Of a stretch of DNA of 64,000 bases, positions 1-64,000 are shown in pieces. This stretch comes from Siphonodentalium dalli (Eukaryota > Mollusca > Scaphopoda > Gadilida > Siphonodentaliidae). A model generated the notes under the pieces. That model did no database searches. It saw only the letters and a list, made by a program, of their open reading frames with translations, and was not told the origin of the DNA. The position numbers and the translations under genes were made by a program. The stretch covers positions 36,862,732 to 36,926,731 of the forward strand of contig CP136065.1 of NCBI GenBank assembly GCA_032622095.1. The letters are read 5' to 3'. The stretch's first letter is position 1; each line of letters begins with the position of its first letter.

Positions 1-1358
1 CAAAACGATCTTACCAGTGGCAGTGGCTTGGCCGAATTGATCGGCGTGCAAGTATTAGACTGTACGCTATTCAAATTTCGCGCCAAGTTGTGATCCTTGA
101 GCAAGGTCGCTCATACTGTGTCTGTTTCGCAACACACATGCGTTGTGAAAAGGGTACCTGGTTATGAGCAGTGAAATATCTTGTTAGTATGCTAGCCACA
201 TTGTCGCAGGGGAGCAGCAGATGGTTACTGAGTATTAAGGCTCATCAGGGTAATAATTGTCATTAGCCTCTTAGAACAATTAGTTATAATTTGTTAAGCG
301 CTATATAAAACTGTCATTATTACCCTGGTTAATGTATATGTAGAGAATAGCCACTCGAACTAATCTGTACCTTATATTTCTCCAGAGCATCTAGAGTGAG
401 GTAGTATCCATCCTTCGAGTAAACACAAAGAGCAGACAGCAACTCGAAAATCTGCATCTTCACAACCAAGTTATTGGTAGCCAGAGCTGAAATATAAAGA
501 TGTTGTTAGAAGTGGTGACGGAAATAAATCAATCATCCCTAACACAGGACCACTGGACCAGAATGAAGTACGACTTGCAACATAGTCGGATCACTGGCAG
601 GCGCTTGATATCAGCAGCTCTGATGCATCGCCTAGTTCAACTGGACATGTGGCCATCCCAATGGGGCCTTTGGTACCCCCGCAATGCACACGGCCTACCA
701 AACTGTAGCAATGTTAAAAGGGGATGGCTCGTTCAATCCTGAAATTATGTATGGAATTTGATAGCAACTAGAAATAGCAGATCGAAATGTCAATGTGTTC
801 ACAGACGGACAGCCCCACATACAAGATATTCCCCACACATCTTGAAATTGCAGAGAAAAATGGCAAACAAAAGCAGCTATCACACACAAAATTGGAAAGT
901 TACAACGGGTGATATAACTCAATACAAATACATCCAACCAATCTCGTAATCGCTGTTGCACAGGTTGCCATGTTGGTAACTATATGTGCCACGTTTCATA
1001 TCAATTGGCTAGGAAATGAAGTGCAAGTTTGTACAAAATGACAAAACTTAAACATTTCAAAGTTGAAATGGATGATAACTATATTAATCAAGATCGAATG
1101 GATCCCATAACTGCATGTTTCAGATGATGGTAAATAATTTTGCCAAGTTTCAAAACAATTGACTAATAAATTATGTAATGCATGCTCGGACATCATTCAG
1201 TCAAATAGTGTTGCAAAAGGGTTGAAAAGGGGGGACTACTCCATTAAAAACATCGGACGGACCTCAGCATCGCATAATCACAGGTTCCCATTATGCTAAA
1301 TATATGTGCTAAGTTTGAAAACAAAGAATGGCAATTGAAGGAAAACAAGCTCAGCCAG
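1..1358. other. No recognisable gene
   Basis: Short ORFs occur on both strands, but none resembles a known protein and none has convincing splice context. The stretch is AT-rich, with no clear repeat structure until the start of the G repeat. It may be intron or intergenic DNA. Confidence 0.5.
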
Positions 1359-2070
1359 GAACATATCCTCACGGAAATATGCACATAATCGACATATAAT
1401 GTGAAATAGGTACAAAATAATTGATAATGGACTCTTAACCCTTTACCCAACAGAAGGGCCCCGTGCCAATGCATTCTCTTATATATGCGAGTCGACCATA
1501 GGTCGCCTCGCATATATAAGAGAATGCATTGGCTTAACACATTACAAATTATAAAATTGTTAAAGAATGTAAGAAAAAATGGTAAAAAGAAGATTTTTTT
1601 AGGCCAATGCATTCTCTTATATATGCGAGGCGACCTATGGTCGACTCACATATATAAGAGAGTGCATTGGCACAGGGCATAACTGTAACTATCACAATGT
1701 GGTCAAGGAGCCGGTTCCAATGATATCCATATTGGTATGGTTCTATTGAGACAGACCGAAGATATTTTAGGCTGTTGAAGCTTTATTTGGCCGGTTTTGG
1801 CCGGTTTGTTGAGTAAAGGGTTAACCGTTATTTCGTTTTATGGTGCGGGCCACATAACAGTGAAAACACATGTTAAAGAGCGTACACCTGAAAAATCGTG
1901 AGTTGGCTTATTTGTGTCATTGTCTATCTGCTTAGAATTGCCTCAGTAAAAGTCGATAATGTGACTACAATGTTCTCTTTTTCAGCACATTAAAAATGAG
2001 GCGATTCTAGTAGATTATCTACCTGAAACAAGTGTTATTATAAGCAGATGTTATGGTTTCGGGAGAACAA
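1359..2070 (+). repeat. Dispersed repeat family G, copy 1 (split by MITE P1)
   Basis: The segment begins near AACATATCCTC and ends near TTCGGGAGAAC. It matches the repeats at about 11142-11487 and 17741-18090 in order and orientation; all three share GCGGGCCACA, a GTTAAAGAGCGT motif and an AAGCAGAT/ATCTGCTT theme. This copy is interrupted at 1435-1824 by a TTAA-flanked MITE that the other two lack. No coding capacity is seen, and the family could not be named. Confidence 0.75.
1439..1820 (+). mobile_element. Double-hairpin MITE P1 (TTAA-flanked, piggyBac-like)
   Basis: A 382-bp element lies between TTAA at 1435-1438 and TTAA at 1821-1824. Its terminal inverted repeats read CCCTTTACCCAACA on the left and, complemented, CCCTTTACTCAACA on the right. 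TTAA targets and CCCTTT ends are typical of piggyBac-type elements; there is no coding sequence, so it must be mobilised in trans. Inside are two 69-bp hairpins (1465-1533 and 1603-1671), and the second is the reverse complement of the first. An A-rich spacer lies between them and contains an internal TTAA at 1534-1537. The right side carries a GGCCGGTTTTGGCCGG block. The other G copies lack it at the equivalent site. Confidence 0.85.
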
Positions 2071-2214
2071 GCTCAGCCAAAGTTATGCGATTCTAAGTAG
2101 ATTATCTACCTAAAAACAAGTTTTATTATAAGCAACGAACGGACAAGCTGAGTTCAGTGTATCACCATAACTCCATATGGGGGTATAATAACAACCACAA
2201 TGTCACTTAAGTTC

Positions 2215-2633
2215 TTAACCCTTTCATGACTGGAGCTCCATGTTAAACGCGACCGCAACCACCTAATCTTCGGTTCAAAACACAAATTCCACCTGCGTTG
2301 AGAGACCACCACCATTTATTAAAGAGAATGAAGCAGGCACTTCGTTTATACTAAGTTAAAATATTCAGAATGCCACCGGATACGGCCGGATTTGCGCGAA
2401 ACCGAAAGTACAAAATCGGAAAAAACTATAAAATGGATCTCATAAGTGAAATTTTGCGAAAACCCTGTGCCAATGCATTCTCTTTTATATGCGAGTCTCC
2501 CATTGGGAGCCTCGCTTATATAAGAGCATACATTGGCCTAATAATATTGACCTTGAAATTGTAAGCCAGTGTATTCTCTTATATATGCGGAGCTCCCTGT
2601 GGGAGACTCGCATACATAAGAGAATACAATGGC
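2215..2633 (+). repeat. Diverged P-family hairpin pair
   Basis: A TTAA plus CCCTTTCATGACTGG end lies at 2215. Two hairpins follow, at 2469-2537 and 2565-2633, with arms like those of the P MITEs (GCCAATGCATTCTCTT type) but with different loop sequence (GAGTCTCCCATTGGGAG). The spacer is shorter, and no matching right end was found. It is probably an older or sister subfamily. Confidence 0.55.
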
Positions 2634-3244
2634 ACGTGTTCGTTACTGCTGCACCAGCGCAGCTCCATTCACGAAGGGGTTCATGGCGTTGCCTGTACCC
2701 ACGAAGTGTCGAACCCGAGATCAGAGAGACGGACGCCATCGATTTTAGCGTTATTTGAATTCATGATGCTTGTACGAGGAACGACAAGAAGCAAATAGAA
2801 TCGTGGTGCCATTAAACCGCCGATGTACGGCATCCCGGTGAGTTACGATCACAGTTCCTTGAATTAGTGTAGTTAAATGCGTGTAACCATATAAAATCTC
2901 AAACCCAAAAATAACTATACACATTATCTTGATCATATAGCAAAGACGGTGTGAAACAACACGAAATGAGCAGATGGAGTGGGTTCACCAAACTTCCAAC
3001 TTCAAAGAAACATGTTGAATGAGATTATTCCGATCAAAGCATATAAGACCTACCTTGAAATTGCCCATGAATTAAATCGTTCGACAGTTCGCGGACGTAG
3101 TGCCGTAGCGACAAGGGTTGGGAATGGGCAAAATGTTCAACACCTGGAAATTTCATGCCTCGCACATCAGTAGGAAATTTTACACCATCTATAGGTTGAA
3201 GTTGATTCTCATTGATTTATTTTCCCACCAGAAATTATGCGACA

Positions 3245-3545
3245 ACCCTCTGCAAATGCAAATGCAAGTCGACTATAGGTCGCATCGCATATATAAGTGA
3301 ATGCACTGGCATAAACAAATTATATATTTGTTTAATAACTGTTAAAGAATGAAAAAAATAATGGAAAAAATAATTAAAAATTGTTAAAGAATGTAATAAA
3401 TAATGATAAAAAAATGATTACAAAAAATGCTAAATATTGTTAAAGAATGTAAGGAAAAGCAAATTAAAATTGATAAAGAATGCAAGAACAAATTATCAAA
3501 AATTATCAAATTGATAAAGAATATAAGAAAAAAAATGATAAACAG
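3245..3545 (+). repeat. P-family fragment with expanded A-rich spacer
   Basis: A degenerate hairpin of the P type occupies about 3250-3310. It is followed by repeated copies of a short motif close to TTGTTAAAGAATGTAAGAAA, about 30-50 bp apart, to about 3545. The same motif occurs once in the spacer of the P MITEs, so the spacer has apparently expanded in tandem here. The second hairpin and right end are missing. Confidence 0.5.
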
Positions 3546-3654
3546 TGTGAGATGCTGATTTGTTCTGCTTTGGTTAAAATGTTTGTCTATGGCCATCAGT
3601 TGTAAAATGTCCAACGTTAGGCCCTCCTAAATACAAATAGTTCGTTTAGCGCCA

Positions 3655-5130
3655 CATTTGAAAACCAAAATAGTGCTTCGTTTTATAACAACCAAACGCT
3701 CAAGCAATAACACGCAAAATAAGGAGAATGGTGAAATGAGAAAAACTCAGCAGATTCAGAAGAGAACAGCTCTGAAGATGAAACAGACGAGGAGAAAAAA
3801 AACACAAACATTTCTCTGCGGAGCAAGCTGGAAGGAATGCCGGTTGTGGATTCAATACAATAATGGCACAAAACTATATATGACCCGCTCATTCTGTACA
3901 AAAAATATTCAAGAACAATACAACTAAACAAATTCATCGCTGGATGTACAACCTTGCGAATAGAAAGTATTCGTTCACACGAAACCAACAATGATCACAA
4001 ACTTGCCCACGATGCTCACTTCAATTCGTTCAAACCACGATCAGAACAACCCATTAGAAAATCCGTATTGGAAATCGAAAAGGGTCACATGGAGTTATTG
4101 AATAAGCTATATTTGAACCGCTTTTATCATTGCAAAACACGAAAAACCGTTCACCGATTTTGAAAAAAATGACATGTATACCGATGTTGTTTTATTCATG
4201 TTCCCTGTCATGAAACCACTAATAACAATGTTTTCTTCTCTAAGCTGCACCCTACAAGCAGCTGAGTCCAGCGTATACACTATCGTAAGCATGATACCAC
4301 GAACGAATGAAAAACTAAATCAGTTTTGATGCAAACAAGGAAATAGCCAAATTTAAGGAAACATAAATTACAGATTCATTATATCAAGATGTACATCTGA
4401 AACAAACAGAAACCAGAAAGAGGTCACCAAGAAGTCTAATAGTCCACGAAAGCGAACAATTCGTGCAACAGCTGAAAACCGCCTTGATGGATCGCTTTGG
4501 TCATTTAGACGATGATAAAATTGTTACTTGTAATGAACTGTCATTATTTACAATATTTGATTTATAAATATACCTCATAATTTCCACAATCTGATTCTGA
4601 GGACACTTCACTGTACGGAAAGTATGAAATTACCAAATTAACTGAACAATTTAAACCTGTTTTAGAATCCAAGTGTTGTGTTACTGATGCTACAGCGACG
4701 AATGATCAACGATCTGGGACCATTGTCGCACAGTACTTAAAACTACAACGAAGGAGGGAAGGGGCATCAAAGTATTCTGGACGAAAATGCCTCGACAAAA
4801 TAATTACTCTGATGACTTGAAACATGCACTTGGTCTTGTGAAAATTTCACTAGCTCTGTTTTCTATTGCATGACGGTGTTGAGCGAGGCGTCAACTTATT
4901 ATAAATGAACAGGGTGAAATATGACTGGCGTAGTTGTATCCGCCGTGATACTTTGAATGACAGTACGCTGTTTGCTCTGTCTACACTGTTACCATACCCG
5001 GCCCTTTGCCTGCAATAGAAATGTGACTTAGTGAACCAAAAACGAAACGACGTTTTGTTGGGCAAGATGGCCCTAGACCAGTTAAGACACCCAATGAAGA
5101 CATGAGTTCCGACTCTGAGGGACTAAAGCT
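3655..5130 (+). pseudogene. Relic of a hAT / ZNF862-like transposase-type gene
   Basis: Several plus-strand frames give pieces in the order expected for ZNF862-like/hAT proteins. First is an N-terminal zinc-finger-like region (about 3820-4160) with NKFIAGCTTLRIESIRSHE and then HKLAHDAHFNSF. A middle part (about 4440-4790) contains QLKTALMDRFGHLDDD and LTEQFKPVLESKC. The last part (about 4868-5000) reads GVERGVNLL and then NRVKYDWRSCIRRDTL, matching the ERGFS...NRIK.DWRS pattern of the hAT dimerisation region. Many stops and frame changes show it is not functional. The usual family protein is far longer (about 700-1100 residues). No terminal repeats were found, so an old transposon and a decayed host-like gene cannot be told apart. 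Confidence 0.62.
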
Positions 5131-5570
5131 GATTAGTCTAATGTCATGCATGTACTGGACTAACGTTCCAAACTTTTTAAGTTTAGTGATATATATGCTC
5201 AGTTGTATTTATGAACATGATTGTTTTAATTAAACGTTTTTGATTGAAATTGAACTTTTATTCAGGATGAGCCATAAATAATCCTTTGTCTGGAGTGTCA
5301 TACCTACCAATGTGAGGGGAGGTACTAGGTAATGCTACATAATTCGAAAGAACTATTAATAGTCCTACCTAATAGGTTACTGACGGTACCGGCTAGTGAA
5401 TATTAATATTTCTTCCAATTTCTGTAGCATTATAATTCCAAATATTTAACATAAAATAATACATGTATTTCATTACATCTTCAATGCGTTAATGCCTTTG
5501 CTCATGGATTTTGGGCTTTACTTGCAAACTGATTTCAAATCAGTAAATTACTGATCAAATAGCAGATTGT
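5131..5570. other. Unassigned AT-rich stretch
   Basis: No coding segment, tandem repeat or inverted repeat was recognised here. Confidence 0.4.
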
Positions 5571-5882
5571 GTTTGATTGATTGGTTGGGGTTTAATGTCG
5601 CTTTCAGCAACTAAGCCATATCAATGCATTGTCAGTTTTAGTGGTTGAGGAAATCCGCACACTTATACGGGTAATCTAACTGAATTCAATGGCTGATGAA
5701 CTCCTCGACCATGTGCAGGAAACCACCGGACATCGGCGAGAAACTGGAAACTCCACCAGATAACGATTTATAGTTACAAAGTCTACGATGAAACGTGTGG
5801 TTTTGAACCCTCATCGCCAGCGCTGGATGGCTAAACGGCTTCGAGTTGTACCCCTAACCGATTGAACCACCGATACCCCTTA
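5571..5882 (-). mobile_element. tRNA-derived SINE
   Basis: Read on the minus strand, the element begins GGGGTATCGGTGGTTCAATC. A box A-like TGGTTCAATCGG lies at 5858-5869 and a box B-like GGGTTCAAAACC at 5799-5810. Their spacing of nearly 50 bases fits an RNA polymerase III tRNA-type promoter. The body continues to a GATTGATTGG-rich end at about 5571. Similar tRNA-headed repeats are widespread in mollusc genomes, from general knowledge. It encodes nothing and depends on a LINE for mobility. Confidence 0.72.
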
Positions 5883-6829
5883 TGAGTTAGCAGAACCAGG
5901 CTCAGCTAGCCAATATTGTGAAAAGATAAATACAAACCGGGAGTCTATGAATAATAACTAATACAAGCAAATGTATTACAAAAACTGTATTACAATGTGT
6001 GGCATACTTGGTTGAAGTTGGTTCAAATGCAACATTAATTCAAATACTAAAGTAGCACAAGTTAATAAATAAAGCATAATTGTCAGGTGTGTAACTAATA
6101 ACCATTGGGACCCCTTCCAAATAGTTGTGCCATTACACATGCCATTACTGGCCCTTAGCATGGCTACCAATTGCCAACATTATGAACCAGAATCAATTTC
6201 AGAGCATTGAGTTATCAAAATTGTCTCGGGGAGAACCCCCCAACCCCCTGTTGGTGAGATGAGCCCCATCCCATACCGCACCAGCTCAGGGAGTGCAGTT
6301 CGCAATTTCAAGGTGGACACCCACCGAACGGAGACCCTCTATAGTCACGTCCTTGCGCAGACGGAATGCAACTGTCATTTATTTTCACCTGCATATGCAC
6401 TCCAGCATGAACGTCAATAGGTGTATATGGTATGCGTTTGGTGACATGTCTATAAATGAATACCCAACTTATGTAGTGTAATATTCTGCTTCTATTGGAT
6501 TGGATAATTATGTGTATCGCAGATGAGAAATCTATTGTTTTTGTCGCCAGATGGAGTTTCGTATGTAATCTCTGCCTGATATATTATAAGAGTTTATTGC
6601 GTGTTCATCGTTTTATTGAGTATATATTTCGAGGTGCCCTTTAAGATTAGTTCGCACAATGCGCGGGATTGTGCCCTCTTGCTTCCGGCGTTCATGCTTA
6701 GAATATTGTTATAATTTCTTCTTCCAGAGAGTACGTTATGTAATAGGCGGTAAAGGCTGGAATGAACACTGGACTATTGACGTTCCTATAGCTTTCGATA
6801 TATTCTATAAGGATTGGGACGGTCGATTT
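5883..6829. other. No recognisable gene
   Basis: The ORF at 6659-6856 looks unlike any family I know. Repeats are absent except for the duplication that follows. Confidence 0.4.
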
Positions 6830-6943
6830 ATTATCTGGTATGGTGACCCCCATTAGCTACTGTCACCCCCGTACACAGCCGCCGATTGATTATCTGGTAT
6901 GGCGACCCCGTTAGCTACTGTCACTCCCGTTCACAGCCGTATA
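6826..6943 (+). repeat. Short direct duplication (about 60 bp, two copies)
   Basis: TTATCTGGTATGGTGACCCC and TTATCTGGTATGGCGACCCC each head a copy. Both copies continue with GTTAGC/ATTAGC, CTACTGTCAC and a CACAGCCG end. This looks like a local tandem duplication. Confidence 0.75.
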
Positions 6944-7257
6944 ATATGGTTTTCCATTGGGATTTGAGCTCGTATACATTAGCACGACCCGGTGGCAAAT
7001 ACCATAGAGACTGTAAGGTCTGCAAAGTTTACAATTTAGGCACTACAACCGGATACACTTAACACGCGTTAACATTTTCACTGCCGAATGACGGTCACGA
7101 CTCGTGTGTTGAGCCGTTAACATTATGGTATTTTTTCAGTGGAAAACATGATGGTGTTTTTTCAGTGGAAAAAATTAACGAGAATGTCGCATAAACCCTA
7201 AAACTTACTCCAGACAATTGCTATTATCATGCATAATCCAAGAACAGCATACAATGT

Positions 7258-7410
7258 TTAAAGATACGGGCGGCGTTAAGTTGGCGGTGTTATGCAGTTA
7301 AACTATTCACCGCCGTCAAAAACCGCCATAAACAGAAATAATAGTAAAATATGGACAGACTTTGATCTAAAAACCAATCAGAAATATGGCATAAACAGTA
7401 TGTTATTGTC
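7258..7410 (+). repeat. End fragment of an element related to I
   Basis: After TTAA at 7258-7261 the sequence AGATACGGGCGGCG leads into CGTCAAAAACCGCCATAAACAG and ATGGCATAAACAGTATGTTA (with gaps). The same order occurs, reverse-complemented, at 37510-37690, the right end of element I. No second terminus was found nearby. Confidence 0.6.
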
Positions 7411-7718
7411 AAATGTTTTTCCTTTCTTATGTGCTTAAATACTTAGTGCAGACGAATAGCGCACATGCAGCGTGCTATTTTCGAACGTATATAGCAGCCA
7501 CGAGGTTAAAAGGCGACGGGTGCCATATTAAATGTATTATATCAGTGTTTCAGTCTAACATTTGTTGCAGTAATCAGACGCTAATAATGAGAATATACAT
7601 TATGCAATACCCACAATCAACTTGTATTGCCGAAAACAAGGTCAAGTTTGCAATGTGGTAACACAGGACAGTATTGATCCAGGTAAAATATAAATATAAT
7701 ATAATTATCCCCCATTCC

Positions 7719-8190
7719 GGCCTCTGATCGCTCAGTTGGTAAGGTGGTTGACACATTGGGCCAACACAAGCCATCCAGCGATGGTGAAGCTTGTATGAAC
7801 ACATAACATCTTAAGCCCGTATCCACGTTCAAGAAACGAAACCTGTTTCGTGAATGTATGTTGAGAAGAGTGTCAAGTGCCTCCATGATTTCTGCATGAC
7901 GTGGAGGAGTGACTCGCTGGTGAAATTAGCCCTCTGCGGATCCACCCTAGCGGGCTAGCATCAATAAATTCACCCTCTGGGGACCTCATTCTGCTTAGGC
8001 CTCATCTTCTCTGGAAAGTTTCTTTATTATAAAATTGCTATAGAAACTTCTTCACATAGATTCTATTTCCATTTTAGTTTAGTTTCCCAATTGGCAGACG
8101 ACACATAAGTGAGGTACCCAATGGGTGCACATCACAATATTCACCATTTGTGAACTTCAAACCAAGTGTCTCCTATAGCAGATGAGGCCA
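7719..8190 (+). repeat. Possible SINE-like element with hairpin-rich tail
   Basis: GCTCAGTTGGTAAGG near 7731 resembles a tRNA box A. A convincing box B is lacking (only a weak CGTTCAAGA near 7828). Downstream, the CACCCTCTGGGGACCTCATT block near 7968 is shared with the hairpin at 8192-8282. The SINE call is tentative. Confidence 0.35.
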
Positions 8191-8191
8191 T

Positions 8192-8282
8192 GCAGAATGA
8201 GGTTCACAGAGGGTAATTTAGTGATGCTAACCCGCTGGCGCGATAGCGTCACTAAATTCACCCTCTGAGGACCTCATTCTGC
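8192..8282. repeat. 91-bp hairpin (foldback)
   Basis: GCAGAATGAGGTTCACAGAG is matched by the complement of CTCTGAGGACCTCATTCTGC at the other end. The pairing continues through TTTAGTGA/TCACTAAA toward the centre. The right arm repeats the block near 7968. Confidence 0.8.
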
Positions 8283-8473
8283 AAATGACAGGCACACTAA
8301 ACTCAGGCTTGGATCCACCAGTAAAATCGACAACGTCGTGATATCTTGGGTATAATCACGAAAAAAAAACACTTTGGGGACAGAACAATTTGTACTACAG
8401 TTTCTGTTTTCCATATGTTCTTTAATAGTTTTCGTGTTCGTCAATCATATAAACGAAACTTATATTATTTTAA

Positions 8474-8865
8474 CCCTTTACCCAACAAACCGGCCAAAAC
8501 CGGCCAAATAAAGCTTCAACAGCCTAAAATATCTTCGGTCTGTCTCAATAGAACCATACACATATGGGTATCATTGGAACCGGCTCCGTGACCACATTGT
8601 GATAGTTACAGTTATGCCCTGTGCCAATGCATTCTCTTATATATGCGAGTCGACCATAGGTCGCCTCGCATATATAAGAGAATGCATTGGCCTAAAAAAA
8701 ATCTTTTTTTAACACTTTTTACCATTTTTTCTTACATTCTTTAACAATTTTATAATTTTTAATGTGTTAAGCCAATGCATTCTCTTATATATGTGAGGCG
8801 ACCTATGGTCGACTCGCATATATAAGAGAATGCATTGGCACAGGGCCCTTCTGTTGGGTAAAGGG
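8474..8865 (-). mobile_element. Double-hairpin MITE P2 (TTAA-flanked)
   Basis: A 392-bp copy lies in the opposite orientation to P1, between TTAA at 8470-8473 and TTAA at 8866-8869. The terminal inverted repeat CCCTTTACCCAACA is perfect at both ends. The GGCCGG block is now at the left, then two complementary hairpins separated by an A/T-rich spacer containing AATGTGTTAAGCC. It is nearly identical to P3, which points to recent activity of the family. Confidence 0.9.
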
Positions 8866-8869
8866 TTAA

Positions 8870-10572
8870 CCCAATAATTCTCCTAGAAATAAGATGCTCA
8901 CACCTATATAAGAACGAGAAAGCACTCTTTCCAACCAGCCACTTCACTGGCTCTCTGTCCAGTTCTGTTTCCATTGATTTCTATTGAAGGCCAGAGATAC
9001 AACATTTACAGCACTGAAATTTATTTGATCACGTGGAACAAAATAAATATATTTCTGGGACCACAGTGGAGAACAATATATCATATATCACTCTCCAAAA
9101 AGTGAGTTTTTGAGATAGAACATATTTCTATAGCATCTCCTTCAAATCTGGTATATGTTAGATACGATATCCGGTAATGTGCGGTAGGAAATCCCGCGCA
9201 GTATCAAATGATATCATTTAATGACTCATTTCCCCCGCTAAAATGGAGATAGAACAGATTAGTTTAAACTTATGTATTTGTCTATATAATGTATATAACA
9301 CAACTGTTCAAAAACTGGTTCCTTTTATACTTTTTTAATAGAAACAAGGCATGAATATTTTCAACGTCGGGATGGGTTGTGCTAAATAATTTGACTCTAT
9401 TCCAAGTTTTTAATGTCACGTGACCTCCAAATCCAAGATGGCTGCCATCACAAGCAAAAATCAGGATATTTTCGAGGTTTTTGCGCATGTTTTTGACCAA
9501 TTCTTTCCCAAATAGCCGCGACATGTCCCCAAATCATCCGATCCACTTGCCTTTATGGTTTACTGGTCCAGGCGACGCAGCATATGTGCTCAGGAAGGTC
9601 AGAGTTAACATTATGGGTTGTTTAGCGATTTTCGTTTTGAAGGCTAGGGATGATTTACATGCCGTTTTCCACCACATCGGTACCCTCTCATCTTTTTCTA
9701 CTTCCGGCTGGATACAAAATTGGAATAGATTCTTAAAAATCCCTCCAAACTGAATAGGTTATGACAATCATAGTGGCTTGCTTCTACTAAAGAAGTATAC
9801 AAGATCTACATTTGCCCCCCACACTATAATATCAAATTGGCAAATGGGAGAAGTGTGCATACTGCATATATATATAGATACATCTAAGTGCTGTTTCACA
9901 TCAAATTACCACTTTGATGACTGGAGTATCGTTTCTAGCAGGAATCACGCTCGGCGCATTAATGTATTATTACTGACCCTCGTGGGAACCTTTCACCTTT
10001 AAGAAGTCGGATCGGGTATCTGCGGTTATTTTTCTAGGATTGATGTAAGGTGTGTAGAACCAGATGGCCAATAAATCACGGAATTTGGAGAAATCGTAAG
10101 TAGACTATTGGCAAGCTAGTGCATTGAGAGTGAACCACGATGTCAGTGCAAGTCGTAAACAGCACTCATGGTATACCCAATGATGATAACCAGTGTACCA
10201 AACATATAGCAGTGGATAGCGCATGTACTTGAGCACATGATATGCAAACTTCTGCAAAGCTGGGTTCCAAAACAACAAAGTTGACACGACCGTAAACTGA
10301 CTCCTGGAAAGTTCACAAGCCGTCCATATAGATACGGGGTCAACTGAAGGCCCTATAACTGAGTATGAGCTGATAATTTATGTAAATTATATGCATGTGG
10401 TATAATAATTTGTAAAGCATAGTGTCTACAGGCCAAGGGGCATTGCAGAACGTTATCAGATTTACTACCCTCGTGCATGTATGACTCATGTATATCTGAT
10501 ATCTATGAGGGTTTGGGCTGGTACATCTATACGCCCTGTCACCAGCTCGCGGCCAGATTGGATCCACCAGGT
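8870..10572. other. No recognisable gene
   Basis: Several ORFs under 100 codons occur on both strands without family resemblance. One CCAAGATGGCTGCC motif lies at 9431-9444. No tandem structure is seen. Confidence 0.4.
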
Positions 10573-10705
10573 CCGGTTCCGTGGTTTAAGTGCTACAGTT
10601 TTGGAGTAACACTCCATATATGGAAATCCTGAATAATTCAAAAGCTCCATATATGGAAATGCTATTCCAAAACTTTGACCAGTAGCACTAAAACCACGGA
10701 ACCGG
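10573..10705. mobile_element. Small foldback / MITE-like palindrome
   Basis: CCGGTTCCGTGGTTTAAGTG at the left pairs with the complement of CACTAAAACCACGGAACCGG at the right, with one unpaired base. Two CCATATATGG palindromes lie inside. A further GAAACCACGGAACGG copy lies just outside. No target duplication is evident. Confidence 0.7.
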
Positions 10706-11141
10706 GGCTGAAAGAATCTCGGAAACCACGGAACGGAGCTGGATGATTCCAATACGGCCGCGACCCAATGACATTGAGTATTGGGGCCAAGTTACAGGCG
10801 CTGAATACGGAAGAAGCGTGGTCCCAGATTACATATTTATGATTTCCGCAAATATATATATTTTTGGTCCTAAAGTTTATACAGTTTTGCTCGAAATGAT
10901 CGCCCCGATAAAATATAATATTATAATCAGAGTTTGGAGTTAATAATTAGAACCGTTATTAAGTTTGGGTATTCAGTACTTCATTCAGTTTGCGTGGGTA
11001 TTAATATACATTTTAACCCGGTTGTTTATTTTTCAGTACGTAAAAACCTAAACCCACTGCGTGTTATAAGGCGAACTACATGCAACTATATGCCATTCTA
11101 CTGGCCATTAATTATGCCGAACAACTGAACGAATCACCCAA
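10706..11141. other. No recognisable gene
   Basis: AT-rich sequence with short ORFs of no recognisable family. Confidence 0.35.
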
Positions 11142-11487
11142 CATATCCTCGCACAAATACGCACATTATCGACCTATGATGTGAAATAGCTACATAATGT
11201 GATTACTTGATTCTGAAATAAGCAGATAATGGAGTCATAGCCGTTATTTCGTTTCATGATGCGGGCCACACTGAACAAAAATGTTAAAGAGCGTTCATCT
11301 GAACATTCGAGGGTTGGCTTTTTCGTGTCGTCACATAATCTGCCTAGAAAAAGCCTCACTGTGAGTCGATAATGTGACTAAAACTCTCTGATTTTCAGCA
11401 TCTCAAAATGAGGTGATTCTAAGCAGATTAACTACCTAAAACAAGTTACTTATCAGCAGATAATATGCGGGTTTTCGGGAGAACAGA
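11142..11487 (+). repeat. Dispersed repeat family G, copy 2
   Basis: This is an uninterrupted G copy. The site where P1 sits in copy 1 reads GGAGTCATAGCCGTTATTTC here, without an insertion. Confidence 0.75.
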
Positions 11488-12156
11488 CTGAATCACCACG
11501 TATGGATCAACAAGTGGCGTTCCGTGGATCAGAATCAGTCGGGCTTCTAGTCACTCTTTTGGTCGAGATTACATAAGCAACCATGTAACCTAGCATTTCC
11601 ATTCAACCAAGCTCCGGCATGTTCATAAACAACCCTCGAATTCTTCGCCCATCTTTGTCAAAAAATGCTTGGCAATATTTGCTCGTCCTAATTGTTCATT
11701 ATAAAGTCAGCTGTTTTATGATTAGCCAAATCAGTCAGCACTCACGCCGTTATCCCGATAAAGATTTCTCTTTGTGGAAGTAATTCACAACACGTGCCTT
11801 GTGTACGTTGTGGTTAATTCTATCAAACTATGTACGGTACACTTTCGTGCTTGATCGTTTGGGATGTATATCAGTTACACCACGATCAGTCTAACAATTT
11901 GATAGAAAACCGATTGATATTGAACGCATTTCGATTATTTCTCATGTTACTTGACATCGGCACGTACGATAGCCACAACGAGGCCTGCAATCAAGGGCGG
12001 TACAATTCATGTTTTGCTAGTTGCTATTTTGTTGTGATATTTATAATTTATAATTAACCTGTAATAATATGCATATGGCTTTGAATGTTGCATATTTACA
12101 TACATAGGGTGCATCTGAATCCCATGCAATATAGCTTAATGCTCTTCAGATCTCTT
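11488..12156. other. No recognisable gene
   Basis: The 75-codon ORF at 11830-12057 resembles nothing known to me. No repeats were found. Confidence 0.35.
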
Positions 12157-12237
12157 GAGAATCCGACTATATCCTGGGATGCAATGTGTGGACAAGAACG
12201 TGTATCTCAATGATTCCAGCTCGTAGAGCAATGATTG
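12157..12237 (+). repeat. Left outlier copy of the minisatellite right flank
   Basis: This contains one degenerate array unit (ATCCGACTATATCCTGGGAT) followed by GCAATGTGTGG and TATCTCAATGATTCCAGCTC. The right border of the minisatellite (15228-15310) has the same order: a unit, then GCAACGTGTGA, TATCTCAAAGAGTCCAGCTC and AGCAATAATTG. The two are therefore a direct repeat bracketing the array. Confidence 0.85.
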
Positions 12238-12357
12238 GTTGTCAGACTTTGATGGCCAGTTACAGTTATAATGCAATTTCAATCCAAGCTCATGCTTGGC
12301 ATATTTGGCATACATGTAGCTACCGCAACTAGTATCTATGTTATGCTCTTAATTCGC

Positions 12358-15251
12358 AATATACTGGGGTGAGAGTATCCGACTATATACTGGGGTGAGA
12401 GCATCCGACTATATACTGGGGTGAGAGCATCCGACTATATACTGGGATGAGAGCATCCGACTATATACTGGGATGAGAGCATCCGACTATATACTGTGAT
12501 GAGAGCATCCGACTATATACTGGGGTGAGATCATCCGACTATATACTGGGGTGGGAGCATCCGACTATATACTGGGATGAGAGCATCCGACTATATACTG
12601 GGGTGAGAGCATCCGACTAAATACTGGGATGAGAGCATCCGACTATATACTGGGGTGAGAGCATCCGACTATATACTGGGGTGAGAGCATCCGACTATAT
12701 ACTGGGATGAGAGCATCCGACTATATACTGGGATGAGAGCATCCGACTATATACTGGGATGAGAGCATCCGACTATATACTGGGATGAGAGCATCCGACT
12801 ATATACTGGGAGGAGAGCACCCGACTATATACTGGGATGAGAGCATCCGACTATATACTGGGATGAGAGCATCCGACTATATACTGGGATGAGAGCATCC
12901 GACTATATACTGGGATGAGAGCATTCGACTATATACTGGGATGAGAGCATCCGACTATATACTGGGAGGAGAGCATCCGACTATATACTGGGAGGAGAGC
13001 ATCCGACTATATACTGGGATGAGAGCATCCGACTATATACTGGGATGAGAGCATCCGACTATATACTGGGATGAGAGCATCCGACTATATACTGGGATGA
13101 GAGCATCCGACTATATACTGGGATGAGAGCATCCGACTATATACTGGGATGAGAGCATCCGACTATATACTGGGATGAGAGCATCCGACTATATACTGGG
13201 ATGAGAGCATCCGACTATATACTGGGATGAGAGCATCCGACTATATACTGGGATGAGAGCATCCGACTATATACTGGGATGAGAGCATCCGACTATATAC
13301 TGGGAGGAGAGCATCCGACTATATACTGGGATGAGAGCATCCGACTATATACTGGGATGAGAGCATCCGACTATATACTGGGATGAGAGCATCCGACTAT
13401 ATACTGGGATGAGAGCATCCGACTATATACGGGGATGAGAGCATCCGACTATATACTGGGAGGAGAGCATCCGACTATATACTGGGATGAGAGCATCCGA
13501 CTATATACTGGGATGAGAGCATCCGACTATATACTGGGATGAGAGCATCCGACTATATACTGGGATGAGAGCATCCGACTATATACTGGGATGAGAGCAT
13601 CCGACTATATACTGGGATGAGAGCATCCGACTATATACTGGGATGAGAGCATCCGACTATATACTGAGAGGAGAGCATCCGACTATATACTGGGATGAGA
13701 GCATCCGACTATATACTGGGAGGAGAGCATCCGACTATATACTGGGATGAGAGCATCCGACTATATACTGGGATGAGAGCATCCGACTATATACTGGGAT
13801 GAGAGCATCCGACTATATACTGGGGTGAGAGCATCCGACTATATACTGGGGTGAGAGCATCCGACTTTATACTGGGATGAGAGCATCCGACTATATACTG
13901 GGATGAGAGCATCCGACTATATACTGGGATGAGAGCATCCGACTATATACTGGGATGAGAGCATCCGACTATATACTGGGATGAGAGCATCCGACTATAT
14001 ACTGGGATGGGAGCATCCGACTATATACTGGGATGAGAGCATCCGACTATATACTGGGAGGAGAGCATCCGACTATATACTGGGATGAGAGCATCCGACT
14101 ATATACTGGGATGAGAGCATCCGACTATATAGTGGGAGGAGAGCATCCGACTATATACTGGGGTGAGAGCATCCGACTATATACTGGGGTGAGAGCATCC
14201 GACTATATACTGGGGTGAGAGCATCCGACTATATACTGGGGTGAGAGCATCCGACTATATACTGGGGTGAGAGCATCCGACTATATACTGGGATGAGAGC
14301 ATCCGACTATATACTGGGACGAGAGCATCCGACTATATATTGGGATGAGAGCATCCGACTATATACTGGGATGAGAGCATCCGAATATATACTGGGATGA
14401 GAGCATCCGACTATATACTGGGATGAGAGCATCCGACTATATACTGGGATGAGAGCATCCGACTATATACTGGGATGAGAGCATCGACTATATACTGGGG
14501 TGAGAGCATCCGACTATATACTGGGGTGAGAGCATCCGACTATATACTGGGATGAGAGCATCCGACTATATACTGGGATGAGAGCATCCGACTATATACT
14601 GGGATGAGAGCATCGACTATATACTGGGGTGAGAGCATCGACTACATACTGGGGTGAGAGCATCCGACTATATACTGGGGTGCGAGCATCCGACTATATA
14701 CTGGGGTGAGAGCATCCGACTATATACTGGGATGAGAGCATCCGACTATATACTGGGAGGAGAGCATCCGACTATATACTGGGGTGAGAGCATCCGACTA
14801 TATACTGGGATGTGAGCATCCGACTAGATACTGGGAGGAGAGCATCCGACTATATACTGGGGTGAGAGCATCCGACTATATACTGGGATGAGAGCATCCG
14901 ACTATATACTGGGGCGAGAGCATCCGACTATATACTGGGACGAGAGCATCCGACTATATACTGGGAGGAGAGCATCCGACTATATACTGGGAGGAGAGCA
15001 TCCGACTATATACTGGGGCGAGAGCATCCGACTATATACTGGGACGAGAGCATCCGACTATATACTGGGAGGAGAGCATCCGACTATATACTGGGAGGAG
15101 AGCATCCGACTATATACTGGGGTGAGAGCATCCGACTATATACTGGGGTGAGAGCATCCGACTATATACTGGGGTGAGAGCATCCGACTATATACTGGGA
15201 TGAGAGCATCCGACTATATACTGGGGTGAGAGCATCCGACTATATACTGGG
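12358..15251 (+). repeat. 26-bp minisatellite, about 111 copies
   Basis: The consensus unit is GAGAGCATCC, then GACTATATACTGGGAT: 26 bp. Copies differ mainly at the two to three bases before GAG (GATGAG, GGTGAG, GAGGAG, GGCGAG, GACGAG). The central block is dominated by GATGAG and both edges by GGTGAG. A few units have lost one base (CATCGACT near 14484, 14614 and 14636). Because 26 is not a multiple of three, a read-through frame repeats every 78 bases. ORFs appear only where a GAGGAG or CGAG variant removes the TGA, so they are accidental. Confidence 0.97.
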
Positions 15252-15321
15252 ATGCAACGTGTGAAAAAGAATGAGTATCTCAAAGAGTCCAGCTCGTTGA
15301 GCAATAATTGCATATCTTTAA

Positions 15322-15713
15322 CCCTTTAACCAACATAACGGCCCTGTGCCAATGCATTCTCTTATATATGCGAGTCGACCATAAGTCGCCTCGCATATAT
15401 AAGAGAATGCATTGGCTTAACACATTAACAATTATAAAATTGTTAAAGAATGTAATAAAAAGTGGTAAAAAGTGTTAAAAAAAGATTTTCTTTAGGCCAA
15501 TGCATTCTCTTATATATGCGAGGCGACCTATGGTCGACTCGCATATATAAGAGAATGCATTGGCACAGGGCATAACTGTAACCATCACAATGTGGTCAAG
15601 CAGCCGGTTCCAATGATATCCATATTTGTATGGTTCTATTGAGACAGACCGAAGATATTTTAGGCTGTTGAAGCTTTATTTGGCCGGTTTTGGCCGGTTT
15701 GTTGGGTAAAGGG
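15322..15713 (+). mobile_element. Double-hairpin MITE P3 (TTAA-flanked)
   Basis: A 392-bp element lies between TTAA at 15318-15321 and TTAA at 15714-15717. The ends are CCCTTTAACCAACA and, complemented, CCCTTTACCCAACA. Both 69-bp hairpins and the GGCCGG block are intact, in P1 orientation. It has inserted just beyond the minisatellite border. Confidence 0.9.
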
Positions 15714-15717
15714 TTAA

Positions 15718-15812
15718 GCCAATGCATTCTCTTATATATGCGAGGCGACCTATGGTAGACTCGCATATATAAGAGAATGCATTGGCACAGGGCCGTTCTG
15801 TTGGGTAAAGGG
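15718..15812 (-). mobile_element. 95-bp half-element of the P family, TTAA at both ends
   Basis: This is directly abutted to P3 through the shared TTAA at 15714-15717. It consists of one hairpin plus one terminus (GTTGGGTAAAGGG) and ends at TTAA 15813-15816. It matches exactly the interval from the internal TTAA to the outer TTAA of a full P element (1439-1533 in P1 is also 95 bp). It may have arisen by use of the internal TTAA as an alternative end. Confidence 0.8.
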
Positions 15813-15816
15813 TTAA

Positions 15817-16500
15817 TTAGTGATATGGGATATTCATTCATTGCGATATTCATGTAAATTGTATTACTGTGAGTGTCATTGGATGCGATAAAAACGTAGG
15901 CACAGATTGAAAAATGATCTATATGTCTCGTGCGTATAGCGTTTCAAGATCAAAGTAGCACAGTTTGACTAAATTGTGGATTAGACATGTACACTGCATG
16001 CTACATACCCTATACTGTGGTGACAAAATTGAAATATAATAAAATAAATGTGCATCGTGAACAACTATGCATGTATAAGCTATCATGCCGCGCATATAAT
16101 CGAGTTATTTAAGATGAACACATGGATATATCACATGTTAACAGTTAGTGTACTCTGAATTAACCAAATTGGCCGGTATAGTTGAGATTCGACAACCTGT
16201 TAGCATGCAGCCTTTACGGCACCATATTACACAACTTTTAAATCAATTTAATGACCCAAGAGTTTTGATGACATTGAGTCAATTTTGATATCTGTTGAAG
16301 TGATGGGCATCACATAAACGACATGAACATAGTTGGCATAATAGTGTGAAGTCTATGAGTCCGTATTTTTGTAACTGATATAGAGATATACTCCTGTCGA
16401 TGTACAGGTATTCTGGATTCAGCGGGGATGATGAGTAACACCATCAGAATTGTGTATAATGTGAGGACCCGTCCCCCAAACTGACCAGAAATATAGCATT
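15817..16500. other. No recognisable gene; probable formin intron
   Basis: No exon of the INF2-like gene was recognised here or further left. The sequence is AT-rich and unique in appearance. Confidence 0.45.
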
Positions 16501-16527
16501 AAATAACATTTAATTGGATATACCTAC

Positions 16528-17011
16528 CAGATGCGAAGCGTTTGCCGAATATATTTCCACTCCGACCCTTCATCTGCAGCAAGCAATCCAGACCACTCTG
16601 CGAATTCACAACCTCTCTAATACACATGATACAACCCATACGCAGGACCATCTCCGACAACATATTGGAGCGATATTCACTTAGATTTTTCAAACATTGG
16701 AACAACAAACCCAACCCATCGTAGTCCAGAAACTCTTGCATCCAATCCCAGTCATTGGTGCGTATCGATTTCCTGAGGTTAGAGAAATTTTTAAGGTTAG
16801 GATTTCGTATCCAGAACAGAAAATCCGCCGCTCCGGTTTCCTGTAGCTTTTTAGCCTCATCCACATCCTTGTTATCCTCCTCATCGGAACAGGCTAAATC
16901 CAATCCCAAAACGAACCCATCCGAGCGTGCCCGTTTGGGTCTCTGTTTTTTCCTGTTAGCGAATTTTGATGGTTTGTTTTTCGATTTTTTATCCGGTATC
17001 GGGCTATCCAT
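16528..17011 (-). CDS. INF2-like formin, first coding exon (partial gene)
   Basis: Inverted formins nucleate and sever actin filaments in the cytoplasm and at the endoplasmic reticulum. The start is ATG at 17011-17009, context CAGAATGG. Residues 1-45 are a lysine/arginine-rich stretch (KKSKNK, RKKQRPKRAR) followed by an acidic patch (CSDEEDNKDVDE). From about residue 60 the sequence fits the GTPase-binding/FH3 armadillo region of INF2: NFSNLRKSI, then DWMQEFLDYDGLGLLF and MCIREVVNSQSGLDCLL, in the order of the vertebrate protein (NYSGLRKRL, MVQFLEQSGLDLLL, CVRAVMNSRQGIEYIL). A splice donor follows: CTG/GTAGGT with the last exon base at 16528, or TAG/GTATAT at 16524. No later exon, FH1 or FH2 domain was recognised to the left, so the next intron would be long. 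Splicing is inferred. Confidence 0.78.
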
Positions 17012-17740
17012 TCTGAGAATAATTAATCAGACGGGACCGGAGCATAAACAGAAATACACACTATCTGATCCTCATGTTTTCTTATGAAGATGTGAATCAC
17101 ACACAGTGAAATTTAATAAAAGTCGACGGCGCATGTGTAGTTGATTAACAGAGATACTTTCTGTCTGAGTCGCCCGGCAGCGATGATCTGTATAGAGCAC
17201 ATGTGCTTAGCGAGGAAACGGCGAATAAATGATGATCGTTTCTCTCCCGATACACAGAGCCATGGACTACATGGAATAGATTGTTCGACGCGTCTATTTT
17301 TATGAACTCGAGACAGATTGTTCACCGCGCACTACTAGACATTTATGCCCTCGGATGCACGTTATGAATCAGAATGATCAAGGATATACGCGGTTACCTG
17401 TAACAGGTGGCATTTGTACAGAGTTGCATCATGAATGTGATATCCATTCCAATGTAATGAGTCCACGATCGGTAACAGGTTATTTTTATGGAAATGGAAA
17501 TATTCGACATTCCTCGTTTTGTAACGATTTAAAGATGCTCTATCTTTCCTTGAACTTTCTGCGTAGATTCTGAGTCAGAGATACCATATAAAAGACGCTT
17601 TGATCACTAGGAAATAACAGCTTTCTTCTCTTTTATATGTGCTATGAATTGGGACAGATCGTGGTTATTTTAAAAAACAGTATAATTGTTGTTATTAGAA
17701 CCATATCTTTTGAAACACCAAACATGTGCAACACCATTCA
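17012..17740. other. Upstream region of the formin exon
   Basis: This should hold the 5' UTR, promoter or an upstream intron of the minus-strand formin. No core promoter motif could be assigned with confidence. The small ORFs show no family resemblance. Confidence 0.35.
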
Positions 17741-18090
17741 ACATATACTCGCGCAAATACGCATATAATTGATCAATAATGTGAAATAGGTGCATATTAT
17801 GATTACTTGATTATGAAATAAGCAGTTAGTGGAGTCGTGCCCGTATTTTGGTTGTATGGTGCGGGCCACAGTGAAAACACATGTTAAAGAGCGTACACGG
17901 GAAAAGTAGTGTTGGCTATTTGTGTAATTATCCGCATATAATCTGCTTAGAATCGCATCGTTGCGAGTCGATATAATGTGACTAAAACGCTCTCATTTTC
18001 AGCACATTATCGAATCAAAAAGTTTATTATAAGCAGATTATCAACCGAAAATAGACTATTGTAAGCAGATAATATGCGGGTTTTCGAGAT
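17741..18090 (+). repeat. Dispersed repeat family G, copy 3
   Basis: This matches G copies 1 and 2 from AACATATACTCGCGC to GCGGGTTTTCG. The P1 insertion point reads GGAGTCGTGCCCGTATTTTG, without an element. Confidence 0.72.
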
Positions 18091-18870
18091 CGTTATGTTT
18101 CTCGTGTGTGTTGTTGTTGCATTGCACATGAGTTTCATACATGTTTATGTTGTTAGTGGAAGTGTCGCTGGGAAGAGATAGAATACGCTGGACATCTTAA
18201 GGGATACTCTCGCCCGACGAAGTAGCAAATGGTTCACGCGTTTGTTATTATTTAGGCTGCAGGGTGGCTATGCGTCTCAATGAGCTTCTTACACTGTCCA
18301 AATACTTATCCGAAATGGATTCCAAAAAGATTGTATAACCAAACTGACAAAACGACCAGCACACTTCAAGTTCAGACATCAACTTAAACCTAGTAATTTA
18401 TCATATATCGCGCGTTTACTTTCACAAGTTTATACAACCTATCGTTAAATACGCGAACGACCCACATACGCACGCTATGTCACTTTTTTTTAAACATATA
18501 AATATACAAAAGGGATCGGGGCACAAGTTATTTCAACTTAGGTAGCCCCTCTACAAAATTGACAATACATAATTGTTATAACATGACAAGAAGGCGATAA
18601 CAGAAACGTTTGTACATGGTGAGAAAACAATTTGATTTTGCATTATGTCGAATAACATCTTTCAGCGTATGTGTTTATGGTTTACCATGTGACACCGAAC
18701 CGCATTCAAGTGGTTACAAAGTGTGATTCTCGCCCGAAGAAGTACACATGTAGGAAATTGTACATTTGTATTTGTGCTCCAAGAAAAGGTCTGTCAAGTA
18801 CAGAATAAAATATTTTTTTTTTACAGATTTAATTGACAAGGAATCTCAACATGCACGAAATACCTGTTTA
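18091..18870. other. No recognisable gene
   Basis: TCTCGCCCGACGAAGTA (18208) and TCTCGCCCGAAGAAGTA (18726) are two related short segments. Nothing else was recognised. Confidence 0.35.
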
Positions 18871-18871
18871 C

Positions 18872-18987
18872 GCACTCTATGTCACTGACATTGAAATCAT
18901 ATAACATCTTGCACTCTATGTCAATGACGTAGAAATCATATAACATCTTGCACTCTATGTCACTGACATTGAAATCATATAACATCT
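18872..18987 (+). repeat. 39-bp tandem repeat, three copies
   Basis: Units start at 18872, 18911 and 18950. Each reads GCACTCTATGTCA, then TGACATTGAAATCATATAAC with minor variation. An isolated GCACGCTATGTCAC near 18469 may be a fourth, diverged copy. Confidence 0.92.
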
Positions 18988-19049
18988 CACATCACAGATA
19001 AAGATTATATTTTCGTCAGCTTGGAATTTTAAAGAGAAACCTTGGACCG

Positions 19050-19250
19050 TTAACCCTTTGAGACCTGGCTCCCCACAACGACGACACCATGACCCTGGGC
19101 TCCCAGTGTTATTTTTGATTTATTGTAGACTGTGTTTTGGGGCAATGTATTGGTTATGATAAAGTGGTGTCACATGTCTGAAACTTTACATGTACGTTCC
19201 CCATGGACCACTGAGTATTTTACGATCGAGATACATTGTCACACGATCAC
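19050..19250 (+). repeat. Possible piggyBac-type terminus
   Basis: TTAACCCTTTGAGACCTGGC at 19051 has the TTAA/CCCTTTG form of piggyBac-type ends. A similar TTAACCCTTTGAACACCGGC occurs at 24549 in the same orientation. No complementary AAAGGGTTAA end exists nearby, so each may be a solo end. The match could be chance. Confidence 0.3.
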
Positions 19251-22200
19251 TCCCTGGCAACCGTTGCTATGCAACTACCCGAATTTGAAATTAAAATGCA
19301 ATTACAGTTTTATCGACGTATTTCAGCTCTAGGAAATGGCGTTTTCGATGAAGCCAATGCCCCATTGCGAAATATGATATATATCTGGTCAGATGATAGT
19401 CCAGGCACATCAGACGTGAAAGAGGAAAAGTAAGGAAATAAATCGAGGAAAGCTGATTTTTTAAATATTATTTAGGCCATATCATTGCGGACGCGACAAG
19501 AAAGGTCCCCTAAAATCCGAGTGGAGCTTTCTGAGTTAAACCATTTTTTCCATAAAAAAATAAACTTTTTTATTTTTCACAATCATGGTAATAATGGGAT
19601 GCTATAACAAGTTTTCAGCCGAAACATATACAAAATGTACTTAATATTGTTTAATACACAATTCTCGAACCAGAGATACTAATTCAACGGGGGGATTTGA
19701 ATGAATTTCGCAGATATGGATATAAAATAACAAAATGACCCCAAAACATTACGAATTTTTCAGACAACCTGTCGTATTCGATGTCAAATTTCTCGGGCTA
19801 ATCATTACATAGCCGCGAGCAATGTATTTTAAAAACTGCACAGATATCACTCCTCCAATATAATGTGCGGAATTAGCGACTATACCTATGATAAGTGGCT
19901 ACTACTTGTAAAAACACAACCCTACCCCTTAAACTGGCTCTGGTCACATTTTGCTCTTCCGCTAGTCCAATCGCTTGTTGTAGAAAACACCACAACTGTG
20001 AAAAAGGTGATAAAAGCATGGAACTTGGCACATATGTTCCTTATACGCTACTGCTCATTTTCTCATGTGGCAACATTCGCGACAGGCTCTTCTTAGCAAC
20101 GGTTGCTAGGCAACTACCCTGATATTATGTGAGTTCTAACAAACTAAACTACGTCGTGTAGCATTTTTATGGTGGAAATAATTGTTGTCAGTTTTGACCT
20201 GACTGACAAATTAACATATATATTACTTACAGGGGGGCGACGGTTGCTAGGGATACACACAAAATCTAAAAATGCGCATATGACTGATATTATGGTAGCG
20301 TTAAGAAACTAAACTACACCAAGTAACACTTTTATGTTGAAAACAATTATAATAGTTGTTGTTAGTGTTGAGCTGGCTGAAAAAAATACCATATAATTCT
20401 TACTTATACGAGTGGTAACTGTTGCCAGGAGGATACCCGAATGACAAAAATGCACATATGACTGATATTATGGTAGTTTTAACTAAGTTCGTGAAAACAA
20501 TTATAAATGTTGTCAGTGTGAGCCAAACCAGAATGTGCTACAAATGTAGTTTTCATATGGGTACAATTATCCGCCATGCTCCATCAGTTCAGATATCGGG
20601 AATTCAAAGTGAGAGTAAACAAGTTGTTGCTTATATTTAATATGAGGCATGACGATAACAGTTATATAAGCCATAGACCAACACAGCTAGATGTATACTG
20701 TAAGTCACGGACCCACTCTACTATATATGGAGAACAATATCCTACAATAATTAGGTTAGGACCCAGGCACATATACATATAGTCATAGTACCCATGTCCA
20801 TACATATATACTATGAACTTAGGATATGTATAGTCCATGAACCAGACCGCTTCACATACGCCCTCGTATATAGGCCTTGGATCCAGGCATCTACAGTCTA
20901 GGCATACACCATTTAACCACGATGTTAGACGGATTATTTAGCGCTCCGCGTGTATACTGTCCTAGAGATTCTAGATAGATGTGGGCACTGACATTATCAT
21001 GGGTGTTTTATTTATAGAATGGGAAATTTGGGATGATTACAAGTCGAACTGCGAGCCGGAGGCCGAATCCGATAAAAGGTGTAGTTGGGAATTTCAATTT
21101 CGTTTATTGTCGTTAATTAATGTTATGTCAATAATGTTGATTTTTGGTTTATGATAAGCTATGTCAATTACAAATAAAAGAGTGAAAAAGATAATTTGTA
21201 AGCCTATATTTCAACTTTTATAGATATTTTTCGTTCTGCAGTCCACTGATAGTGTGGTCGGAGACGGCCGAGTCGGCCGCCGGTTCGTTAATTAGGTGCT
21301 GGTTGTTATTGTTATTTTAACGGAATTCTGAGTTGGTCATTCGCGAAACCAAAATATTTTATATTTTATAATTACAATCATGGGTGTATAATATAATTAT
21401 GATCTTGAGCGTGTTACCATTTCCGACTATGTTTTTCTTGTACCTGGTCACCGAGGCCGCAATGGAGCCATGTCGTGTTATAGAAATATAATAGTATACT
21501 CTATGGCGATGGACCCAGCCCATTATACATGTTGTATGATGTCTAAGCTGCATGGTCAAGGACCATGGCACTGTTACGTGGTGCAAATACCTAAGTGCCC
21601 ACAGGTAGACCATGTACTCAGATACCACAGACCAAGTCCGTCGTTAGTCCGATGCACAATACGTTAGTACACCATGGATTCAGGACCCTGTATATGGTAT
21701 GAACATATGGGACAGTTTTGTGACAGACCAACCTATATATAGATATTGGACCGATGCCACATACATGAAGGTTAAGGATGGAGGCCCATATAAATAGCCC
21801 ATACACACATGGCACTGTATGTTGGCCATGGACACATGCGCATATGTGTAGACCATGGACCAAGGCCGATATATAGCATTGTATCCAGGCATAATCAGGT
21901 ATCTATAAGTAGGATATGGGCCCACCCCTTATACGTGATATATCTACACCAAAGACCCAGGCACGCTTAAGTAGTGCTAATACCAATTGACTCTAATTAT
22001 GTATGCATTGGATACAGGTCCATATATGTAGGACATGGACACATGTCCCTAAATATAAGCTACGGAGCCGGCGTTATTAGTCAGTTAATATATTCACATA
22101 TATGCTGTTAGGCAATGGACTGATCCACGTATATAGGAGACGCATGGACCCCATATGTCCTTCGGTGCGTCATGGACCAAAATGCCTGTGTATGGATCCA

Positions 22201-24540
22201 CGTCTCCATATGTATATAATATACGTGCGCCCGTTTTCAGCCATTCGACCAACGCCCTATATGATGGAGGTCCCAATAGATAGGCCGTGTGCACCGCTAT
22301 AGCTTGGCTATGGACCAAGGCTCATATAGGTAGGGGGTTGAGACGGGCCACTATGGACAACCCATGTATCCATGCCGATTTAGTTATGACATTATCCAAC
22401 AGTTATGACCTTATTACAAGGCATTTATATGTAAGACATGGACCCATCTCATGAATGTACATGTTACATGACTATCTAGGTTATAACCACAGCCACGCAT
22501 ACGCCATGGACCCATGCATGTGAACACCACATGCAGTGCAATTACACAGGTGCCTATAGTTATGAACTCATAGAATGTACCCAGGTCTATACAGCAAATC
22601 CATAGTACCAGACCTAAATAGTATAGCATCGGTCCAGGCCCCTTTCAATGACATGGACACAGTAGTTAAGACACGTCATTGGATGCGGTTCCATATATAT
22701 AGGTCATGAACCATGGTAACTATGGGTTGGTAATGGGCCCATGGCTGCCCATGTAAATAGGAAATGGGCACCGGTTCCTAAATGGATTCATGGTATCTCA
22801 GTCTGAAATATATAGGTTATGCTCATGTATGAGCTCATGTGGACTTGTAAATGATCCATGCCCATGTATTGACATATATGTAGTTATGGCATGGATTGGA
22901 AGTTAGTTCCTACCGTATAGCAACTAGTATGCGGATGTTACCACACCGTGATAGAGTGTTCTGCATGGATGCCATTGTCAAATGTAGTGCGAATGTCGGA
23001 TTCCATGGGGGGGGGGGGGGGGGGTCAGGTGGTATATACATTAATGTGGGTCAATATTTTTACATGTCTCACTAAAATGTATTCCAGCAATCGATTGGTA
23101 TGTCATTCGGATTTAAATAACTGAATAGTCTGTCAGATTTAAGTAGATTTGTTTATGGTAGGTGGTTACCTGTCAACATTGAAACGTCGACAACCTTTAG
23201 TGATGCATTATTGTCAACATAAGCTTATTTATGGCATATTCTGAAAAAATGTTATCATGTAAATTGCCCGAAACTCATACCATATTATGAAACAGTTATA
23301 TCAGTTAAATTACCAGAAACTCATACATATGGTATGTTTTCAAAGGTGGATATGTCCATAGCAACCACTACACCACCCGTTGGGTAACGAATGCGGCAAC
23401 ACTACTGTCACGTTCACACTAACAACAATTATAATAATTGTTTTCAATATAAAAATGTTACATGACGTAGTTTAGTTTGTTAAATCTACCATACTATCAG
23501 TCATGTGTGCATTTTTCGATTTCGGGTATGTCCCTAGCAACTGTTACCAGAAATATATAGTATTTTTGTTAAGTCGAAACCACTCTCACAACAACTATTA
23601 CAATTGTTTCACAATAAAATGATAATGACGTAGTTTATATTAGTTTGTTAAAACTACCATAATATCAGTCATCTCGGCATTTTTCTATTTCGGGTATGTA
23701 CCTAGCAACCGTTACCACCCTGTAAGTAAGAGATATGTTAATTTTCCGGCCAGATCCACTCTAACAACAACTAATATTATTTTCACCATGAAAATGCTGC
23801 ATGACGTAGTTTAGATAATTAAAACTGCCATAATATCAGTCATATTTGTATTTCTTCGAGGTCTACACATCTGAACATGATTAATAGTGTATAAGGAACC
23901 AATGTAATGTTACGCCAAACGCTAGGACTATTGTGTGGTATTTGTGCCTTTCATACACTCGAAGCCATGACGTACGTTTTAGGGGGTAGTGTTAAGTTTC
24001 CGGCTATAAAGTATTAAGGATGGTGATGGTGCGGTATATCTTATCACTTTCCTTTTCTGAATTAACCCCACTGTTCTAGTATAATGGTTCATATTTTAGC
24101 TCATAGTTGTCTGAATATCTTTACTCGCCCTCTTTTATTAGGAAAATTTGGAATCATCATGCAATTTATATGATCTCTTCCGCAATAAATGTCATCACAC
24201 TTATGGAATATCGACTGTTAGTAAGCTATATCATCAACTACACATACCTAGCGACACCTACTCCACGATGGATGGGTATGTGTGAAGACCGTATATTAGC
24301 CTACATATGACTGCATTCGCATAAGGTCTAATGGAATTTTGTCAGAATGTGCACCATTACGAATAATCTTGATATCTCAAAAAGCTCAACTCGGATTCTA
24401 GGGGACTTTTGCCATATTGTCCATAAACCTCTTCTTAGTAATACCTGAACAAAAATCAGATTTCCCCGATTTGTTGCCCTAGTTAATCCTTATGTGCCTG
24501 GACTATATGGGTAGGAACGGTTGCTAAGCTACAGCCTGAT
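19250..24540. mobile_element. Large foldback element C (approximate ends)
   Basis: The left arm (about 19250-20560) is the diverged reverse complement of the right arm (about 23340-24540). Matched landmarks are TCCCCTAAAATCCGAGTGGA (left, about 19507) against the complement near 24400, AGTCCAGGCACAT on both sides, and TTCCTTATACGCTA (left) against TTCCTTATACACTA in the complement of the right. Inner arms consist of 170-185-bp units containing CTAGCAACCGTTACC and ACTGATATTATGGTAG. No transposase was seen and no target duplication could be fixed. Confidence 0.72.
20640..23340. repeat. Degenerate short-period tandem core of element C
   Basis: Variants of CATGGACCCAGGCACATATA followed by a TATAGGTC-like stretch recur about every 28-60 bp. 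Copies are strongly diverged. A run of about 19 G lies at 23007-23025. ORFs here are by-products of the repeat. Confidence 0.65.
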
Positions 24541-24548
24541 CGTATGTT

Positions 24549-24620
24549 TAACCCTTTGAACACCGGCCGCAGTATGAAGCTCCAAATACCCCAGCGGCCG
24601 GTATACCGGCCGCTAAACCG
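24549..24620. repeat. GC-rich palindrome next to a TTAACCCTTTG end
   Basis: A perfect 22-bp palindrome, AGCGGCCGGTATACCGGCCG plus CT, lies about 40 bp after TTAACCCTTTGAACACCGGC. It may be the subterminal part of a piggyBac-like end. Confidence 0.4.
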
Positions 24621-24913
24621 TCCAGTATATCGATCGCCACGTGTGTATTGTTTACATGCATTGTCGCGGTCGTCTGCTTCTCCAATACAAATACGTTTAA
24701 GTAACTGACAGACTGTAACCAGTAAATCTCAGACCGTTGTATTGTTTACGGTTAAACACCTTTTAATTAATATCGTAACTAATAAAGGTCAGACAATGGT
24801 ATTTTTCACGGGTCAACACCAATTTTTTGCTCTTAATTTGCTAATTTACCGTAGAATTAGCCAAGCTCCCATGGTAACAATATCATTTCCCGGTGGGCTT
24901 TACGGTTCATATG

Positions 24914-25211
24914 TTTTAGAATGGTCGAAACGAGTATTATTCGTAACTGAAAATATACATCTTAGTTCTATCACGATCATAGTTTTGACGAAACATAAAT
25001 CCTCAATGCATAAAGTGATATACAATACTTATGAATCTTTGCAGTTTGCAGAGGATCAAACTTGTTATCTGCCTCGTGGAATTTAATCCGGAAAAAGGCT
25101 GCGAACGCATAATGTGTTCACCTTTCACTGACTACTGTGTAAATAAAAAATGATACTAGCCTACCCGTCACTATTCAGTTACGATTAATACTAATTTCGA
25201 CCATTCTAAAA
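24914..25211. repeat. 298-bp segment with 37-bp inverted ends
   Basis: TTTTAGAATGGTCGAAACGA at 24914 pairs with the complement of the segment at 25175-25211, with few mismatches over 37 bases. It could be a MITE. No target duplication is clear. Confidence 0.5.
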
Positions 25212-26137
25212 GATGAATTGGCATGCCCTTTTGAGACATAAAAGAACAAAAGCTACATGTATCACGGTTAAAATTCAAATTGATGTACATGTAAAAGTAA
25301 AACATCTTAATGACATACTTTTTGTAACATGTAAGGCGTGAAATTGCCCAGTCACTTGTAAACACAGTCTTTGTTTTAACAGGTGAATCCGTACATCAGG
25401 ACAATACATGTATAACAGCTAGTTGGGATTGAAACCTTCAAGACAACAGTAGATCCCATAATAACAGTGCGCGATAATTTGCGACAATGTTCTATAGTCG
25501 CAGATGTTTCGATGAAATTTGACAGCATGGTGCATCAAACTGTGTATACTGGTATCACGACACTTAGTATCCATATCAGTGAGTCAGCCAGATAGTTTGA
25601 TAAGAACATCCAACCAATAGTGCACTCCCGGTCCGCAAATTGCCGCAATAACTTGGCGATAACATGGCGAATGACGACAATGTCTCATAACCACACGTTT
25701 CAATGAAAATTGATGAACACGGGCTGAAATGGTCCGTGTAATTGTAATAATTGTACTGTAACTTGAAATTGTAGATATGTGATCATCCGTCACTGCGCGG
25801 TGTCAGTTCATTGTTTACGGTATGGTTGTTGTTATTGTTGACATTGAACCTCTTGTGAATTATGCTGGTGCGTAGAGTATATCCTTTCGTGTAAATGTAC
25901 ATGTATGTGCTTTTAAACAATCTGAACACGGTCAACTGGATTGATCAGTTCAAAGTTAAAAACAACACTGTCAACAGTCTAATAGCTACTATGTTCTTGT
26001 TGTTGATATTATTATCTGTTACCTTCACTGTGAAGTCTGTACCAACCGACTGTCAATCATTTCGTCTCGTTTATCGAGTTGAGCTGAGCAATAACAATCA
26101 GACTTCTCGGACTGTGTGCTACAGACGACAACTACAT
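25212..26137. other. No recognisable gene
   Basis: The ORF at 25895-26143 includes a short hydrophobic stretch (MFLLLILLSVTF), but its reading frame continues into repeat J and it matches no family I know. Confidence 0.35.
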
Positions 26138-27145
26138 ATATGACAACCATACATATTTGTGAGGGAAAAAAATACTTATTTAAAAAATTAAAAAATGTGG
26201 GGTTGCTGTTTACTCTTAAAACGATTGCAATTATATTCCCAAATCTTGTTTTGGTGTGGTAATCTCGAACAACACCATCCCTGATAACGCCTCTCCGACC
26301 ATATACCTATCTGATAACCGTGCATGAATATTTGTCAGAAAAAAAAATCAATACTTATTATGTAAACGAAATGATGTCAGGCAATTAACTAGATAGAACG
26401 ATCTATATCATCATACCGATATATGACGTAGGGGATATAATTATGTCTGACTTGTGAAAGTGGCCTAATAAACCAGGCAGAAACTAAGGATGCAGGATTC
26501 CTTCCAAATAAATGTAAATTAAGCTTTGTATGCAGTTTTATAGCCGATATGTTTTAGCCAAGCTTACTTTTTTGTCATAAATAGCAAAACTTATTTGCTA
26601 TTGAAAATGTAATATCTTAAACAATTGTAAAACAAGTATGCATTTCTATTCTTAAATGTTCTTTTTATGTGATAATCTCGACCAACATCATCCCTGTTAA
26701 TCCGCTCTCATGGCAGTCATACCCATTTCACAGCAATAATTGTTTGTCAGAAAACAATCAATACTTATTGTGTATGGTATCTTGCCAAATGTTCTTTTCG
26801 TATCGATCAAATCATTCATGTAACATTTGTCCAACCAATTAAACATATATACATACATACTAGACAACCATAGTTATTTGTTACAAAATCGAAACTTATT
26901 TCGCAAAGGAAAAAAATGTCATGTCAACGTTAGCTAGAAGCCTTAAAACAACTGTGAATTACGTATCAGTTCTATTTCTAAATGTTCCTTTTGTATAAGA
27001 ATCTCGACCAATACCATCCCTGGTAATCCGCTTTCCAACCATACCTATAAAGCTATTTGACAACCATACTTATTTGTCAAAAAATCAATACTTATTTTGC
27101 AATCGAAAAAATGTCATGTTAATGTTAGAAGCCTTAAAACAATGG
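26138..27145 (+). repeat. Degenerate 200-bp repeat array J, block 1
   Basis: Units share CAACCATACTTATTTGTCA, CAATACTTATTTTGCAAACG, GTTAGAAGCCTTAAAAC, TTCCCAAATGTTCTTTTTG and CATCCCTGCTAATCCGCTCT in that order, with a period of roughly 200 bp. About 20 copies are scattered across 26-59 kb, all in plus orientation. The block at 26365-26450 also shares a GATATATGACGTAGGGGATA segment with 29409. No coding sequence is seen. It may be a satellite or the repetitive core of a larger element. Confidence 0.8.
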
Positions 27146-27287
27146 ACCTATCCATAGGGACCGCCCCAATTTCAATTATAGCCAATGAGCCGATAGCTCA
27201 AACCCGGAAGCGACTTGCGCCTGCCTAGTGGTATGAATCGCACCACAAGCCGATGCTTAGATACCATAGTAAGCTATAGGGAAATTA

Positions 27288-27413
27288 CGAACACGAGAGC
27301 AAAATGTGTCGGTTTCCTAAACCAGGACGTACTAAAGACAAGTGTTTACGCTGGATTAATCAATGTCATCGACAACAGTCGGATCTTAATATTGATAGGA
27401 TAAACTTTTGGAA
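27288..27413 (+). pseudogene. THAP-like domain fragment in element M
   Basis: From TGAGAGC-like context into AAATGTGTCGGTTTCC, one frame reads SKMCRFPKPGRTKDKCLRWI and continues NQCHRQQSDLN. This resembles the FxRFPK...CxRWIxxCxR core of THAP DNA-binding domains, which occur in P-type transposases and domesticated proteins. The N-terminal CxxC pair and the C-terminal CxxH are not seen in the same frame, and a stop follows. The start shown is approximate. Confidence 0.5.
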
Positions 27414-28512
27414 TTCTGTAAATAAATAGGAGCTCATTTAGTATTTAATTTGTTGGCCAGATGTGTCCATGAGTAATATATATGTTGTGTTACTTTATTA
27501 AAACATTTTATCACCTTCAGATAATGTTATAACTTGCCATAGGGGAAATGGGAAGTTAGCAAAACAAACCATTCAACCTCAGCTAGTGGCTCGATTACAA
27601 AATACCAACAGCCCCTTAAATTTTCACACTTCCTGTACTGAGTGGGGTATGTTGTTACACAATGCTTTGTCGGTATGATAAAGGTGATGACAGGAAGTAT
27701 GATACTATTAATTTCACTGTGTGTTTGCGTAAATACTAATCACTGGTGATAAAATTGAACAATGACAACAAATGGGTCATTAATGACGGAGCACATTAAA
27801 TGTTGTGTAACTTCAAACCCTGAAGTGATTTTATCAATCCAATAACATGAGAGCACCTTCCAACTAACCTAAAATAAACTATACAGAGATATTCACTATA
27901 ACATTTTGTACGAACAAAATAAATAAGGATAACTTTTACCGATAATCGGAGGACATGTTCATGTGAGTATTAATCCTATACTTTTCGGAAATACTTGCAC
28001 GTGCACTAATATCATTCACAAAAATCATCAATGCATGTTAAATTTGTCTATTGCCATGTTCATTGACTACATTTACACATGTAGCGTACATGTATGGGAA
28101 ACTGGGCGGACCAAATCATTCGAAGATACTGAGAGCACCAATTTAACACGAATATTATTCATTTTATTTAGAAAAAAACAACAAAAAACAAACATGCCAA
28201 CGATTAACACGATTTTGTCAAGTGAAACTAGATGGCGTGTGACTGATAATAATATTACATGTATAGTAGATGAAATATGACAGGTCAAGTTGATTTGGAG
28301 ATTATGTTGCCTATTTTCGTCATAACCGAAATTACGAGGATATATTCCATATATCTAAAATTCAGAAAGATAAAAGAAAAAACTTACCCGGCTTTGCAGG
28401 AGCACATCGATTCGATAATTGTCTTTGTGATGACGCAGATTTCTATATGTATTCGGTGTGGTGGTTGTGACTTTGCCATCGACCTATAACACTTCGAGTC
28501 AATCCTGATGCA

Positions 28513-28689
28513 TTAGTTAACTTCACTCGTTCTAATGTCATGAATATATCCCTGGGTATAATAATTAAACCCCTTTTCTTGTGCCCTTTTTGATAATTTA
28601 TCAATGTCGGGTAAATAACAAACGTTGATATCGTCTGGAACATTTAAAAGCGAACTTGAAACACAAGATCCGTTCTCATCGGAAGCCAT
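28513..28689 (-). pseudogene. Short ORF, N-terminus of a SWIM/YqaJ-like protein
   Basis: ATG at 28689 opens a 58-residue frame with DDINVCYLPDIDKLSKRAQ then FNYYTQGYIHDIRTSEV before TAA. The YYxxGYIHDI pattern resembles the start of invertebrate SWIM-zinc-finger proteins that carry a YqaJ-type nuclease domain; this is recalled resemblance, not a search. The rest of such a protein is absent, so this is a remnant or a truncated first exon. It points inward from the right end of M. Confidence 0.35.
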
Positions 28690-28781
28690 TTCAGCACTGA
28701 GATATAGCGAAATCGAGATGGCTTGTGGTGCGTAGTAACAGTAACCATGCAGTATACTGGTGGGCGGTCCCTATGGATAGG

Positions 28782-29431
28782 AACATTGTAAAATCGGTAT
28801 GCATTTCTGCTTCCAGTTGTTCTTTTAGTATGATAATCTTAAAAGATGACACCATCATCCCGATAATCCGCTTTCCAGCCACATCGAGCTATTTAGCAAC
28901 CATACTTATTTGTCAGAAAAATCAATACTTATTTTACTTACAAATTAAAAAAAATGTCGGGTCGCTGTTAAGCCTTAATAAGATCTGTAAAATAAGTATG
29001 CAATTTCACTCCCATATATATTTTTCATTTTGTATGATTATCTAGATAAAAATCATTCCTGCTAATCCTTCTCCAGTCTCCAACCATGTCTATATACATA
29101 TGTGACAACCATACTTATTTGTCAGAAAAATCAATACTCTTTTACTAACAAATAACAAAATAATGTCGGGTCGCTGTTAAGCCTTAAAACGATTTGTAAA
29201 ATAATTATGCAATTTAATTGCCATATCTGACCTTTTTGTATGATTATCTAGATAAAAAGCATTCCTGCTAACCCCTCTCCAGTCTCCAACCATGTCAAAA
29301 TACCTATGTGACAACCATACTTATTTGTCAGAAAAAATAAATACTTATTTTTTAAACGGAATGTTGTCAGGGAATTAACTACATAGAACGATTTATATCA
29401 TCATACCGATATATGATGTAGGGGATATAAT
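28782..29431 (+). repeat. Repeat array J, block 2
   Basis: Three units with CAACCATACTTATTTGTCAG at about 28898, 29104 and 29310 give a period near 206 bp. The form GTCGGGTCGCTGTTAAGCCT at 28957 and 29165 is the empty-site counterpart of the place where element I inserted (32107-37681). Confidence 0.85.
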
Positions 29432-30150
29432 TATACCCCCTTTTTAAAAAAAATGGGGGGGGGGGTATACTGTTTTGCACCTGTCGGTCCGTCCACCCGT
29501 GCGTGCGTACGTCCGATGTCTGTTGACGTCATAACTTGAATAGTAGTGATCGGATCTCAATTAAATTAGGTATGAATGTTCACTACTATGAGGACATTAA
29601 ATAGAGGGTTCCATCGTTTTGTTCGGATTATTAATTCTAGAGTTATTAATCTTTGTTTCACTGGAAATGTTTTTTTTTGTCAGACTGGTGTCTGTTCATG
29701 CCATAACTTAAATAGTTGTGCTGGGATCTCAATGAAATTTGGTCGGGCTGTTTACTTCCATTCTAGAGTTATTCACCTTTGTTTATTTGAATATGTTGGC
29801 TTTTTGGTCTGTCCGATGTCTGTTCATGTCATAACTGCAACAATGAAATTTGGTATGGATGTTCACTACTATGAGAACATTCATTAGAGGGTTCCATCGT
29901 TTTGTTCGGCTTTTCCAATCTAGAGGTATTCATCTTTGTGTATCTGGAAATGTCTGTTCAGGTCATAACTTGAACAGTAGTCCTCGGATCTCAATGCAAT
30001 TATGTATGGATGTTCACTGTTATGGGGACATTCAATAGAGGATTCAATCGTTTTGTTCGATTTTCCGTTCTAGAGTTATTCATTTTTGTTTATATGGAAA
30101 TGTTGGCTTTTTTGGTCCATCCGATGTCTGTTCAGGAATGTTATAGGTAT
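29432..30150 (+). repeat. Tandem repeat T with a G-rich hairpin head
   Basis: The head TACCCCCTTTTT pairs with a long G run ending GGGTA (29434-29468), followed by CTGTTTTGCACCTGTCGGTC. Four to five units of about 170 bp then follow, containing GTCCGATGTCTGTTCATG, CGGATCTCAATGAAATTTGG and AGAGGGTTCCATCGTTTTGT; one unit has an internal loss. Similar tandem modules are common in invertebrate intergenic DNA. ORFs arise because the unit length is near a multiple of three. Confidence 0.75.
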
Positions 30151-30189
30151 GCCCACATTAGGCGGTATGCCACAATGGGGTATGTACCG

Positions 30190-32110
30190 GACAACAGTCC
30201 ATCTTTTGTTTTGCGAACAAAAGGATGTCGAGTCAATATTAATAGCCTTAAAACAATTGTAAAAAAATTGTAAATTAAGCTTACTATGCAGTTTTATTGC
30301 CCATATGTTATTGCCAAACATACATTTTTGTCAGAAATATCAATACTTATTTTGCAAATGAAAATAAATGTAATATCTATGTTAGAAGCCTTAAACAATT
30401 GTAAAACAAGTATGAATTTCTATTCCTAAATATTCTTTTTGTGTGATAATCTCGACCGACATCATTCCACCTAATCCGCTCTCCGTGGCAGTCATATCCA
30501 TTTCACAGCCATATATACTTATTTGTCAGAAAAAAATAAATATTTAGTTGAATTTGCTAAATGCAGTTCTATTTCTAAATGTTCTTTTCGTATAAGAATC
30601 TCGACCAACATCATCCCTGCTAATCCGCTTTCCAAACATACCTATTTAGCTATTTGACAACCATACTTATTTGTGAAAAAAGAAATCAAACGAAACAAAA
30701 TGTCATGTTAATTGTAACAATTGTAAACTCGGTATGCATTTCTGCTTCCAGATGTTCTTTTAGTATGGTAATCTTAAAAGATGACTCCCATCGTCCCCGA
30801 TAATCCGCTCTCCAACCATACCGAGCGATTTGACAACCATACTTATTTGTCAGAAAATTCAATACTTATTTTACTTACAAATTAAAAAAAAAAAAAACGA
30901 CAAAGTCACGACATTCAGATTTGTAAGCCGTTCCATGTGTTGTTCGTGAGGCATTAATTAATAACTAAATTGGATTAACACAGAAATTAGGGTGCAATTT
31001 GTGTATGGAATAATCAGTTTTGAACTTCGAATAATACACAATAAAGACGAATAAAACACAACTCAAATTTCATTCCTGCAATTTGAAGCATAATATTGTT
31101 CATTTTCCATATATATTTTCAATTTGTTGGATCTTGTGTTTTAGCGTCTCTGATCACTTATATATATACCTGATGTCCCCAGGGTTGTAAACTTCGTCTG
31201 GAAGGGAAGAAACATATAATTAAACATAGGTACACAAACACCAAACTTAATATGTATACATAACACGCGATTCCCAAATGTTATTTTTGTGTGCTAATCT
31301 TGACCAGCATCTTATCTGCTATTCCGCTCTCCAGTACGTCTACCCATTTGACAACCATACTTATTAGAAAAATCAATACTAAAAAATGTCGGGTCAATAT
31401 TTTAGCTTAAGTGCAATTATTTGAGATATGCACAAATATTTTAGCTTAAGCGCAATTATTTGAGATATGCACACATAGTTGTGCTTAAGCGCAGATATTT
31501 GTAATTAAGCTCAAATATTTGTGCTTTAGCTCAATTATGTATATTTCATTCCCCATCAATATAGATCTTCCCTCAAAAATAAAATAGTCTTCCCCTGTGT
31601 GCATGGTGCACTCTAGTGTGTAGTTGATTCTGCCAATATCAACAGGGTGTGTCAGGTAATGTTTTTAATGTCCTGATTTGCGCTTTGGCTTCCCATAAAT
31701 ATTGTTACAAGCTTTAAGACATTTGTAAAATAAGTATCCACTTTTATTCCCAAATATTCTTTTTGTGTGGAAATTTCGACCAACACCATCCCTGCTAATC
31801 CGCTCTCGAACCATATACCTAACTATTTGACAACCATCCTTATTTGTCAATCAATACTTATTTTGCGAACAAAAGTATGTCGAGTCAATGTTACAAGCCT
31901 TGTGACATTTGTAAAATAGTATGCGTTTTTATTCCAAAATTTTCTTTTTGTGTGGTAATCTCGACCGACATCATCCATGCTAATTCGCTCTCCAGCCATA
32001 TATATACCTAGCTATTTGTACAACCATACTTATTTGTCAACCATACTTATTTGTCAATCAATAGGCCTACTTATTTTGCGAACGAAAAGGATATGTCGGG
32101 TCAATGTTAA
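30190..32110 (+). repeat. Repeat array J, block 3
   Basis: J units with CATACTTATTTGTC-type landmarks lie near 30515, 30660, 30835, 31355, 31832 and 32022. They are interrupted by non-J sequence at about 30900-31250 and 31400-31660. The second interruption has short repeats of TTTAGCTTAAGCGCAATTAT. The last unit reads GTCGGGTCAATG then TTAA at 32107, where element I begins. Confidence 0.78.
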
Positions 32111-35100
32111 AGGCACGTGCGGCCTTAATTGTCTAAAATATTCATATTTGTTCCAAACACCGTAAACAGAAAAACATTAAAACGCATACAGTTCCGTTCA
32201 TATATACCATGACCATCGCGTAAACAGCATGTTATCATAAAGACCTACTATATTTTACCTAAGCAAGAGCCTGATTGTGTTACAGAAGACAGCACAATGC
32301 TACTTAGTCCAGGAGATATTGGTCGACCTCTGCACCCCCCAGGACTTAACTTCACCCCAATAATTTTCTTCCTTAAGGTCTCCTCTAATTTTTTTCACTT
32401 GTTAACAAGAAAAAAAAGTGGCCGCAGAGACTCCAGACAAGATGGCGTCCATCATGGCGGCCATTTATGTTAAATGCACCAGGTCTCTTTGATCGCCGTT
32501 ATAGTAAAGATGATGTCACATGCCGTCTTGTTTTCCGCTCGATTCGTTATGCTAATATACAACCCTTACAAATTAGCCAAAAATCCGACACCAGAATCCA
32601 ATATGGCGGCCAAGATGGCCGCCGAAATGTGAAAATATGCTATTGTTCTGACATGTTACCACCTTTCGATTGTCTCTGTTGGAAAATGTTAGAATTTTTG
32701 CGTCATGTTATACATTTATCATATAGAGGAGTCATTGGCGAACACATGGGGACCATAATATGCATTCATTGCGGGATATTTTTGTCCGATATCACGTTTT
32801 CCCAAATGCCGGTATCATAGGTCAAAGCCGAATCTCCGTTAATAACGCGATGTTATGTTTCGAATCAATGAATGTCATTGCTATTATAACAACACCCATG
32901 CATATATATTTGCAGGACATACTCGAGCTAGGATTCCTCTTATACCTGAGTTGAGGAAATATTTACCCAAATCCAAGATGGCGGCCAAAATGGCCACCAG
33001 AAATAAAAAATCGCCGAAAATCGCTGATTTTAACAACAGTGATCATTATTGTCATGACAACTCCACACCTGCTTACTATTGTAAGTTGGGAACACTTAGG
33101 CGAAGAACTTTCCTTGTACCATATCCAAATAAAAGTTCCCCAAATCCAAAATGGCGCCCACAATGGCGGACATATTTTGAAAAATCACCGAAATTCCCTC
33201 ATATTCACATCATTGGGCATTATTGTCGAGACAACTCCATCCATGCGTACAGTTGAATTGGAAATACTGGGGTGAAGTAATTACCTTTCATCTCATGCAA
33301 GAAGTGGTTTTCAAAATCGAAGATGGCGGCCAAAATGGCGACCGAAGTTTGAAAACACGCCTATATTCCTTTACTTTCTTAGGATGGGCGTTATTGTTTC
33401 GCGATTTCTAACCACCATTACATGTTGATATGTATGAAGTATTCATTAGTGTTTGGCAAGTGATACTCACATTCAATATGGCGGCCAAACTGGTGGGCAG
33501 AAATTGAAAAGAAGCCGATATTATCACATACTAATTTCAACTTTATGTCATAATATTGATTTGTATAAACGAAACGGTACATACTATAAGCCATCTATTA
33601 GTTCCAATGTAAGTCGTAGTCTTTTGGAAGGATGAAAACTCACAATCGCGATGTGGCATTTCAAAATCCATTCTCCACTAAGGGCTCATACTGGCCGTAA
33701 CAGTATATAGGTGCGCCGAATAGTCATATTATGACTTCCAAGAATCAAAACAACAGCTTATTCTGAATTGCCACATTCAACATTATCTAGACTCGTTTCC
33801 GTCTCTTCGTCAGATTAGTCTATCTCACTCACAACAACAGTTCATTACTCTTCTTTGTAGAAGGGTGCCACTAATCGGAATGTTTCAAACAATACATACA
33901 TGTATGCCGGTGTCCAGCTCACGTGTTTGTTTCGAAAGCTTGGAATTCTTAGCGAGCTTCATTCGTGGTATACATGTAGCTCATGGTATAATTCAGATGC
34001 TATATATGGGGTATATATGCGTCATCTTGTGCGATACACTATAAAGGTATTCGGTCGATGCATATACTAGCTTTCAGAAGGACCTATCTATCTGCGTATT
34101 GTCAGCTTTGGTGGCCTAATGTGGATAACAACGTGCACACCTGGTGATCTTCCCAAACAGCCACTTCTCAATATATGGTTCATCAATTCACATACTCATC
34201 TAATGCACTGACGTACCCGGACAACTTTTGTATATGGCTTCGAATGTTGAAAGCCCGACAGTTGACGGATGTATTTCTGCTAAGGCGTAGAAGACCATAA
34301 TGCATAATATACCCAAACTCCTTGAACATGATCATAAGAACAAGCTTGTTGGCGTCCAGCAATCGTCTCACCGAACAGATCCAAGCAGATGATAACAATA
34401 CACACGGTGCTAGTTTATGGGTATGTGTCATGATAGTGGAAATGAAATTGGACCATGACTGCACCGCCCCTTATTTTGTTATGTTTTATATTCAGACAGG
34501 ATCTCATGTGTGGCTTTGCTTTCCTTATATGCTAAGATTGTATGTTCCCATCCGTTTGGAAGCCGTTCTTGAACAACTGGACCAGGATTATGCCATTGGC
34601 TACTGCTGTATAAGCCCCACCAAGACTGGGTGTAGTCTTAAAGGCGATACCTTTGATAGTTGGTTGATATGTCATACTCACGCTGGGTGGTATGGTTCAA
34701 GAAAGTACAAATGCCATCAACAAAAGGGTGAAATATTCAACGCGAAGAACATCCAGAGGAATGTTACGTTGATGAGCTCTTGCATTCAGTTCAACAAACG
34801 TTGGTACACCAAGTGATTTCTTGGTAACATCACCATTGCGACAATTTTCCTGCACGAGACATTAACTACTATATTCTAAAGTTATATATATAAAGCTATA
34901 TGATCATAAAGTTCGCGTTCCCCAACGTCCACAGCCATTGCCATCGAGACTGTAAATTGTTCTTTAAATACATAGTGAAATAAATGCACCACAGTTCCTG
35001 ACATTTTCTTGAATAATACCGCCCACATACTGACACTATCCCCGAGAGAGGATAACAAAACACGCATACATTCATGCTATAAAGACATTATCCTTTAGTC

Positions 35101-37677
35101 CATCCGACTGTTTTGAGGGAGGCTAGCATAGTATTATCCAGACAAAAGTGTACGTAGTTGAATCAGAAAGGCTTCGAAACGGATGTGGAAATACAATCTT
35201 ACCACACCAAATAAAACCGACACGCATGACATTCGATATATTAAACATACACCAGGTGTAGGGGTGGTGGTGTATACAGTGGCCCATTTTATTCCCACTA
35301 TCATGGCGCATGTCCACAAACTAGCACCGCGAGCATTGTTCTTCTCTGCTGGGAGATATTCGACGAGACAACTGCGGGGCGTCACACAGTTTGCTTCGGA
35401 TAATGATAATGGCCAAGAAGTGTGGGTAGTCTGTACACTAGGGTCTTCTCCTTAGCCGATAGACATCTGTCCAAGGGAATGTGACAGTTAGCAACATTCG
35501 AACACTGTCGAAGTTGTCCACATATGCCAATGCGTTCGCTGAGTGTGTGTTGACGAACCATCTATTGAGAAGTGACTAGCTAACTGGTTCGCCAGGTGTA
35601 CATGTCGTTATCCCATGGGGTATGAGACACATACATAGAGATGACCTTCTGTAAGCTTGTACTCATCGGCCATATGGCCTTCCTAGTTCAAGATGATGGA
35701 CAAATATCATATTTAGCAATTATTTAAAATCGTAAGCTAGACACCGGAAAATGAATTGTTTGAAACGTTATTATTAGAGGGACACTACTCCCAGGAAGTG
35801 GTGAACACTTTGTCGGTTTGAGCCACCTAGATTTATCAGACAAAGAAATGGAAGCTGGTCCAGATAATTATGGACGTGACGTGGCAAATCAGAATCTGTT
35901 ATCAGGTAATTGTTCTGATATAACTATTCGACGCACCTACGCTTACGGCCATTATCGGCGCTAAGTGGAGACTGGATTTCGAAATGCCACATCGCGATAT
36001 TAATGGTGGTTTTTCATCTTTCCAGAAGGATACGAGCTATGTTATGCGTTTTGATAACTTTAAGTTGAACTAGTAGATGGTTTATGTACAGTTTCGTCCA
36101 TACATACCGATATTATGACAAAAAGTTGAAATTAATATGTGAAATTATCGATTTCTTTCCAATTTCTAGCCGCCAATTTAGCAGCGATCTTGGCTGTGAG
36201 TATCAATTGCCAAACCCGAATGAATACTTCATGTTACTATTCCATATCAACATGTAATGGTGGATAGAAATCGCGAAACAATAACGCCCATCGTAAGAAA
36301 GTAAAGGAATGTAGACTTGTTTTCAAATTTCGGTCGCCATTTTGGCTGCCATCTTCGATTTGGAAAACAATTTCTTGCATGAGATGTAATGTAATTACCT
36401 CATCTCAGTATTTCCAACTCAATTGTAAGCATGGATGGAGTTGTCTCGACAATAATGCCCAATGATGTGAATATGAGGGAATTTCGGTGATTTTTCAAAA
36501 TCTGTCCGCCATTGTGGGCGCCTTTTTGGATTTGGGGGACTTTTATTTGGATATGGTACAAGGAAAGTTCTTCGCCTAAGTGTTCCCAACTTACAATAGT
36601 AAGCAGGTGTGGAGTTGTCATGACAATAATGCTCACTGTTGTTAAAATCAGCGATTTTCGGCAATTTTTTATTTCTGGTGGCCATTTTGGCCGCCATCTT
36701 GGATTTGGGTAAATATTCCTCAACTTAGGTATAAGAGGAATCCTAGCTTGAGTATCTCCTGCACATATATATGCATGGGTGTTGTTATAATAGCAATGAC
36801 ATTCATTGATTCGAAACATAACATCGCGTTATTAACGGAGATTCGGCTTTGACCTATGATACCGGCATTTGGGAAAACGTGATATCGGACAAAAATATCC
36901 CGCAATGAATGCATATTATGGTCCCCATGTGTTCGCCAATGACTCCTCTATAAGATAAATGTATAACATGACGCAAATATTCTAACATTTTCCAACAGAG
37001 ACAATCGAAAGGTGGTAACATGTCAGAAAAATAGCATATTTTCACATTTCGGCGGCCATGTTGGCCGCCATATTGGATTCTGGTGTCGGATTTTTGGCTA
37101 ATTTGTAAGGGTTGTATATTAGCATAACGAATCGAGCGGAAAACAAGACGGCATGTGACATCATCTTTACTATAACGGCGATCAAAGAGACCTGGTGCAT
37201 TTAAAAAAAATGGCCGCCATGATGGACGCCATCTTGTCTGGAGTCTCTGCGGCCACTTTTTTTTCTTGTTAACAAGTGAAAAAAATTAGAGGAGACCTTA
37301 AGGAGGAAAATTATTGGGGTGAAGTTAAGTCCTGGGGGGGGGGGTGCAGAGGTCGACCAATATCTCCTGGACTAACTGGCTAACCACACACAAATGGCAT
37401 AAACGCTCTTTATTACTTCCATATCAGGTATTCACTAACAAAGAACGCTCTTTATGTTTACCATCATAATATAAACAAACACCAAAAAAGTAACATTTTA
37501 TGCTTTTGTTTACATAACAATGGTCAAACATATGACCATAACATACTGTTTATGCGATATTTCTTATTTGTATACGTACAAAGTCTATCTACATTTTGAT
37601 GTTCTTTCTGTTTGTGGCGGTTTTTGACGGGTGGATATATTTTCACAGGATACCCACCGCCAAGGCCAACCGTGTCT
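32111..37677. mobile_element. TTAA-flanked element I, host of foldback A
   Basis: TTAA lies at 32107-32110 and 37678-37681. The ends AGGCACGTGCGGCCTT and (complemented) AGACACGGTTGGCCTT form an imperfect inverted repeat. Removing I restores a J unit, GTCAATG-TTAA-GCCTTA, as in intact units (CGCTGTTAAGCCTTA at 28965). The right subterminal part is homologous to 7258-7410 and, inverted, to the left subterminal part near 32150-32260. Excluding A, only about 500 bp belong to I. No coding sequence is seen. Confidence 0.65.
32307..37372. mobile_element. Foldback element A: 5.07-kb near-complete palindrome
   Basis: The left half (32307-about 34840) is the reverse complement of the right half (about 34840-37372). 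Outer arms are very similar; inner parts are more diverged but still alignable (GCGATGTGGCATTTC on both sides, and GGTGCTAGTTTATGG against GGTGCTAGTTTGTGG). Termini are GTCCAGGAGATATTGG and its complement, flanked by TA on both sides. ATGGCGGC-type motifs recur in each arm. No transposase was recognised. ORFs in the inner arms (34322-34816 plus, 35134-35385 minus) encode related peptides because the arms are homologous. Confidence 0.88.
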
Positions 37678-37716
37678 TTAAGCCTTATTATAAGAAATGT
37701 AAAATAAGCTACTATA
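37678..37716 (+). repeat. Sliver of repeat J between elements I and K
   Basis: TTAAGCCTTATTATAAGAAA, then TGTAAAATAAGC and TACTATA, corresponds to the J segment CTTAAAACAATTGTAAAATAAG. It continues at 43563 after element K. Confidence 0.75.
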
Positions 37717-38165
37717 CAGGGGGGTAGTCAAAAATTTGCAGGAAGGTATGCCGGGGTGCTGGGTGGCCCGAAGGGCAAAAAACGTGTTTTTAAAACCTCA
37801 TACAATTTTTTTATAAAGACAATTTGTGCCCTTATTTTACATTTCTAACAGTTTAAAACATATTAATTATAAGAATATATAACTGCAAAAATACCATATT
37901 AATGTTACTGGGACCTCATATGGGCCTTTGTGGAGATGACGTTAAGCTATGGCATGTTGCATATGGGGCGGTGGGGTGAAAAAAAATCCTTCCCGACACC
38001 CTTCGGAAAGAAGCTTCGAGAAAAGTAAAACTGAAATAAATAAACTTGTCTTGATGTAACTAAAGCCTAGATCATTGTGTGCATGGACAAAGAGCGAGCA
38101 ACTGTCTCAAACATTAATGTGACTATCAATGGTTAGAATATAACTGTCATCACACTGTTCATCAG

Positions 38166-40084
38166 GGCCCTGTTTCATGAAGGCAACTTATGACATAGTT
38201 GGGACTTAAGATGGTCATAAGTTCAAACTTCAGTCATAAGTGCGTTTCACGAACAAAGTCTTAACCTAAGATGGTCTTAACTTTGGTCTTAACTTTAAGA
38301 CTGGTGTGAGGACTGGTGTCATAAGATAATCTTAAAGTTAAGACCTACGTTGTGATCCGCAGTTGGTCCGAAATGTGGATGGGATCTAGTTCATGTATAT
38401 ATTATTATAAACACATTTAACTGAATAACACCTTGCTAGCATTGAGGGGTGTTTCAGAAATGGTAGTAATTAATAACCAACTGGTAAGCTATAGCAGTGA
38501 CGTGACCAGTGGTTGCAAGATTGGCGGGGTGTCCGCTACTAACCGTAAACAGCCAAGACCGGACTATATATACATTTCTAATTGCCGTAACAAAAATAAT
38601 ATATTTACATAGAGTTGAACATCATTTGCGATTCAAATCACCCAATCGCACTGCAGACAATAATCATGTTGAGACAATTAGTCCCAACATTTTCATATCG
38701 AGGATAATAGTGAATGATTTATACTCATTTTTGTTTTATAAATGCTTATGTCAGCTATTAGTATTATTATTATTTACTTACCTTTCTATATTATTATGTT
38801 ATAATTTGATTGTAAAATGTATTGTATATGTACCCCGTATATATATCGGCAAGATAATAATACATAATATATGTTATTTTATTATTATTATGTATATTAT
38901 CATAATCTATTAACTATGAAATAAAAAGATATATAGCATGTATATAGTATACGGACCGCGCGGGCACACCGGGATCCGCGAAAGAACATATATCACTGTG
39001 AACCGGCCCACAGACCCCTGGGGGAATTACTAAAATACCAATATAGACTATACCAGTGGTATAGTCTATATTGGTATTTTAGTAATTTTCCACAGACCGT
39101 CTGTTCACGTGTTGTTAATTATAAACGCTCTTTATTAGAAGTCGTTGATTTGGTTTTTATTAAAACATACATGCAGAATGTCGTTCAACGTAACGTACTT
39201 TCGAAGTTCATACGCAGTTTGTTAATTGTAACAGACGTTTAGCACATTTGTCAACAGAACCAGAGCAAATGGCATTAACATCATTTATATATGGCTTCTA
39301 CAAGTATGTCTCAGATTGGAAATAAGGCTATTTGGAGCACGATATGAAGTCCTATTCACATTATAGCAATATAAATAAAGAGCGTTTTGTGTTAGTATTC
39401 CCTGAATGTTGGCAATCAATAAAGAGCGTTTAGCTCAGTGCTTCCATTGTGGTGTATTGTATGTGTATGCCGTCGTGGCGACATATTCGGTTTCCTGGTA
39501 TTATAGATGCTTCAAAGACGTATAATACACTATAACCTAATATCAGCATTGAAAGGAGCGAACATATGTCTCGCGTCGCCGTTGTGGCATGTTATATGGG
39601 TGAAGGTTCACATTCTGAGTTACGATGTATAAGCCCCTTTAATAACTGAAATAATATATTTGAGCTCGTTACGTTTGTATAAAATAGGCATTGGAAGCAT
39701 GCAGCTATGTGTGGATGGGGTCTGACGCGAAAACACAGTTAAAAAGCGCGCTCGTGCAGTTAAGTATGCACCAGTCATTATACTGATTATCGCCCTTGCA
39801 TTAAAATATCATAATTATTCTTAGACACGCCCTAGTATATGTCACCAGACACTGTACATAGGCATATACATACACAGAACCAACATGTTCTGTGCATAGC
39901 TGTAATAAATTGTCGAGAGCCAGTCTAAAAGCGCGCGAACTTAAATTACTACTTAAGTAGGACTTAATCTTGTTTTGTGAAACTCGTTCTTGAAACGGAA
40001 AAGTTACATCATAAGATCCACCTTAGATCTTAGATTAAGTCCATCTTAAGATAATCTTATGACATTGCTTCATGAAACAGGCCC
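38166..40084. mobile_element. PIF/Harbinger-type element D1 (non-autonomous)
   Basis: The ends are GGCCCTGTTTCATGAAGG and, complemented, GGGCCTGTTTCATGAAGC. CAG at 38163-38165 and CTG at 40085-40087 fit the 3-bp CWG target of PIF/Harbinger elements, with one base changed. The empty site in the second K unit reads CATCAGTGCATCAAGCC (about 42674). Subterminal regions are rich in CTTAAGAT/ATCTTAAG words. No transposase was seen. A perfect palindrome sits at 39025-39087, and AATAAAGAGCGTTT motifs occur inside. Confidence 0.8.
39025..39087. repeat. Perfect 63-bp palindrome
   Basis: Two 31-base arms (AATTACTAAAATACCAATAT... and its exact complement) flank the single base at 39056. No mismatch is seen. 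It lies inside D1. Confidence 0.97.
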
Positions 40085-40260
40085 CTGTGCATCAAGCCAA
40101 TCAGTGAAATATTTGGATGTCTATCAACTCATATGACCGGCTACTCCAACAACACCTACAATATCCAAGTCTGGCATAGTGACTGTTTGTCATTTAACAG
40201 AGCTATGTTGCTCCAGTAGACTAACAAATGTATTAAGGCATAATGCTAGATAATGGGCTG

Positions 40261-41526
40261 GGCCATGTTTCATGAAAGCAACTTATGACATAGTTGGGAC
40301 TTAAGATCGTCATAAGTTCAAACTTCAGTCATAAGTGCGTTTCACGAACAAGGTCTCAACTTAAGATGGTCTTAACTTTTGGTCTTAACTTTAAGACTGG
40401 TGTGAGGTGTCTTAAGATAATCTTAAAGTTAAGACCGACGTGATCAGTGGCATATCGATCACACATATGGCGGCCTATGTTATTTTGCAATTACGGAGAG
40501 ATCTACGACGACAAAGGCTAGTTAGGGACAGAAACAATCCACTTGATTGCATGGACGATGAAGAGATTAGAGCAAAATATCATATTCGAAATGGTTGCAA
40601 CATTATCACATGGTGCTTTTTGGACATTAAATGCCCACGCCCATGTCGTGATTTTCAAGGCTGTCCAAATGTTTGTCATGTTTTTTGTTGTTGCAGGGGT
40701 GGGATGACCATTGTACAGCATACTGTATATATGATATACACACCCGTAACGATGGCACCCCTTAATGCGAGTGTGCTAATGAATACGTAGTTATATATAT
40801 ATATATATCTATAGTATGACAACCGATAGATATACATCTGCATAAAAATAATAACAAAAGTTAATCTAACAAATATTTTTCATTTCCCTTTGAATCGAAA
40901 AATGACCTATGTGTGTCCTGATGACATTGCCGATTTATTTTGATTATTGCTACACGTAGAGAGCGATGGTCGATAATACACGTGTTATGTCGGCTCACGT
41001 AAAAACATCGCCGCCTGATCATTGCTCTCAGTGGATTAACTCGGCGTGACTGTGACTGCATGGTCGCAGTCATGCATCGATCCATATAATTATATTATCT
41101 TATTCCTGACAACGCCACTCAACAGTAAACGCAAAGCTCGTCATTTTAAGAGCCTGCGATGTACTCATGTTCGAATTTACATCGTAGAACCCATGCAAGT
41201 CTAAGATCCATATGCGAATATAAGGCCACTGACTATAGACACTAAGATACATGCGCTGATTCGCCCACCACCACAGCCGCTATCCAGCATCCCTGTCACA
41301 CAATAATGTCAACTCGTACTCGGCTCTTTCTCGATAACCTCTCAATGCCACACATACAGATTGCACAAGCCCACATTATTGTGTTCCGGACTGTAGAAAA
41401 TTGTCGATAACCAGTCTAAATGAGCGGGAACTTGAAACGGATAAGTTACATAATAAGATCCACCTTAGATCTTAGATTAAGTCCATCTTAAGATAATCTT
41501 ATGACCTTGCTTCATGAAACAGGGCC
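40261..41526 (+). mobile_element. PIF/Harbinger-type element D2 with transposase remnant
   Basis: The ends are GGCCATGTTTCATGAAAG and, complemented, GGCCCTGTTTCATGAAGC. CTG at 40258-40260 and 41527-41529 is an exact 3-bp target duplication. Removing the element and one CTG gives GGGCTGGTTGACAG, identical to the empty site in the second K unit (about 43210). It shares its terminal regions with D1 and carries a HARBI1-like fragment. At 1.27 kb it is far shorter than an autonomous element. Confidence 0.88.
40467..40790 (+). pseudogene. HARBI1-like transposase, N-terminal fragment
   Basis: The frame opens ATG GCG GCC at 40467 and reads MAAYVILQLRRDLRRQRLVR, then DRNNPLDCMDDEEIRAKYHI. The RxxRDRxNPLDxMxDEExxxKY pattern is typical of the start of Harbinger/HARBI1-family DDE nucleases. 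After about 50 residues the resemblance stops, and the frame ends at 40790. The catalytic DDE region and the usual length (about 350 residues) are missing; internal deletion has probably fused 5' coding sequence to other DNA. An upstream in-frame ATG at 40440 is not favoured, because homology begins at the later one. Confidence 0.72.
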
Positions 41527-41687
41527 CTGGTTGACAGACTAATCGGGAAATGGTTAGAAATGATGGAATTGTGTGTATCCTGTACAGTGACCTAAGTTTG
41601 CATATATAAGTAAACTTGTCCTGATGTAACTATTGCGTAGATTATTGTGTGCATGGAAAAAGAGCGAGCAACTGTCTCAAACATTAA

Positions 41688-42642
41688 GGGTCAGACGCAC
41701 GTTTTGCCAAAATTTCCTGGTATTTCAAAATGTATTTTCTCTACATCCATCAGGAATATCTTTGTGAAATTTTGTACAAGAGATTATTGTGGTACCATAC
41801 ATAAGAACCATTGGACATTTGGTTATTATAATCTCATTTACTTTACTTTTATGGCATGAAAAATCTTTAAAATTTCACTGTGTTCAGGTACCGATAACTA
41901 CTGTAAAACAGATTTTTTTCGAAAGTGCATTTCATATATACATGATATCATATCTGAAGATCATGAGAGGAGACTTAATTTTTCTTGATTCATGAAATTA
42001 AATGATTATTTTCATTCAGAAAGACAACTACCATAAATATTTTTTTATTATTGAGAATTTTCATGCCATGCTTGTTGGTCATTGAAAAATTGGGCTGAGA
42101 TTAGTTCTGGGTCATTGGTTCATAACCAAGTTAAATCTGACCACCATATCTCTTAACACTGTGGCCTAATTTCTGTTGATTGCTCCCTGCTTGAGTGGAC
42201 AGCACCACATTTGAACATTTGTTTTCATTGGGCTGGCATATTTGTGACTGCTTTATTCTTCATTATAATACATGGGGTATGATGCTATAATATGCAATTA
42301 AAAAGCTAACTCAACATTATGATACAAATGAAGCCTCCTCTCATGGAGTCAAGACAATAAGCTATTTGATGGTTGACATGTTGTTTGAAATTATAACATT
42401 TTCTGGCAGTTCTCGGTACCTAAAGGGACAGAAACGAAACAAATATTTTCAACCTCTCAAATGTATTAAAATCCATTATTGTTATTGTCTTTATAATTGC
42501 TCTGATTCTATATATAATGAAAATTATCAGATGTAAAATTCAAGATTTTTCACCGGATAGATCCAGAGAAATTCTTCGTTGAAAATCACTTGCCATTTCT
42601 GGCTGGATTTACTGTGATTTATGCAAAACTTGCGTCTCCCCC
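41688..42642. mobile_element. TTAA-flanked element E (piggyBac-like, non-autonomous)
   Basis: TTAA lies at 41684-41687 and 42643-42646. The ends are GGGTCAGACGCACGTTTTGC and, complemented, GGGGGAGACGCAAGTTTTGC. The empty site in the first K unit is CAAACATTAATGTGACTATC at about 38110. The 955-bp interior is AT-rich with no recognisable protein. Confidence 0.85.
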
Positions 42643-42788
42643 TTAATGTGACTATCAATGGGTAGAAAATATCTGTCATCAGTGCATCAAGCCAATCAGT
42701 GAATTATTTGCATGTCTTTCAACTCAGATGATCTCTCACAAGACCTAAAGTATCCAAGTCTGGTATAGTGCTGTGCCTGATTGTCATC

Positions 42789-43150
42789 TGTATATATAAA
42801 CGAGTAGGATCTGTCTGGATTTTTCTCTCAGACATCTGGACCGAGTTCAACCAAATCTGGTGTGGTGATTCGGGGTATCCTGGCGGATGTTATAATGGTA
42901 TTAGTTTTTCAAAAGTTTTAATGAAAAAAAATAAAATAAAATTGGTTTTGTTAAATTGAGCAAGGAATTCAATCTTTAAAAAAAATATATTAAAACAATA
43001 TATATAAATCAAAATGTTTCAATTACCAAATGTTCTTGAAGCGCACAAAGGGGCTGTCGCTAAATGAAGGCTCTGTCTAATATCAATGTGTGCGAAGTCC
43101 CACAAAGGGGACCACATGTATCTCCGATGCTGAATATAGCAAGTTCAGTA
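42789..43150. mobile_element. Insert F in the second K unit (approximate ends)
   Basis: About 360 bp between GATTGTCAT and GTTGCTCAAGTAG are absent from the first K unit, where TTTGTCATTTAACAG runs directly into GTTGCTCCAGTAG. The insert begins with TATATATAAACGAG and contains ACCGAGTTCAACCAAATCTG. Ends and class are undetermined. Confidence 0.55.
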
Positions 43151-43562
43151 TAATAGAAGTAAGTTGCTCAAGTAGACTAACATAAGTGGTATGTAGTATG
43201 TTAGATAATGGGCTGGTTGACAGGAAATAGTTAGAAATTATGAAATGTTGTGTATTCTGCACAATGACCTAGGTTTACAGATGATCAGCAATTTATAAAA
43301 TATTTTTTTCCAATTAAATCAGCTTCTGAAACAGGTTAAACTGTTATTTGAACTAATTTAGATCATTTCCATTCATATGAGTGATATCAATAGATATGCG
43401 ATTTTAGACCAATTTTAGTGAAATTTGGGGGGTGGGTGTCAAAAAATTGGGAGTAGAAATTATTTTATTTTGTTTGCAGGTTTGGGGGTGGTGGGTCCCC
43501 GAAAATGCCAGATACAAAAAAAAACGGCATACCTTCCTGCAAATTTTTGAGTACCCCCCATG

Positions 43563-43596
43563 TACTATAAGAAATTTTATTCCCAAATGCTGATGT
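43563..43596 (+). repeat. Sliver of repeat J between K and the LINE
   Basis: TACTATAAGAAATTTTATTC then CCAAATGCTG continues the J unit left at 37716. The remainder of the unit resumes near 49470 (ACCAACATCATGCATCCCTG). Confidence 0.7.
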
Positions 43597-43770
43597 TGTT
43601 TAGGCCTACTTCTTCTTTTGGATGAGATTCCCCCGTTGATTATGCGAGGCACTCCAGTATTGGATGAACGTATAATGTATTCCTCCGAGTTGAATTGAAT
43701 CCGTGAATATACAACTGTGTACGCATTTACATATGGCGTCAGTTAAGAGCCTTCTATACCAAGAGAATAC

Positions 43771-44160
43771 CTAAGAGACTTTGAGCTCGGAGCGAGTCTT
43801 GCGTGGTCTATGTGAAACTTTCCCTTTGACCTTTAGGACTGCAAATCTTCTAGTATGGAGCTGATATAGGAATTCTCTTGAGTAAAGTTCTAGCTGGTCA
43901 ACAGAGTGTTCCTCCCAGTCGATGGTATCAGGAATATCTGGATGGCTAAGGTCAAGGATGAGTTGGGTAAAGGTTGCTGAATTGTCTAGGATGACTTGAT
44001 TTATACTGGGGAGACGGCTGCGGATCTTCTGTTTGAGTCTGGATCTTTCCTTCTGGTAGGTGGGACAGGAGGCGATAACATGTTCTCTGTCTCTGGACCA
44101 AGGTTGCATGTCAGGCAGGTAGGACAGACAGTGTGTTTTTTGAAAGCTGCTTTATTAGCC
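43771..44160 (-). pseudogene. LINE ORF2 C-terminus with cysteine motif
   Basis: Minus-strand frames give a CPTCLTCNLGPE-type pattern followed by DREHVIASCPTY (about 44060-44140), a CCHC-like arrangement near the end of many LINE ORF2 proteins. The frame then runs to a stop at 43771 with IPDTIDWEEHSVDQLELYSR. Its function in retrotransposition is presumed nucleic-acid binding. Confidence 0.6.
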
Positions 44161-44379
44161 TGGAAGGTATAGGTGCCGCACAGGAACTTGGCCTTAACCT
44201 CGATACGTCTTACGTCAAATATGCTAGGTCTAACAGAATTGTACAGTCTATGGACAGAGTTGTAGGCAATTCCTTCAGGGTTGAGTAGCCGTAGAGAGGA
44301 TTTCGCTGAGATGTCATTTCTCCATTTTTCCTGTCACTTTAGCAGCGACTGCCTCGTCTGTATTTGTAAGTATGATTGA

Positions 44380-45080
44380 TTACAGACCATAGACGATGCG
44401 TGTGACAACGTAGGTTTTCCATAATTTGGCTTTTACCAGCTGTGTGATTCCAGTTCGACCATGCATTCCATAGCCCATCAGTGCATAGGCAGTGCGTCGG
44501 CCAAGAATGATTTTTTCTTCAATGTTGGCAGTACTCTTCTGGTTTCTTGTGATACCGAGGTGTTTTATCAGCAGCGGCTGCGGAATACTCTTTTCAAAGA
44601 TTTGACGATCTCGAGTCATCTTGGCATTGTAAATGATGCATGCACTTTTTGCAGCATTAATGTGGTATCGGTTATTTCGTGAGAAGTTTTCCACTGCATT
44701 AAGTTGGTGTTGCGCTTCTACTGAGGAGTGTTACCAGGGCAATATCATCAGCGCAGGTCGTATGGGGAATCTTGATATCGCCGATGGTTGCACCTTTAAA
44801 GTTTGATTCCAGTTGTAACAGGATATTATTATTAAACCTTTTATAGTTCGCTGTTGACAGGAATACTCCTTGGCGTACCCCTTGTGCTATACTGAAAGGG
44901 CTGGAGAGCTGGTTTTGCCATTTCACTCGAGAAGTCATGCCGGTATACAACAGGACCCAATCTGAGCCAGTGATACCGCCCAGGTACAGCTTTCTGAGCA
45001 AGATGTTATGGTCCACAACATCAAATGCTTTCTGAGCCGCAAGCGTGATTAGGAGTAGTGGTTTGTTGGTAAGTACCGCT
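44380..45080 (-). pseudogene. LINE reverse transcriptase core
   Basis: Minus-strand motifs in order are AAQKAFDVVDHNILLRKLY (motif A region), GVRQGVFLS (the GxRQG signature) and HTTCADDIALVT (the F/YADD motif with C in the first place). INAAKSACIIYNAK and LIKHLGITRNQ follow, typical of the post-catalytic region. Two frames are needed, with a break between about 44695 and 44700. The aspartate expected before AQKAFD is replaced by alanine, so this copy is probably inactive even where in frame. Confidence 0.8.
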
Positions 45081-46072
45081 TCGTTGATGCATTCAGTGGC
45101 GATTAGTGCAGAATTCAGACATGAAGTACCAGTCGTGAAGACAGACTGGAGTCGTGATTGGTCTTTCGAGATAACTTTATTGTGCCTAATGTTGAAAACA
45201 TGTTCCAGGATCTTTCGTAAGAGAGGTGTGACGGAGATGCCTCTGTAGTTGGTTGGAAGGTGCGGGTCACATTTCTTGTTTACTTGAGTCAGGATGCCCT
45301 CCTTGAGGATAGATGGGATCGATCTTCTCTGTATTAAGAGGTTGATGAGGTTTTTGATGTATGTAGTGACCGCGTCCGGAGATATTTTTTATGTGTTCAG
45401 CTACTATTCCGAAAATGTCTGCGGCCTTGTTATTGTTAAGATTCCTGATGGCCTGATATACTTCAGTTATGGTAACTAGTGGAGTAGTGATTCCTTGACT
45501 ATTACAAGTGACAGCTATTCTGGAGAGATCATCATCAACCAGTTTCTTGTGATTTGGAGAAAAAATTGGATCTTCCTGTGGTGTAGCTAGTTTTGAGAAG
45601 TATATATTGCCGCCCTGAATTATGTCTTCTGGTGAGTTTTATGTTTGTTCATCAGTTATGAGTTCAAGTATATGTTCAGATTTGAAGGATCGCTGTTGTT
45701 TAATCAGGTTGAAGAATATATTTGGTTCATCCTTGGCTTCCATTATCGCTGTTAACTGATCTTGTCGAATTTGCGTGAAATATTTGACGCTGGGTCTTCC
45801 TAAGTTGTATTTTGGCTTGCTTCATGTGGAGTAGTGTTATATTGTCATCTCCCTGGGGTCTCCCAGCTTGCTTCCATCTGAAGAAGCCGGCTTTGCTAAT
45901 TATTACTGCTGTGGTGATTTCTTCATTCCAGGTTTTCTTTACTGGAACCCTTCTACTTTTGGAGATTGGGAGACTTTATATAGCTGCGCTCTTGAGAACT
46001 TCTGTTAAATGGAGGATAGATTGTTGTGTCTGGAATTCATTTCCAGCTGAGGGGACTTCCTTATATAGGTTG
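45081..46072 (-). pseudogene. LINE ORF2 linker and N-terminal reverse-transcriptase region
   Basis: Weakly open minus-strand frames contain pieces such as RVPVKKTWNEEI (after the endonuclease) and ISKAGFFRWKQAGRPQG. Further on are FQPTTE- and LEHVF-like pieces before the motif A region. The region is broken by stops and frame changes. Confidence 0.6.
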
Positions 46073-46830
46073 TCATGTATATATCCATGATATTTGGTTT
46101 TGTCTAGTTTTGTCCATGTATATCTTTTTCTTCTGGTGTTCCACGGCATCAGAGAGTGTGAGGGCTAGTGATAGAGTAGCCGAGACAGGTACATGGTCTG
46201 AAGTATTTGATGACGATTTACTGTGGACGCTGATGGACTCTATTAGACGATTTCCTTGTTTTGTGGCTAGTATGTAATCTATTTTTGATGTACTATTGCC
46301 CGAGTCATGGAAGAAAGTTGGCTTGTCTGGCTGAATGGTTGAGAGTTTGAAGTTAGCGCAGAAATCTCTAAGTTTGGCGTCGTGTTTGTTATCATGACGA
46401 AGTTGCAAGGAGCCGTTCACGTCACCATATAGAAATATAGCATGGGTCGATCTAAATTTTGTCACTATTTCTTCCGCTTCAATTATGGTGGCTGTGTATT
46501 CCGATATTGAGTTGTTGCCTCTGGTCGGGAAGTATGCACATATGATGCAGAGTGGAGGGGAGGTGACCACTTCGAGAGCTGCTATTCTGGAGCTGCCATC
46601 CGGGAGTTTCCTCATCTTGACATTTAGGTTGTTGTTGTTGTATAGGATAGCGACTCCTCCGTAGCCCCGGGGTACTTTGCATGGACTGAATGGTTTGTGG
46701 AGATCTTTGTTAGGATGTCTAGTTGGAAATCAAATAGCCAATGGTCCTGGATGCACATGATGTCAGTGTCTTTGAGTAGATTTTGGAGATTAATCTGGAC
46801 GTTTTTGATGTTGAGAGTCGCTATGATAAT
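46073..46830 (-). pseudogene. LINE apurinic-type endonuclease domain
   Basis: The longest frame (46615-46073) has PPLCIICAYFPTRGNN, then FLYGDVNGS (GDxN), STSKIDYILAT and NTSDHVPVSA, the ordered signatures of the exonuclease-endonuclease-phosphatase fold. Upstream pieces IMCIQDHWLFDFQ and GYGGVAILYNNN lie in adjoining frames up to about 46830. The domain nicks target DNA to prime reverse transcription. A frame change near 46620 separates the N-terminal part. Confidence 0.82.
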
Positions 46831-47909
46831 CTTATTCTTCTCCCCTCCGCGGTTGAGGTCCGGCCGTGCTCTAAAAAAGACTGTGTACTGGCACTGGAAT
46901 CTGGGCTGGTCACGAATATTGCTACGTCTACTTTTCTGCTTTCAGGTGTGTTCAGAGGATATGGTGCAGGAGAGGTTGCTCCCTTTAGTAACTTCTTGGG
47001 TGTAGAGTGTTCTCTTGGAATGGGAGCTGCTGGGGGTTGTGCGAGCTTATCTGATGGTGGATGATCTGTTGTGAATGTCACTCTGCTGGGTGTCGGCTGA
47101 TCATGTCCTTTGGTTGTATTGTGTACATCTCTAAATCTCGGGGGTTGCCGGTGCTTATACGAGGTTCCTGATTTGGCATCTGGGGCTTTCCTATAGTTAA
47201 CAGCCGGATGACGTCGATCAAGGGAACGGCTGGGATAGGTATGTACCTTTGGATAAGTAGCGTGCGTCTGGTAGTTTGTTGCCTGACTTTGTGGTGGATA
47301 GATATAGGGGATGGCGGTATCTGCCAGAAGTGAGTAGGATGACTGTTGTGGCAGTCGTGTCCAGCGAAGTTATGTGATGGTGGCTGCATTGGCGGCGGTG
47401 GGCCCATCGGTACTTGCCAGTTGCTGGTGTACGTTCCATTGTTGTTCGCATGAGGTGGTACCATGCTGTTGAGTGTGGATGGGAAGAGGTCCGCCTTCAA
47501 GGCCTGCTGCTGCTTGCCTTTAATTGCTCGATTTCGAGTTCCCGTACTCGGTATTGAAGGGGAAAACTAGCATCTTCTGAGCTAGAATCATTGCATGGGG
47601 TATGTCTTTGTTGGTTTTGTCGTTGGGGTGGTGTCGTTTGGCTATTTCCACATATGTTGGCAGTCGCCTGCAGCCTACAAATACGGTTTGAGTCCTCCAA
47701 TTCACTCAGGCGAGTTTCAAGTTTGGAGATAATGGAGTTTGCGAGGTTTAGTTGTTCCAGTAATTCCGATGAGGATGGGTTAATTTTTGCTTTGTGTTTT
47801 AGCTTCGTTGAGCGTCTATTTCTCTTCTTGTTTGGGGAGAAACGCTCTTTTGTATTTGGTGTATATCTATTGTCTCATCAGATGTCTTCAGTGTTTGGGT
47901 TTGCTGGAT
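46831..47909 (-). pseudogene. LINE proline/serine-rich linker between PHD ORF and endonuclease
   Basis: Minus-strand frames are low-complexity: PMGPPPPMQPPSHN (about 47400), QPPAAPIPREHSTPKKLL (about 47000) and RVRELEIEQLKASSS (about 47540), which may be a coiled coil. No structured domain was recognised. It could be the C-terminal part of ORF1 or the N-terminus of ORF2; frame breaks prevent a decision. Confidence 0.5.
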
Positions 47910-49001
47910 TTATTGTACTATACTGTGTGTGGACAAGATTTCCTCTTCTATAAGGGGAGCGGAGGGGATATCAGGATCATATTCTCTGTGTGTAACATCA
48001 GCATCATGTGTTGAATAGTTTATAGAGATTTCAGCAGGTTTCCCTTGAGTTGTGTGGGAAGAGTTATGAGATTCATTGGAAAGAGTTGACGATATGTTCG
48101 TCTGGTAGAGTGTTATGTGTCGACAGGTGATACAGCTATACTTGGGTGATCCCTCATAAAATTTCGCTAGGTCTTCATCGAGATACTCGCAGGTGTCATG
48201 ATACCAATGCTGGCAAATATCGCATTGGAAACCATTTTGGTTGTTCTCGACCTTCATGTTGCATTGGGAGCATGTTTCACAAATTGAGATGTCGTGATTA
48301 ACTTCTCGGATCTCTTCAGAGGGAGGTCGGGTAGGAGAATATGGTTGCGATGTTAACTTGAGAGTGTCACCGCATATGGAGGTGCTTTTTCCAGGGTCAT
48401 CAATACTTTCCTTCACACATCGATCAATGAGTGCAGCTATGTGTCTGTCGAGTTTAGACATTTCCGGCTTCTTCTTAATATTTTCAATGCGTTCGGGTAG
48501 GATATCATCTTGGAAGATGGGTGTAGCCCTACCGTTCACGAGAAGGGAGCACTGCGTATGGTACATATTTATGGTGAATTCTATACGTTTTCCGGGTAGG
48601 CCGGTGGCTAGAATGCTTTGGCATTGGATGACGACTTCTGGATTGAAGTTATATTTGTCAAGGGAGTTTCGGATGGATGGAATGATGTTGTTCTTCGCAA
48701 CCAATTCGGGTTGACTGAAGGTATGTAGGATTTCTTCTTTTATTAGATGGTAACAACCCGCACTGCATTCAATCTTTAGTTGGGTTCCTTTATCTTTGGG
48801 GATTATATTGATGAAAGGTTTATTGCATGTTTGTCGGGTCTTCTGGATATTTTTTGTGGGTTGGGTGAGTAGTTCTTCACTATGTAGGATGTATTTGCAT
48901 ACCCATTGATGACATAAGGCCTCTTCATAGCTTGTCGAGCTGATGAGCGAGTCGACCAGTGGATTGGTGTGGTATTGGTCACTGATGTGGGTCCGTGGCA
49001 A
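47910..49001 (-). CDS. LINE ORF1 protein with PHD finger (363 aa)
   Basis: This uninterrupted frame starts at ATG 49001. The frame stays open for about 35 more codons upstream without another ATG, so the start is the first in-frame ATG. Residues 1-180 contain a conserved-looking region with YHTQCSLLVNGRATPIF. Residues 244-293 form a complete PHD-type C4HC3 finger: C244-C247, C260-C263, H268-C271, C290-C293, with W266 near the histidine. The tail is polar. ORF1 proteins bind element RNA; PHD fingers occur in the ORF1 of some CR1-group and related LINEs. An intact ORF1 in an element with a broken ORF2 suggests moderate age or chance preservation. Confidence 0.82.
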   Translation of the reverse strand: MPRTHISDQYHTNPLVDSLISSTSYEEALCHQWVCKYILHSEELLTQPTKNIQKTRQTCNKPFINIIPKDKGTQLKIECSAGCYHLIKEEILHTFSQPELVAKNNIIPSIRNSLDKYNFNPEVVIQCQSILATGLPGKRIEFTINMYHTQCSLLVNGRATPIFQDDILPERIENIKKKPEMSKLDRHIAALIDRCVKESIDDPGKSTSICGDTLKLTSQPYSPTRPPSEEIREVNHDISICETCSQCNMKVENNQNGFQCDICQHWYHDTCEYLDEDLAKFYEGSPKYSCITCRHITLYQTNISSTLSNESHNSSHTTQGKPAEISINYSTHDADVTHREYDPDIPSAPLIEEEILSTHSIVQ

Positions 49002-49469
49002 ATATAATCTATCAAGACACGTTGTGGGCTCAAAGTGGTATTTGAAATCATAGTAGGTTACACAATTAATAGTCTTTGTAAGTTATTGATTCAAAGTTGG
49101 TACTGCTGGATGAACGTTCATAAAAATATAGATACTGACGATAAAATGTTCATTAGGTTGGTATCATTACACAGGAATAACACTGTAATGAGTGGATTAA
49201 AAGTTCATAAATTTGATAAAATTTTAAAATCAATATGTCCGCCGCAGCTCCTTCGGAGGGCGGGGTAAAAAAGTTTATGAAATCGCTAGAGAGAGTTCTG
49301 GAACTGACAATATGAAGGGCTATCCTCGTGATAAGACACTACGATTATATAAAACGGCGTTCACTTAGATGACACTTGTAAAACAACACAAAAACAACAC
49401 AAAAACGGTAAAATCTTGGAGCAGCCTTCGAAATCAGTCCGTCCTCATCAGCCTCGATCTCGACCTCAA

Positions 49470-49599
49470 TGGTTATCTTTACCAACATCATGCATCCCTG
49501 CTAATCCGCTCTCCAATCATATCCATTTTACAACCATACTTATTTGTCAGAAAAATAAATACATGTTTTGCAACCGACGAGATGTCGGTGAACGTATAC

Positions 49600-49675
<76 letters not shown>

Positions 49676-50010
49676 ATATATGATGTAGACCGAAATGATG
49701 TATGGCCTGTGAGTGTACGTGGCCCAATAACTCATGTCTAGCAAAAATAAGTATACAGGTATGTTGCAAAAGGTTCTTTTCCTATCGATCAAATCATTCA
49801 TGTATGCCCTCTTCACCGATGCACACCCATACATATTGGACAACCATAAATATTTGTCTAGCAATCAATACTTATTTACAAAATGGCAAGTCATATATTA
49901 GATGCCTGGTTAAAACATTTGTAAAATACCAATTTGTCAGAAAAAAGTGAATACATATTTTACAAACGAAAACATATCATGTCAACGTTAGAAGCCTTAA
50001 AATAATAACT
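49470..50010 (+). repeat. Repeat array J, block 4
   Basis: This resumes the J unit interrupted at 43596 with CATCCCTGCTAATCCGCTCT-type sequence near 49492, then CAACCATACTTATTTGTCAG at 49531. A second unit at 49800-49990 carries TCGATCAAATCATTCATGTA, as at 26805. A (TA)n microsatellite lies within. The block stops after GTTAGAAGCCTTAAAATAAT near 50010; similar sequence resumes near 58196. Confidence 0.78.
49598..49672. repeat. (TA)n microsatellite
   Basis: About 35 uninterrupted TA dinucleotides follow CGTATACG inside a J unit. ORFs of alternating Ile-Tyr here are artefacts. Confidence 0.98.
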
Positions 50011-50698
50011 TATTATATTTACATACTAAGTGTAATTATCACTAAATCCAGCAGTCCGATTGGTCGGCGCCCACGTGACTAGTTGCAGTTATTTATCGGT
50101 GAACGCGCAAAGACCTCATAACACCAGGCCCATAACAATATCGACGCGTCATGGCTTTGAGAAAGAAGAACGCGTAATGTTTGGGCGCATTTGGACTCGC
50201 GCAGGATTGACTTAATAAATCATCAGGTTTCAATACAAAGAGCCTCGTTTTGAAATTGTTCATATTAACCCTTGCCAATATAAAATTGATTAAAAACACC
50301 TTTGGTGCCACGTAGTATTAATTTCTAAAAACAAAGCACGTGGATGATATAAGAATAGTTGTTCATAGTTTAGTTTTTTTTTAAATTAGTTCAAGTTATT
50401 CCCCTTAGACTGGAAACGCTCCGGTATATTTTACTACACCTTAAAAACAGTCCCACTCGATCACAATAACAATGTTACAAATATAAATGCTATGATACAA
50501 TTGATACGTTAATTATGACAATGAAAGTCATTATAACCCTGTCAAATCCAGTTTGTGTTGTTTATTTCCACATTGAATGTAATTATCCCAACCTCACATG
50601 ATTTCACACCTGTTATTTTTACCTGTGAAATCATGAACGACAGTAAATTAACCCCTTTGACCCACGTGTAGTTCTCAATCGACTTTGCTATAATTAAA
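50011..50698. other. 5' flank of the recombinase gene
   Basis: No repeat J is seen. TTAACCCCTTTGACCCACGTG at 50649 is close to the start codon and resembles a piggyBac end by chance or descent. The CACGTG-type E-box is the only notable motif. Confidence 0.35.
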
Positions 50699-51101
50699 AT
50701 GGCCAACAATTATTCTCAACAGAATGGGAGTTTTAAAATCACATGTAGTGTCTCAGATGGTGAACTTTCTGATGATGATGATATTTTAATGGCTGTTGAC
50801 TTGGATGGAATAGAAGAGATGGCAGGTGTCCCAGGTGTGACATTAGAGCAGCTCATGGATATACCATTTGATGACTTACAACCATCCCAAGCTCAACGGC
50901 AGACAAATTCAAACGATGACCCACCATCTGCATCACTGGACCAACATTTGGAATGTTCTACTAGTACCAGTACTGCAGTTACATGCCACACAGGAAACAT
51001 ATTTCAAAGGAAAAGTGAGCAAGAGCTTGAAGAAATTGCAGACTTAAACCAGTCAAAAGCCACAAAAATGAATACACAGTGGGGTGTGAGAATATTCCAA
51101 G
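50699..51101 (+). pseudogene. Crypton-type tyrosine recombinase, exon 1
   Basis: ATG at 50699 (context AAAATGG) opens a frame with an acidic N-terminus (SDGELSDDDDILMAVDLDG) and then ADLNQSKATKMNTQWGVRIF. The last segment is the hallmark N-terminal motif of Crypton-derived proteins such as KIAA1958, QRICH1 and ZMYM relatives. The motif stops at CAAG/GTAAAA (51101/51102), a plausible splice donor; reading on without splicing meets a stop after 17 codons. The remaining exons are broken, so the gene as a whole is a relic even though this exon is intact. Confidence 0.78.
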
Positions 51102-51661
51102 GTAAAAATTGTATTTTATATAAATGTGTTAACTCGCAAAATTATGAAAAGAGATTTTAAAAAAGGTACCTGTACCATACCAATTTGCATGTCTTAATAT
51201 CTGAAGCCACTGAACCGTTCCAAACAACATTATTGTTTGCTATTTATTTTGATTCGAGTGCGTACTGATCCTTTAAATCAATCAAGAATAAATATCAATT
51301 TGTTTCGAATACAAAAACGATTTAACACAGAACATTTGAAAACAAGGCTCTTATTGTAACCTAAAACCAATTGAATAACTTAAGTCCATGGTGCGGCAGT
51401 GCAAATGCGACTAAACAATAACCGATGTATCTTTTTGTCAGTTCTTACCAAAATCAATAAAGAGTCATTGTATTTATGGCAGTAATTATGACGCGCTTGC
51501 AGGTTTATCAAGAAATAATTGCAACAGGTCATGTGGGCGTCGATCAATCAGAATACTGGATTTAATGCAAAAAGACATGTCGTATATGTAAATATATTTT
51601 GATCATTCACAACTCATGAACACAGGCAGTTTGTACAAAAATGTGTCTAATCTATTTGCAG
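51102..51661 (+). other. Putative intron of the recombinase gene
   Basis: The donor is AG/GTAAAA and the acceptor TCTATTTGCAG/ATTGG. Joining them in phase gives WGVRIFQ-DWCKEMD, which fits the family sequence. The 560-bp interior is AT-rich and has no domain. Confidence 0.65.
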
Positions 51662-52127
51662 ATTGGTGCAAGGAAATGGATGATGTTGTGAACCTGGGCT
51701 CCATTTGGGAAGGCAGATTTAAATGTTCGCCTACGCCATTTTTACTGCGAAGCAAACCCAGGAAATAGAAATGGCGCGGCAGAATATCACAAGAATACGT
51801 TGAAAAATCTGCGAGCTGCCCTAAATCGACACATGTCAGATTTGAAGAGAAACATTGACATCGTGCGAGATAAAGAGATAAAGACAGTAACACAATACTA
51901 AATGCCAAGCTAAAACAAATGCTGACAACAGGGAATTCCCGGCCAACCAAACATAAGCCGGTGATAAATGAAGAGGATGTGAGAAGAATAAATGTTTATC
52001 TCTCTGAACCATCCCCGATAAAAATTTCGGCTAAAAGTGTGGTATGTCATCGCGATACACTACGTCTCCAGGGGAATGGAATTCCATGTGCAGTTGAAGA
52101 AAAATTCATTTGATTTCAGAAGTGATG
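51662..52127 (+). pseudogene. Crypton-type tyrosine recombinase, exon 2 (left of insertion B)
   Basis: Pieces in order are DWCKEMDDVVNLG, then in a shifted frame KADLNVRLRHFYCEANPG and AEYHKNTLKNLRAALNRHM. After these come RNIDIVRDKEIKT, NSRPTKHKPVINEEDVRRIN, and RGMEFHVQLKKNSFDF-like coding just before 52127. This is the core-binding region plus the first part of the catalytic domain. There are several breaks, so it is inactive. The coding sequence is cut at codon GT-A by the TA target of element B and resumes at 56775. Confidence 0.78.
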
Positions 52128-53289
52128 TAGTCCGGGAGCTAATAGGGGTACCCTTGCACCCCCCTGGGACTTAACTTCACCCCACTCATTTTGTTCCTTA
52201 TTATGTCCTTCAACTTTTAAGCAATGTTAACAAGGAAAAAAGGTGGCCGTGTAGACTCCAGACAAGATGGCGTCCATCATGGCCGCCGTTTTTCAGCCCA
52301 GACCCTAAGTCAGTCTATGCATATTATAGCGGGAAAATCTTGAAAATGTATACAAATGTATATATTTTCGTGAAGCTGAGACATAATGACACATTTTTGA
52401 GCCAAAATTTAAACTCACCATCCAAGATGGCCACCAAAATGGCCACCGGAAGTTGAAAATATAACATTTTTTCCAAATGTCTTCTAGATCAATTGTGAGG
52501 CATATCATTAACTATTAATGTTCCAAATCACTGGGACCAAAATTCTTACTTTGGCTCAAAATGGGTGCCAATATGGCCGCCAAAATATGGAAAATGGTAA
52601 ATATTACACCAGCGTGTCCTGCAATCGCTTACAAGTTGTGGTTGATGTATACAATTGGCTAATCTGTATTCTATACATTGCATACTAACATGTCTAATGC
52701 ACCATGGATCATAATTGTTACTATTGTCACCCCTGACATCGTCAAAAATATTGGACTTTTCTCTCAAAAACTTGACATAAATATGGGCAAAAATTCACTT
52801 TTCAGGTTTGGACCATTTTTTCAGGTAAAATATAACTATCTTTGGATTGAAAGGTGTTTATTGTTTTGGTCTATTTTAAATGTATCACACTTCAGTGTTT
52901 ATAGACTGAATTGCTCAAGATGGCTTCCAAAATGGCAACCAAATTTGTAGAATGTTAATTTTTTACATATATCCCGAACATTCTCTGCATTATCCGAAAA
53001 GGTAGCATATTGTGACTCACTTGGTTATTATACATGTTATTTAATTAACTGACAACTACATGTTATATTCTGGTTGTCTCAGTTCCTTTTGGAGCATGAC
53101 AAATTCATTTTAAAGTATGCAATTTTGCTGAGAACCTCTTTTGTAATTTTGGCCACATTTATTGAAAGGAAATGGGCAGAACTTTGATACAGAACTGAGA
53201 TGGATCATAATCTTTGGCTATTCTGGTCCACTATGATACAAAAATGTCAACATGATACAGTGTGGATGCCAGGATCATAGCCAGGGAGT

Positions 53290-55460
53290 TACTCTATGAT
53301 CATATGTGAGGTGAATAGGTATACAGGGATTTATTGTATGTCATGACTGATGTGAGTAGGTATACAATGAGTTACTATATGGTTATTAGTGGGTTGTCCA
53401 TGGTAAGATGCATCTAGGTATACAGGGAGAGGTCATGGTCAGGTGTGTGGTCAATCGGTATGCATGGAGTGACTCTATAGTGTATGATTGTGTATATACA
53501 GTACGGGTGCAACCGGTGTACCTGTATGGTCATTGGTGTGGTGTATGGATATAGCTACATGGTCATCTATGTGTTGATTATGTATATATGGAGTGACTGT
53601 AAGGTCCTGGGAGGTATGTGCATGTGTTGTCTGTATGATCATGGATGGGGTGTGTGGATAAATAGGGAGTGATTTTATGGTTACGGGTAATGTGTACAGG
53701 TATACATGGAATAACTGTACGGTCATGATTGAATATGAATACCTGGAGTAAGCTGGGTGGACATTATCGAGGGTGTGGTTATATAGGGAGTGTACGTGTG
53801 GGAATGGTGGGATGCATATTTATATATCTCGTGGATGTATTATCATTTGTGGGTGTATAAGGCTTAGCTGTATTATCATGGATGGCGTGTATGATTATGC
53901 AGTGAAATGCTGAATTGTCATGTGTGATGTGTATATGCAAGTATGTTTGAGTGGTCGTGTCTGCGTTCTTTTGTATATCTGGAAGGGCTGAATGGCCATT
54001 AGTGAGGTTTACATGTATACCTGGAGTAAATCTATAGTCTAGAGTGAGCTGCATATGTATATCGAGTGGTTATATGACTATGTGTGTCAAATAGGTATAC
54101 AAGTAGTGACTGTATGGTTAATAGTGAGATGAGAACATGTAGGTATACAAGACAGTAGTGACTGTATGGTCACAAATGTAATGAACATCTATACAGGGGG
54201 TGACTAAATGGTCATGTGTCAGGCGTATGAGTATACCTGGTGCTCCTGTTTGGTGACTCGTGGCGGTATGGTCATGTGTAGGTTATACCAGTATAACACG
54301 TGTTGCTTTATTGTCATGGGCGAGGGATATGAGTATATAGCGAGTGGCTATATGGCCATGGATGAGGTGCACATGCATACATGGAGTGACTATAGTGACA
54401 TGTATGGGGTGTATTAGTATATATTGAGTGGCTATTCGGCTATGGTGTGACAAATATGGATACAAGGAGTGACATGGCCAATGTTGAGGCGAATATGTAT
54501 ACAAGGATTGACCATGATCATGTATGAATGTTTTTAATAGGTACACACGGGGTGACTATATGGCCATAGGTCAGATGAAGGAGTATACCAGGTGACATGG
54601 GTGAGGGTATGCGTATGAAGCGAGTGGCTATATGGCCATTGGTGAGGTGCATATGTATACCGGAATGAATTTATGGCCATTGTTGTGGTGTTGATGTAGA
54701 TATTGATTGTCTATTTGACCATGCGTTTGGAGAATAGGTATACAGGGGGTGACCTTATGGCCAATGGTGAGATGAATGGGTATACAGGGAGTGACTATAT
54801 GGTTATGGGTCATGTTTAGGAGTATACCCGGTGTACCTGCATTGTGACGCATGGCTGTATGGTCATCCGTGGTCATGGATCAGGTGTACATGTATACAGT
54901 GGGTCACAATATTGTTATGTCTGTGGTGTTTATGTATATATGTAATTAATGTGTGCTAATGGGTGGCTATCGCTTTCCACGCTTAACACCCCCATCTACA
55001 TACACATCATCAAGATGGAGAACTCTCTGACATGACCTCTTTATTGATTAACATACACCTTGAGTTATTGTAGAAAGCGATAGCCACCCATTAGCACCAA
55101 GATATAACCCACTCATTACCACCAAGATATAACCCACCCATTACCCAAGTCACTCCATATGTACACAAACACCACACAAATGACAACATAGTAACCCACT
55201 TTATACACGTACACCTGATCATGCAGCCATACTTGGTTATACCCGTACATACCACAAATGACGATACAGCCACGAGTCACCATGCATGAACACCAGGTAT
55301 ACACCTACACCCGACGCATGACAAAAAGTCACTCTATGTATACATATTCACTACATTCACGATCATACAGTCACTCATTGTATACATATTCACCTCACCA
55401 TGGACCATACAGCCGCTACATGTATACCTATTCGCCATACACATGACCATAGAGTCAATC
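53290..55460. repeat. Degenerate tandem repeat core of element B
   Basis: Units of about 42-60 bp resemble GGTATACAGGGAGTGACTAT then ATGGTCATG and GTGAGGTG. They run in plus orientation from about 53290 to 54910 and in the complementary orientation from about 55096 to 55460. The left side thus has four to five times more units than the right. Confidence 0.8.
54954..55096. repeat. Central hairpin of element B
   Basis: TGCTAATGGGTGGCTATCGC plus TTTC (54954-54977) is perfectly complementary to 55073-55096; the 95-bp loop includes ATCATCAAGATGGAGAACTC. It marks the symmetry point of the foldback. Confidence 0.9.
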
Positions 55461-56774
55461 CAGGTAAACATATTAATCTCAGTTCCGTCTCAAAGTTCTG
55501 CTCATTTCCTTTCAATAATATGGCCAGAATCACAAAGTAGGTTCTCCGCAAAATTCCATACTGCAACTTTAAAATGAAATTGTCATGCCCCATACGGAAC
55601 TGGAACAAATATAATAGAACGTATTTGTCAGTTAATTAACTAATACGTAAAATAACCAAGTGAGTCACAATTTGCTATCTTTTTCGGATAACGCAGAGAA
55701 TAATGTTCGGGATATGTTAACTTTTAACTTTTTACAAATTTGGTTGCCATTTTGGAAGTCATCTTGAGCATTTCAGTCTTTAAACATCACAGTGTGACAC
55801 ACTTAAGATAGACCAAAACAATAAACACCTTTGATACCAAAGATAGTTGCAGTTTACTTGAACAAATGGTCGAACCCTGAAAAGTGAATTTTTGCCAATA
55901 TTGTTGTCAAGTTTTTGAGAGAAAAATCCCATATGTCTGGTGACGTCAGTGGTGACAATAGTAAAAATGATCCAAGGTGCATTAGACATGTTAGTATGCA
56001 ATGTATAGAATACAGATTAGCCAATTGTATACATCAACCACAACTTGTAAGCGATTGCAGGACACGCTGGTGTAATATTTACCATTTTCCATATTTTGGC
56101 GGCCATATTGGCAGCCATTTTGAGCCAAGGTAAGAATTTTGGTCCCAGTGATTTGGAACATTAATAGTTAATGATATGCCTCACTTACATTACAAAGTTC
56201 TGTTCATTTCTTGTTGAAATATGACTAGAATCCCAATTGTGATTTTTTGGTGAAATTTTATACCGCATTCTGTAAAATCGAATTTTTGAGGGATCGGAAT
56301 GGGTTAGGATCCCAATAATTGCATATTTCGTTGCTCCAATGATCAGTTAATATACAAAACACAAAATAAAGTTGCATTACTCAACCAGTTCCAAACAGCA
56401 TGAATTGATCTAGAAGATATTTGTGAAAAAATGTTATATTTTCAACTTCCGGTGGCCATTTTGGCGGCCATCTTGGATGGTGAGTTTCAATTTTGGCTTA
56501 AAAATGTGTCATTATGTCTCAGCTTCACGAAAATATATACATTTGTATACATTTTACAAGATTTTCCCGCTATAATTTGCATAAAACTGACTTAGGGTCT
56601 GGGCTGAAAAACGGCGGCCATGATGGACGCCATCTTGTCTGGAGTCTAGACGGCAACTTTTTTTTCTTGTTAACATTGCTTAAAAGTTGAAAGACATAAT
56701 AAGGAACAAAATGAGTGGGGTGAAGTTAAGTCCCAGGGGGGGGTGCAAGGGTACCCCTATTAGCTCCCGGACTA

Positions 56775-57486
56775 ATGAGGACTGACGAGAGTATGCGGTT
56801 GTAAATCACGAGACCTTGGAGAAAACTAACCAGGGTGGTTTAGATTCAAGCGAAGCTTCACAGGACAAACGGATGTATGCAACCGGTGACAAATTATGTC
56901 CTGTTAAAGCTCTGAAGTTGCTTATCGAAAAAACCGATAAGGACGCTGAGTTTCTCTTCAACAAAATAAATGGTAACCAGATTGTGAAATATGGTACGAA
57001 AACTCAAAACTGGCCAAACGTACATTTAGTAACTTCATGGCAGATATCTCCAAAGGGGCCGGTTGTAGTCAAAGTTACACGCCACATTGTTTGCGCGCGA
57101 CTGCAATACAATGTTTGAGTGATTCCGGAATCGAGTTGAGAAAAATCATGTATATGTCTGGACACCGGAATGAGGCGAGCGTTAGAAGTTATAACCGACA
57201 TTTCACGTCTCGCCAAAAACAGAATATTAGTGATTCCTTGGCAAATTTAACAAACAGCAGCAATTTGAATACAGATATTGCAACAAATATTCAGACGGAA
57301 GGTAATACTCACCGATATATCCAGCCAAGTCGTCAGATAAATCCATCCGATAGGCATACCCATCAAATGAGTCAAAGTTTGGCAGTCACTACTAACACAG
57401 ATCAGATGGCCACTGCCAACAGTGGGAATTACAACACAGCACCACATGGAGTTTTGAACAACTGCAGTTTTCAAATTGCACCATAA
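56775..57486 (+). pseudogene. Crypton-type tyrosine recombinase, catalytic C-terminal part
   Basis: After the B insertion the coding resumes with REYAVVNHETLEKTNQGG, DKLCPVKALKLLIEKTDKDA and, after a frame change near 57035, MADISKGAGCSQSYTPHCLR. The catalytic boxes are visible: HCLRATAIQ (HxxR), MSGHRNEASVRSYNRH (GHR...Y, the tyrosine nucleophile region). A Ser/Asn/Thr-rich tail follows and stops at 57486. An AATAAA poly(A) signal lies at about 57777. Tyrosine recombinases cut and rejoin DNA through a phosphotyrosine; Cryptons use this to move without terminal repeats. Confidence 0.82.
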
Positions 57487-58016
57487 CTCTGGGAACACCA
57501 AACCAGGTGCACAAAGAATGAACTCAGTGTGTTTCATATACACCATGCTTCGGATAATCGTTCGCAGAATAACAGTGTTTAGTTTATAGTTTTCATTTGT
57601 AGATGCAGGATAATTTTCCGCTTGTGCAAACTTGTCAGTGAACACTTTGTTTCCGAATCCAATAAAATTTAACAGTAAATCGGCGTGAAATATATCCGCT
57701 TTTATGTTCCAGAGTAATGTATCACATCTCATTGTATACTGTTATTGTTCCAACATTGTTGCCAATTGCATTTTGTAAATAAAACTGAAAATAAAATGAA
57801 TTTTGATGAAAGTGTTGTCTGCAGGTGAGAGAATTTGACCGGATTTCAGAAACACGTCACGTGACAAATGGGAAATTCCGAAATGGTACTAAAATAACAT
57901 CTCAGCTGGGTTCTGATCGGCTGATATGGGTTATTTTGGGCTGGCTTTGTCACGATTCACTTTTCGATTTAAATACATTTACAAAAGTGGCCTTTTCGCT
58001 AAATGTATATAAATAT
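57487..58016. other. 3' flank of the recombinase gene
   Basis: AATAAA motifs at 57776-57795 could end the transcript. No further feature was recognised before the palindrome. Confidence 0.4.
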
Positions 58017-58171
58017 AAGGATTAACTGTCATGTTGACTGTTTTATGGAGATGTAACCGTGAGGTAAGTGGTCATAACTCGTATGTAAAAGCTTCGGGTT
58101 TTACACAAGTTATGACCACTTACCTCACGGTTACATCTCCATAAAAACAGTCTACATGACAGTTACTCCTT
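58017..58171. repeat. 155-bp near-perfect palindrome
   Basis: AAGGATTAACTGTCATGTTG at the left pairs with the complement of the right end (AAGGAGTAACTGTCATGTAG). Pairing continues through GAGATGTAACCGTGAGGTAA and GTGGTCATAACT; the loop is about 27 bases. It could be a MITE or a hairpin RNA source. No target duplication was confirmed. Confidence 0.88.
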
Positions 58172-58195
58172 AAATAATACAATATATAAGGATTC

Positions 58196-58660
58196 ATTTT
58201 GCTCGCCAAAATTGTATGTTCTTTTCGTGTGACTATATATCGGTTAAATCATTCATGGAACCCCGCTTCAATGATGTATACCCATGATGCATATTGGACA
58301 ACCATACTTATATTTGTAAAAAAAATCAGTACTTATATTTTACGAACGAACAAGATATCAAGTCATATTAGAAGCCTTACATAAACTAATACACAATTAC
58401 GACAACAATGTTACAAGCCCTATAAACAAATACTAAAGTAAGTACGCACATATGCAGTACGTTCTATTCCTTAGTGGTCTTTTTGTACGACCATCGATAA
58501 AAAAATCACTAAACTGCTACCTCTCTTCAACAATTAATTCACACACATTTGACATATGCAAACCATACTATTTGTTATAAAAAAATAAATATGTATTGCG
58601 AACAGCCAAACTAAACAAATATGTCTTGTAAATATTAGGCCTATAGACGCACATGTATGA
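58196..58660 (+). repeat. Repeat array J, block 5
   Basis: Two units with TTCTTTTCGTGTGACTATAT, TTGGACAACCATACTTATAT and CAAACCATACTATTTGTTAT continue the J unit apparently broken at about 50010. This implies the recombinase region was itself inserted into J. A further CAACCATACTTATATGTCAG lies at 58920. Confidence 0.7.
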
Positions 58661-59019
58661 TGTATATATCCGTATAAATATATTTATAAATTAATGCGGA
58701 TGCAGAGAGAGTCTAATGAAGAATATTTAAAAATGTGGACAAGAATGCCATAAATTCTTGTGTTGACACATTAATTTTTGTAGCGGAAATTAATTTTTTC
58801 ACTTGCTTGAAGATCGGTGCTTAACACCCACTCTTTTGTGATACAGCTTCCCACCGAGGCGCGATCTACGTTTTATGGGAGGAGTGAACATGCGCAGACG
58901 CAAAAACCATACTTATTTTACAACCATACTTATATGTCAGAACACCGGACGTAATTTAATTACGGGCGCAAGATAAGACGGATCCGCATTACACAGAATG
59001 AATACCGGATCACTGTACT

Positions 59020-60143
59020 CAGGGATGTGGCTAGAGGGTCTCCGCTGGGGGGGGGGTGTCCACCTTCGGAATTTCCAACTGCACCCCCCCCCCCCTTGAG
59101 TCGGAATCACACCAACACAACTTTTTGCATAATTCCATTTGCACCCCCCCTTGTACCTCATGCTCAGGCCTAATATTTCCTATATATTCATAAGCCATGC
59201 TTCTATTTTCCCAGTATGAGAACATTAAGATATTTTAACCTGAAAATTGCCCCCCAAAAAAAACAACTAGTGATCTAATTCCAGACAAATGCACACAGCT
59301 ACCGACAACAGACCAGGGAACACCAGGCCGACCATGGTTGTTTGGCCCGGTGTGAGAAAATTTTGAAAACTATATACAAGAAAATCGCAAATCCTAGCAT
59401 CTAGACTGGCCTCAACTGAAGCTTTCCGAGCGTTGGAAATTTCAAACCTCATGCTCCCCCTCAGGTTGGAAAATTCTTCAACTGATGACCATTTAGTCTA
59501 CAAGTTTGACCAAATGTAGTAAAATATTGTTTTGCTAAACTAATTAGCAGTTTTGTATTGGCCATGTGGATGGGGCAATGACACACCGGGCCGACCATGG
59601 TTCGGCCCGGTGTGCGAAAATTTTGAAATCTGAACAAGAAAATCGCAAAATCCTAACATCTAGACTAGCCTCAAGCCTTCCGACTGTTGGAAATTTCAAA
59701 CCCTACACCCCCACTTAGGTTGGAAAATTTCCAACTGATGACAATTCCAATGACAATGTTGACCAATTGTATGACAATATTGTTTTCTTAAATTAACTAG
59801 AAGTTTTTGACCGGCCACGTGGGAGGGACCAGGACACAAGCTTTCCAAGTGTTGGAAATTTCCAACCTGTCACCCCCCCTAAGGTTGGAAAATTTCCAAC
59901 TGATGTCCATTTCTGTCAAAAATTTTGACCAAAAATAGGAACATATGCAAATATTGGTCGAAAAACAATAAATTCCCCCCAATAAATTGTTTTATAATCA
60001 AACTACAAGAACATTTCCAACCTATTGTTGGTGTGAAATTTCGTTGTGGCAGGTATGAAATTTCCAACTATTGAAAATATAGCTCTCTGCTGGGGGGTGA
60101 GACACCCCCCCCCCCCACACACCCCCCTCTAGCCACATCCCTG
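59020..60143. mobile_element. hAT-type MITE with perfect 8-bp target duplication
   Basis: The terminal inverted repeats CAGGGATGTGGCTAGAGGG are exact. ACTGTACT lies at 59012-59019 and again at 60144-60151. CAGGG ends and 8-bp duplications are diagnostic of hAT transposons. The 1124-bp interior has no transposase. It carries about three imperfect 250-300-bp repeats with TTGGAAATTTC and GGTTGGAAAATTTCCAACTG blocks, and two ACACCGGGCCGACCATGGTT-like segments. C/G runs near both ends make the subterminal parts G-rich. Confidence 0.93.
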
Positions 60144-60151
60144 ACTGTACT

Positions 60152-60700
60152 GAATACAATTAACCAATCAATAATCCATATTAAATATCAGCAGAGTCAG
60201 ATTGGGTCATGGTCGTCGGATTACGACGGTCCGACACCGTTAAATCGACAGTATTTTCTAAGAGTGTATATGTATAGTTACCAGTAGAGAAAATATTGGT
60301 TTATAAATACACGAAATAGTGCTGTATACAAACGCTTTACCGAAGTAACCAGATGATTTCCAGCTGTATTCAGCGTTTCGCCCAGATGTGCGACATGCGC
60401 TCTTTATCAACGCCATATTAGGAATAGACTATCAACATACACTCTTTATTGTTTCATTCTGGACCAGATCTTTCAAAATTCCATCGCTTGTGTAATTTTT
60501 ACCGCGATATGTATAAATCTCACATAAAACTATTGCTCGCATTTATCGACCTATTTTGATCCCGGAACTTGGTCCACACGTAACAAAAGCTATCATTACT
60601 AGGTCAAATTTTATCCTTGAAACCGCCATATGTCTTGACAACGACAATCCTTAATTCATTTTACTATTATATTCAGGGCCGCGTGTTTTCCTTATAGTAT
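60152..60700. other. No recognisable gene
   Basis: It contains GCGCTCTTTATC (60408) and CACTCTTTATTG (60447), which resemble the AATAAAGAGCGTTT motif of elements I and D1. Nothing else was recognised. Confidence 0.35.
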
Positions 60701-60714
60701 CCGGCGATAAATAA

Positions 60715-61290
60715 TCCAATGATTTTCCCATGGTTCGGCGTCGTCGTCCATCTTGCCGTCCGTCCGTCTTGCAACAATTTCTGTAAGTACACCCTATGTG
60801 TCGCATCTCATCCGAACGTCACCAAACTTCATAAGAATATTCAGGCTGATCTCTTGATGTGAGCCATCAATTTTTCCCCGATATTTGTTAAAAAAACAGC
60901 AGCCATCTTGGATTTCATATTTGAATCCATCCTCGCAATTTACATACATGTTTAAGATCATCTCTGGATGAGAGCTATCAAATTTGAACGATTTGCGACA
61001 AAAAGCATGTCCACTGGCAGCCATCTTGGATTTTAGATTATGCACGACTAAATCCTTTTGCACACCCTATACATACCACATGTATCAGCTGGTCATCACC
61101 AAACGACATATGGATCTTCGGGGTGACCTCTGAATGGGAGCCATCAGTTTGTTGAAAAATATGGATTTGGTCATCACCACACTTCACATGGAACTGCGAC
61201 GTGACCACTAGATTGGAGCCATAAAACTTTCCCGAATTTTGTTGAAGAACATGTCCGCCTGCGGCCATATTGGATTTAAATTTATATATA
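60715..61290 (+). repeat. Tandem-type repeat with CAGCCATCTTGGATT motifs
   Basis: The head is TCGTCGTCCATCTTGCCGTC then CCGTCCGTC. About 120-bp units follow with CATCACCAAACTTCAT-like, GACCTCTGGATGGGAGCCAT-like and CAGCCATCTTGGATTT blocks. Comparable modules are frequent in intergenic DNA of invertebrates. Both-strand ORFs here are repeat by-products. Confidence 0.65.
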
Positions 61291-61399
61291 TCTCTTCGTG
61301 TTCACATCTAGTATTACTTATAGACTTAACTTTTCCCATTCATAATCGCTCCATTGATTTTATAACATGACAGCATACCCTCTCCAAGTTGAGCTACAG

Positions 61400-62000
61400 T
61401 GTCATTGACACTTTCAGATTTTCCACAATTTTGGTTACCCGTCTTTGAACTCTGTCCAGTTTAAATTTCTCTTTAATGTAATGTGAGTTCAAACCGGAGC
61501 TCCTTATTCCAAACCTCGTCTTTGAACTCTGTCCAGTTTAGATTTCTCTTTCATGTAATGTGAGTTCAAAACCGGAACTCCGTATTCCAACTTCGGTCTT
61601 TCATTAGGATTCATATAAGTTCTTGAACACTTCTTTATTGATGTAATTAAAAGTTCTTTAAATTAGAGCCACTCTTTGGTTTGCAACGTTGACAATGGAT
61701 GTTATGTGCTTCACATATTTCATTTCAACGTCAAAAGTGATGCCAGTATATTTTACTTGACCTGTCTGCGCAACTGGGTGCTTCTTGCTATTTTCCTGTA
61801 TGAAATACTTGTTTACGGTTTTGGGGACTAATGTGTAACGTTTTACATTTACATCATCGAATCTCAATTGCCATTTGTCTGACCACAGCGATAATACATC
61901 CATGTCGTTTTGTAATTCTTCAGCAACTTGTTCGTTGTTGATGGTTCTATATAGTTGTGTGTCGTCATTTCCACTACCCGATGAATGCCGAGGGACTTTG
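61400..62000 (-). pseudogene. LINE reverse-transcriptase fragment
   Basis: Minus-strand reading gives NDDTQLYRTINNEQVAEELQ (just after a YADD-type motif), then DMDVLSLWSDKWQLRFDDVN, NKYFIQENSKKHPVAQTGQV and HITSIVNVANQRVALI. In a shifted register come FNYINKEVFKNLYES and KLDRVQRR. This is the usual order after the catalytic motif in Jockey/CR1-like elements. It is truncated at both ends and broken. A 77-bp direct duplication (61440-61516 and 61517-61593) lies within it. It is a different lineage from the LINE at 43.6-49.5 kb. Confidence 0.78.
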
Positions 62001-62009
62001 AAGAATCCA

Positions 62010-62376
62010 ACTTAAGCCAGATTTATGCTACAAATTAGGGATAACGACTAAGCTGTTCAGCTCCTTGTGGAATTCTTTTCTGTCAATTTCCGGAACTTCA
62101 CCATCCTCTATTGTTACATATTATTATGTTACACGTGTCTTAATCATAGAATGTTTTCACAAATGTATGCGTTGTTGTATTCACTCCATGTCTTTCTTCG
62201 TCACTGTATTATTTTGTTTCACTCTATAAACTGAATATTAGTTCAATGAATGACTCTTTCTTTATCCCTGTATTATTTTGTTTCCCTCTATACGGAATAT
62301 TAGTTATGGGAATGACTCATTCTTCAACTTTAATTCCGCTGGAAGTTTGACCTGGTCTGATAATGCTGCTTTTTGA
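62010..62376. other. No recognisable gene
   Basis: ACTGTATTATTTTGTTTCAC (62203) and CCTGTATTATTTTGTTTCCC (62265) mark a short direct repeat. No coding or element ends are seen. Confidence 0.35.
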
Positions 62377-62509
62377 AATGTTACTATATCTTTAGATTCA
62401 TGCTGTGGCATATCCTTTAAAATGTTACTATATCTTTAGATTCATGCTGTTGCATATCCTTTAAAATGTTACTATATCTTTAGATTCATGTTGTGGCATA
62501 TCCTTTAAA
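62377..62509 (+). repeat. 44-bp tandem repeat, three copies
   Basis: Units start at 62377, 62421 and 62465. Each has AATGTTACTATATCTTTAGA then TTCATGCTGTGGCATATCCT with one or two changes. Confidence 0.95.
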
Positions 62510-62713
62510 ATATCTAGTAATTTCTACCATTTCTACCTTGTTCTCGAGATTCAGTTACATCATTTTTCGGGCTCTCGGGAATATTAACTATCACAATATT
62601 TCGTTCTTTAACTTGTTAGCTATCTGTACTTGTATTCGATGATCTTCCAGGTAAATATTTATTTGTATTTCTTCGCTTTGTTTGTAGATTTTGTCTTAGG
62701 TGGATTATTATTA

Positions 62714-62854
62714 GTTATCTTCGGCAACATCACGGGTACATGGATATTTAATACCTGGATGTCGATTTTGAACCCCGAGGCGGAGCCGATGTGTTCAAAA
62801 AGAGACATCCAGGTATTCAATCTCCATGTACCCCACGATATTGCCGGAGATAAC
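62714..62854. repeat. 141-bp hairpin
   Basis: Arms 62714-62772 and 62794-62854 pair with a few mismatches, through GGTACATGGATATTTAATAC against the complement of GTATTCAATCTCCATGTACC and ATACCTGGATGTC. The loop is CCCCGAGGCGGAGCCGATGT-like. A plus-strand ORF reads through it, but this is a consequence of the palindrome. Confidence 0.85.
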
Positions 62855-63521
62855 GATTTTGTTCAAACAACAATTTTGTCCACTTAAATTCACAATAATT
62901 CAGTAGCCGACTAAGGATCCGGCGTCAGGTGACAAAATCGCTGTTGGTCACGATTGGTGGAAACGGCTAGTTCAAGGGTCATTCATATACACCCGATGTT
63001 TCACGTGCTCATATACCCCCGTTGTGAATTTGGTGATTTGGGGGGGGGGGGCTAACCCCGGGATGGTCGAAAGGGTCGAGATGCCCTTTCCTTCACCCCC
63101 CCCACGATGTTTCGCGAACGTTTTCTTATACCCCGATGGCAACATGGTGGTTTAAAAGTGGCATTGTAGCCAATCAGATTGCTAGTTACAACCGGATGTG
63201 GGGACAACTTGTTTTATTATATGCTTCCCCATTAAATAGTGGGGAATTGCCGAAACATAGACTGTTGTGTTATCTCGTCGAAGCTACAGTGAAATACGAT
63301 GTCGTTATGTGACTCTAGATAGCGTTGTTTCACGGTAGCTCTCGGCGGTTTACCCAAGCGCGAATCAATACGCCCAGTACATACCGGACCTATTCATGCG
63401 TTTAAACATCAACTCGCGCTATTAATTAAGTAGAGTTACTGCTCATCAATCGTAACTCGTAATTTTCGATAATTCGTCTGCTTATTTTGAACAATGTATT
63501 AATTAGAATTTAGACAATATG
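62855..63521. other. No recognisable gene
   Basis: It contains a 12-base G run at 63041-63052 and a short C run at 63097-63104. Otherwise featureless. Confidence 0.35.
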
Positions 63522-63984
63522 GATCTTTTCGTTGAACAATACGATCTCGACAAAGAAATTGACTGAGACAATTTCCTGGTAAACTTTGATGCAATTGATC
63601 CAACATTGGACAATAATGCAACCATTTCTGCTAGTACAGTGACAGTCACAGTGCATGTACAAGTAACCAACAATGCTATATCATGTGTGGGTAATACTTT
63701 TCCTAGTACTAGTTCAAGTGTCACAACCTCATACAATGCCACGCAGAACCGCACATCAATGATTTCAATAATCAACAAAAGAATATTAAAACTACAGAAG
63801 ACCCGATACGATATGAAATTATTTATGACATTTCTGCTGTGAGAAAGATGAGCAGCGGCTACAGGTATTTATTCCACCAGATCAACTTGGTGAATACCTT
63901 TCATATCTTGTCAGATATCCACGTTCAAAATCATCCAGAGTGGGTCATTGATGACCATCAATTCACCAAATGTCGCGAGACCCT
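63522..63984 (+). other. Possible broken coding region of unknown family at window edge
   Basis: ATG GAT CTT TTC near 63520 starts MDLFVEQYDLDKEID before a stop. The same frame then continues for over 80 residues, rich in Thr, Ser and Val (TISASTVTVTVHVQVTNN), to a stop at 63840. Another frame carries EIIYDISAVRKMSSGYRYLF. No domain was recognised, and composition alone does not prove coding. The sequence ends in an A run at the window edge. Confidence 0.3.
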
Positions 63985-64000
63985 CAAGAGTTAAAAAAAA

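Follow-up and report, generated by a model that had tools for sequence, protein, structure and literature searches.

Where one ~200-bp repeat unit appears as four slivers scattered over 17 kb of mobile elements, the question arises whether the unit attracts insertions or merely lies where insertions are tolerated. A first-pass annotation of this DNA described such a locus and left it as either an insertion hot spot or a refuge for transposons. We addressed the question in the window, the whole 64,000-nucleotide stretch analysed here (C5:36862732-36926731), using sequence comparisons made entirely within one genome (2.23 Gb, nine contigs) and relying on paralogous copies of the interrupted element to reconstruct its state before and after each insertion.

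The repeat unit, J, is cut into four slivers by three later mobile elements. All lie on the plus strand, at 31998–32110 (with TTAA at its end), 37682–37716 (with TACTATA at its end) and 43570–43609, as placed by alignment to the C4 paralogue and to an intact-unit consensus, and at 49469–50017, where paralogue alignment delimits the fourth sliver together with the J sequence after it. They had been proposed to join in order into a single unit, and they do: once joined, with three junction bases omitted (32110, 37682 and 43570), they align contiguously to a consensus derived from seven uninterrupted paralogues of the unit (L011, L012, L013, L016, L018, L019 and L025) with a score of 445, 256 of 279 columns being identical and 9 being gap columns. 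Aligned singly, the slivers fall in the same order along the consensus (columns 2–112, 118–142, 147–183 and 184–275). The best of the 23 alternative sliver orders reached a score of 382, and the best of 300 joins with random middle pieces 362. The coordinates originally assigned to the slivers hold overall, but the third ends at 43609, the fourth begins at 49469 and the second starts past the TTAA at 37678–37681. The blocks between the slivers, put at more than 17 kb in the first-pass annotation, indeed sum to 17,272 bp and occupy 32111–37677 (block I, TTAA on both sides), 37717–43562 (block K, TACTATA on both sides) and 43610–49468 (a LINE, with no duplication and a clean join).

The J units are themselves part of a dispersed ~6.4-kb transposon, a point missed previously. 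Its copies share common left and right ends, with inverted repeats of ~44 bp plus CCGG. This end pattern, allowing ≤2 mismatches, matches the genome at 162 places, 76 in forward and 86 in reverse orientation, against 0 and 0 for a backwards-pattern control, and 31 intervals spanning 2.2–14.7 kb were paired by hand among the places listed. Exact CCGG adjoins 11 of the 17 left ends shown (five are one base off and L010 does not fit) and 7 of the 10 right ends shown (the other three being one base off). One copy, L020, lies in another dispersed repeat with flanks CAGG and CCGG; 40 of the matches listed span the join of these flanks. Both of those read, L063 and L064, carry a single CCGG, TTGACTTACCGGTGTTATTG, so that CCGG is the target duplication of J. 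The same empty-site comparison with the flanks of L012 gave no match across the full join; several matches, none of them read, extend 7–14 bases beyond CCGG.

Within the window, the host is a plus-strand copy of this non-autonomous DNA transposon at 26016–58948, delimited by a chain against the paralogue reference L011 and by comparison of ends. Its left end is truncated at 26016, and its right inverted end is followed by CCGG at 58945–58948. About 5.9 kb is its own sequence and the remainder is inserted; the range first annotated is thus part of a 33-kb interrupted element, which also contains an 8.2-kb block (50018–58173) and a 1.6-kb block (27144–28784). The J end motif ACAACCATACTTAT (≤2 mismatches) occurs 17 times in the reference copy and has 19 plus-strand matches and one minus-strand match in the window, against 0 for the reversed motif; from this recurrence, the tandem unit of J carries the end motif. 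Two paralogues show unusual arrangements of J ends (positions in J orientation): in L027, at ~3535–3550, two ends stand head to head with one CCGG common to both, and in L015 two left ends, each preceded by the same 25 bp, lie 2.2 kb apart, at 384 and 2540, which looks like a local duplication. Elsewhere in the window, a satellite array at 12359–15254 consists of 111.5 copies of a 26-bp unit, ATATACTGGGATGAGAGCATCCGACT, with 96% matches, and a 253-bp repeat (ACACCAGGCCGACCATGGT...) is present twice at 59320–59807, just outside the right end of J. A search of the window against Rfam at gathering thresholds returned 0 matches.

Block I (32111–37677) is a ~0.5-kb TTAA-type element enlarged by a second element, A (32305–37374). 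The TTAA on both sides in the window has its counterpart in the left ends of I elsewhere, which read T|TAA in 20 of 20 copies fetched from 40 other matches listed; in C4 the insertion point is uninterrupted, its TTAA slightly altered to TTAT. The termini of I (AGGCACG ... CCGTGTCT) have the form 5′-RR ... YY-3′, which, with the TTAA duplications, agrees with the Kolobok superfamily as described in excerpts of PMC9587614, whereas no transposase was seen in I; judged by its ends, the block may be called Kolobok-like. The earlier placement of A inside I is borne out, with ACT flanking A on both sides as a 3-bp duplication and the C4 locus having copies of I that lack A. A is foldback-like, with long inverted arms that are 83–98% complementary over three long stretches, and has near-identical copies elsewhere in the genome; three other copies of I are identical over 191 bp. 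To judge from such near-identical relatives, I and A are young. Four copies of I with 99–100% identity lie within ~1 Mb, at C5:36894839 (the window copy), 37273870, 37513349 and 37865761, an arrangement that suggests local hopping. Flanks were read for two of the other three, and neither is J.

Block K (37717–43562) is a ~1.6-kb element with terminal inverted repeats (TIRs; CAGGGGG...) and a 7-bp TACTATA duplication. Two other K copies were read at both ends: L033 has a 7-bp duplication and L037 none that is clear. Four inserts had been reported within K; three are confirmed, each absent from the K of C4, and the fourth was not found. PIF/Harbinger transposons leave a 3-bp duplication of the CWG type and have a typical TIR start. 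Insert 1 (38166–40084) has Harbinger-like ends, GGCCCTGTTTCATGAA, and the flanks CAG/CTG, and insert 2 (40261–41526) has similar ends and a CTG duplication (CTG/CTG); no transposase was seen in either. Insert 3 (41688–42642) has a TTAA duplication.

The LINE (43610–49468, minus strand) is a non-LTR retrotransposon with a broken frame, recognized by Pfam matches above cut-off to a reverse transcriptase (PF00078, 4.2e-13) and an endonuclease (PF14529, 7e-08); its first open reading frame (ORF) gave a sub-threshold PHD match. Its 3′ end is common to other copies, 39 of the 39 other matches listed beginning at 43605–43609. It has no target duplication, its flanks are contiguous in paralogues, and it is absent from C4 and from the intact paralogues. 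Since the best copy elsewhere (94% identity over 1001 bp) is as diverged as the window copy is from C4, the age of the LINE is bounded only from above. The plus-strand block at 50018–58173, whose site is contiguous in the C4 and C2 paralogues, contains a phage-integrase domain (PF00589, 5.8e-11), the tyrosine recombinase characteristic of Cryptons, and on the strength of this domain we term it putatively Crypton-like; its similarity to other copies (at best 95% identity over 601 bp) bounds its age from above only. The block is interrupted by a foldback-like element, the second in the window (~52130–56770), with ends that by eye resemble those of A. The 1.6-kb insertion at 27144–28784, with ends GGACCTATCCATAGGGACC, is found in neither C4 nor reference L011.

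Paralogues place these events in order. We fetched 20 paralogous loci, of which 12 reach the split-unit site; L014, L015 and L021–L024 were set aside, their matches being to other J units, and L027 and L028 gave no row. At the site, seven are intact, three (L017, L020 and L026) have deletions, L010 holds a different TTAA element and L009, the C4 paralogue, holds K. C4 is the closest paralogue to the window copy. K sits there at the identical base, whereas I, the LINE, K inserts 1–3, the Crypton-like block and the 27144–28784 block are all missing, which makes K the oldest insertion. Over the compared length of the element, K is the one foreign block seen in C4, against seven direct insertions gained by the window copy; this 7-to-0 difference has a two-sided probability of 0.016, a figure that assumes equal exposure and belongs to a comparison chosen post hoc.

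We infer that K in the window and K in C4 descend from a single insertion. The K distance between the two (0.058) falls among those of five flank pieces (0.048–0.071), as a shared insertion would have it. Had K instead entered the two copies independently at the same base, one would understand why window K is about as close to the unrelated copy L033 (0.060) as to C4, and why the two share only 4 derived columns where other K pairs share up to 8; on account of these figures, the identical base position is the main evidence for a shared K. But independent entry would have to reproduce the base, the orientation and the duplication in two J copies that are close relatives, and to do so with K and flank distances in agreement, which we consider very unlikely. 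Less credible still, to the point of being negligible, is an assembly artefact in which misjoined repeats make unrelated slivers resemble one unit: the region is rich in repeats, but the boundaries of I and K are element ends with matching target duplications and the LINE boundary is a family 3′ end with a clean join, features that misjoins would not produce.

The remaining alternative is that insertion into the unit is directed by sequence, making it a hot spot whose motif GTCAATGTTAAGCCTTAA attracts TTAA-specific elements and perhaps others, with GTCAATGTTAA as the site concerned. Reading of the window copy and the 20 fetched paralogues revealed seven TTAA insertions, whose ends are of four kinds (one insertion each in the window copy, L010 and L023, two each in L014 and L015); five of them lie in the J motif (p ~0.03), and the exact TTAA struck by I in the window was struck again in L010, by a different TTAA element (AGGTACTCAACCCG) at 8702–9186. 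TTAA occurs at 55 places in the reference element, however, and the chance probability of two of seven insertions sharing one of them is 0.33. Under uniform chance, the clustering of three of five insertions within 71 bp in the window copy has p ~0.004 and that of four within 200 bp 0.0009; for 18 pooled, hand-read insertions the values are ~0.013 (four within 71 bp) and 0.025 (five within 200 bp), their positions having been entered by hand and excluding L027 and L028 (divergent), the additional J sequence that L009 and L010 have near reference 5770–5940 and a pair of complex gaps in L026 near 5545–5942. We do not rely on these clustering tests; the locus was chosen for its clustering, and the motif, too, was picked post hoc. 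Nor do the three elements follow one target rule, K and the LINE making no use of TTAA, and 10 of the 12 paralogues reaching the site (the seven intact and three with deletions) lack an insertion in the unit. A directed hot spot is thus improbable, although a mild target effect at TTAA is possible, and the three other I copies of 99–100% identity within 1 Mb on C5 hint at a regional effect. The pattern is best fitted by passive accumulation, to which TTAA would have contributed mildly at most and which may have taken place in a region tolerant of insertions. The refuge proposed in the first-pass annotation is accordingly the better-fitting half of its alternative, in keeping with the 10 paralogues free of insertions in the unit and with a C4 copy lacking all seven gains.

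Serial insertion into a dead J transposon after an ancestral K, with passive accumulation, is the account that we hold with considerable confidence. A non-autonomous DNA transposon with tandem ~200-bp units would have dispersed long ago; K would then have entered one unit, and the K-bearing form would be ancestral to the window and C4 copies. The window copy would later have gained at least seven direct insertions (I, three in K, the LINE, the Crypton-like block and the 27144–28784 block), and in addition A inside I. Each insertion would have followed its own enzyme and target rule, the families being several and unrelated, and the insertions would have persisted because a dead, non-coding transposon is presumably not under selection. 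Because the paralogues without insertions are pre-insertion controls, several transposon families can be dated relative to one another at this locus from one genome.

As a transposon pile-up, the locus is ordinary and well documented. Nested plant LTR retrotransposons, as presented in excerpts of PMC6911290, resemble it in having younger elements placed non-randomly within older ones, whereas they concern plant LTR elements only and the present locus combines DNA elements with a LINE. More novel than the nesting is J itself, a satellite-carrying CCGG transposon that looks unusual: no CCGG-duplicating, satellite-carrying transposon was found in the accessible parts of the open-access literature, the available portion of PMC10045372 yielded nothing on CCGG, and in the part of an oyster satellitome table at hand one satellite, CgiSat41, is labelled Ginger1.

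Ginger1 elements, according to the available sections of PMC2836005, have a 4-bp CCGG target duplication, TIRs of 40–270 bp, a TGTNR start and a length of ~2.6–7 kb. J is like them in its 4-bp duplication (CCGG, with CCGT/ACGG also admitted for Ginger1), its TIR length (~44 bp at either end, CCGG not counted, against ~40–270 bp), its TGT start and its total length; it is unlike them in beginning TGTTC, with C as the fifth base, and in that no transposase gene was seen in the copies read. Two TIR-bounded copies (L065 and L066) have no ORF of >130 aa, and a search for rve, in which 150 of 4228 candidates were scored, placed none by eye inside the 31 hand-paired TIR intervals. In a 10.4-kb copy, L067, considered as an autonomous partner, the 2 kb read from the middle resemble another LINE (ORF, by eye). 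Given the departure from TGTNR and the lack of a transposase in what was seen, J appears Ginger1-like and is not assigned as a member. We offer only as a doubtful conjecture that J is of Ginger1 type, with its end motif multiplied into a ~200-bp satellite that would act as a transposase-binding array and, through its TTAA sites, as a trap for Kolobok-type elements.

Two further systems bear on the repeats that J carries. The Tetris foldback element of Drosophila virilis (PMC4079207), with its TIR-220 repeats, likewise has ~200-bp internal tandem repeats resembling part of the element end, but these lie inside long TIRs, whereas those of J lie in the body of the element, in one orientation, between short TIRs. 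The Cg_HINE elements of the Pacific oyster (PMC7492417) are, like J, dispersed and bear satellite-like central repeats, but they are classed as Helentrons, whereas J has TIRs and a CCGG duplication. If J is of Ginger1 type, it would join foldback elements and Helentrons as a further class of transposon by which satellite-like repeats are carried and spread.
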